The notes under the pieces: model-generated
What the model was told of the DNA's origin: nothing
What the model saw: the letters and a program-made list of their open reading frames with translations, nothing else
Databases searched by the model: none
Made by a program: the position numbers and the translations under genes
In this document: piece by piece, positions 1-38,647 of the stretch
How positions within the stretch are numbered: the stretch's first letter is position 1
Layout of the letters: every line of letters begins with the position of its first letter
Assembly: GCA_021163295.1 (NCBI GenBank)
Contig: JAGGXD010000224.1
Span: forward strand, 1 to 38,647
Length of the DNA: 38,647 nt
Source: Bacteroidales bacterium
GTDB taxonomy: Bacteria; Bacteroidota; Bacteroidia; Bacteroidales; VadinHA17
Direction of reading: 5' to 3'

Positions 1-810
1 ACAGATGGAAATTGGGATAATCCACGAAACATGGGCTCTGTAATAAACACAATATATAACGAAAGTACACCATTCTACTCACCCAATGGGGATATGTTAT
101 ACTTCAGCTCAGAAGGACATAATACCATGGGAAGATATGATGTTTTTAAGAGCAGTATTAAGAACAATAAATTCTACACACCTCAAAACCTTGGTTATCC
201 AATTAATACAACAAAAGATGATCTCTTTTACTGTCCCTCTGAGAATGAATTTATCGGGTATACTGCCAGTATTTTCGATAAAACAAAAGATTTGAGTATT
301 ATTAAAATCGAACGATTCAATGCCTCTAACACAAGGGAAGCAATTATTAATGACACCATAACAACGGAAATAGCGATAGAAAAAAAACAGGAAAGTTTCG
401 GGATTAATTGCATCTTATTCCAATTTGATGATTATGGATTGTCAAAAACTGCAACATGCCAAATCGACCTGGCATATAAACTTCTAACCCGGGTTAGATC
501 TGCCAATTTGGTAATTATTGGCCATACTGACGCAATTGGTAGCAATAAGTATAATATTAGTCTATCACAAAAACGTGCCTTATCTGTTCAAAACTACCTG
601 ATTAAGAAAGGAATTAATCCTAGGCAACTTGATGTTAAATGGGAAGGAGAAACGCACCCTGTTGCAAGTAATAAAAATCCTAACGGAACAGATAATTCCA
701 CTGGCAGTAAATTCAACAGACGTGTTTGTTTTAATTTTTTGAATATCCCTGAAAATGTTTCTGTTAAGTATATTAATAATATTCCTGAATATTTGAAGGT
801 TAGGTATTAA
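1..810 (+). CDS. PD40 / OmpA-family envelope protein (5' partial)
   Basis: The frame is open from base 1, so the N-terminus lies outside the window; the first internal ATG is at 31. The visible part has the end of a PD40 (WD40-like) beta-propeller, with the blade motif SSEGHNTMGRYDVF near 90-150. An OmpA-like peptidoglycan-binding domain follows (about bases 400-755), with the signature GHTDAIGSNKYN and the RALSVQNYLIKKGI helix. Such proteins are periplasmic or outer-membrane lipoproteins that tie the outer membrane to peptidoglycan; PorE of the T9SS has a related architecture. The two following genes share the propeller but end differently. A role in T9SS or envelope anchoring is inference from architecture. 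The OmpA domain call is firm. Confidence 0.88.
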   Translation, partial: TDGNWDNPRNMGSVINTIYNESTPFYSPNGDMLYFSSEGHNTMGRYDVFKSSIKNNKFYTPQNLGYPINTTKDDLFYCPSENEFIGYTASIFDKTKDLSIIKIERFNASNTREAIINDTITTEIAIEKKQESFGINCILFQFDDYGLSKTATCQIDLAYKLLTRVRSANLVIIGHTDAIGSNKYNISLSQKRALSVQNYLIKKGINPRQLDVKWEGETHPVASNKNPNGTDNSTGSKFNRRVCFNFLNIPENVSVKYINNIPEYLKVRY

Positions 811-914
811 ACTTGAAATAAGAGAATGTATTAAATAACAAAAACTTTTTTTGTTCTATTTCTTGTTTTTTCTCAAATAATTCTTGCTTTTTTCTGTTTT
901 TCCAATCAATTTCT

Positions 915-922
915 TAATTTTG
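915..922 (+). promoter_or_regulatory. possible Bacteroidota -7 element
   Basis: TAATTTTG matches TAnnTTTG and lies about 83 bases upstream of the ATG at 1006. No TTTG was found at the proper distance upstream, so this is weak. The rest of 811-1005 is AT-rich with T-runs around 845-900 that could end transcription of the previous gene. Confidence 0.3.
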
Positions 923-1005
923 ATATAATTGAATATAAAAAGCAAATTGTTTAACAAGTTTATTTCAGACATTCAGTAAAGAAGGTAATTAATAATATTA
1001 AACCA

Positions 1006-2478
1006 ATGAAACGTTTGGTTTTTCTGCTGCTTTTAGCTGTTTCTTGCTTCCCCGGGCATTCACAGACCAAAAATACACCGGAGGAATATTTTAATGATGG
1101 TGATTTCTTTTTCCAGACGGAGGACTATTCTGAAGCCTTATTTAATTTTCTTAAGCTTAAGGGGACAAATCTTATGAATGATAATATAAAATATAAGATA
1201 GGATTATGTTACCTGAATATTACCGGTGAAGAAAACAATGGGATTCCTTATCTTGAAGAAGCTTCACAAAACACCACTCTGAAATATAAAAACAAGTCGA
1301 TAAAAGAAAAACAAGCTCCATGGCACTCTTTTTTCTATCTGGGCAAAGCTTACAGAATTAATAATCAACTGGATAAAGCCATGGAAGCATATACTACCTT
1401 TAGAAATCTTCCTGATTTTGAAGAAAATTATAACCTGAGTATAGTGGATAATGAAATAAGTTCATGCGAAAAAGCAAAGATCATTCAGGACATTCCAATT
1501 AAGATTAAAGAAACAAACCTTGGAGAACCAATAAATAATTCTTCAGCCAATTATAACCCTGTTTTATCACAGGATGAAAATACTATTATATTTATGACAG
1601 ATTTGAAATTTTATAATGCTATATTTCAGTCGAAAAAAATAAACGGACAATGGATTGAGCCTGAAAACATTACACCACAGGTTGGCTCGGATGGTGATGC
1701 TGTTCCAACATCTCTTTCTTACGATGGGAAAGAACTGTTTCTGGTTAAGGGCACCAATAACAACAGGGATATATATATAAGTAAGCTTAAAGATGGATGG
1801 TGGACAAATATGGAACTGCTGGGTAAAAACATAAATTCAAACCAGGCCGAAACCCATGCCTCTGTTTCTTCTGATGGAAACACTCTCTATTTTACCAGCA
1901 ACAAAAGAGGAGGATTAGGAGGATTGGATATATACAGTTCAAAGAAAATGAAAAACGGGCAATGGGGCCCTGCTGAAAATCTTGGCCCCAAAATAAATAC
2001 TATTTATAATGAAGAAACTCCTTTCCTTGCTGCTGATAAACAGACTCTCTATTTTAGTTCGGAGGGACATTATAACATGGGAGGTTTTGATATATTCTAC
2101 TCGAAATTGAACGAAAACGGCAAATGGGACAATCCGACAAATATCGGATATCCGGTAAATACAACCAGTGATAATATTTTTTTCAATCCTGTTGGAGCCG
2201 GATATATTGGTTATATATCAAAAATCAGTCGTGATGGACTTGGCAATAAAGATCTGTACAGAATCAAAATTATATCTGATGAGGATAAAACCATTAGCAT
2301 GTTTTCCGGACCTGTTGATATGAATGGTAGAATAATAAAAATAGATAAGAATTTCAATATCAGGATTATAGATAAATTTACTAATGAGATTATCGCTACA
2401 ATTTATTTTAACAAAATTGAAGGAAAGTTCACTTATAAAACCGAATCAGGAAATTATTACTTTAAATATGAAGAATAG
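1006..2478 (+). CDS. TPR / PD40 beta-propeller protein, short C-terminus
   Basis: 490 residues. An N-terminal signal peptide (hydrophobic run after MKR, ending near GHSQ at residue 20) suggests export. Residues about 25-160 look like TPR helices (EEYFNDGDFFFQTEDYSEA, FFYLGKAYRINNQLDKAMEAY). Residues about 175-420 are PD40 blades, with repeats such as SSDGNTLYFTSNKRGG and SSEGHYNMGGFDIF. The last 60 residues look like the start of a carboxypeptidase-regulatory-like beta domain, stopping at ESGNYYFKYEE. The downstream paralog continues past the equivalent point into a longer tail with a SPOR domain, so this gene may be C-terminally shortened. No obvious coding remnant follows the stop. Function unknown; probably periplasmic scaffold or envelope protein. 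Confidence 0.85.
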   Translation: MKRLVFLLLLAVSCFPGHSQTKNTPEEYFNDGDFFFQTEDYSEALFNFLKLKGTNLMNDNIKYKIGLCYLNITGEENNGIPYLEEASQNTTLKYKNKSIKEKQAPWHSFFYLGKAYRINNQLDKAMEAYTTFRNLPDFEENYNLSIVDNEISSCEKAKIIQDIPIKIKETNLGEPINNSSANYNPVLSQDENTIIFMTDLKFYNAIFQSKKINGQWIEPENITPQVGSDGDAVPTSLSYDGKELFLVKGTNNNRDIYISKLKDGWWTNMELLGKNINSNQAETHASVSSDGNTLYFTSNKRGGLGGLDIYSSKKMKNGQWGPAENLGPKINTIYNEETPFLAADKQTLYFSSEGHYNMGGFDIFYSKLNENGKWDNPTNIGYPVNTTSDNIFFNPVGAGYIGYISKISRDGLGNKDLYRIKIISDEDKTISMFSGPVDMNGRIIKIDKNFNIRIIDKFTNEIIATIYFNKIEGKFTYKTESGNYYFKYEE

Positions 2479-2535
2479 TCCTTAAAAATATATTAAATTT
2501 TGATGGACCCATTATAAAATAATTATTTTAAACAA

Positions 2536-2543
2536 TATATTTG
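2536..2543 (+). promoter_or_regulatory. possible Bacteroidota -7 element
   Basis: TATATTTG fits TAnnTTTG and ends 22 bases before the ATG at 2566. The nearest TTTG upstream is 33 bases away, too far for a standard -33 box. The 87-base gap after the previous gene leaves room for a separate promoter. Confidence 0.35.
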
Positions 2544-2565
2544 TTTATATTTAGATTATTCAGGT

Positions 2566-4500
2566 ATGAAAAAAATATTATGCTTATTTGCTATTTTCAT
2601 TTGGCTTAGCATGTCTGTGTCACATGCACAGAGTAAGTCCGAGCTAAAAGAGTTCTTTATTGAAGCCGAATCTCATTTATTATATGGTGAATATGAAAAG
2701 GCTAATGAGATATTTATGGTATTAAATCAGATGATGCCTGAAAATGCAAATATTCAATATAAGATAGGTAATTGTTATCTCCATATCCCTCATGAAAAAA
2801 CAAAAGCCATTCCTTTTCTTCAAAGTGCTACTGCAAATGCTGAATATGGAGCAAAAACAACTCGGTTCAATGAAAACAGGGCACCATTAGATGCCTATTT
2901 TTCTCTTGGTAATGCATTCCGTATAAATAATAATCTTGATAAAGCCATTTTAACATATGCGAAATTCAAGGAACTGTTATCCAGTGGTAATGGAATGGTT
3001 AACTCCGATTTTGTTGACCAGGAGATTTTGGCATGTAAGAATGCGAAAAAATTAATGGAAACCCCACTGGATTTTACTAAGAAAACTCTCGGAAAAAAAA
3101 TAAATATTGTCGCTATTAATCACAAACCTGCTGTTTCAGGAGATGGGAATACTTTGGTTTATACCTGTGAAATGGGAGAAGAAAATTCTATTTTTATGTC
3201 ACAGAAAGTTGGTGGCAAGTGGAGCCCCCCATCCGAAATAACCAGTCAGCTCTCAAATCAAAGAGACATCTCGTCTTCATCCCTGAATTATGATGGCACA
3301 CAATTATTCATCTATAAACTGGATGACTTCGTGGGAAATATTTATGTAAGTAATTATTCAGATGGGTCCTGGAGCAAAATATTGAAGCTTAATAATAATA
3401 TTAATACAAAATATTACGAGTCACATGCAAGTATCAGCAAAGATGGCAATATGTTATTCTTTGTCAGCAACCGGGATGGAGGAGAAGGAGGATCAGACAT
3501 CTATCAATCTGAATTACAATCTGATGAAACATGGGGTCCGGCCAAAAACATTGGATCTTCAATTAATACTCCCTTCAATGAAGACACTCCTTTCCTAACC
3601 AATAATGACTCTGTCCTGTTTTTTAGCTCAGAAGGCCATTACACCATGGGAGGTTACGATATATTTAAAGCAAAAAAGAAGAATGATACCTGGCAAAAGC
3701 CCGAAAATTTAGGTTATCCAGTTAATACCACTGATGATGACCTGTTCTTCCAGCCCCTTGGAAACGGGACAATTGCGTACTATTCAATGCTTACAGGTTA
3801 TAAAGAGAAAGAAATATTCAAAATAAATCTCTTCCCGAAGAGAATTGAACTTGTATTTGAAATTAGAGGAGTAATAAGTGTACGGGATTCCACATTTTTG
3901 TTTAATGAAAATTTTCCAATCAGCCTTGTTGATATCGTTAGTAACGATACTATCGACTTAAGCTACCCGAATAAATTCAGCGGTCTGTATAATTTTGTTA
4001 CCGGTATGGGAGATTATGAACTTATTTATGAAGGGAAAGGATATCTCAAACAAACAAAAAAACTTAATCTTGATGAGGATAGTCCTGAGTTTGTAATAAA
4101 TATTGATGTCCAATTGGAACCTGATAATACGTTTGTTGAAGAGAAACCTGTTCCTGTTACAATAGACTTCTCAAAAGTAACTGTAGTCGAATCAATTGAC
4201 TCTTCATTACTCATTACAGATGTTGAAACAAAAGATGTTAATGATACTGATGCAGACAACAGAGATATCCTGTACTTTACCGTACAACTTATGGCACTTT
4301 ATAACCCTGTTGATATCTCATTTTTTGTAGGAATTGATGATGTGAGAGTTCTTTTCGGAAAAGATCTGTTTTATCGCTATACAACAGGCAGGCTGGAGAC
4401 TATTGAAGAAGCTGAACAACATAGAGCTAATATAATAAATATGGGATATCCTGATCAAATATTTATTAAGAAGGTTTACAGGGAAACTGTCGAGGAATAG
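2566..4500 (+). CDS. TPR / PD40 beta-propeller protein with SPOR domain
   Basis: 644 residues, with a signal peptide (MKKILCLFAIFIWLSMSV, cleavage near SHAQ). TPR-like helices occupy roughly residues 27-165. PD40 blades run from about 170 to 420 (SKDGNMLFFVSNRDGG, SSEGHYTMGGYDIFKA). A carboxypeptidase-regulatory-like beta domain lies near 430-520 and an acidic linker near 520-565. The last 75 residues resemble a SPOR domain (FTVQLMALYNPVD ... GKDLFYRYTTGR ... MGYPDQIFIKKVY), which in known families binds glycan strands lacking stem peptides. It is the third of three tandem paralogs and differs from the first, which has an OmpA domain. Likely periplasmic and peptidoglycan-associated. Domain calls are confident; the process it serves is not known from sequence. 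Confidence 0.87.
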   Translation: MKKILCLFAIFIWLSMSVSHAQSKSELKEFFIEAESHLLYGEYEKANEIFMVLNQMMPENANIQYKIGNCYLHIPHEKTKAIPFLQSATANAEYGAKTTRFNENRAPLDAYFSLGNAFRINNNLDKAILTYAKFKELLSSGNGMVNSDFVDQEILACKNAKKLMETPLDFTKKTLGKKINIVAINHKPAVSGDGNTLVYTCEMGEENSIFMSQKVGGKWSPPSEITSQLSNQRDISSSSLNYDGTQLFIYKLDDFVGNIYVSNYSDGSWSKILKLNNNINTKYYESHASISKDGNMLFFVSNRDGGEGGSDIYQSELQSDETWGPAKNIGSSINTPFNEDTPFLTNNDSVLFFSSEGHYTMGGYDIFKAKKKNDTWQKPENLGYPVNTTDDDLFFQPLGNGTIAYYSMLTGYKEKEIFKINLFPKRIELVFEIRGVISVRDSTFLFNENFPISLVDIVSNDTIDLSYPNKFSGLYNFVTGMGDYELIYEGKGYLKQTKKLNLDEDSPEFVINIDVQLEPDNTFVEEKPVPVTIDFSKVTVVESIDSSLLITDVETKDVNDTDADNRDILYFTVQLMALYNPVDISFFVGIDDVRVLFGKDLFYRYTTGRLETIEEAEQHRANIINMGYPDQIFIKKVYRETVEE

Positions 4501-4542
4501 AAGAAGTTGAAAGTTTAAAGTTGAAAAGTTTAAAGTCAAAGA
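4501..4542. repeat. AAGTTGAAAGTTTAAAG-type low-complexity repeat
   Basis: Degenerate direct repeats of AAGTTGAAAGTTTAAAG begin directly after the stop codon at 4500. The reverse complement (CTTTCAACTTT) recurs at 7741-7777, 12325-12360 and 24415-24446. Confidence 0.7.
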
Positions 4543-4580
4543 GTAAAAGATGAAGAGGTTGTTAATGAGGTGATGAAAAA

Positions 4581-4660
4581 TTTATAAGTGTATAAGTTTA
4601 GAAGTTTACTGCTAGATCTTACAAATAAACTCATCAACAAATCAACAAATAAACTTTCAC
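4581..4660. repeat. dispersed intergenic repeat, copy A
   Basis: Shares two blocks with 7620-7718: a 27-base block beginning TTTATAAGTGTATAAG, and a roughly 45-base block beginning ATCTTACAAATAAACT and ending AAATAAACTTTCAC, with two mismatches. The spacer between the blocks differs (6-8 bases here, about 25 in copy B). The two blocks are themselves imperfect inverted repeats (AAGTTTA / TAAACTT), so the RNA could fold. It sits just upstream of the acetyltransferase gene. Confidence 0.75.
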
Positions 4661-4681
4661 ATAAATAAAATCTCCGGACAA

Positions 4682-5242
4682 TTGGGAAAAAACTATTTAC
4701 AGAACAAAAATATATCACTCCGGGCTCCTGAGCCGGAAGATCTTGAATTACTCTACCAATGGGAAAATGACACTTCTGTCTGGCAGGCAGGTAATACTAC
4801 CTCTCCTTTTTCAAAGTATATTCTCAGGCAATTTATTGAGAATTCTCATAAAGATATCTACGAAACAAAGCAACAGCGGTTTATGATCGATCTGCATACT
4901 AAAATAATTGAGCAGGCTATAGGAACAATTGATCTCTTTGATTATAATCCCTTTCACGAGAGAGCAGGTATTGGTATTCTTATTATGAATAAGGAACTCC
5001 GACAAATGGGTTATGCATCTGAAGCTCTCGAGGCCCTGATAAACTACTCTTTTGAAATTTTGAAACTACATCAATTATTTGCTAATGTTGATGTAGAGAA
5101 TTCTGCCAGTCTTAAGCTTTTTGAAAAACACGGATTCAAAATCACTGGAGAAAAGAAAGAGTGGAACAAAGCACCCGCAGGAAGAAAAGATGAATATTTC
5201 CTTCAACTAATCAATAACAAAAAAGGAACCCCTAACACGTAA
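4682..5242 (+). CDS. GNAT family N-acetyltransferase
   Basis: 186 residues, an acetyl-CoA-dependent N-acetyltransferase of the RimJ/RimL/SpeG-like type. It starts LRAPEPEDLELLYQWEND, shows the acetyl-CoA-binding stretch around NKELRQMGYASEAL (residues about 103-116), and has the typical C-terminal VENSASLKLFEKHGF motif (about 140-154). The start is TTG at 4682, because no in-frame ATG precedes the conserved N-terminus; the intergenic repeat ends only about 20 bases upstream. Substrate (ribosomal protein, polyamine or antibiotic) cannot be told. Likely monocistronic, and convergent with the next gene. Confidence 0.85.
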   Translation: MGKNYLQNKNISLRAPEPEDLELLYQWENDTSVWQAGNTTSPFSKYILRQFIENSHKDIYETKQQRFMIDLHTKIIEQAIGTIDLFDYNPFHERAGIGILIMNKELRQMGYASEALEALINYSFEILKLHQLFANVDVENSASLKLFEKHGFKITGEKKEWNKAPAGRKDEYFLQLINNKKGTPNT

Positions 5243-5292
5243 CAATTTAATCATTCCAACATCCCCTCTAATCCCTCATCCCCTTACCCCCT

Positions 5293-5745
5293 CTATCCCA
5301 TTTCCTCAAAATCAGGTATTTCTTTCAGAAAAGTGTATGACTTTTTTTCATAATCCATCTTGCAACAAAAATGTTGCATTCCGTTAGTCACTACTAAGAA
5401 ATCAACTTTAAAACTTAAATTATATCTTGCTACCTGTTCAAAAACAACTTGACTGATAGCCACTTTGGGAGATTTGCATTCTACAAGTATTTTGGGTTTC
5501 CCGTTCCTGTCAAATAATGCAATATCAGCTCTTTTTGACAACCGATTCAACTTAAAAAACATTTCAACCTGAACCAACGATTGGATGTAGCCTTTTTCTT
5601 CTAACAGGTAACGTATAAAATTTTGTCTTACCCACTCCTCCGGTGTTAATAAGACGTACTTCTTTCTTATTATATCGAAAATATACTTTTTATTTTCTCT
5701 TTCAGTATATCTGAAATCATATACCGGGAAGTTTAGATTCTCCAA
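5293..5745 (-). CDS. HsdR N-terminal-like PD-(D/E)xK domain protein
   Basis: 150 residues, equivalent to the N-terminal nuclease-type domain of type I restriction R subunits, standing alone. The PD-(D/E)xK core is visible: D74 in KRADIALFD, then E89 and K91 in ILVECKSPK, with a supporting helix QVVFEQVARYN. There is no helicase, HsdM or HsdS nearby, so this is not a restriction system. It is divergent from amn and close to holA; to my knowledge such small proteins commonly lie next to holA in Bacteroidota, suggesting a role in DNA metabolism. The catalytic residues look intact, so nuclease activity is plausible but unproven. Confidence 0.8.
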   Translation of the reverse strand: MENLNFPVYDFRYTERENKKYIFDIIRKKYVLLTPEEWVRQNFIRYLLEEKGYIQSLVQVEMFFKLNRLSKRADIALFDRNGKPKILVECKSPKVAISQVVFEQVARYNLSFKVDFLVVTNGMQHFCCKMDYEKKSYTFLKEIPDFEEMG

Positions 5746-5766
5746 ATTTTATACATGTTTTTACTA

Positions 5767-5782
5767 TCTTCGCAAAAATAAC
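5767..5782. promoter_or_regulatory. back-to-back divergent -7 elements
   Basis: On the minus strand TATTTTTG (5775-5782) matches TAnnTTTG and lies 30 bases before the HsdR-N start at 5745. On the plus strand TATCTTCG (5767-5774), one base off consensus, lies 49 bases before amn at 5824. The two boxes abut, so polymerase binding in the two directions would compete. Confidence 0.5.
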
Positions 5783-5823
5783 TTATTCTTCGTTACAATA
5801 AGTAATAATTTGAAATATGTGTA

Positions 5824-6594
5824 ATGAAAACAAAGAAAGAAATAGTTGAAAACTGGTTGCCACGGTACACAGGTATTGATCTCAATAGTTTCGGCAAGTA
5901 TATTTTACTAACAAATTTTTCTTATTATGTTGAATTATTTGCCCGTTGGCATGATGTGCCGATAAAAGGGATAAAAGAGAATATGCCTAATGCAACTGCT
6001 AAAGGTATTACAATAATCAATTTTGGAATGGGAAGTGCTAATGCTGCCACAATAATGGATCTGTTAAGTGCAATCCACCCAAGGGCTGCACTTTTTCTTG
6101 GAAAATGCGGTGGATTAAAAAAGAAAAATAAGCTTGGCGACCTGATCCTCCCTATTGCAGCAATTCGAAGTGATGGTACTTCAAACGACTATCTCCCTCC
6201 TGAAGTCCCTGCCCTACCCGCATTTAATCTTCAAAGAGCCGTTTCATCTTCGATACGTGATCATAAGCGTGACTATTGGACCGGGACTGTGTATACTACT
6301 AACCGCAGGGTTTGGGAATACGATGAAAGGTTTAAAAAATATCTCAGAAAGACAAAAGCTATAGCAATCGATATGGAATCTGCCACAGTATTTACTGTTG
6401 GTTTTATTAATGAGATTCCATCAGGTGCACTATTACTGGTATCTGACCAGCCTATGATATCAACCGGTATTAAAACAACCAAGAGTGATAAAAAAGTAAC
6501 TAATGCCTATGTGGAAGAACATCTTAAAATAGGAATTGATTCAATGCTGGAGTTAATTAATAATGGCTCTTCAGTTAAACATCTTAAATTTTAG
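5824..6594 (+). CDS. amn: AMP nucleosidase
   Basis: 256 residues of the purine/uridine phosphorylase fold, in the short form seen in Bacteroidota (it lacks the extra N-terminal domain of the E. coli enzyme). It hydrolyses AMP to adenine and ribose 5-phosphate, a cytoplasmic step in purine salvage and AMP control. Family marks are the nucleoside/phosphate site GMGSANAAT (residues about 67-75), GKCGGL (about 92-97) and IDMESATVF (about 181-189), whose Met-Glu pair binds the ribose. The start at ATG 5824 fits the conserved N-terminus. It lies 3 bases before holA and is probably cotranscribed with it. Other phosphorylase-family activities cannot be fully excluded. Confidence 0.88.
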   Translation: MKTKKEIVENWLPRYTGIDLNSFGKYILLTNFSYYVELFARWHDVPIKGIKENMPNATAKGITIINFGMGSANAATIMDLLSAIHPRAALFLGKCGGLKKKNKLGDLILPIAAIRSDGTSNDYLPPEVPALPAFNLQRAVSSSIRDHKRDYWTGTVYTTNRRVWEYDERFKKYLRKTKAIAIDMESATVFTVGFINEIPSGALLLVSDQPMISTGIKTTKSDKKVTNAYVEEHLKIGIDSMLELINNGSSVKHLKF

Positions 6595-6597
6595 CAG

Positions 6598-7599
6598 ATG
6601 ACTTACAACCAAATCATTAAGGATCTGGAAAACAAGAATTTTAAGCCTATATATTTTCTCTATGGAGAAGAACCGTACTATATAGATAAAATAACAAATT
6701 ATATTGTAAATAATGTCCTCTCAGAATCAGAAAAATCATTTAATCAGACTATCTTTTATGGACGCGATACCAATGTTCCCACAATAATAAACGCAGCTAA
6801 AAGATTCCCAATGATGTCAAGTAATCAGGTTATTGTTGTGAAGGAAGCTCAATATCTTGACAAACTTGAAGATTTAATATACTACGTGGAAAAACCGCTT
6901 AAGTCAACCCTGCTTGTTATTGCATACAAACATAAAAAAGTTGATAAAAGAAGAAAATTGTTTAATACACTAAAGAAAAAAGATTTTACATACGAATCTA
7001 CAAAACTGTACGACAATAAAATACCTGGTTGGATAACCAATTATCTGAAAGAACGCAATTATGATATTACACCCAAAGCTTCATTATTGCTAACCGAATA
7101 TCTTGGATCTGATCTAAGTAAAATAACCGGTGAACTGGAAAAAATATTTATTACACTTTCGCCGGATATAAGTAAAATTGATCTTGAGACTATTGAAGAA
7201 AATATTGGGATAAGCAAAGATTTCAACAATTTTGAACTGACAAATGCTTTATCTGTTAAAGATATTCTTAAAGCAAATCGTATTGTTAACTATTTTGCAG
7301 CAAACCCGAAAAATAATCCAACTACCCTTACTATTTCATCCCTGCATTCCTTTTTCACCAAGATTCTGGCCTACCATTCTTTGAAAAATAAATCGCCTGT
7401 AATAATAGCCTCTGAACTAAAAATTCATCCCTTTTTTGTAAATGAATATAAAAGAGCAGCCACCAATTACGGATCACAGAAAATTATTGAAATAATATCA
7501 CTACTAAGAGAATATGACTTAAAAACAAAGGGCTGGGGAAATACGGGTATTGATCCGGGAAACTTACTGAAAGAATTAATTTTTAAAATATTGCATTAG
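6598..7599 (+). CDS. holA: DNA polymerase III delta subunit
   Basis: 333 residues. Delta opens the beta sliding clamp as part of the clamp-loader complex. The start (IIKDLENKNFKPIYFLYGEEPYYIDK, abridged) carries the FLYGEE motif typical of HolA. An AAA+-like N-terminal part (to about residue 140) is followed by the GSDLSKITGELEKI segment and a helical C-terminal collar domain. Length is normal for the family (about 330-345). Translation is probably coupled to amn, 3 bases upstream. An intergenic repeat follows the stop. Confidence 0.9.
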   Translation: MTYNQIIKDLENKNFKPIYFLYGEEPYYIDKITNYIVNNVLSESEKSFNQTIFYGRDTNVPTIINAAKRFPMMSSNQVIVVKEAQYLDKLEDLIYYVEKPLKSTLLVIAYKHKKVDKRRKLFNTLKKKDFTYESTKLYDNKIPGWITNYLKERNYDITPKASLLLTEYLGSDLSKITGELEKIFITLSPDISKIDLETIEENIGISKDFNNFELTNALSVKDILKANRIVNYFAANPKNNPTTLTISSLHSFFTKILAYHSLKNKSPVIIASELKIHPFFVNEYKRAATNYGSQKIIEIISLLREYDLKTKGWGNTGIDPGNLLKELIFKILH

Positions 7600-7619
7600 T
7601 GTGATGAGGAAATAAGAAG

Positions 7620-7718
7620 TTTATAAGTGTATAAGTTTAGAAGTTTAGTAAAAAATATGTTTATCATTACTTAATCTTACAAATAAACTTATCCACAAAT
7701 CAACAAATAAACTTTCAC
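7620..7718. repeat. dispersed intergenic repeat, copy B
   Basis: Same two blocks as 4581-4660, in the same orientation and likewise between a gene end and the next gene start on the plus strand. The central spacer is longer (about 25 bases) and AT-rich. Confidence 0.75.
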
Positions 7719-7740
7719 TTGAATATATCTTTTGCATATT

Positions 7741-7777
7741 ATCAACTTTCAACTTTATAACTTTCAACTTTCAACTC
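7741..7777. repeat. CTTTCAACTTT-type low-complexity repeat
   Basis: Repeated AACTTTCAACTTTATAACTTTCAACTTT runs up to the rhomboid start codon at 7779. A stretch of about 27 bases here (ACTTTATAACTTTCAACT and flanks) recurs identically at 24420-24446. Confidence 0.75.
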
Positions 7778-7778
7778 A

Positions 7779-8396
7779 ATGACAATAGGAATTATTATTA
7801 TCACATCACTTATTACAATCATATCTTTCAATCGTCCTGATCTAATGTCAAAGATGCAATTTAACCCTTACCGGGTATATCACAAAAAGGAATACTACCG
7901 CCTTTTAACACATGCTTTTTTGCATGCCGACTGGATGCATCTTATCATCAATATGTTCGTTTTATTTTCATTTGGCACTACCGTTGAATATTATTTTAAA
8001 CAACTCGCTGCTACCGGATTGCTAAAGAACCCTAATATAAGTTTCCTGATTTTATATACCGGAAGCATTCTATTCGCCACAACCACAACACTTTATAAAC
8101 ACAAAAATAATGCATGGTATAACTCGGTAGGAGCTTCTGGTGCGGTGTCTGCTATAGTTTTCACCAGTATTTTCTTCGCACCACTCAATAAATTGTTTCT
8201 GTATTTTATACCCCTTCCAGGAATTATTGCAGGTGTTTTGTACCTGGCATATTCACAGTATATGAGCAAAAAAAGTAAAGACAATATAAACCATGATGCC
8301 CATCTTCTTGGTGCAATATTTGGTTTTGTTTTTCCAATTTTTATTGATCCCGGATTAATTAAACTGTTTTTTCAACAACTCACACAACTTAATTAA
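7779..8396 (+). CDS. rhomboid family intramembrane serine protease
   Basis: 205 residues, about six membrane segments. It cleaves membrane-spanning substrates within the bilayer. The rhomboid signature is complete: HLIIN (H54, N58, oxyanion region) in TM2, the catalytic serine in GASG (S120), and the catalytic histidine H175 in the last part (NHDAHLLGAIFG). L1-loop residues HAFLHADW precede TM2. Length is that of a minimal bacterial rhomboid without an extra cytoplasmic domain. It lies 13 bases before gmhB and may be cotranscribed with it. Substrate unknown. Confidence 0.92.
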   Translation: MTIGIIIITSLITIISFNRPDLMSKMQFNPYRVYHKKEYYRLLTHAFLHADWMHLIINMFVLFSFGTTVEYYFKQLAATGLLKNPNISFLILYTGSILFATTTTLYKHKNNAWYNSVGASGAVSAIVFTSIFFAPLNKLFLYFIPLPGIIAGVLYLAYSQYMSKKSKDNINHDAHLLGAIFGFVFPIFIDPGLIKLFFQQLTQLN

Positions 8397-8409
8397 CTTA
8401 ATTAACAAA

Positions 8410-8898
8410 ATGCAAAAAGCAATATTCCTTGATCGTGACGGGGTTCTGATAAATGATGCAGGGCGGTATTATATCTATAAAACAGATGATATAATAATAA
8501 ATAATGGAGTTATCGATGCCCTGAAAAGACTCACAAATATGGGATTTCTTCTGGTTGTAATATCAAACCAGGGAGGAGTTGCAAAACAGATTTATACCAA
8601 AGAAGATGTTGAAAAGATCCATAGTGAGCTAAAAAGGCAATTTAAAATTGAAGGAATAGATATAAAAGAATACTATTACTGTCCACATCATTCTGATGTA
8701 GAGAAATGCCTGTGCAGAAAACCTGAACCTATACTTATTGAAAAAGCCCTGGCACGCTTCAATATTGATCCAAACAAATCTTTTATGATAGGTGATAATA
8801 AGAGAGATATTGATGCAGGAAAAAAAGTTGGTTTATCATGTATCAAAATAAAACCAAACCAAAACCTCCTGGATGTTTTGCCCCATATAAATACCTGA
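8410..8898 (+). CDS. gmhB: HAD-IIIA phosphatase, D-glycero-D-manno-heptose 1,7-bisphosphate 7-phosphatase type
   Basis: 162 residues. GmhB removes the 7-phosphate in ADP-heptose synthesis for LPS core; some relatives are histidinol phosphatases. HAD motif I is LDRDG (nucleophile D8, acid D10), motif II is ISNQGG (S52), K104 lies in CRKP, and the motif IV region is MIGDNKRDIDAG (D129). The GmhB-type zinc site is visible as C91-P-H93 and C100-L-C102. No other heptose genes are in the window, so the substrate is inferred from the zinc-loop subfamily. Confidence 0.82.
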   Translation: MQKAIFLDRDGVLINDAGRYYIYKTDDIIINNGVIDALKRLTNMGFLLVVISNQGGVAKQIYTKEDVEKIHSELKRQFKIEGIDIKEYYYCPHHSDVEKCLCRKPEPILIEKALARFNIDPNKSFMIGDNKRDIDAGKKVGLSCIKIKPNQNLLDVLPHINT

Positions 8899-8936
8899 TT
8901 ACTTTCTACTTACTTTTTACTTATCATCTTCAACAA

Positions 8937-8956
8937 AAAAGCACGGCCGTGCTTTT
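8937..8956. terminator. bidirectional hairpin terminator
   Basis: Perfect 20-base palindrome: an AAAAGCAC / GTGCTTTT stem around GGCC, A-rich before and T-rich after. It sits between the convergent gmhB (ends 8898) and yqgE-like gene (ends 8989), so it can stop transcription from both sides. Confidence 0.75.
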
Positions 8957-8988
8957 CAACATGTTCTTCCCATCTTCTTTCTAATCCC

Positions 8989-9579
8989 TCAGTTCATCCC
9001 CGGGTTTTCGGGAAAGTCTGCCCACATCCGATATTTTTTACCTAATTTTTGTAATATCTCCTTCCAGACATTCTCATCAGGGTCACGCATAATATAATCA
9101 GGCTCCAACTCAGCAATTACCCAGGAATTCTCAGAAATTTCATCTTCAAGTTGTCCGGGTTTCCATCCTGAGTATCCAATAAAAAATCGTATTTGAGATT
9201 TATCAAGTTTCCCTGAAGTGATAAGTGTCTTGATAGCATTAAAATCACCTCCCCAAAAGATATTCCTATAAACCTGCACACTATTGGGAACAATATCACC
9301 CATTGTATGCAAATAATGAACTGTATTTGTTCCAACAGGTCCTCCCAGTGATATTTTAACATCAGTGTCCGGGAAGTCTTCAAGCACCTCATTAAGTGAG
9401 GCTTTTACCGGCTTGTTCAGAGCAAATCCGATAGTTCCTTCCTTATTATGCTCTGTCAGGAAAACAATCGACCGCTTGAAATAGATGTCCCTGAGGAAAG
9501 GTTCAGATATCAGGATCCTTCCCTGTTTTGGGTGCTTTTCTCCCGGTTCAATTGAAAAAAAATCGTAATCTAAATCCAT
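8989..9579 (-). CDS. YqgE/AlgH family protein
   Basis: 196 residues of the UPF0301 family. Characteristic stretches are PKQGRILISEPFL near the N-terminus, SIVFLTEHNKEGTIGFALNKP (abridged) around residues 37-57, ISLGGPVG (about 76-83) and FIGYSGWKPGQLEDEI (about 133-148). AlgH was named for an effect on alginate genes in Pseudomonas, but its biochemical role is not settled. Cytoplasmic, no signal peptide. Convergent with gmhB and separated from it by the hairpin at 8937-8956. Confidence 0.9.
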   Translation of the reverse strand: MDLDYDFFSIEPGEKHPKQGRILISEPFLRDIYFKRSIVFLTEHNKEGTIGFALNKPVKASLNEVLEDFPDTDVKISLGGPVGTNTVHYLHTMGDIVPNSVQVYRNIFWGGDFNAIKTLITSGKLDKSQIRFFIGYSGWKPGQLEDEISENSWVIAELEPDYIMRDPDENVWKEILQKLGKKYRMWADFPENPGMN

Positions 9580-9606
9580 ATTATTACCTACTATTTACTT
9601 TTTGGC

Positions 9607-9639
9607 TATACCCGGCGGTTCTAAACCGCTAGGCGGATT
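9607..9639. repeat. palindromic REP-like element, copy 1
   Basis: Contains CGGCGGTTCTAAACCGC followed by TAGGCGGAT. It is the reverse-oriented counterpart of 19043-19080, with about four bases missing in the left arm. It lies between the divergent yqgE-like and wzc-like genes. The remaining intergenic DNA (9580-9793) holds a TTACTTTTTGG-type low-complexity run and pyrimidine-rich sequence. Confidence 0.7.
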
Positions 9640-9757
9640 ATCGCTTTTACCTTTTGCCATCTGCTCTCTGTTTTTCTTCCTTCCTCACTCACCTCACTCC
9701 AAAGTTAATAAAAATCAATCACATTTTTCCAATCAAAAGACCAATTAAACTAAACCA

Positions 9758-9789
9758 TTTGCTACAAATAGAGATTATGGTTATGTTTG
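9758..9789 (+). promoter_or_regulatory. Bacteroidota promoter for the tyrosine kinase gene
   Basis: TTTG (9758-9761), a 20-base spacer, then TATGTTTG (9782-9789). Both boxes match the -33/-7 consensus. The ATG at 9794 lies only 4 bases past the -7 box, where transcription would be expected to start, so the mRNA may be leaderless. Confidence 0.65.
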
Positions 9790-9793
9790 TCGT

Positions 9794-12241
9794 ATGGAAT
9801 ACAACACTGAGCAAATATACCAGGAAAAAAACATTGATATTAAGAAATTCCTCTTCAGGATACTTTCTAACTGGTATTGGTTTGCATTATCATTATTCTT
9901 CACTATTACAAGTGCATATCTTATAAGCAGGTATTCTGAACCGATATATAGTGTCAATGCTACAGTTATTGTCAGAGATGAAGATAAAGGGGGTGGACTA
10001 ATAGGCGCTGAGAGAATTATTGAAAGTGCTGATATGTTCAACAACCGCAAGAATATACAGAACGAAATTGGTGTTTTAAAATCATATTCCATCGCCCAAA
10101 AAGTTATGAGGGAACTGGATAATTTCAAAATAACCTATGTAAATGTCGGGCGCAGGGGAATTGCAGAATCCAAACTCTATAACCAATCACCTATAATTGT
10201 AATACCCGATACATCAGCCACTCAACGATTCGGATACCCGGTTTACATAAATATTCTTTCAAAAACGGACTTTGAACTGGAGATTGATGAAGAATACAAT
10301 ATTAAGAAACGAATGAAATTCGGCGAACCTTTTGTCACTGAAGATTTTAACTTCACCGTCGAGTTAAGGGATAAAAAGAATTTTTCCACTGAAAACCTAT
10401 CATCCGGAAAGTATTATTTCATATTCAATAGTCTGAACTCACTCACAAGCAGATATAGAAGTAAACTTGGTGTAGTGGTGACAGATAAAGAAAGTTCAAT
10501 ACTAACACTCTCCACCCAGGGGTATGTTGCCCAACAGGAAGTTGACTATCTGAATAAGCTTATGGATGTATTTATCAGGTCTGATCTGGATGAAAAAAAT
10601 CAGACAGCTATTAATACTATTAAGTTTATTGACGATCTGTTAATGGAAATTACAGATTCTCTGGCATCAGCTGAGTCTAACTTAATGCAATTCAGGCAAT
10701 CCAATAAAATTATTGACATTAGTAAAGAAGGGTCTGCAGTTCTTGAAAAGTACGAATCATTTCAACAAGAAAAAAGTCAGCTTGATATTAAGCTTAAATA
10801 CTATCATTATCTTCTTGATTATGTTACAAGCAAGTCTGACTTTAAAGATATTATTGCACCTTCGGTCGTTGGTATAAACGACCCTGTATTAATGTCGCTT
10901 CTTACACAATTATCTGACCTCTATTCTAAGAAAGCAGAGTTGCTTTTTGCCGCGAAAGAAAAGAACCCGTTAATAGATGTCACAACTCAAAAGTTAAGAA
11001 ATACCAGAAATGGACTTTTGGAAAATTTAGAAAACCTGATCCATTCCACCAACATCGCAATGGCTGATATGGACAAAAGGATATTGGAAGTCGAAAAGGA
11101 GGTAAGAAAACTACCCGCTACAGAAAGAGAACTCATTGGGATTGAACGGAAATTCAATCTTAATAATGATATTTACACATATCTGTTGGAGAAAAGGGCA
11201 GAGGCAGGAATTGCCCAGGCATCAAACATTCCTAATAATAAGATTCTTGATTTAGCCCGTGTTGATAATGCCACAAAAGTCTCACCAAAGAACTCAATGA
11301 ACTATATGATAGCTCTGGTTATCGGATTAGCAATTCCTCTGGTTATCATCCTTATGTTCGATTACTTCAATAACAAAATTATTGATAAGTCTGATATTGA
11401 AAACAATACAAATGTTCCTATTATGGGAAACATTGGGCATAATCACGATGAATCTGATCTCCCGATAGTACAAAATCCAAAGTCATCCATAGCCGAATCA
11501 TTCAGATCCATTCGAACCAATATTCAATATCTGCTACCTGAAAAAGAGAGGAATATAATTTTAATTTCGTCAACCATAAGCGGTGAAGGAAAAACCTTTG
11601 TAGCTACAAACCTTTCTATTATTATTGCCATGTCAGGCAAAAAAACCCTGCTCATGGGTTTAGATTTGAGGAAACCGAAAATACATAATGACTTTAATGT
11701 AAATAACGATGTGGGCTTGAGCACATACCTGATTAATGAAACAAGTTATGAAGATGTTATCCGGCCTACTAATATTGAAAACCTTTACATTGCAACCTCC
11801 GGCCCCATACCTCCCAACCCCGCAGAACTTCTTGAGAAACCGTCAATGAAAGACTTCTTTGATAAAGCAAGAGAAGAATTCGATTATGTGATCCTGGATA
11901 CTCCGCCTGTCGCAATTGTTACTGATGCCATACTTTTAACAAAGTTCACCGATACCAATATTTTTATCGTCCGCCAGAAATATTCCTCTAAAAATGTTGT
12001 CCAATATATTGATGAACTTTATAATAAAAAGAATATAAAAAATCTGAATCTTCTGGTAAACGATGTTAAAATCCAAAGCTACTACGGATATGATTACGGG
12101 TACGGCTATGGATATGGTTATGGGTACGGTTATGGGTACAGTTATGGCTATGGACAGGGATATTATGGCGACGAAAATGAAGCATCAAAAAGAATATCTG
12201 CAAAGATCAGGAGAGTTCTGTTCGGGAAAAGATCAGGGTAG
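9794..12241 (+). CDS. Wzc-type polysaccharide biosynthesis tyrosine autokinase
   Basis: 815 residues, inner-membrane co-polymerase plus BY-kinase. It controls length and export of exopolysaccharide or capsule. A Wzz-type periplasmic part lies between TM1 (about 28-45) and TM2 (about 504-521), with coiled-coil helices near 270-455 and a GNVR-like stretch (LPATERELIGIERKF). The cytoplasmic kinase shows Walker A ISGEGKT (595-601), Walker A' LLMGLDLRKP (619-628) and Walker B VILDTPP (699-705). The tail at 763-791 is nearly pure Tyr-Gly, more than a dozen tyrosines, corresponding to the C-terminal tyrosine cluster that Wzc proteins autophosphorylate. No Wza exporter, Wzb phosphatase or glycosyltransferases adjoin, so it is an orphan here. 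Start chosen from the conserved N-terminus; no upstream in-frame ATG. Confidence 0.92.
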   Translation: MEYNTEQIYQEKNIDIKKFLFRILSNWYWFALSLFFTITSAYLISRYSEPIYSVNATVIVRDEDKGGGLIGAERIIESADMFNNRKNIQNEIGVLKSYSIAQKVMRELDNFKITYVNVGRRGIAESKLYNQSPIIVIPDTSATQRFGYPVYINILSKTDFELEIDEEYNIKKRMKFGEPFVTEDFNFTVELRDKKNFSTENLSSGKYYFIFNSLNSLTSRYRSKLGVVVTDKESSILTLSTQGYVAQQEVDYLNKLMDVFIRSDLDEKNQTAINTIKFIDDLLMEITDSLASAESNLMQFRQSNKIIDISKEGSAVLEKYESFQQEKSQLDIKLKYYHYLLDYVTSKSDFKDIIAPSVVGINDPVLMSLLTQLSDLYSKKAELLFAAKEKNPLIDVTTQKLRNTRNGLLENLENLIHSTNIAMADMDKRILEVEKEVRKLPATERELIGIERKFNLNNDIYTYLLEKRAEAGIAQASNIPNNKILDLARVDNATKVSPKNSMNYMIALVIGLAIPLVIILMFDYFNNKIIDKSDIENNTNVPIMGNIGHNHDESDLPIVQNPKSSIAESFRSIRTNIQYLLPEKERNIILISSTISGEGKTFVATNLSIIIAMSGKKTLLMGLDLRKPKIHNDFNVNNDVGLSTYLINETSYEDVIRPTNIENLYIATSGPIPPNPAELLEKPSMKDFFDKAREEFDYVILDTPPVAIVTDAILLTKFTDTNIFIVRQKYSSKNVVQYIDELYNKKNIKNLNLLVNDVKIQSYYGYDYGYGYGYGYGYGYGYSYGYGQGYYGDENEASKRISAKIRRVLFGKRSG

Positions 12242-12245
12242 AATA

Positions 12246-12278
12246 GTTGAGTGGGTAAGTAGTTGAGTGAGGTAAGTA
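12246..12278. repeat. 33-base intergenic repeat, copy 1
   Basis: GTTGAGTGGGTAAGTAG and following bases match the reverse complement of 22901-22933 at 29 of 33 positions. It follows the kinase stop codon by 4 bases. A CTTTTAACTTTTTACTTT-type run fills 12325-12360. Confidence 0.7.
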
Positions 12279-12369
12279 AGGAATAAGAAAAAGTCATTAA
12301 CCCAGTAGCAAGTAGCCAGTAACAAACTTTTAACTTTTAACTTTTTACTTTCAACTTTGAAATTCATAT

Positions 12370-13854
12370 ATGAGCCATGATATAAAAAAGCCCTCATTAA
12401 TTCAGGCTTTGATTCCCATAGTTTTTCTGATCTTTTTTCTAACACTGAACGTCCTGTTTTTTGGTGATGACACATTATCCGGGGCTAACCAGATGGCACT
12501 GATCTTTGCATCAGCTATTGCCGGATTAATTGCCAGCCGGCTGGGTCTGGAATGGAAATCAATAAGAAAAAGTATTGTAAAAAGCATCAATTCAGCCATG
12601 CCATCCATTCTTATCCTGTTCCTTATCGGTTCGCTGGCAGGCACATGGATGATCAGCGGGGTTGTTCCGGCAATGATCTATTATGGCCTGAAACTTCTCA
12701 ATCCGGGCATTTTCCTGTTTGCTTCGGTTGTAATATGTTCATTAGTTTCATTAGCTACCGGCAGTTCCTGGTCAACTATTGCCACAATCGGGATTGCATT
12801 TATCGGTATCGGAAATGCTATGGGGATAAATGAAGGGATCGTAGCAGGTTCTATTATCTCCGGAGCATATTTTGGGGATAAAATGTCCCCTATGTCTGAC
12901 ACAACAAATCTCGCCCCGGCAGTTGCCGGTACTGATCTGTTTACACATATCCGGTATATGGTGCTGACAACCGGTCCGTCAATGCTTATAACTCTTATTA
13001 TTTTTCTGGTAATGGGATTTACCTACAATTTTGACGCTGTAGAGACCAATATCGGAGAATTCAGCAACGTTATTGCAACAAATTTCAATATTACACCGTG
13101 GCTATTTCTTGTCCCCGCTTTACTTATCCTTATTATTGTAATGAAAGTCCCTCCCTTACCTTCATTATTCGCAGGGACCATTCTGGGTGGGATATTTGCA
13201 GTGATCTTTCAACCGCAGATCATACACCAGATAACGGATATACAGGGAAGCTATATGCTAAAATCATATATTGCAGTAATTAAGTCAATGTTCGGACCTA
13301 TTGCAATTACTACTCAAAATGCCGCCGTAAATGAGCTTCTTACTACCAACGGGATGGCAGGTATGCTTGACACAATATGGCTGATTATTACAGCAATGGT
13401 TTTCGGAGGGGTTATGGAATCAGCCGGTTTACTAATGAGGATAACACAGAGTGTTATAAAATTCGCGAAATCAACAGGCTCACTTGTCGCTTCAACAGTA
13501 GCCACATGTATTTTCTTCAATGTTACCGCATCCGACCAGTATATCTCAATTGTTGTTCCGGGTAGAATGTACTACAAAACCTTCCGGAAAATGGGTTTAA
13601 AACCCGAGGTTCTCAGCCGGACCCTTGAGGATGCCGGCACAGTAACTGCGCCTCTTATTCCCTGGAACACCGGTGGGGCAACACAAGCCAGAGTTCTAGG
13701 AGTACCTACTCTCTCCTATTTGCCGTTTGCCTTTTTCAACCTTATTAGCCCATTCATGAGTATCTTTATGGCTGCTTTTAATATAAAGATCCGCCGACTG
13801 GCAAAAGATGAACCCGACAAAACGCTTAAAGAAGAAGACAGGATGGATTACTAA
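12370..13854 (+). CDS. nhaC: Na+/H+ antiporter NhaC
   Basis: 494 residues, about eleven or twelve membrane helices. It exchanges Na+ for H+ across the inner membrane. NhaC-family marks are SLATGSSWSTIATIGIAF (about residues 125-142), GAYFGDKMSPMSDTTNLAP (abridged; about 165-183) with acidic residues in the membrane, and the late VTASDQYISIVVPGRM segment (about 384-399). The final stretch becomes hydrophilic after NIKIRRLAKDEPD. In this window it fits with the Na+-pumping NQR, which would supply the gradient. The start at ATG 12370 lies directly after a low-complexity repeat. Confidence 0.92.
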   Translation: MSHDIKKPSLIQALIPIVFLIFFLTLNVLFFGDDTLSGANQMALIFASAIAGLIASRLGLEWKSIRKSIVKSINSAMPSILILFLIGSLAGTWMISGVVPAMIYYGLKLLNPGIFLFASVVICSLVSLATGSSWSTIATIGIAFIGIGNAMGINEGIVAGSIISGAYFGDKMSPMSDTTNLAPAVAGTDLFTHIRYMVLTTGPSMLITLIIFLVMGFTYNFDAVETNIGEFSNVIATNFNITPWLFLVPALLILIIVMKVPPLPSLFAGTILGGIFAVIFQPQIIHQITDIQGSYMLKSYIAVIKSMFGPIAITTQNAAVNELLTTNGMAGMLDTIWLIITAMVFGGVMESAGLLMRITQSVIKFAKSTGSLVASTVATCIFFNVTASDQYISIVVPGRMYYKTFRKMGLKPEVLSRTLEDAGTVTAPLIPWNTGGATQARVLGVPTLSYLPFAFFNLISPFMSIFMAAFNIKIRRLAKDEPDKTLKEEDRMDY

Positions 13855-13857
13855 AAA

Positions 13858-13879
13858 GTTACGAGTTACGAGTTACGAG
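13858..13879. repeat. GTTACGA heptamer tandem repeat
   Basis: Three exact copies of GTTACGA start 3 bases after the nhaC stop codon. Degenerate copies of the same unit occur at 27069-27105. Confidence 0.85.
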
Positions 13880-13905
13880 ATTGAAGTTATAAAACAGGAA
13901 TTAGC

Positions 13906-14070
13906 CTATCCAAACGGCTTATCATCATCAAACGGAGAATCGGAATCACCACTTCCTTTACTCCCACCACGGGGAGTCGGGTTGGGAGGGGTAGCAGTCA
14001 ACATGTAAAGTGAGATAGAATTATCCAAATCGATCTTTTTTATTTCAGGCTTTTTGTAAATCTTCTTCAT
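13906..14070 (-). CDS. 54-residue candidate precursor peptide
   Basis: Short ORF, ATG at 14070 and TAG at 13906. The N-terminal half is basic and helical-looking (MKKIYKKPEI, then KKIDLDNSISLYML). The C-terminal half starts TATPPNPTPRGG and ends in an acidic, Ser/Gly-rich tail (GSGDSDSPFDDDKPFG). There is no cysteine. The two-part leader/core-like build, its own near-perfect promoter (14099-14130), and its place as the last gene of the PqqD/HPrK/peptidase/ABC/nucleotidyltransferase set suggest a ribosomally made, modified peptide. Short Bacteroidota proteins beginning MKKxYxKP are, from memory, frequent and unannotated. The rest of the 13855-14215 gap is the heptamer repeat and this gene's leader. 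Function is inference. Confidence 0.65.
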   Translation of the reverse strand: MKKIYKKPEIKKIDLDNSISLYMLTATPPNPTPRGGSKGSGDSDSPFDDDKPFG

Positions 14071-14098
14071 ACTGTTAAAAAACTTACTTTAACATTTT

Positions 14099-14130
14099 CA
14101 AAACTACAACAATTTAATAATTATAACAAA
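14099..14130 (-). promoter_or_regulatory. Bacteroidota promoter for the small peptide gene
   Basis: Read on the minus strand: TTTG (14127-14130), a 20-base spacer, then TAGTTTTG (14099-14106). This is an exact match to TTTG-N20-TAnnTTTG, the same spacing as at 9758-9789. It gives a leader of about 20-25 bases before the ATG at 14070, independent of the upstream operon. Confidence 0.65.
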
Positions 14131-14215
14131 TTTCATTCTCAACTTAAGTTAGACTAAAAAAACGAGTAATTAGTTGCATTGGTGTATAAAAGTCTACTGA
14201 CTACTTAGAATTAGT

Positions 14216-15400
14216 TTAATTTCGTTGCATTCGTATTAAGTAAATTATCTTGCCGAGACGATGCGGATAATACAACAACGCTGCAAGTTTACTACGTGTA
14301 CCATACCTTTCCCTCATAAACCTCAGTGACGGAAACAGATCGCCTAAGATGAAAATGATTTTACGGTGTAATCCCTGTATTTGGTTTATTGTTTGCCGGT
14401 AAGTGTATGCCCTGCTGTATTGTGCAGGATGTCCCTTCGGCTGTGATAAGAAAGTTTTGAATAACTGAGTGATATTAGCCGGTGCCTTTTCATTTATCGG
14501 TATCTCGAGTCCCGGATTAATAAAAATCCCCCAATAATGCTTCAGAAGAAAAAGTTTTGCTGCTAAAATTTTTTCCAGTCCGGCTGCTTCTGCTTCTTTA
14601 AATAATGTCCTGTTTAAAAGCTCTTCTCCATAATTTTCAATCATGCAAAAAAGGTCTGTATATAAACGTAGTTGTGATTCTCCCTTCTTCTCATGTTTAT
14701 CGAGATGCTTCACTAAGTAAAGAAAAAACTCACGTACCGGTGGGATATACAGACTGCTTTTGTTAAATAAAATTTCAGTGCTGCCGGTAATCATTTTTTC
14801 TGTAAGTGAGTGGTCTGGTCCTGCAAAAAGGTTATGATGTATCTCAACTGAAATGCCTCCTTTTACTAACTCGGGCAAATGCTTACCATAGTAAGGCAGT
14901 ATTAGATTATAGAGTGGTGACTTAAGCGGGATTGACTGAAAACCATTTTTCAATAATATCCTTCTTGCTTCCATGCACCGCTTCCGGGGAACAAGGATAT
15001 CAATATCGTTCATCTGCCTTAACCCCTTATTGCCGTAAACAGACAATTCAAGTGCCATCCCTTTAAGCAATACTGTTTTTATTTTTGCCTGCCTGAAAAG
15101 ACCAAGTACTTCTTCAATAATATTATAAAGAAATGTGTTACGTCCCAGACTTTTCATCCTGCTATTTGCCAGGAAAACCATTTTCTCTTCAGGAAGCAGA
15201 TCCCCGGCACCTGTCTCTTTCAGATTATCGTAAACCAGCGCTATAATGCCGTGTTCGTTTGCCAGGTAAACAAACCTGTTTATGTCTGTTATCTTCTTTA
15301 CGAGTGCATTAATATTTTTCTTCTGCTTTTCGCTAAAGGAGAGACGGCAAAGAGATATCAGCAGTTGCTCTTCGGGTAATATATCGGCAATCAGACTCAT
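14216..15400 (-). CDS. nucleotidyltransferase family protein (NTP_transf_5 type)
   Basis: 394 residues of the uncharacterised nucleotidyltransferase family often found in peptide and polysaccharide clusters. The catalytic region is clear: LLKGMALE (about residues 111-118) and RQMNDIDILVPRK (about 128-140), with metal-binding D132 and D134. A helical N-terminal part precedes it and the C-terminal third is basic. In lasso clusters such as paeninodin, a related protein (PadeN) sits with the HPr-kinase-like PadeK. Here its ATG overlaps the ABC gene stop by 4 bases (ATGA), so the two are translationally coupled. The acceptor molecule is unknown; the neighbouring peptide is a reasonable guess. Confidence 0.8.
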   Translation of the reverse strand: MSLIADILPEEQLLISLCRLSFSEKQKKNINALVKKITDINRFVYLANEHGIIALVYDNLKETGAGDLLPEEKMVFLANSRMKSLGRNTFLYNIIEEVLGLFRQAKIKTVLLKGMALELSVYGNKGLRQMNDIDILVPRKRCMEARRILLKNGFQSIPLKSPLYNLILPYYGKHLPELVKGGISVEIHHNLFAGPDHSLTEKMITGSTEILFNKSSLYIPPVREFFLYLVKHLDKHEKKGESQLRLYTDLFCMIENYGEELLNRTLFKEAEAAGLEKILAAKLFLLKHYWGIFINPGLEIPINEKAPANITQLFKTFLSQPKGHPAQYSRAYTYRQTINQIQGLHRKIIFILGDLFPSLRFMRERYGTRSKLAALLYYPHRLGKIIYLIRMQRN

Positions 15401-17196
15401 AATTTGTATCCGCTGCTTTGCTTAGTGAACATCTCACTGTAAAGACCACCGGCTTTCATCAGAGCCTGATGTGTCCCTTCTTCGACTATTGTTCCCTTAT
15501 CGAGGACCAGTATCCTGTCAGCCAGACTGACATTTGAGAAGCGGTGACTGATAAGTATTGATGTCCGGTCGCGGGTTATCTCTTTGAACCTGCTGAAAAC
15601 CTCATATTCTGTTGTTGCATCAAGGGCGCTTGTCGGTTCGTCGAGTATCAGTACAGGGGCATTTCTGTAAAGGGCGCGTGCCATAGCTATCTTTTGCCAT
15701 TCGCCCCAGCTAAGTTCACGACTGTCATCAAAGAGTCTGCCGATTACCGTATCATATCCTTTGGGCAGTGCCTCAATAAGTTCGTCAATGCCTGTTTGTG
15801 ATGCTGATGATTTTATCCGTTCCCTGTTTTGAGGTTTTAAAACATCCCCCATCCAAATATTATCACCAGCGCTAAGATTATACAGCATAAAATCCTGAAA
15901 AATCACAGAGAACAATCTGCGGTACAAAGCAGGATCCATATGGGTAATATTTTTACCGTCAAGTGTTATTTTTCCTTCAATCGGATCATATAATCTGCAT
16001 AGCAGTCGTACCAGTGTACTTTTACCTGCACCGTTAGCTCCTACCAGCGCTATCGTTTCGCCTTTCCTTATCCCAAGATTAAGATTTTTGAGCAGTGGTT
16101 CACTGGTACCTGGGTATGAGAAAAAGAGATTCTCAACCTTGATACTACTGCTAAAGTTGCCGGGTTCAATAACAGGAGGTACAGCAACAATTTTTTCTTT
16201 AAGGTTAAGAAACTCGAATGTATCGCTAATAAAAAGGTTATCCTCATACAGACCTGCCAGCGAAGAAAAGACATCTTTTATATAAACCATTCCCTGCCTG
16301 AAAGCAACAAGATACATTGCCATATCGCCAACCGATATTTGTGAGCTTACAGTTTCTTTTGCGATATACCCAAGTGCCAAAAGAAATGCTGCTGCTTTAA
16401 ATATTCCCGCAACGAGCTCAATCAATGTTCTCTTGCTTATTATACTTATTTCTTCTTCTTTTAACTTATTGAAATTTTTGTTAAAAAGCTTAGTGAAATA
16501 TTCGCCCAGTCCGAACAGCCGCAATTCCCTTGACGGTCTGTCTCCTGTAAGCAGCCATTTGAAGTATGCTGTTTTTCTTGCAGCCGGGGTCTGCTCACGC
16601 TTAAAGTTATACAGCACCCCTGCATAATGCAGCCTGAGCCATATTCCAGGTATATTGGCTGCCAGAAGAATTATTACTATTAACCAGTGCAAATAAATAA
16701 GCAGTCCTGCCATCAGCAAAAGCGATAATAGTCCCCTTGCAATAGAAATAAGGTTGTTGACGATAGTGTTTGGTCTGTATGGTGCTTCGCGTGCCGCACG
16801 GGCTAAAGAATCGTAATACTCAGGATTCTCGAAGTGTTGAAGATCAAGCTGTATTGACTTGGAATGAAGCAGGCTATGCATATACGACTCAAGGCGGTAC
16901 GATTGTTTGTTACGCACCAGGTTACCAAGACTTGTTGCTGCCTCATCGAGGAATATTGTTATAACAACAGCAAGTATATACCATATTATCAGGCTACTGT
17001 TTATATCACTATTCTGCCCTGCTGCCTCAGCAATACCATCAACAAGCTGCTTTATAAGATACACAAGTACTAACGGGAATATGCTTCGGATAACAGAGAT
17101 AAATATGTTCGTAGTTGCCCAGCCCGGAGCGCTTTCCCATACAAGTCGGACTGCTTTTATGAAGAGTAATCTGGATTTATTGGATGGGTAATTCAT
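15397..17196 (-). CDS. ABC transporter, fused permease and ATPase (peptide exporter type)
   Basis: 599 residues. A six-helix transmembrane domain occupies about residues 1-325 and the nucleotide-binding domain about 350-590. Visible motifs are Walker A GANGAGKST (386-394), Q-loop Q434, Walker B VLILDEPTSALD (515-526) and the H-loop histidine (H551). The signature is LSWGEWQ (495-501) rather than LSGGQ, with tryptophan at the second glycine. There is no N-terminal C39 peptidase domain, so a double-glycine leader would not be removed by this protein; the separate S24/S26 peptidase 13 bases upstream might do the processing. Probably a homodimeric exporter of the neighbouring gene's product, as with the D proteins of lasso clusters. 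Confidence 0.88.
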   Translation of the reverse strand: MNYPSNKSRLLFIKAVRLVWESAPGWATTNIFISVIRSIFPLVLVYLIKQLVDGIAEAAGQNSDINSSLIIWYILAVVITIFLDEAATSLGNLVRNKQSYRLESYMHSLLHSKSIQLDLQHFENPEYYDSLARAAREAPYRPNTIVNNLISIARGLLSLLLMAGLLIYLHWLIVIILLAANIPGIWLRLHYAGVLYNFKREQTPAARKTAYFKWLLTGDRPSRELRLFGLGEYFTKLFNKNFNKLKEEEISIISKRTLIELVAGIFKAAAFLLALGYIAKETVSSQISVGDMAMYLVAFRQGMVYIKDVFSSLAGLYEDNLFISDTFEFLNLKEKIVAVPPVIEPGNFSSSIKVENLFFSYPGTSEPLLKNLNLGIRKGETIALVGANGAGKSTLVRLLCRLYDPIEGKITLDGKNITHMDPALYRRLFSVIFQDFMLYNLSAGDNIWMGDVLKPQNRERIKSSASQTGIDELIEALPKGYDTVIGRLFDDSRELSWGEWQKIAMARALYRNAPVLILDEPTSALDATTEYEVFSRFKEITRDRTSILISHRFSNVSLADRILVLDKGTIVEEGTHQALMKAGGLYSEMFTKQSSGYKL

Positions 17197-17209
17197 TAAT
17201 GTAAAGATA

Positions 17210-17674
17210 CTAATTACACGAATTTAGACGAATTATACGAAGGAGTTTTTTCCATAAGTAAATAAGTCTAACCAAAACACGGTTATAGCGGTAATGTATT
17301 TTATGGCGGTGTGGTTGTATTTTTCGTCGTTTGGTTTCGATAGTAGTAACAACACCTATTATTTTATCTAAAGTAATTGGTTTGTCTTCATTTAAACTAC
17401 TGTCGCCTCGTGTAATATAGAAAGCATTTTCTTTCTGATACCGGATATCTGTCAGCCGGTGTAATACAAAATCTGAATCTCTCTTAAAAACTACAATATC
17501 GCCAGTAGTGAGGTTTGACCGGGTTTTGACAGGAGCAATAACTACAACATTTCCAGGACGAATTGCGGGGAACATACTGTAACCGGCCGTTTTAATCCGC
17601 AACGACTTCCCCTCTGCCAAAAGATTCAAGCTTACCTCTTTAAGAAAAATACTATTTGATCCGGAATCCTTCAT
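17210..17674 (-). CDS. S24/S26-type signal-peptidase-like serine protease
   Basis: 154 residues. The catalytic serine is S33 in GYSMFPAI. The second key position is histidine in FVLHRL (H72), as in archaeal/SipW-type signal peptidases, rather than lysine. A later conserved GD (residues 90-91, TRGDSS) and D97 complete the usual pattern. There is no membrane helix before the serine; the C-terminal 30 residues are very basic and amphipathic, which could attach it to a membrane. It sits between the HPrK-like gene (162-base gap) and the ABC exporter (13 bases). Likely acts on the cluster's peptide, but this is inferred. The 17675-17836 gap is AT-rich with a TTCGAATATCGAACAAGG-type intergenic run and no ORF. 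Confidence 0.78.
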   Translation of the reverse strand: MKDSGSNSIFLKEVSLNLLAEGKSLRIKTAGYSMFPAIRPGNVVVIAPVKTRSNLTTGDIVVFKRDSDFVLHRLTDIRYQKENAFYITRGDSSLNEDKPITLDKIIGVVTTIETKRRKIQPHRHKIHYRYNRVLVRLIYLWKKLLRIIRLNSCN

Positions 17675-17836
17675 TTAGTATCTTATTATAACTAATGTTT
17701 TGCAGATGAAATAAATACTAAAATAATAAATTAAAAAAATATATAATGTCAAACAAAAAACAATTCAGTTTTCGAATATCGAACAAGGAACACCGATTAA
17801 CGATTTGCGAAGTAAAATCAATTCCCTTTATCCCCT

Positions 17837-18718
17837 CTACTCCAATATAAATGACACTACACTTTCATCCGGTTTAAAAAACAGTCGGTTAATATCTGTT
17901 TCGGATGTCAGCTTAACAAGTGTTTTAGTCAGTGATTCTATTATTACTGGGTCCCACAGATGCTGAATACAGTTTGCCATTACAAGAGAAAGAGCCTCAC
18001 TTTTTCCAGTTGGGACAATCTTGTTAGCCTTGCCATGATCGATAAGGAATATTTTGTCAACAGGTGACGACCGCTGTGTCTCGTTATTATAAACCGGTGT
18101 GTTATACATAACAAAACGGTCGTTAATATATCTGATAATAAGTCTGTCGTCATGGATTACCGTGGCACCAGCTTTATCCCACAGTTGAGCAATAGTAGTT
18201 TTGCCTTTCCCTGAAACACCGGCAAAAAGATATCCCCTGTTATTTATCTTAATCCCGGAGCCATGAATAAAAATATCACCCGACCTTACAGTAAGATAAT
18301 ATAGCATCAGACCATCGAGAGGATACTCAAGCGGATCCTTTTTCTTATCTGCACTACTGATATAAAGATCCCACTCATCTGCACCGGTATTCATTCTCAG
18401 ACTCGCCTTCCTGTTTTTTTTCCCTAGTGGCAGGATAGTCTCAATTAAAATATCGTTTTTGTTCTTATAAACTGTCCAGAACTCATCATTGACTTTTACC
18501 TTTATGTTATCAGTCTCTTTAATATACGGAGCATGAAACACCCTGACAGCTTTTTCTTCAGGTTTAAGAACACCGGAATGCACGCGTACAGTAATATCAG
18601 CATTCCCACAACAGGAGAAAAAATGGTTATATTTCTTTTTTAAAAGAAGATCAGTCTCAGGACCTGTCGAAATAAACCGTATATCATAGTCTGCAATATT
18701 CAGGTTAAAACTCTTCAT
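17837..18718 (-). CDS. HPr kinase/phosphorylase C-terminal-like protein
   Basis: 293 residues. The only strong motif is a P-loop, AGVSGKGKTT (residues 166-175), followed by IHDDRLIIR (D190, D191), the layout of the kinase domain of HPr kinase. The long N-terminal part is not the HprK regulatory domain. No HPr (ptsH) is nearby. In paeninodin-type lasso clusters the homologous PadeK phosphorylates the precursor's C-terminal serine, so a peptide-kinase role is plausible; the 54-residue peptide here has serines in its tail (S37, S40, S43, S45). Its start overlaps the PqqD stop by 4 bases, showing tight coupling. Confidence 0.75.
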   Translation of the reverse strand: MKSFNLNIADYDIRFISTGPETDLLLKKKYNHFFSCCGNADITVRVHSGVLKPEEKAVRVFHAPYIKETDNIKVKVNDEFWTVYKNKNDILIETILPLGKKNRKASLRMNTGADEWDLYISSADKKKDPLEYPLDGLMLYYLTVRSGDIFIHGSGIKINNRGYLFAGVSGKGKTTIAQLWDKAGATVIHDDRLIIRYINDRFVMYNTPVYNNETQRSSPVDKIFLIDHGKANKIVPTGKSEALSLVMANCIQHLWDPVIIESLTKTLVKLTSETDINRLFFKPDESVVSFILE

Positions 18719-19002
18719 CCGGCAATAATAAGGAATTTTTTCATTTCAGCAATAAAGGCAAGAAGATCATTTTTTGCCGTTTCAGCATCCACATCAAATT
18801 CAGTCTGCATGCAGGAAACAATTTCTGTAAGGGTTGATTTACCATCGAGTTTTTCCCATATAAAAGCACCTGTTTCGTTCAGTGTATAAACACCATCCAT
18901 ATCTGCAATGTTATTACTTACAGGGACCAGAACATATTCATCCCCCGTTTTTCTCGGAACAATCCCGGGAGATGGTGTGACAACAGAGTTAAGATCAATC
19001 AT
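18715..19002 (-). CDS. PqqD-like peptide-binding (RRE) protein
   Basis: 95 residues. The pattern PGIVPRKTGDEYVLVPVSN, then YTLNETGAFIWEKLDG, then IVSCMQTEFDVDAETAKNDL is that of PqqD-family RiPP recognition elements, which bind precursor leaders and hand them to modifying enzymes. The start is placed at 19002 (MIDLNS). A longer reading from 19044 is possible, but it would begin upstream of the -7 box at 19023-19030. First gene of the minus-strand cluster, coupled (ATGA) to the HPrK-like gene. A stand-alone PqqD corresponds to the B1 protein of lasso clusters; a B2 partner is missing here. Confidence 0.82.
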   Translation of the reverse strand: MIDLNSVVTPSPGIVPRKTGDEYVLVPVSNNIADMDGVYTLNETGAFIWEKLDGKSTLTEIVSCMQTEFDVDAETAKNDLLAFIAEMKKFLIIAG

Positions 19003-19022
19003 TATTTTTATATTTGTTTTTT

Positions 19023-19030
19023 CAAAGGTA
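19023..19030 (-). promoter_or_regulatory. -7 element of the PqqD operon
   Basis: TACCTTTG on the minus strand matches TAnnTTTG and ends about 20 bases before the ATG at 19002. Its presence argues against the upstream start at 19044. The region where a -33 box should be is taken up by the edge of the palindrome at 19043-19080. Confidence 0.5.
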
Positions 19031-19042
19031 GGAAAACCTTTC

Positions 19043-19080
19043 ATATCCGCCTAGCGGTTTAAAACCGCTTGGCGGGTATC
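19043..19080. repeat. palindromic REP-like element, copy 2
   Basis: Inverted repeat with arms CCGCCTAGCGGTTT and AAACCGCTTGGCGG (one mismatch pair), centred near 19061. The reverse complement matches 9607-9639. It lies exactly between the two divergent -7 elements at 19023-19030 and 19099-19106. Confidence 0.75.
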
Positions 19081-19098
19081 ACTGTATAAAAATAATCT

Positions 19099-19106
19099 TA
19101 TCTTTG
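19099..19106 (+). promoter_or_regulatory. -7 element of the small Cys-rich membrane protein gene
   Basis: TATCTTTG matches TAnnTTTG and ends 23 bases before the ATG at 19130. No clear TTTG lies about 20 bases upstream, where the palindrome ends. Confidence 0.5.
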
Positions 19107-19129
19107 TTGCATTCAAAAAAGGCATTAGC

Positions 19130-19345
19130 ATGTTGATTAAGTTATTTCTCATAACAGGAGTGATTGTAGCCGTTTCTTTTATTGCAATGGGGATTTCTAT
19201 TTTTTTCAGGAAAAACGGCAAATTTCCAACATTTGAGATTGGGAAAAATAAAGATATGAGAAAACTTGGGATTACCTGTGTGAAACATGATGAGCTAAGA
19301 TGTTTTAACCGCCTTAAAAAAGGAAAACATTGCGATTGCGGATAA
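19130..19345 (+). CDS. small Cys-rich single-span membrane protein
   Basis: 71 residues. One N-terminal membrane helix (about residues 4-26) is followed by a basic region FRKNGKFPTFEIGKNKDMRK and four cysteines (C50, C58, C68, C70). This build, one helix plus four cysteines, is like NqrM (DUF539), the factor needed to mature Na+-NQR by helping place its iron. The sequence is not recognisably NqrM, but it sits 8 bases from the end of apbE, beside the nqr genes. It is convergent with apbE, not in the operon. I know similar small Bacteroidota proteins with GKFP...NKxxRKLGI motifs only as hypotheticals. NqrM-like function is a hypothesis. Confidence 0.65.
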   Translation: MLIKLFLITGVIVAVSFIAMGISIFFRKNGKFPTFEIGKNKDMRKLGITCVKHDELRCFNRLKKGKHCDCG

Positions 19346-19353
19346 TTGACTAG

Positions 19354-20403
19354 TTATTCCGGTACTTCAACAATTATTTCCCTGAAGGCATCAGTAAATT
19401 CAGCGCAGAAATCACCTTTATCATCTGAATAAATAAAATAGGCTTCAATTCCGTCAAGTTTTTTCACAAGCTTTTTTGACCTTTCCAATCCTATTATCAT
19501 AAAAACAGTGGCAAAGGCATCTGCCGATATACAATCCTGGGCTGTTACAGTTACGCTTAAAAGGTTATGTCTTACAGGATATCCGGTTTTAGGATTTATT
19601 GAATGAGAATATTTTACCCCGTTTTCCTCAAAAAACTTCCTGTAATTCCCTGAAGTAGCCATGCAGTTATCTTCCAAAGTGAGGATCACCTGGAGGTCCT
19701 GACCGGGAATAAAGTTATAATCATATGGCTTATCAACCCCTACTTTCCAGGGAGTTCCCCGTTTCTTAGTACCGGCAGCTCTGATTTCTCCTCCAATCTC
19801 AACCAGAAAGTTATTAATCCCTTTGTTACTCAGAAAACCGGAAACAATATCAACTGAATATCCCTGGGCAATAGCATTAACATCTAATTTTACTCCGGGA
19901 TCACTTTTTATCACCCTTTCATTTTCTATTTGCACTTTATCCATACCTACAAATTGAATAAGACTATCTATCAAAGCACTATCAATTTTTTCACGTAGTT
20001 CAGTGCCAAACCCCCATGCATTAACCAGTGGACCCACAGTAATATCGAAAGCCCCGTCACTTATTTCATTCACCTCCTTCGCTTTATAAAATACTTTACT
20101 GAACAGACTATCTACCTTAACATCCTTATCATTATTATTTATTCGGGATATCACTGACTCAGGAAGATATGCCGAAAGTGACATATCGAATTCCATTAGC
20201 AGGGAATCAATTTCTTCCTGGTAATCATGTATATTACGATTCAGGAAAAATCCAGGTGAATAGGGCTGTTTGTAAACAATATGATAGGTCGTGCCCTGTG
20301 TAAATCCATCCAGGATAAAGAGTGCATTCTTTTTATAATTCAGGTACGACAGGATAAGCAATACCAGGAAGGCAAGGATAATGTATAAGGTTCTTTTGTT
20401 CAA
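19354..20403 (-). CDS. apbE: FAD:protein FMN transferase (ApbE)
   Basis: 349 residues, with an N-terminal membrane anchor or signal (about residues 5-22), acting in the periplasm. It transfers FMN from FAD onto a threonine of target proteins; here the targets are NqrB and NqrC. Family marks are DGFTQGTTYHIVY, SDGAFDITVGPLVNAWGFG (about 114-132), KLDVNAIAQGYSVD (about 172-185), VEIGGEIRAAGTK and the metal-site region SADAFATVFM (about 293-302). The only available start is TTG at 20403, inside a GTTCAAG tandem repeat; the next in-frame ATG lies far inside the conserved domain. It is last in the nqr operon, 53 bases after nqrF. Confidence 0.9.
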   Translation of the reverse strand: MNKRTLYIILAFLVLLILSYLNYKKNALFILDGFTQGTTYHIVYKQPYSPGFFLNRNIHDYQEEIDSLLMEFDMSLSAYLPESVISRINNNDKDVKVDSLFSKVFYKAKEVNEISDGAFDITVGPLVNAWGFGTELREKIDSALIDSLIQFVGMDKVQIENERVIKSDPGVKLDVNAIAQGYSVDIVSGFLSNKGINNFLVEIGGEIRAAGTKKRGTPWKVGVDKPYDYNFIPGQDLQVILTLEDNCMATSGNYRKFFEENGVKYSHSINPKTGYPVRHNLLSVTVTAQDCISADAFATVFMIIGLERSKKLVKKLDGIEAYFIYSDDKGDFCAEFTDAFREIIVEVPE

Positions 20404-20432
20404 GGTTCAAGGTTCAAGGTTCAAGGTTCAAC
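20398..20432. repeat. GTTCAAG heptamer tandem repeat at the apbE start
   Basis: About five head-to-tail copies of GTTCAAG. Read on the minus strand each unit contains TTG, and the last unit supplies the TTG start codon of apbE. A change in copy number would alter the 5' end of the gene. Confidence 0.85.
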
Positions 20433-20456
20433 TTAACAACAACTTAACTTCTTCCA

Positions 20457-21710
20457 TTAGCCAAAATCATCAAATGCGATCATTTCATCAGGTACTCCCA
20501 GATCATATAACAATTTCTCAACAGCGGAATTCATTAAAGGCGGACCGCAGAAGTAATATTCTATTTCCTCCGGTTCTTCATGTTTACTAAGATAGTTATC
20601 GTAGAGAACCTGGTGAATAAAACCTGTTAGTCCATCCCAGTGATCCTCTTTAAGCGGTTCGGAAAGAGCAATATTAAACTTGAAATTAGGAAATTCCCTT
20701 TCCAACTCACGAAAGTCCTCTTCATAAAATATTTCATCTTTTGATCTGGCACCGTACCAGTAGGTCACTTTCCTTTTTGTTTTGAGTGTATTAAACAGGT
20801 GTAACAGGTGAGAGCGCATCGGAGCCATTCCAGCACCACCGCCAATATATACCATTTCTCTATTTGTATTTTTTATGAAGAATTCACCATAAGGTCCTGA
20901 GATTGTAACTTTATCACCAGGTTTCCTGGAAAATATATAGGAGGAACAGATACCGGGGTTCACTTTCATAAACCTGTTTTTTGTGCGCTCCCATGGCGGA
21001 GTGGCAATACGGATATTCAACATGATAATATTCCCTTCAGCAGGATGATTCCCCATTGAATAGGCCCTGTATGTCTCTTCCGGATTTTTCATTTTCAGGT
21101 CCCATAACCCAAACTTGTCCCAGTCGGAGCGGAACATCTCATCAACAGATATATCCTTACTAAAATCAACATCAATTTTAGGAACATCAATCTGAATATA
21201 ACCACCAGATTGAAAATCAAGGGATTCTCCTTCAGGTAATTTAACAATAAACTCTTTGATGAAAGTTGCAACGTTCCTGTTCGAAACAACTTCACATTCA
21301 TATTTTTTAATATCCAGGACAGATTCAGGCACTTTAATTACCATATCCTCGCGAACTTTCACCTGACATCCCAGTCTCCAGTTATTTTGTTGTTCTTTAC
21401 GGGTAAAAAAACCTGTTTCAGTTGGAAGAATAGATCCGCCACCTTCAAGTACCTGACAAGTACACATTCCACAGGTCCCCATTCCACCACAAGCCGAAGG
21501 AAGATAAATTTCATTAGCTGATAATGTTGATAAAAGTGTTGAACCCGGTGAAACCTGCATTTCCCTGTCATTTATTTTGAGTTGCACTTCGCCCTGGGGT
21601 ATTAATTTTTTCCGAGCGTAAAGGAGAATAAGTACAAGGAACAAGATCACTACCAGGAAAACAGCAATACTCACCAAAATAACTCCGAATTGTGAAAGCA
21701 GTAAAATCAT
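20457..21710 (-). CDS. nqrF: Na+-NQR subunit F (NADH-oxidising)
   Basis: 417 residues. It takes electrons from NADH and passes them via FAD and a 2Fe-2S cluster into the Na+-translocating complex. An N-terminal membrane anchor (about residues 5-31) precedes the ferredoxin domain, with cluster ligands C74, C80, C83 and C115 in ACGGMGTCGMC...LGC. The FAD-binding motif RAYSMGN is at 215-221, and the NADH-binding GGGAGMAPMRS at 290-300. The usual FCGPPLMNSAV and terminal FDDFG are present. It is separated from nqrE by an inserted four-helix-bundle gene, where most nqr operons have the two adjacent. Confidence 0.96.
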   Translation of the reverse strand: MILLLSQFGVILVSIAVFLVVILFLVLILLYARKKLIPQGEVQLKINDREMQVSPGSTLLSTLSANEIYLPSACGGMGTCGMCTCQVLEGGGSILPTETGFFTRKEQQNNWRLGCQVKVREDMVIKVPESVLDIKKYECEVVSNRNVATFIKEFIVKLPEGESLDFQSGGYIQIDVPKIDVDFSKDISVDEMFRSDWDKFGLWDLKMKNPEETYRAYSMGNHPAEGNIIMLNIRIATPPWERTKNRFMKVNPGICSSYIFSRKPGDKVTISGPYGEFFIKNTNREMVYIGGGAGMAPMRSHLLHLFNTLKTKRKVTYWYGARSKDEIFYEEDFRELEREFPNFKFNIALSEPLKEDHWDGLTGFIHQVLYDNYLSKHEEPEEIEYYFCGPPLMNSAVEKLLYDLGVPDEMIAFDDFG

Positions 21711-21774
21711 ATTGTTTGTATAATATTTAACTTTTATTTAATAATTCATTTTTATGCTAAATCTTTATCTGTTA

Positions 21775-21806
21775 AGTGTCTAGAGTGTCTAGAGTGTCTA
21801 GAGTGC
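21775..21806. repeat. AGTGTCTAG 9-base tandem repeat
   Basis: Three to four copies of AGTGTCTAG, the last varied to AGTGCCTAA, running into the stop codon of the four-helix-bundle gene. Its inner part forms the left terminal inverted repeat (21790-21819). Confidence 0.8.
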
Positions 21807-22207
21807 CTAAAGTTTTAAATTCTTTCCAATCGAAGTAAAAATAGCAAGTAGTTCATTCGCTTCTAATAAAATTAATTGTGTATTTTCAGGATCGCCCCAG
21901 CATAAATCAATAATTATCTCTAACCAATAAACTGTTTCACTTGCTTCGCTTTCACAAATTTTAATTCTATTCGAAAAATCTGCTTTACTTCTTGACCGAT
22001 TTGCTTCCCTATAGTTTGCTCCTATACTTGTTCCTGATTTTGTAACCTGATATCTTATCACTTTACTTTCAGGTGAACCAGGCAATGAAACTGATAATTC
22101 AATAATACTAACCGCAAATTTCTTAGTCCTAATCTCTAATTTCTTACTAAATTCTTTATTATCCATCTTCTACAACTTTAAGTACTTTAGGCACTTTAGT
22201 CACTCTA
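21790..22207. mobile_element. possible inserted cassette with terminal inverted repeats
   Basis: Left end 21790-21819 (TAGAGTGTCTAGAGTGCC, then TAAAGTTTTAAA) and right end 22177-22207, read on the opposite strand (TAGAGTGACTAAAGTGCC, then TAAAGTACTTAAA), agree at 22 of the first 24 bases. They enclose the whole four-helix-bundle gene within the nqr operon. The layout recalls intervening sequences of 23S rRNA, which carry this same protein family between inverted repeats. No transposase is present and no target duplication was recognised, so mobility is a hypothesis. Confidence 0.4.
21807..22166 (-). CDS. four-helix-bundle protein (23S rRNA intervening-sequence / S23 family)
   Basis: 119 residues, all-helical. 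It matches the family by its first helix (EFSKKLEIRTKKFAVSII), the central KSGTSIGANYREANRSRSK and the ICESEASETVYWLEI helix. Relatives are encoded inside 23S rRNA intervening sequences, and the Avd protein of diversity-generating retroelements has the same fold; both bind RNA or nucleic acid. Its exact activity is unknown. It lies between nqrE and nqrF, same strand, so it must be transcribed with the operon. Its stop codon lies within the left inverted repeat. There is no reverse transcriptase nearby. Confidence 0.85.
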   Translation of the reverse strand: MDNKEFSKKLEIRTKKFAVSIIELSVSLPGSPESKVIRYQVTKSGTSIGANYREANRSRSKADFSNRIKICESEASETVYWLEIIIDLCWGDPENTQLILLEANELLAIFTSIGKNLKL

Positions 22208-22217
22208 AGTACTTCTT

Positions 22218-22835
22218 CTATATCTTTATTCCCATAAAACTCATAAAGGCTATACCCATTAGACCGGTTATAATAAATGTAATCCCCAGTCCGCGTAATG
22301 GAGCCGGCACATTCGAATACCTGATTTTTTCACGGATAGCAGCAATACCCACAATAGCGAGCAACCAGCCGATACCTGAACCGAGACCAAAAACTGTAGC
22401 TTCACCAATATTTTGATATTCCCGTTCCACCATAAACAACGAGCCTCCCAGTATAGCACAATTTACTGCAATAAGCGGAAGAAAAATACCAAGAGATGTA
22501 TATAATGCAGGTGAAAATTTTTCAATTACCATCTCAACCAACTGTACCATTGATGCAATAACAGCAATAAACATAATAAAAGTAAGGAAGCTAAGATCAA
22601 CATTGGCAAAATCCTCGCTTATCCATACAAGTGCTCCTTTACTGAGAAGATAGTTCTCAATAAGATAATTAACAGGAACAGTTATTACTAATACGAATAT
22701 AACAGCTACTCCAAGACCAACAGATGTTTTCACAGTTTTTGAGACTGCCAGGTAAGAACACATGCCAAGGAAATAGGCAAAAACCATATTATCGATAAAA
22801 ATCGACTTAACAAATATGTTCAATAAGTTTTCCAT
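22218..22835 (-). CDS. nqrE: Na+-NQR subunit E
   Basis: 205 residues, six membrane helices. It forms part of the Na+ channel with NqrD and shares the membrane Fe site. Typical stretches are the N-terminal [20 protein letters not shown] (abridged; the Cys lies about residue 26) and [15 protein letters not shown] (about 121-135) with the second conserved Cys (C126). It is homologous to NqrD in inverted topology. Its stop is followed after about 10 bases by the right terminal repeat of the inserted four-helix-bundle cassette. Confidence 0.95.
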
Positions 22836-22900
22836 TTGTAATAAAATTAAGCGTTAATTGGTTAATTAGCTAATTTGAACTCTCCCTCTTCACTCTTTCA

Positions 22901-22933
22901 TACTCACCTTACTCAACTACTCACCTACTCAAC
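22901..22933. repeat. 33-base intergenic repeat, copy 2
   Basis: Inverse copy of 12246-12278 (29 of 33 bases). It fills the nqrE-nqrD gap and overlaps the end of nqrD by about 5 bases, where it supplies the stop codon region. Confidence 0.7.
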
Positions 22934-23576
22934 TTTCTTCAATAAGCTCTTTATTCCTACTCCTTTGTACCCATATAATGATACCAATAATTATAAGAGC
23001 CATTGGAGGCAGGATCATAAATCCATTATTTTCATATCCAATATTATATATCCCAATTTTCTCAAAAATCGGATATCCGAATATCTCTCCCGATCCAAGC
23101 AATTCACGAAAGAAACCGACTATTATAAGTATCACTCCATAACCGACTGAATTACCGATACCATCAAGGAAGGCAGTCCATGGGCTATTGCTCATAGCAA
23201 ATGCTTCAAGACGGCCCATAATTATACAGTTAGTAATTATCAGTCCGACAAACACCGATAGTTGCTTACTCACATCGTATGCAAATGCTTTCAGAATCTG
23301 GTCAACCAGAATTACCATTGTTGCAATTACTGTAAGCTGTACAATAATTCTGATTCGGGGAGGTATCAATTTCCTAAGTGCTGAAATAACTACATTAGAA
23401 ACAGCTAAAACAACCATAACTGATATAGCCATAACCACAGCCGGTTCAAGCTTAACGGTTATTGCAAGTGCTGAACAAATTCCAAGTACCTGAACAGTAA
23501 TTGGATTCTCAACATTCAAAGGATTAGTAAGAAGCTTAAGGTTCTTCGAGGAAAATAATGGTTCTTTGTCGCTCAT
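22929..23576 (-). CDS. nqrD: Na+-NQR subunit D
   Basis: 215 residues, six membrane helices, partner of NqrE in the Na+-conducting core. Typical segments are [17 protein letters not shown] (about residues 24-40; conserved Cys near 34), [20 protein letters not shown] (abridged; second Cys about 116) and [15 protein letters not shown]. The start codon overlaps the nqrC stop (TAATG), so the two are coupled. The C-terminal tail is hydrophilic ([12 protein letters not shown]). Confidence 0.95.
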
Positions 23577-24289
23577 TAGTTATTTTTCATTTGGTTTTTA
23601 AAATAAGTCTGATAACTACCAAGACAGTCATACAGCATTTTTTCAAGCCCGTTGCTTGTAAGTGTCCCACCTGAAATGGCATCAACTTCATTTAGACTTT
23701 CCGGATCTGCTCCACCCTTTACAAGGTCAATGGAAATAAATTCCATGCTATTATTAAATATTTTCTTATCTGTAAATTGTGCTCCGAACCAATCGGTATT
23801 GATTTCGGCTCCTAACCCAGGAGTTTCATCATCATGATTAAAAACAGCTCCGTATAATGTTATAAAATCATCATTCAATGAAACAAATCCGTATATAGGT
23901 CCCCAAAGACCTTTACCATGAACAGGTACAATATATTTTTTCGTACCATCATCCAGAGAACTGATAAATACAGGGAGTGATCTATGCTCAGGGCTTTTTT
24001 TCATTTGCAATCCCATTTCAATCTCAAAAGCATTAAGAGACTCATCTTTTTCTTCAGTATCAGCATTTATAACATAGCTGTCTGAAATAAATTTATCATA
24101 CAGTTCTTCAGCATTTTTTGCATTGTTTTCAATTCGTATAGAAGAAAGGATATTCCTTTTTTTCTGTATCTCAATATTCTTTTCCTGCAATGGCTGAAGC
24201 ACCATTGCTGCTGTGCTAAGCAAAGCAGCAACAACCACAACCATTATTGTTGAGAAAACAAAAATGTATGTATTACTAAAACTTTTCAT
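23576..24289 (-). CDS. nqrC: Na+-NQR subunit C (covalent FMN)
   Basis: 237 residues. One N-terminal membrane helix (about 9-31) is followed by a periplasmic FMN-binding domain. The flavinylation motif is [10 protein letters not shown] (residues 203-212), with T209 as the FMN acceptor; most homologs have SGAT rather than SGGT. Other family stretches are [13 protein letters not shown] (about 126-138) and [12 protein letters not shown] (about 152-163). ApbE encoded at the end of the operon would attach the FMN. A 143-base gap with repeats separates it from nqrB. Confidence 0.94.
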
Positions 24290-24365
24290 GTGATAATATT
24301 TAGTATTTTGAGTTTCTTGTATTTAATATCTTATATTTTAATTCTAATTTTTTTACCTAAAATGT

Positions 24366-24446
24366 TACTGGTTACTGGTCCTTAACTTCAAACTTTAAAC
24401 TCTTAACTCTTATATTTTTAACTTTATAACTTTCAACTTTCAACTC
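24366..24446. repeat. low-complexity repeats in the nqrB-nqrC gap
   Basis: GTTACTGGTTACTGG followed by AACTTCAAACTTTAAACTCTTAACTC and AACTTTATAACTTTCAACTTT-type runs. The last part enters the nqrB reading frame, so the repeat codes for its final residues and its TGA stop. Confidence 0.75.
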
Positions 24447-25593
24447 TAACTCTTCGTCTTCTTTTCTTAATATTTGCTTCAATTACATAATGATCAATTA
24501 ACGGGGCAAAAACATTCATCAGCAATATTGCAAGCATCACACCTTCGGGGTATGCAGGATTAATAACACGGATAAGAACAGCTAATAATCCTGTTAAAAA
24601 TCCATATATCCATTTACCATATTCTGTTTGTGCAGCCGTAACCGGATCGGTTGCCATAAATACAGCACCAAATGCGAATCCTCCCATAATCAGATGTTGC
24701 CAGGCCGGGATCTCCATATAAGGATTTACTGCAAAAGCATTAAAAATCAATCCCATAGCAAGCCCGCCTGCAACCATAGAAAACATTATCTTCCAGCTTC
24801 CTATTCCGGTTGCAACAAGTATAACAGCTCCAATCAATATAGCAATAACGGAAGTCTCGCCAACCGATCCAGGAATATTTCCAAGAAACATTTCCCAGGT
24901 TGAAGGTAAATTATCAAATAAACCTGCTGCAGCATTCGCCAGGGGAGTGGCTCCTGAAAAACCATCTATAATACCCTCTCCGTTTTTAAGCCCCTGAATC
25001 CATACAGTATCCCCGGACATCCAGGCAGGATATGCAAAAAACAGGAACGCCCGTGCTGTAAGCGCCGGGTTCAGAATATTCATTCCCGTACCTCCAAAAA
25101 CCTCCTTGCCAATAATAACAGCGAACGCGGTTGCCGTGGCAACCATCCATAAAGGCACATCTACAGGTACGACCAGTGGTATTAAAAAACCTGAAACAAG
25201 AAACCCTTCATTTACTTCATGCCCACGTATCTGTGCAACCGCAAATTCAATTCCAAGTCCGACAACATAGGAAACAACAATGATAGGGAGTACTTTCAAA
25301 AACCCGAATACAAAATTTTCCCATATTGTAGCCTCCATCCCAATAGACAGATTATGCTGATAGCCTGTATTCCACATACCAAAAAGAAGAGCCGGAACAG
25401 CCGCTGCAACAACAATAATCATTGTCCTTTTCATATCAAGGGCATCACGAATATGAGATCCTTTTGTTGTTACTTCGTTTGGAACAAAAAGAAACGATTC
25501 AAAAGCTTCGAAAGTAGAATGTAGCATTGCAAATTTTCCACCTTTCGAAAAGTGTGGTTTGATTTTATCAACAAATTTTCTTAATGACTTCAT
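24433..25593 (-). CDS. nqrB: Na+-NQR subunit B (covalent FMN)
   Basis: 386 residues, about ten membrane helices. It is the membrane core subunit that carries covalent FMN and riboflavin and couples electron flow to Na+. The FMN site is DGFSGATPLANA (residues 210-221), acceptor T216. Further family marks are HEVNEGFLVSGFLIPL (about 125-140), GKEVFGGTGMNILNPAL (about 162-178) and MATDPVTAAQTEYGKW near residue 316. It lies 18 bases after nqrA. The C-terminus (RRRRVRVES) is generated partly by an intergenic repeat. Confidence 0.96.
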   Translation of the reverse strand: MKSLRKFVDKIKPHFSKGGKFAMLHSTFEAFESFLFVPNEVTTKGSHIRDALDMKRTMIIVVAAAVPALLFGMWNTGYQHNLSIGMEATIWENFVFGFLKVLPIIVVSYVVGLGIEFAVAQIRGHEVNEGFLVSGFLIPLVVPVDVPLWMVATATAFAVIIGKEVFGGTGMNILNPALTARAFLFFAYPAWMSGDTVWIQGLKNGEGIIDGFSGATPLANAAAGLFDNLPSTWEMFLGNIPGSVGETSVIAILIGAVILVATGIGSWKIMFSMVAGGLAMGLIFNAFAVNPYMEIPAWQHLIMGGFAFGAVFMATDPVTAAQTEYGKWIYGFLTGLLAVLIRVINPAYPEGVMLAILLMNVFAPLIDHYVIEANIKKRRRRVRVES

Positions 25594-25611
25594 TATATTT
25601 TTGAGTATTTA

Positions 25612-26970
25612 TTATCCAAGCTCCTTTTGCATCAGTTCAAACCCGCTTCTTAATATTGATTGAACCTCCGTTTTTGAGGTACAAACATATTCACACAAAG
25701 CAAAATCTTCTTCTGCCACCTCGTATATTCCAAGGTTTTCCATAAGATCAATATCCTCAACAAGAATAGCTTTAAGCAGTTGCATCGGATAAATATCCAT
25801 GGGCAATACCTTCTCGTATTGTCCTGTTAAAACGAAAGCCCTTCTGCCACCTTGCAGATTTGTATGCAGTGTATATCTTTTACCTGGAAGAAGAAATGAA
25901 AAGAAAGTCCGTGAACCACTGAATTTTTTCAAACCCGGTAAAGCCCAACCCAAAAACTCATAAAAATCACCTTCGGGTATTACTGTAACCTGTGAATCGT
26001 AGAATCCTATAAAACCCGCATTGGTTATTTTACTGCCGGTAAGAACATTCCCGCTGATATAACGATTATTCCCCTCCTTCACATTATCTTTAAGCAATGG
26101 TTTAACTGAAGCTCCCAGTCTGGTTCTGTAATACCTCGGATTAATAACCTCAGAGCCAGTAAGTGCTACCAGCCTGGTTGGGTTAAAAACACCTTTCTCA
26201 AAAAGTTTTCCTATCACAATCACATCCTGCGCATTAACGGTCCATACTTGTTCCCCTTTTTTCACAGGATCAATATGATTGATCTGCACTCCAACATTAC
26301 CGGCCGGGTGTGGACCCCTGAATTTATGTAATTCAACACCTTCCGTTTTAGAAAAAACATCAGCTGTTGCAAAAACAGCATTTACACTAATATGTATCTT
26401 ACCCGATGTTAATTGTGACAAAACATTTATTCCTGTTTGAAATGAAGCCGCTTCTCCGTTAAGAATAAAATCCAGATCGGGTGCCAGCGGGGCTGAATCA
26501 AAACCCGAAATAAAGATTGCCCTGGGATCATCATCAGGATCAGCAATAACATGAAAAGGTCGCTGCCTGATAAAAGGCCATACTCCACTTTTCAGGAGAT
26601 TATTAACAATCTCCTCCCTGTTCATGGTTTTAGGATCTCCTTTCTGAAAAGTAACAGCTTCGTTTTTGTTGTCTGGCTTTATCACCACCTCAAGTATCCT
26701 TCTCCTTTCACCCCGATTCACAGCCACAACTTTTCCGCTAACAGGCGAAGTAAATAATATATCCGGCTTGTTCTTATCATAAAATAAGGGAGATCCGGTT
26801 TTTACTTCAGATCCGATTTTTACAGATAATTTTGGCAATGGGGACAGACCTGGGAAATCGGGTGGTTTTACAGCATAAAACTCAGAAAGATCAGCCTGAA
26901 TAATGATCTTCTCAGGCTTCCCTTTAAGTTTTATATCCAGGCCCTTTTTAATTCTTATAACCTTGGGCAT
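25612..26970 (-). CDS. nqrA: Na+-NQR subunit A
   Basis: 452 residues, cytoplasmic-side subunit of the complex, binding quinone. It starts at ATG 26970 with the usual opening MPKVIRIKKGLDIKLKG; an open frame extends upstream to 27108, but that extension has no family similarity and runs across the promoter. Recognisable stretches are FPGLSPLPKLSVKIGSEVK (abridged), SPVSGKVVAVNRGERR, GFDSAPLAPDLDFIL and FRGPHPAGNVGVQINHIDP (abridged). It is the first gene of the nqrABCDEF-apbE operon. Confidence 0.95.
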   Translation of the reverse strand: MPKVIRIKKGLDIKLKGKPEKIIIQADLSEFYAVKPPDFPGLSPLPKLSVKIGSEVKTGSPLFYDKNKPDILFTSPVSGKVVAVNRGERRRILEVVIKPDNKNEAVTFQKGDPKTMNREEIVNNLLKSGVWPFIRQRPFHVIADPDDDPRAIFISGFDSAPLAPDLDFILNGEAASFQTGINVLSQLTSGKIHISVNAVFATADVFSKTEGVELHKFRGPHPAGNVGVQINHIDPVKKGEQVWTVNAQDVIVIGKLFEKGVFNPTRLVALTGSEVINPRYYRTRLGASVKPLLKDNVKEGNNRYISGNVLTGSKITNAGFIGFYDSQVTVIPEGDFYEFLGWALPGLKKFSGSRTFFSFLLPGKRYTLHTNLQGGRRAFVLTGQYEKVLPMDIYPMQLLKAILVEDIDLMENLGIYEVAEEDFALCEYVCTSKTEVQSILRSGFELMQKELG

Positions 26971-27000
26971 GTTATAGTTTTGATTTAATAAAGTTTGACA

Positions 27001-27030
27001 CAAAAATATACAATTTTTAATTTCCTGCAA
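27001..27030 (-). promoter_or_regulatory. promoter of the nqr operon
   Basis: On the minus strand TTG (27028-27030), a 19-base spacer, then TATTTTTG (27001-27008), which matches TAnnTTTG. It leaves a leader of about 25 bases before the nqrA ATG at 26970. Confidence 0.6.
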
Positions 27031-27068
27031 TTGGAATGGATGTAAACTTGGTATAAAAATTGTTAATG

Positions 27069-27105
27069 TGTTACGAGGTACGAGTTTCGGGTTACGAGTT
27101 CGGAT
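27069..27105. repeat. degenerate GTTACGAG repeats
   Basis: GTTACGAGGTACGAGTTTCG and further variants, related to the exact GTTACGA tandem at 13858-13879. It is followed by a TTACTTTTTACATTTATC-type T-rich run up to 27165. Confidence 0.7.
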
Positions 27106-27139
27106 CACGATTCACTTTTACTTTTTACATTTATCTTTT

Positions 27140-27147
27140 TACTTTTG
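27140..27147 (+). promoter_or_regulatory. possible -7 element inside a T-rich repeat
   Basis: TACTTTTG matches TAnnTTTG and ends 18 bases before the ATG at 27166. No -33 TTTG was seen, and the sequence is part of a low-complexity run, so it could be chance. Confidence 0.3.
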
Positions 27148-27165
27148 TCTTTTATCTTTTTACTA

Positions 27166-28449
27166 ATGAATAAAAAAAAGCACACAATCCTTTTAAGCTT
27201 TTTGATAATCTTTTTTTATCATGGAAAAGCTTCATCCCAGGATTCTCTGTTTTACTCCGGTCATGTTTTTAAGGATGGTATTAAAACGGTTATGCTGCAT
27301 AAAAAAGGATGGGATCTGTCCTACCCTATTCTGAACCTGAACAGTAACGATAAGCTGGTGCTTATTTTTGATGAACTGGGATCGCGAACAGGAAATTATC
27401 AATATACATTTGAACATTGTGATATAAACTGGAATTCATCAAATTTATCTTCTCCGGAATACATGGACGGGTTCCCTGAAAACCAGATTGAAAAATTTAA
27501 TTATTCGTTCAACACAACCGTTGATTATGTTAATTACCAACTTGAATTTCCAAATGAAAATATTCAATTCAGAATATCAGGTAATTATATAATAAAGGTG
27601 TATGAAGATTATGATCCTGAAAAGATTGTTCTTACAAAAAGGTTTACTGTTTCAGAGAACCTGGTTAAAATAAATGCCAGGGCAAAACGTCCATCTGTAA
27701 CAGCAATATATAACGAAGGACAGGAAGTGACCTTTTCAGTCGATCTGAATTCATATCATATCAGGGATCCGTATCAGCAGATCAAAGTAGTTGTTTGCCA
27801 GAATAACAAATGGGTATATGGCAGGACTGATCTAAAACCATCAACGTTCAATAGCAACATACTGGTATTCAGCGATCCAACTACAAATATTTTCCCTGCC
27901 GGAAACGAATACAGGTATTTCGATATTAAAAGTATAAGGTATAAATCTGAATATATTGAACATATCGATTTCATTGATGGCATTTATAATATCGGATTGT
28001 ACCCCGAAAAATCACGGGCTCTGAAAAACTACTTTTATATTCAGGAACTTAACGGCAAATATTATGTTGATGTACAGGAAGGGCAAAACAGGCATACGGA
28101 TGCAGATTACCTCCGGGTATTTTTTTCTTTGCAAATGGACCATCCTCCGGACAAAGCAAGGATATATATATACGGGGAACTTACTGATTGGAGGTGCAAC
28201 AACATGAACAGGATGGTTTATAATATTGATTCAAGATCTTATGAATTAAGTCTCCTCCTGAAACAGGGGTTTTATAATTATGAATATGTTTGTCTGCCAG
28301 AGGGAAAAACAATACCGGACAACACCCTGATTGAGGGCAGCCATTATGAAACCGAGAATGATTATGTGATTTATATTTATTATAAAGACCTGATGTTACG
28401 ATATGACAAGCTAATAGGGGTTGAAATAGTGAATACATTGCATGAATAA
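27166..28449 (+). CDS. DUF5103 / type IX secretion system plug-type protein
   Basis: 427 residues from ATG 27166, which gives a clean signal peptide (MNKKKHTILLSFLIIFFYHG, cleavage near ASSQ); an upstream TTG at 27145 is less likely. The family is known in Flavobacterium as the plug that closes the SprA translocon after substrate release. Typical parts are FDELGSRTGNYQYTFEHCDINW (abridged; about residues 60-80), YMDGFPENQIEKFNYSFNTT (about 89-108) and a C-terminal immunoglobulin-like half with YIYGELTDWRCNN (about 337-349). Periplasmic or outer-membrane associated. It precedes a giant T9SS substrate on the same strand, though many plug genes are unlinked to substrates. Confidence 0.87.
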   Translation: MNKKKHTILLSFLIIFFYHGKASSQDSLFYSGHVFKDGIKTVMLHKKGWDLSYPILNLNSNDKLVLIFDELGSRTGNYQYTFEHCDINWNSSNLSSPEYMDGFPENQIEKFNYSFNTTVDYVNYQLEFPNENIQFRISGNYIIKVYEDYDPEKIVLTKRFTVSENLVKINARAKRPSVTAIYNEGQEVTFSVDLNSYHIRDPYQQIKVVVCQNNKWVYGRTDLKPSTFNSNILVFSDPTTNIFPAGNEYRYFDIKSIRYKSEYIEHIDFIDGIYNIGLYPEKSRALKNYFYIQELNGKYYVDVQEGQNRHTDADYLRVFFSLQMDHPPDKARIYIYGELTDWRCNNMNRMVYNIDSRSYELSLLLKQGFYNYEYVCLPEGKTIPDNTLIEGSHYETENDYVIYIYYKDLMLRYDKLIGVEIVNTLHE

Positions 28450-28612
28450 TTTATTCAATAAATCGATCCTTTTACTTTTTTTCATTAATGCTTATAAACA
28501 TCAGAAAACAATTTAAGCATTTATAGATTATTACTAATTTTATATTTTAGAATTAAGTGCCCTATCCGGAAGCAACTATTTCAATTTTTATACAGTCATA
28601 AATTATAAAACC

Positions 28613-31600
28613 ATGAATATTACAAAATCTTCAGTTTCGTTTCTTTCCAAAATCATAAAAGTCTTATTAGTTATAATATTAGCACTACCATTTAATGGAT
28701 TTTCCCAATCCGTTATCTATGTAAAACATGATGCCGGTGGAAGTGATAATGGCACCTCATGGACCGATGCCTATACCAGTCTGCAATCCGCTCTTGATGA
28801 TGCGGCAAGTGGTGATTCAATATGGGTAGCTGCAGGAACCTATAAACCCTCTAAAGATAAAACAGGGAACAATTCCCCGGCTGATAACCGCACAAAAACC
28901 TTTCAACTGGTTGACAGTGTATCCCTGTTTGGCGGTTTTGCCGGAACAGAAACAAATTTTGAGGAGAGAGACTGGAAAACAAATGAAACAATTTTAAGCG
29001 GAGATATTGGAACTATTGATGATATCTCCGATAACTGCTACAATGTAGTAAGAGGTATTGATCATTCAAGCATTGATGGTTTTACAATTACCCTTGGAAA
29101 TGCAAATGGTCCAACTGCCAATGAAACGAATATGGGAGGAGGCATTTTAAATAAAAATGTTTCAAATGTAAAAATCCTAAATTGCATTTTCAAAAACAAT
29201 AAAGGGATTCAGGGGGCTGGAGTTGCCAATTTTTATTGTTCAGATACATTACTTTTTTCCAATTGTATTTTTTTATCCGATTCTGCCGGTTGTGGTGGAG
29301 CTATAGGCAACTGGGATAATAAAGCAATAATAGAAAAGTGTGTATTTGAAGACAATAAAGCGGATATAGGGAATCACACCCCTGATTGGGGAATGGGTAG
29401 TGCCATTTATAACTGGGGCTCAGGTTCAACTTCTGAAGTTATTAATAGCACTTTTTTGAATAATGAATCTACTATTTCCAATAGTGGAGCTATACATGAT
29501 CGTGGAGTTCATAGTACTGTAAAAAATTCCATCTTTCTGGATAATCCCCCAAATGATTTTTACTCTGTTGGAACCGTATCATATACCTTAACAAATCAAT
29601 CAGGATATGAAGGAAACAATGGAAATATCGCAGGAGATCCTTTACTTTATGAAACAGGTGAAGGGGAATATGAGTTAAACTGGGCTTCGCCTTGTATCGA
29701 TGCGGGAGATCCTGATCCGGCATACAATGATCCGGATGCCAGTCGTAATGATATGGGCGCTTCTCATATCATCTCTTCACCTCAGGTTGATGCTCTTATA
29801 TCAGTTATAGATACTCCTTTACAATCATTTGTTTACGGCAATTATGATGTCTTTGTAACCATGGTAAATCTCGGAACGGATCCGTTAACATCAGCAGCTA
29901 TTGACTGGGAAGTGGATGGAACTCCTCAAACCACTTTTAACTGGACAGGGAACCTGGCAGGGGCCGACACAACAAATTCCTTTACGATTGGAAATTATTC
30001 CTTTGACCAGGGAGACCACAATATTAAGGTCTGGACATCAATTGCTTCCGATGAGTTTCATGGAAATGATACTCTGGATAAGGAAGTCTATGCCTCTGCC
30101 CATATGGATGCAGGTATCGTCTCTCTTGATGACCCTGATACTCTTTGTAGCTTTGAACCATCCACCGATCTGTATGTATCCTTTAAAAATTATGATACAG
30201 ACAGCACTCTGACAAATGTAGATATTGGCTGGACGGTTGATGGCGCTGCTCAAACAACCTATAACTGGTCAGATAGCCTTGCACCCGGGGATACCCGCGA
30301 TTCAATTTTGTTCGAATCGTTTTCTTTTTCACGGGGTAAGCACAATTTTAAAATATGGACAGAAAATCCCAATGGCCATTCAGATGATAACTGTGATAAT
30401 GACACCCTTGAAATAACTATCTATTCCAGGGCATATGACATAGGTGTTAGTACACTGTACACCCCAACCAACCCGGATACAACAGGGAACCAACAGGAAG
30501 TAAATGTGGCTATTAAAAACTTTTCACAGGATTCGGTAATCACCTCGGCAAGAATTGACTGGGATGTTGACGGGACTCCGCAGGTTCATTATGACTGGAC
30601 AGGTTCACTTTCACCGGGAGAAATTTCGGATAGCATCATGATAGGGAAGTACGATCTGCCTGCTAAAGACACCCTTGATTTTAAGATTTGGACCGAAGCG
30701 CCCAATGGTGATACAGACGATTATCATGGAAATGACACTCTATTAAAAGAAATAATTGTAGCTAATCCGTTGTGTGACACATTTACTATAGGAGCAACTG
30801 GTGATTTTCTGACTTTTCAGAAAGCAATCGATTCATTAGTTAACGGTGGCGGTGTATGCGGACCGGTTGTATTCATGGTTGAAACAGGCACATATAACGA
30901 ACAAATAACCATTCCTGAAATTCCGGGAACTTCTGAAAACTATACAATTACCTTCCAGTCTGCCACAGGCGACAGCACAGATGTAACATTATCTAATACA
31001 GGAGGAGGTTATACAGTAACTCTTGACGGGGCGGATTATATTATTTTCAAAAACATGACTATCTCAACAGATGCTTCCGGTACGGTAATTGAATTTAAAA
31101 ATGAAGCTAACTATAACAGTATTATGAATTGCCGTATTTTAGGAGAAGCAGGCAGTTCAAGTCTGATATATGTCAATTATCAAAATATTAACAATATTTT
31201 TTTCGGTAACAGAATAGTAAACGGAACAAAGGGAATACACTTCTATAACGGAAACAGTACAATTACCGGCACTGAAATTAAGGAAAATGTTTTTGAAAAT
31301 CAGTCGGCAGAAGCTATTCACCTGTGGGAAGTAAAAGGAGCAAACATAATTGGGAATACTATTACATCAAATTCTTCCATTAGTGGAATATATTTTTATC
31401 GTTGTGAAGATAATTTTACTATTGAAAAAAATAAAATTTTATTATCAGGCGGAGGAACAGGTATTTATTTTTACTATGGAACAAACAATACCGGCATTCC
31501 CGACAACATTGCCAATAATTTTATATATGTTAATGCTTCTGATGATAGTCATTATGGTATTTATGTTGAAAGTAACAGTAGGGATATAAACTTTTTTAAT

Positions 31601-34600
31601 AATAATATTAATATTACCGGTAATGCCACAGGTAGCTGTAATGTAAATATTCTTCCTATTCAATACTCAACTGTTAAAATAAAAAATAATATACTAGTTA
31701 ATAAAGCAGGTGGAAGGGCTATTAGTTATTATAGTAATAATTCTAATTTTGCTAGTGATTATAATTGTTTTTATTCCAACGGCACCTATCTCATCAACAA
31801 TGAAAAAACTCTTGAAGAACATCAAAGTAGTTCAGGACAGGATATGCATTCCTTTTCCGTAGATCCGCAATTTGTTTCCGATAGCGACCTTCATACATTC
31901 AGTCCGTATCTTAACAACCAGGGCACACTAATTGCCGAAATAACCACCGATATTGACGGAGAATCCCGCAATGGTACAAATCCCGATATAGGTGCAGATG
32001 AGTATGATCCTAAACCTCCTCTTAGCGGCACCTATTCAATAGGACCTTCTGACTTGTTCAAAACCTTCAACGATGCTGTTGATTCATTAATTTCAGTAGG
32101 GGTCGGCGGACCTGTGATCTTCGAGGCAGAAGACGGGACTTATAATGAACAGGTAACCATTCCATGGATAGCCAATTCTTCTGAAACCAATACTATTACA
32201 TTCAAATCTGTAAGCGAAGACAGTACTAAAGTTATACTAACTTATGCTGCTACCGGTGAAAATGATAATTATACTTTGAAACTGGACAAAGCCGAATATA
32301 TCACTTTCAGGGATATTACACTTGAAGCAACCGGAGCAGAGTATGCGAGAATTGTTGAAATTGGTTATAGAACTCATAACAATACTTTTTCAAATAACCG
32401 GTTGCTTGGTGTACTTAACAAGTCAGAATTAGTTTATTCATACAACTCCGGTGATACGTGCAATGTATTTAATAATAATCTTTTTAGCAATGGAATTCGT
32501 GGTATAAATATGACTTCAGGGTACATTACTTATGGACCTGCTATTTCCGGAAATGAATTTATTGATCAAACCGGAGAAGCAATATATTTAAGTTCGTATA
32601 AGAATCCAATAATATTATCAAATTATATATATTCTAATTATACATCGACTAGTATTTTTCTTGACAATAACAGAGATAGAGTTGAAATCGGAAAAAATAA
32701 TATCCTTTTACCAAACGGTGGAAAAGGTATTGAATTGAAATCTGGTCAATGGATAACTACCAGTGATACAAGCCTGATATACAATAATTTCATCTATTTG
32801 AACGCCACTAACACAGGCAATCCGGAATATGGAATCTGTTTGAATATGAATTACCTGGGCGCTAAAATAATATTCAATACAATACATATTACAGGGGATA
32901 ATTCTTCCAGCGCATGTTTATATCATATATATAGTACATATATTGATTTCAGGAATAATAATCTGGTCAATAAAGCTTATGGTTTAGCTATAGGAAATAG
33001 TTATAACCTTTCAATTAGCAATTTTAATAACCTGTTTTCAAACGGCACTAAACTCACTACATATTCCGCCGACCTGGAACACTGGCAAACAACTTACAAT
33101 AAAGATATTAATTCCGTTTCGGTAGATCCATACTTTGTAGTGGATACAAGTCAACATATTTTGAATCCCGTTTTAAAAGGAGCAGGAATACCATTTGTTG
33201 AAGTTACTCAAGATCTTGATGGAGACATTAGGGATGCTCTTAATCCGGATATTGGAGCTGATGAGTTTACTGTATGTGATTCACCCATCAGCGGTACTTT
33301 TACAATTGGCGGAACGACCCCGGATTATGAAACAATGAATGATGCGGTTGAAAAACTGGTTTGCTGTGGTGTGAATGGACCGGTTACTTTCAACATAGCA
33401 ACCGATACCCTGACCGAACAGATCTCAATCCAGGAAATCCCGGGAGCTTCCGGCACTAACACCATTACATTCCAATCGGAAACAGGCGATAGCTCAGATG
33501 TCTTAATTACTTTTACTCCGGTAAATACAAAACTTAATTATACAATCCGGTTGGATGGAGCGGATTTTATAACATTCAAAAACCTTTCAATCTCCTCAGG
33601 AGAGAATTGGGGTAGCGCAGTTCGTTTATATAATGAAGCTACTAACAATCAATTCGTGAATAACAAGTTCTTTTACGAAGGCACAATGACCAGTAGTGAT
33701 GAAAACGCATTTATTTACACATCAGGTAGCCTTGACAGCAATAATGTCTTTGATTCCAACCTTTTTGAAAACGGTTCAATTGGAATTTATATGGATGGCA
33801 GTGCTGCATCCGATTCAATTGCCGGAATACAAATTAAAAATAACATATTTGCAGAAATGGTTCGCCGGGGTGTCTATCTTCAGAAACATAAAAATCTGAA
33901 TATCAGTGGTAATCAGTTCGAGATTTTAAACAGCACCTACAGTTTTGGTTTATGTATAACAAATTCCACCGGTCTGATTTATAATAATTTCATACAATTG
34001 GAAACAACCCATACCGGAAATGGAATTTATCTTTATAATTGTTCAAGTATCCCGGTTCTTCATAACACAATCATGATTACTGGAAATTCTCCATCCTACA
34101 GTCGTTCTCTCTATTATAATACCCCGACCAATCGTGAAATTAAAAACAATATTTTCGTGAATCTAGCTTATGGTAGGGTTATTGCCTGTGATACAGCAAA
34201 TTTTGCCAGCGATTATAATTTGTTATATACTAATGGAACCCGGTTGGTAGAAAACTGGGCAAACCTTAGCGACTGGCAGGTTGCATCAGGTAGAGACCAG
34301 CATTCCGTTTCAAGAAAACCTCAATTCCTGGCGGATACGAACCTGCATACAACAGATCCATGGATGAATAACTGGGGTACTCCAATAGCAGAAGTAACAA
34401 CGGATATTGACGGAGAAGCGAGAGATGCAGTTACCCCAGATGTTGGTGCCGATGAGTTTGACGGGATAATGCCATTTGAAGGTGAATACACTATCGGAGC
34501 TACCGGTGACTTTGAATCATTTACAGAAGCAGTAGATACAATTACACCGGTGGGTATTAGTGGTCCGGTTACCTTTAAGGTGGAAAGCGGAACTTATAAC

Positions 34601-37600
34601 GAACAATTTGTAATTACTGCAATACCAGAAGTTACAGAAACAAATACAATAACTTTCCAGTCTGCATCAGGAGACAGCATGGATGTTATTCTGCAATTTG
34701 ATGCCACTGCCAGTGAAAACTATACTGTAAAAATGGATAGCTGCAGTTTTATCACTTTCCAAAATATGACAATTAAAGCTTTGGATATTACTTACGCAAG
34801 AGTTATTGAATTTGCCGGAGGCGCTTCAAATAATACACTGAGTAATAATGTTCTTGAGGGTCTTGGCACTACAAATGCAGTCGTCTATTCTATTGGTGAT
34901 CAGGACAATAGCAATCTATTTGAGTATAACCTTATAATTGGTGGAAAAATCGGAATCCAGATGTTCGGAGAAAGTGCTTCACTACTTGAGTCGGGAACTG
35001 AAATTACAGGCAATGTTTTCGAAAACCAGTTTAGTGGATCTATTCTGCTTAAATTTAATAACGCACCGCTTGTTTTGAATAACCAGATGATTCATAATGA
35101 ATTAATAAAGGACATATGGGCAGGAATATATCTTGACGAATGTTCAGGAACCGGGAGTAACCTGGGACTGATAGCTAATAATGTTATTGCTTTTAATACC
35201 GAAACAATGTCAGCAGGAATTATCCTTGAAGGGTCTTCATATCAGAAAGTTTACCATAACAGTGTAAATGTCTATGGATCTACTGAAAATAGTCGTGCCT
35301 TTAACCAACAAGAGGGTGGATCAAATAATATTTTAACAAATAATATTTTCAACAACCTGTCAGGGGGTTTGGTAATATATACCAAAGATATTAATAGTTT
35401 TACCAGTGATTACAACAACTTTTACTCTTCCGGCGACCGGTTTATTTATTACGGAGTTACCATTACCGAATTTTATTGGATAAATGACCTGGCAACCTGG
35501 CAAACTGATTATTCAAAGGATCTTAATTCATATTCGGTTGATCCGAAATTTGTTTCCGACACCAATCTCCTTCCCTCCAGTATTACGCTTGATGGTTCCG
35601 GTGAAGCATTGGCTGAGGTTACTGAAGATTTTGCCGGCAATCAGAGAGATCCGGTTAATCCGGATATCGGGGCATATGAATTCTATGGTTGCACAAATTC
35701 AGGGACTTTTTCAATAGGACCTTCGGGTGCTGATTATTTAACTTTCGGCGAAGCGGTTGAATCACTTCAGACATGCTGGGCCGATGGACCGATTATTTTT
35801 AATGTGCAGTCAGGAACCTATAACGAACAGTTGATTTTTACGGAAGTACCCGGAGCATCAGAAACCAATACTATTACATTCCAGTCAGTTTCAGGTGACA
35901 GTACAGATGTAATTCTTACCTGGGCATCAACAAGTGCGGACACTAATTATACGGTTAAACTTGATGGGGCTGATTATATCAGTTTTAAAAACCTGACACT
36001 CCAGGCTACCGGGAATGATTATGCAAACGTTATTGGAATTTTGAACGGAGCTTCAAACAACCAGTTCCATAATAACAGGTTTATAGGGGTAAATACAACA
36101 GATCCTTCAAACACTAATGGAGCTTTGGTTTTCTCACCCTATGGAAGCGCAAATGATACAAACACTGTCTTTAATGAAAATCTGTTTTTATCAGGTTCGT
36201 ATGGAATTTATCTTAGTGGGAGTTATTCATACCTTGAAAAGAATAATCAGATAACCGGGAACAGGTTTGAAGATCAGGTATCTTACGGTATGTACCTGTA
36301 TTATCAGGACAGCGCTTTAATTTCCATGAATGAAATATCCAATACACTCTCGGATAAAGATTATTATGGGATATATTTGCACGGAATTAATTCGCAGATT
36401 AATAAAAACAAAATCAATCTGAATAATATACACTATAGATGTATCGGAATCGATATTAACGGGCCATATCCATATACAAAACCAAATTTCTTAAATAATA
36501 ATTTCATTCATATCAGTACAAACAGCTCTCAAGGTGTAATCGGTATAGAACTTAGTAGTTGTTGTAATTCATATTATAATAGTATTAATATAACCGGTGA
36601 TGACACAGGTAGTTACGCGATCTTATTACCAACAGCCAGCCAGTCATGTGTACTGAAAAATAATATTTCTGTTAATAATGCCGGAGGTTACTCAATAGGT
36701 TATTCAGACGATTCTTCTGATAATGTATCAAGTGATTACAATGATCTTTATTCAAACGGAGATTATCTTGGTAAATACAATAGTACAAATCTGGTTGACC
36801 TTGCGGAATGGATTACTGCAACAACATTTGATTCAAACTCGGTTTCTGTTGATCCTGTATTTTTATCCAATTCAGATCTGCATACAAACAATCCTGTTAT
36901 TAATGGAGCAGGAACTCCCATTACAGAAGTTACCGATGATATAGATGGTGAACCCAGGGATGTCACAAAACCGGATATCGGAGCTGATGAATTTACTCAA
37001 TCAATTTATGTACTTGAAAATGAAATTATAAATGCCTGTGCATATGACACTGTAACACTGGATGCCGGAAACGGGTATGACAGCTATTCATGGTCTAATA
37101 GTGCCGCTACCCGTTTTGCAGACGTTGATACAACAGGGATTGGACTGGACAGTGTAAAACTGGTTTCAACCGTAACACTTGGCGGACAGGAATACAAAGA
37201 TTCCCTTTGGGTCTCCTTCCATAAACCGGTTGCTGTAACATTTGATGTTGATACATGTGAGTATAATTATGTTCATTTGAAAGCATCCGGTGGAGTATCC
37301 TACCATTGGGAACCTTATGCAAATAACCCGGATACCTGCTGTCCCACAGTTCCTTTAAACAATACAATCCTGAATAATATAGTTACCGTATATGACGAAT
37401 ATGGATGCTATGATACTGATACTGCAATAGTTACACCATACAGCAAACCTTTGCAACCTGTAATTCAGTTCTCTGCCGACAGCCTGGTAAGTTCTGTAAC
37501 AGGTACAACCTACGACTGGTTTTTGAACAGCAACATAACAGAAGACACTATACAAGCAATATTACCACAGGAATCGGGTAATTACCAGGTAATTGTTTAT

Positions 37601-37918
37601 AACGGAGGGTGTCCGTCAGACAGTTCTGACAGTTATAATTATGTTGTTGGAATCCAAGATCTTGAAGGCAACCCGGAAATTACTCTTTATCCCAACCCAA
37701 CTGATGGTAAGTTATTTATGAGTTTTGAGAAACCATTTAAAGATCTTAGGTTATCTGTAATAAACATTGAAGGTCAGGTAGTCCTTTCCAGGTTACTTAA
37801 AGATGTTCCAAAAGGTTTCACAACTGAAATTAATCTTGGAGATGTTCCATCAGGGATATATTTTGTAAAATTCACCAATAAAATAATATCAAGAACCGCA
37901 AGGATTATTGTGCGGTAA
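28613..37918 (+). CDS. giant modular T9SS-secreted surface protein (adhesin-like)
   Basis: 3101 residues. A signal peptide ends near FNGFSQ (residue 32). Residues about 35-390 are a right-handed parallel beta-helix (polymorphic outer-membrane/pectate-lyase type), closing with RNDMGASHI. Three CARDB-like beta domains follow (about 392-720), each with AIDWEVDGTPQTTFNW-like strands. Five tandem modules of about 390-430 residues come next, each a new beta-helix that starts like SGTYSIGPS and ends like DIDGEPRDVTKPDIGADEF. After Ig/PKD-like domains, a type A T9SS sorting domain occupies residues 3022-3101 (ITLYPNPTDGK ... VPSGIYFVKF). It should cross the outer membrane by T9SS and be anchored or released after its C-terminus is cut. 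The ligand is unknown; carbohydrate binding or cleavage is possible for beta-helices. Confidence 0.92.
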   Translation: MNITKSSVSFLSKIIKVLLVIILALPFNGFSQSVIYVKHDAGGSDNGTSWTDAYTSLQSALDDAASGDSIWVAAGTYKPSKDKTGNNSPADNRTKTFQLVDSVSLFGGFAGTETNFEERDWKTNETILSGDIGTIDDISDNCYNVVRGIDHSSIDGFTITLGNANGPTANETNMGGGILNKNVSNVKILNCIFKNNKGIQGAGVANFYCSDTLLFSNCIFLSDSAGCGGAIGNWDNKAIIEKCVFEDNKADIGNHTPDWGMGSAIYNWGSGSTSEVINSTFLNNESTISNSGAIHDRGVHSTVKNSIFLDNPPNDFYSVGTVSYTLTNQSGYEGNNGNIAGDPLLYETGEGEYELNWASPCIDAGDPDPAYNDPDASRNDMGASHIISSPQVDALISVIDTPLQSFVYGNYDVFVTMVNLGTDPLTSAAIDWEVDGTPQTTFNWTGNLAGADTTNSFTIGNYSFDQGDHNIKVWTSIASDEFHGNDTLDKEVYASAHMDAGIVSLDDPDTLCSFEPSTDLYVSFKNYDTDSTLTNVDIGWTVDGAAQTTYNWSDSLAPGDTRDSILFESFSFSRGKHNFKIWTENPNGHSDDNCDNDTLEITIYSRAYDIGVSTLYTPTNPDTTGNQQEVNVAIKNFSQDSVITSARIDWDVDGTPQVHYDWTGSLSPGEISDSIMIGKYDLPAKDTLDFKIWTEAPNGDTDDYHGNDTLLKEIIVANPLCDTFTIGATGDFLTFQKAIDSLVNGGGVCGPVVFMVETGTYNEQITIPEIPGTSENYTITFQSATGDSTDVTLSNTGGGYTVTLDGADYIIFKNMTISTDASGTVIEFKNEANYNSIMNCRILGEAGSSSLIYVNYQNINNIFFGNRIVNGTKGIHFYNGNSTITGTEIKENVFENQSAEAIHLWEVKGANIIGNTITSNSSISGIYFYRCEDNFTIEKNKILLSGGGTGIYFYYGTNNTGIPDNIANNFIYVNASDDSHYGIYVESNSRDINFFNNNINITGNATGSCNVNILPIQYSTVKIKNNILVNKAGGRAISYYSNNSNFASDYNCFYSNGTYLINNEKTLEEHQSSSGQDMHSFSVDPQFVSDSDLHTFSPYLNNQGTLIAEITTDIDGESRNGTNPDIGADEYDPKPPLSGTYSIGPSDLFKTFNDAVDSLISVGVGGPVIFEAEDGTYNEQVTIPWIANSSETNTITFKSVSEDSTKVILTYAATGENDNYTLKLDKAEYITFRDITLEATGAEYARIVEIGYRTHNNTFSNNRLLGVLNKSELVYSYNSGDTCNVFNNNLFSNGIRGINMTSGYITYGPAISGNEFIDQTGEAIYLSSYKNPIILSNYIYSNYTSTSIFLDNNRDRVEIGKNNILLPNGGKGIELKSGQWITTSDTSLIYNNFIYLNATNTGNPEYGICLNMNYLGAKIIFNTIHITGDNSSSACLYHIYSTYIDFRNNNLVNKAYGLAIGNSYNLSISNFNNLFSNGTKLTTYSADLEHWQTTYNKDINSVSVDPYFVVDTSQHILNPVLKGAGIPFVEVTQDLDGDIRDALNPDIGADEFTVCDSPISGTFTIGGTTPDYETMNDAVEKLVCCGVNGPVTFNIATDTLTEQISIQEIPGASGTNTITFQSETGDSSDVLITFTPVNTKLNYTIRLDGADFITFKNLSISSGENWGSAVRLYNEATNNQFVNNKFFYEGTMTSSDENAFIYTSGSLDSNNVFDSNLFENGSIGIYMDGSAASDSIAGIQIKNNIFAEMVRRGVYLQKHKNLNISGNQFEILNSTYSFGLCITNSTGLIYNNFIQLETTHTGNGIYLYNCSSIPVLHNTIMITGNSPSYSRSLYYNTPTNREIKNNIFVNLAYGRVIACDTANFASDYNLLYTNGTRLVENWANLSDWQVASGRDQHSVSRKPQFLADTNLHTTDPWMNNWGTPIAEVTTDIDGEARDAVTPDVGADEFDGIMPFEGEYTIGATGDFESFTEAVDTITPVGISGPVTFKVESGTYNEQFVITAIPEVTETNTITFQSASGDSMDVILQFDATASENYTVKMDSCSFITFQNMTIKALDITYARVIEFAGGASNNTLSNNVLEGLGTTNAVVYSIGDQDNSNLFEYNLIIGGKIGIQMFGESASLLESGTEITGNVFENQFSGSILLKFNNAPLVLNNQMIHNELIKDIWAGIYLDECSGTGSNLGLIANNVIAFNTETMSAGIILEGSSYQKVYHNSVNVYGSTENSRAFNQQEGGSNNILTNNIFNNLSGGLVIYTKDINSFTSDYNNFYSSGDRFIYYGVTITEFYWINDLATWQTDYSKDLNSYSVDPKFVSDTNLLPSSITLDGSGEALAEVTEDFAGNQRDPVNPDIGAYEFYGCTNSGTFSIGPSGADYLTFGEAVESLQTCWADGPIIFNVQSGTYNEQLIFTEVPGASETNTITFQSVSGDSTDVILTWASTSADTNYTVKLDGADYISFKNLTLQATGNDYANVIGILNGASNNQFHNNRFIGVNTTDPSNTNGALVFSPYGSANDTNTVFNENLFLSGSYGIYLSGSYSYLEKNNQITGNRFEDQVSYGMYLYYQDSALISMNEISNTLSDKDYYGIYLHGINSQINKNKINLNNIHYRCIGIDINGPYPYTKPNFLNNNFIHISTNSSQGVIGIELSSCCNSYYNSINITGDDTGSYAILLPTASQSCVLKNNISVNNAGGYSIGYSDDSSDNVSSDYNDLYSNGDYLGKYNSTNLVDLAEWITATTFDSNSVSVDPVFLSNSDLHTNNPVINGAGTPITEVTDDIDGEPRDVTKPDIGADEFTQSIYVLENEIINACAYDTVTLDAGNGYDSYSWSNSAATRFADVDTTGIGLDSVKLVSTVTLGGQEYKDSLWVSFHKPVAVTFDVDTCEYNYVHLKASGGVSYHWEPYANNPDTCCPTVPLNNTILNNIVTVYDEYGCYDTDTAIVTPYSKPLQPVIQFSADSLVSSVTGTTYDWFLNSNITEDTIQAILPQESGNYQVIVYNGGCPSDSSDSYNYVVGIQDLEGNPEITLYPNPTDGKLFMSFEKPFKDLRLSVINIEGQVVLSRLLKDVPKGFTTEINLGDVPSGIYFVKFTNKIISRTARIIVR
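30773..36994 (+). repeat. five tandem ~1.2 kb coding modules in the surface protein
   Basis: Modules at 30773-32005, 32021-33268, 33290-34459, 34478-35683 and 35699-36994. Each has the order FTIG-type start, GTYNEQ (TDTLTEQ in the third), NTITFQS-type strand, DGAD(Y/F)I(T/S)FKN, Asn-rich beta-helix rungs, SDYN or similar, SVDP-F, then GADEF (GADEY or GAYEF in two). Protein similarity is clear but the DNA copies are well diverged, so the duplications are old. Confidence 0.9.
37676..37915 (+). other. T9SS type A C-terminal sorting domain
   Basis: Residues 3022-3101. Standard pattern: LYPNPTDG, then LRLSVINIEGQVVLS, INLGDVPSGIYFVKF and the basic ending SRTARIIVR. It directs export by T9SS. Confidence 0.92.
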
Positions 37919-38024
37919 ATCATGATAAAAATCCTGTTTAATGATCCGGGAATTCATGTAATTTACATTTTCTGTAAAAACAGGTCTAAAACGAAATATT
38001 GAAAATCATTAAAAAATAAAAACT

Positions 38025-38647
38025 ATGTCACAAGAAATCTTCCAGGTACCGGTTGCAGTAAATGAACCGGTAAAAAGTTATGCTCCCGGAAGCCCGGAAA
38101 AAGCAGAATTAAAAAAAGTTTTGGACGAACTTATGTCTAAAGAGGTTGAACTCCCTATGATAATTGATGGCAAAGAAGTTAAATCAGGGAAAAAGGTTGC
38201 AATCCATCCTCCACACAACCTAAATCACACTCTCGGCTATTATTACCAGGGCGATGAAACTCATGTTAAAATGGCAATTGATGCTGCATTAAAAGCTAAG
38301 AAAAAATGGGTTGAAATGGAATGGAAGCATCGTGCTTCAATATTTCTCAGAATTGCAAATCTGCTTGCGGGTCCATATCGTGCAAAAATCAATGCAGCGA
38401 CAATGCTTGCTCAATCAAAGACAGCTTTCCAGGCAGAGATTGATGCTGCGTGTGAATTAATTGATTTTTTCAGGTTTAATGTTCAGTACATGACTGAGAT
38501 TTACAGTCAGCAACCAAAATCCACCTCTGAAATGTGGAACCGTCTGGAACAAAGACCTCTGGAGGGATTTATTTTTGCATTAACACCTTTTAATTTCACA
38601 TCTATTGCAGGTAATCTGCCAACAGCCCCGGCACTTATGGGAAATAC
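38025..38647 (+). CDS. pruA: L-glutamate gamma-semialdehyde (1-pyrroline-5-carboxylate) dehydrogenase, 3' partial
   Basis: The first 207 residues are visible and the frame runs off the window. The enzyme oxidises glutamate semialdehyde to glutamate with NAD+ in proline breakdown. Recognisable parts are an N-terminus like that of mitochondrial-type P5C dehydrogenases (SYAPGSPEKAELKKVLDEL, abridged), IDGKEVKSGKKVAIHPPHN, AQSKTAFQAEIDAACELIDF (abridged; about 146-165) and ALTPFNFTSIAGNLPTAPAL (about 186-205), the start of the NAD-binding region. The catalytic Cys and Glu lie beyond the window. No proline dehydrogenase is visible on the left side. Confidence 0.93.
   Translation, partial: MSQEIFQVPVAVNEPVKSYAPGSPEKAELKKVLDELMSKEVELPMIIDGKEVKSGKKVAIHPPHNLNHTLGYYYQGDETHVKMAIDAALKAKKKWVEMEWKHRASIFLRIANLLAGPYRAKINAATMLAQSKTAFQAEIDAACELIDFFRFNVQYMTEIYSQQPKSTSEMWNRLEQRPLEGFIFALTPFNFTSIAGNLPTAPALMGN

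Follow-up and report, generated by a model that had tools for sequence, protein, structure and literature searches.

A probable divergent Bacteroidota branch of RiPP systems resembling those of linear polyphosphorylated peptides

Introduction

The closest described systems are those of the Linear Polyphosphorylated Peptides (LPPs; LppA/K/B/S/D/N), for which experiments have established both that phosphorylation depends on the kinase and that an S26-type peptidase cleaves the leader (Popov et al., Nat Commun, May 2026; PMC13381572). LPPs are called 'restricted to the Bacillota' in that work, in which the SpI hits are 'most' or 'predominantly' Bacillota (PMC13381572); its supplement may list non-Bacillota SpI rows. 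Paeninodin-type phosphorylated lasso peptides share with the locus described here an HprK-like kinase, an NTP_transf_5 protein, a PqqD-like B1 protein and an ABC exporter, but they have a cyclase (C) and a protease (B2), and the pocket of their RRE differs; no S26 match was found in the 12 paeninodin loci examined. An HprK-like and PqqD-like pair also occurs in the SynChlorMet cassette (ScmC/ScmD) and with HprK-related kinase B, although the matches to these models fall far under their curated cut-offs (27/125, 39/100 and 37/200 bits).

Here we describe a gene set in a 38,647-nucleotide stretch of Bacteroidales DNA (the window), which, with a probability of about 0.8, is a divergent Bacteroidota branch of LPP-like RiPP systems. 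It resembles LPP systems in its five-enzyme set, in a YxxP leader, in the lack of a cyclase, in an LppS-type Ser/His/Asp peptidase and in an RRE with an N33/D70-type pocket; the host differs, being a member of the Bacteroidota rather than the Bacillota. No report of the gene set in Bacteroidota was found in the open-licence PMC literature (PMC10352776 and PMC12710340 included). The findings suggest that systems of the LPP kind, reported as Bacillota-restricted, would extend to Bacteroidota.

Gene organisation

Six genes lie on the minus strand, in the place and order given by a previous sequence-only reading, with which coordinates and domain matches agree. The first encodes a 95-residue PqqD-like discrete RRE (LppB-like; 18715..19002; Pfam PqqD, 1.6e-20); its ORF opens at 19044, and comparison with 95-residue relatives places the start at the ATG at 19002. 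It is followed by an HprK-like kinase (LppK-like; 17837..18718), assigned from conserved motifs and a structure model, and by a predicted leader peptidase of the S24/S26 archaeal-type signal peptidase kind (LppS-like; 17210..17674; sigpep_I_arch; S24, 2.9e-5). An MsbA-like ABC exporter (LppD-like; 15397..17196; ABC_tran, 1.8e-32), which MsbA models match below their own cut-offs, and an NTP_transf_5 nucleotidyltransferase (LppN-like; 14216..15400; Pfam, 1.6e-46) precede the gene for a 54-residue precursor peptide (13906..14070), which is recognised by profile matches in other genomes, conserved columns and purifying selection.

The 4-base overlaps noted earlier at two junctions are present, between the PqqD-like and kinase genes (18715-18718) and between the exporter and nucleotidyltransferase genes (15397-15400). 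Gaps of 162 bases (kinase to S26 peptidase) and 145 bases (nucleotidyltransferase to peptide) separate other members of the set, a spacing suggestive of a separate promoter for the peptide gene. Upstream of the peptide, on the minus strand (14098..14130), are promoter-like elements (TTTG ... TAGTTTTG) that resemble the Bacteroidota promoter consensus; TTTG is present in 5/5 congeneric genomes and TAnnTTTG in 4/5. An Rfam search of the window at gathering scores gave zero matches. A Wzc-like kinase gene lies near the gene set in the window.

Lasso cyclase and B2 protease

That C and B2 are missing had also been read from the window, in which no C or B2 model finds a match. A standard lasso pathway, with a cyclase and a B2 protease working from elsewhere in the genome, would fit the YxxPxI leader motif and the kinase, nucleotidyltransferase, exporter and RRE genes shared with lasso clusters, the five Asn_synthase matches in the genome (all on other contigs), and the core segment GGSKGSGD, which could form an 8-residue ring. 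Against it, this ring motif is not kept in other family members, and the search for B2 elsewhere that the sequence-only reading had called for, made with Transglut_core3 (PF13471) at E 0.001 across the genome (96.6% complete), found none. Models of paeninodin C and B2 matched 0/123 Bacteroidota loci (partly overlapping, some without the gene set, and including a few MAGs titled otherwise, as Chlorobiota, Alphaproteobacteria and others) versus 12/12 paeninodin loci (cyclase C in 11/12), of which 9/12 had themselves contributed sequences to one or other model, that for B2 consisting of three rows, one a spurious overlapping frame. A lasso peptide with remote C and B2 was rejected as extremely improbable, since the genome gave no B2 match and the Bacteroidota loci no C or B2 match.

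Residues and homology of the enzymes

Compared with PDB sequences, the RRE has PbaB1 (9x90; 8.7e-4) and LppB (9x8z; 0.024) among its matches, and its N56, D93 and F97 (109-residue numbering) align with N33, D70 and F74 of LppB. At the N33 and D70 positions, Asn is found in 31/34 and Asp in 32/34 Bacteroidota RREs, as against 10/13 and 13/13 LPP RREs, whilst paeninodin-type RREs have Gly (12/12) and Gln or His (10/12); the N/D pocket is also present in 6/6 Acidobacteriota/Elusimicrobiota RRE rows and is not LPP-specific.

The P-loop (GVSGKGKT), DDR and CIQH motifs of the kinase are largely conserved. Hpr_kinase_C matches it with an E value of only 0.0038, under the curated cut-off of the model; the structure model (pLDDT 91.4) matches PEPCK (Z 13.0), whose fold is common to HprK. 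The S26 peptidase scores 62.1 bits with sigpep_I_arch, above the cut-off of 51.85, and its S33, H72 and D97, invariant in 13 rows, have the spacing of S29, H68 and D93 of LppS. It has no transmembrane-like stretch (top 19-residue hydropathy 0.97), and is 37.5% identical to an LPP peptidase over 96 residues.

Homologues of all five enzymes are encoded in Bacillota LPP clusters, and models built from Bacteroidota sequences find all five in 11/13 LppB-bearing loci of the Paenibacillus family, 12/13 of which have an LPP-motif peptide. A further Paenibacillus locus (L168), which has a kinase-ABC pair, was rejected as a member as it gave no RRE or S26 match. The homologues support the sequence-only reading in so far as it proposed a non-lasso pathway with a kinase, an S26-type peptidase, an exporter and a nucleotidyltransferase, a pathway here taken to be RRE-guided and probably to yield a linear peptide; the further claim of that reading, that this would be a different class of modified peptide, is no longer new because LPPs were published in May 2026.

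Trees were made with 26 chosen Bacteroidota loci, rows below a length cut being dropped. In the RRE tree the 13 LPP RREs cluster together (SH-aLRT 93), with zero Bacteroidota rows among them; the Bacteroidota rows are not a single group, and the tree, deep branches included, is weakly supported. The kinase tree, from which the length cut removed all paeninodin kinases and 5/13 LPP kinases, likewise separates Bacteroidota from LPP rows.

The precursor peptide

The predicted leader (residues 1-25; 13996..14070, minus strand) has the YxxP motif at Y5-P8, the invariant D16, the hydrophobic M23 and, at the Ser/Thr position, T25. The predicted core (residues 26-54; 13906..13995, minus strand), whose start follows from the predicted cleavage site, ends in the C-terminal PF pattern of its family f1 (SPFDDDKPFG). 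Across Bacteroidota the precursors have the pattern YxxP...D...ISLxMx[S/T], with Pro at +3, Asp at +11 and Ser/Thr at +20 from the Tyr in 76/76 aligned distinct peptides; these derive from 134 hits, a large share of which are nearly identical copies or repeat retrievals of one location, after exclusion of three hits without a readable YxxP. Zero matches to the peptide were found with Pfam and NCBIfam models at E 1, and the precursor profile is now usable for searches.

The peptide is under purifying coding selection, because dN is 0.03-0.09 and dS 0.17-0.53 (10 pairs from 5 congeneric genomes). Together with the conserved columns, these values answer an earlier query as to whether the ORF is broken in relatives: it is intact. 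The core is kept across genera of the window's family; this points to a stable function and is unlike LPP cores, which are reported to be variable (PMC13381572).

Of the LPP consensus YxxPxVLxHQxIxFETxxS, only the YxxPx[IVL] part is found in Bacteroidota precursors; HQxIxFETxxS is replaced by IxIDxxISLxMx[S/T], and the leader is longer by 5 residues. No conserved Ser stands at the place aligned with the LPP phosphosite S3, an alignment that itself depends on the predicted cleavage site. That site was placed by alignment with the FxT site of LPPs, which makes T25 the predicted P1 residue. Alternatively, the invariant Ser/Thr at +20 may be the phosphate acceptor instead of P1, with phosphorylation gating a nearby cleavage. 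It is the sole position that is Ser/Thr in 76/76 peptides (Ser/Thr make up ~14% of the neighbouring leader and 15% of the core), and by analogy, LPP precursor without phosphorylation is cleaved poorly (PMC13381572). However, the Thr in the same context (FxT) in LPPs is P1, and its mutation reduces cleavage (PMC13381572). As a rule, moreover, the P1 residues of signal peptidases are small, and we regard the acceptor role as possible but doubtful, T25 being preferred as P1.

Distribution and gene neighbourhood

Among 393 genomes of the window's order, the full-length kinase is present in 31, the peptide in 42 (counted at E 0.05, the window's own genome included) and both together in 27. The co-occurrence (27/31 kinase genomes; Fisher 6e-27 over the 393 genomes, kinship uncorrected) is partly circular, because some of the loci used to seed the kinase profile (A3) had themselves been located by means of the peptide. 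The 31 are those scoring at least 125 bits out of 71 that pass E 1e-10, the cut having been set after the list was seen (next row 107 bits, a partial domain); with all 71, the overlap is 29/42 peptide genomes by hand count. The kinase is missing in 4/29 peptide genomes of the order sample (E 0.001), and a phylum-wide sample has the peptide in 3/395 genomes at E 0.001, again including that of the window. In 147 relatives, 36/38 peptide genomes carry the kinase (kinship uncorrected in the Fisher test); 65 matched the kinase, and after removal of 6 short weak matches, 59 were used, in 23 of which no precursor was found at E 0.01 and none convincing at E 10.

The enzyme set is kept in relatives, bearing out its conservation as a unit. 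Whether the peptide is always beside it had also been asked, and it is not: 27/39 peptide loci have no enzyme set within the stretch examined. PqqD-peptide-HprK-S26 forms one run in 9/39 loci, from 6 families, and is seen in further loci; 3 more of the 39 have the PqqD-peptide pair, one of them ended by the contig end after HprK. The ABC gene is not next in 3/9 of these runs, and the nucleotidyltransferase is missing from several loci. In genus g11 the peptide lies near ABC-nucleotidyltransferase, apart from PqqD-HprK. In genus g8 a profile and regular expression search beside the gene set gave no peptide; it is found in part of the g8 genomes, on a contig other than that of the set. Searches of plasmids with the window kinase and an LppB fragment gave zero matches.

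These arrangements bear on a rival view, in which the small peptide ORF would be there by chance and the enzymes would act on another substrate, such as a cell-surface polymer. The non-adjacency in g8, the 27/39 loci apart from the set and the 23/59 kinase genomes in which no peptide was found are in keeping with this, as are the Wzc-like kinase gene nearby and the frequent position of Bacillota LPPs within capsule loci (PMC13381572). Nonetheless, the strong co-occurrence of kinase and peptide, their adjacency in several families, the purifying selection and the shared RRE motif argue for a genuine precursor, and in one g8 genome (G041) the detached peptide adjoins the nucleotidyltransferase gene; we consider a coincidental ORF very unlikely.

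Proposed pathway

As judged from sequence, the product of the gene set is probably a short linear peptide that is phosphorylated, trimmed and then exported. The PqqD-like RRE would bind the YxxPx[I/V] leader, and the HprK-like kinase would phosphorylate a Ser/Thr of the RRE-bound precursor; the S26 serine peptidase would then cleave behind residue 25, where the hydrophobic-x-[S/T] site ends, and the linear core would leave the cell through the ABC exporter. A decoration of the phosphate by the NTP_transf_5 enzyme is possible, nucleotidyl transfer being a guess; deletion of lppN made no change in the LPP study (PMC13381572).

Two further differences from LPPs are peptidase fusions in Bacteroidota relatives and precursor copies scattered through the genome. 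A separate Bacteroidota class of linear phosphopeptides is also conceivable, in which the invariant leader-core Ser/Thr, as phosphate acceptor, would license the S26 cut, the product would pass directly to the exporter, and conserved multi-copy cores would have a house function at the surface or envelope, not in warfare; we judge this unlikely, and prefer a divergent branch of LPP-like systems.

Peptidase-containing ABC transporters (PCATs; C39-ABC) offer a likeness for the fusions, since the peptidase domain is joined to the exporter N terminus in six related loci; the fused domain there is an S26-type serine peptidase, in which they differ from PCATs, and in the window peptidase and exporter are separate proteins. 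HprK-S26 fusions are found in seven genomes of one genus. On the less likely view of a separate class, the S26-ABC and kinase-S26 fusions would suggest that the cut peptide is handed directly to the exporter. With these fusion enzymes it becomes possible to test whether phosphorylation, cleavage and export are coupled.

Gene content and fold of the kinase

All six minus-strand genes described in the sequence-only reading are present in the window sequence. Domain searches identified the PqqD-like RRE (PqqD, 1.6e-20), the nucleotidyltransferase (NTP_transf_5, 1.6e-46) and the exporter (ABC_tran, 1.8e-32); the S24 match of the peptidase is weak (2.9e-5), and the NCBIfam model sigpep_I_arch matches this S26 protein with 62.1 bits (cut-off 51.85). 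The ABC signature motif is LSGGQ; the exporter (15397-17196) has LSWGEWQK at the expected place.

Because the HprK match of the kinase is also weak (0.0038, under its cut-off), its structure was predicted by folding it together with 12 relatives. The top PDB match of the resulting model (pLDDT 91.4) is PEPCK (Z 13.0, rmsd 4.6, 226 residues). The HprK and PEPCK folds are akin, and the predicted structure agrees with an HprK/PEPCK-type kinase; the P-loop, DDR and CIQH motifs are largely conserved.

The precursor family and its association with the enzymes

That the peptide gene is genuine is shown by coding selection among its copies in five congeneric genomes (dN 0.03-0.09 vs dS 0.17-0.53, 10 pairs). 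Directly upstream lie TTTG (5/5 congeneric genomes) and TAnnTTTG (4/5), which we take to be Bacteroidota promoter elements. A profile built on six peptides matched 42 of 393 sampled genomes of the window's order at E 0.05 and 29 at E 0.001, with up to five copies per genome. Among 76 distinct peptides the motif Tyr is present in 75, Met at +18 (counted from this Tyr) in 68, and Pro +3, Asp +11 and Ser/Thr +20 in every one. By analogy with the F-x-T site of the Linear Polyphosphorylated Peptides (LPPs), the +20 residue is likely to be P1; alternatively, it may accept the phosphate. LPP C termini are highly variable according to PMC13381572, whereas the window's family has a conserved core, with endings such as SPFxSPFxDKPF[GS]; such conservation would favour a stable role over arms-race evolution. 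Two Crocinitomicaceae/Flavobacteriales variants (L156:9738-9953, L159:13245-13517) carry ...IDTEFT[YF]FTTS... in place of ISLxMM[ST]. Genome G794, from outside the class, has three matches and carries a divergent precursor-like peptide (L279:7695-7841); none of the five enzymes matched within the 16 kb retrieved there.

PqqD, peptide, HprK and S26 genes form a run in 9 of 39 fetched peptide loci, from six families, and ABC follows in six of the nine; PqqD-peptide-HprK at a contig end was seen once and PqqD-peptide alone twice. Peptide and set do not always lie together: 27 of the 39 loci have no enzyme set in the fetched stretch. Further runs occur in L073, L157 (Marinilabiliaceae), L160 (Bacteroidales), L150 (a Chlorobiota MAG) and L227. 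Across the 393 genomes, 31 match the kinase over its full length (125 bits or more) and 27 have both kinase and peptide (Fisher 6e-27, uncorrected for kinship, the kinase profile being seeded partly from loci located via the peptide); the kinase is present in 25 of the 29 genomes with a peptide at E 0.001. With the window kinase alone as query, 59 of 147 relatives have the kinase, 38 the peptide and 36 both. The precursor was not found in the other 23 kinase-bearing relatives, and a permissive search matched 11 of them (best E 0.17). Those genus g8 genomes in which the peptide was found have it on a separate contig, adjoining the nucleotidyltransferase gene in one of them (G041); in genus g11 PqqD-HprK lies apart from ABC-nucleotidyltransferase, with the peptide close to the latter. 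Since only 3 of 395 genomes match at phylum scale (E 0.001, the window's genome counted), the precursor system belongs chiefly to the window's order, apart from some outliers. Sets of the Bacteroidota kind also occur in MAGs titled Methanoregulaceae, Nitrospirae and Alphaproteobacteria (L148, L149, L153), which may reflect binning errors or transfer.

Comparison with lasso and LPP systems

A lasso pathway was judged highly unlikely for the window set. In line with the sequence-only reading, which noted the absence of both genes, models of the cyclase C and protease B2 match nothing in the window locus, nor did they match any of 123 Bacteroidota loci (window counted; loci partly overlap and some lack the set). 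The window's own genome (96.6% complete) gave no Transglut_core3 (B2) match at E 0.001, and its five Asn_synthase matches all lie on other contigs. The C and B2 models, built on rows from paeninodin-type loci, matched 1 of the 13 LPP loci and every one of the 12 paeninodin loci (C in 11); nine of these 12 had supplied rows, leaving L214, L215 and L220 as independent controls.

The proposal of a different class of modified peptide was overtaken by the May 2026 description of LPPs with the same gene content, which its authors confine to Bacillota; there the kinase LppK acts on a Ser of the core, which it phosphorylates, LppS is an SpI-like Ser/His/Asp peptidase that takes off the leader, aided by the RRE LppB, and lppN deletion had no visible effect (PMC13381572). 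LppB-like RREs occur in 13 of 295 genomes of one Paenibacillus family. In these LPP loci, Bacteroidota models recovered all five enzymes in 11 of 13, without S26 or nucleotidyltransferase matches in L193 or a nucleotidyltransferase match in L195; 12 of 13 contain a peptide with the LPP motif. Over 96 aa the window S26 is 37.5% identical to an LPP peptidase; residues S33, H72 and D97 of the window protein are spaced exactly as S29, H68 and D93 of LppS.

The position of LppB N33 is N in 31/34 Bacteroidota and 10/13 LPP RREs and G in 12/12 paeninodin RREs; that of D70 is D in 32/34 and 13/13, and Q or H in 10/12 paeninodin RREs. A pocket of this kind suits a leader with tyrosine, such as that of the window peptide. 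This comparison speaks against a paeninodin type and would not prove an LPP, because all six Acidobacteriota/Elusimicrobiota RRE rows share N and D, and lasso RREs from other phyla bind the leader tyrosine likewise (PMC13381572). In quick trees the Bacteroidota kinases form one group (branch support 97) separate from LPP kinases (96), a comparison of these two only, as a length filter removed paeninodin kinases; Bacteroidota RREs fall outside the group of LPP RREs (93) and outside that of paeninodin RREs (95), with 4 of 24 rows on the LPP/paeninodin side of a weak (67) branch. Because the trees separate them and the precursor consensus differs from that of LPPs, we call the set LPP-like, a separate Bacteroidota branch and no LPP member.

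HprK-like and PqqD-like genes also share a run in five Acidobacteriota MAG loci (L161, L162, L165, L166, L167), with S26 ahead in four (L161 starts within the kinase), a gene order unlike that of Bacteroidota and a nucleotidyltransferase nearby in some; these may represent a third lineage of systems of this kind.

Peptidase fusions and proposed processing

The ABC exporter begins with an S26 domain (E 6e-32 to 6e-44) in six loci (L226, L229, L230, L154, L074 and L153, the last in the MAG titled Alphaproteobacteria), and the kinase protein ends with an S26 domain in seven genus g11 genomes (L066-L072; L260 repeats L070). Since the same peptidase is fused both to exporter and to kinase, these two fusion types are the strongest sign from the genomes that phosphorylation, cleavage and export form a single process. 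In the mechanism we favour (probability about 0.8), the RRE would bind YxxP and the S26 peptidase would cleave the leader; the kinase is equally likely to act on the precursor, and the peptide is probably exported. The window S26 has no membrane-like stretch (19-residue hydropathy peaks at 0.97), in keeping with a predicted cytosolic removal of the leader; hydropathy exceeds 1.6 in 7 of 31 Bacteroidota S26 frames, in one upstream of its start.

Capsule loci are a frequent setting of Bacillota LPPs (PMC13381572). A Wzc-like tyrosine kinase gene (9794-12241) lies near the window set on the opposite strand, an ApbE FMN transferase gene (19354-20403) is immediately upstream of the set, and an open reading frame of 3101 codons spans 28613-37918.
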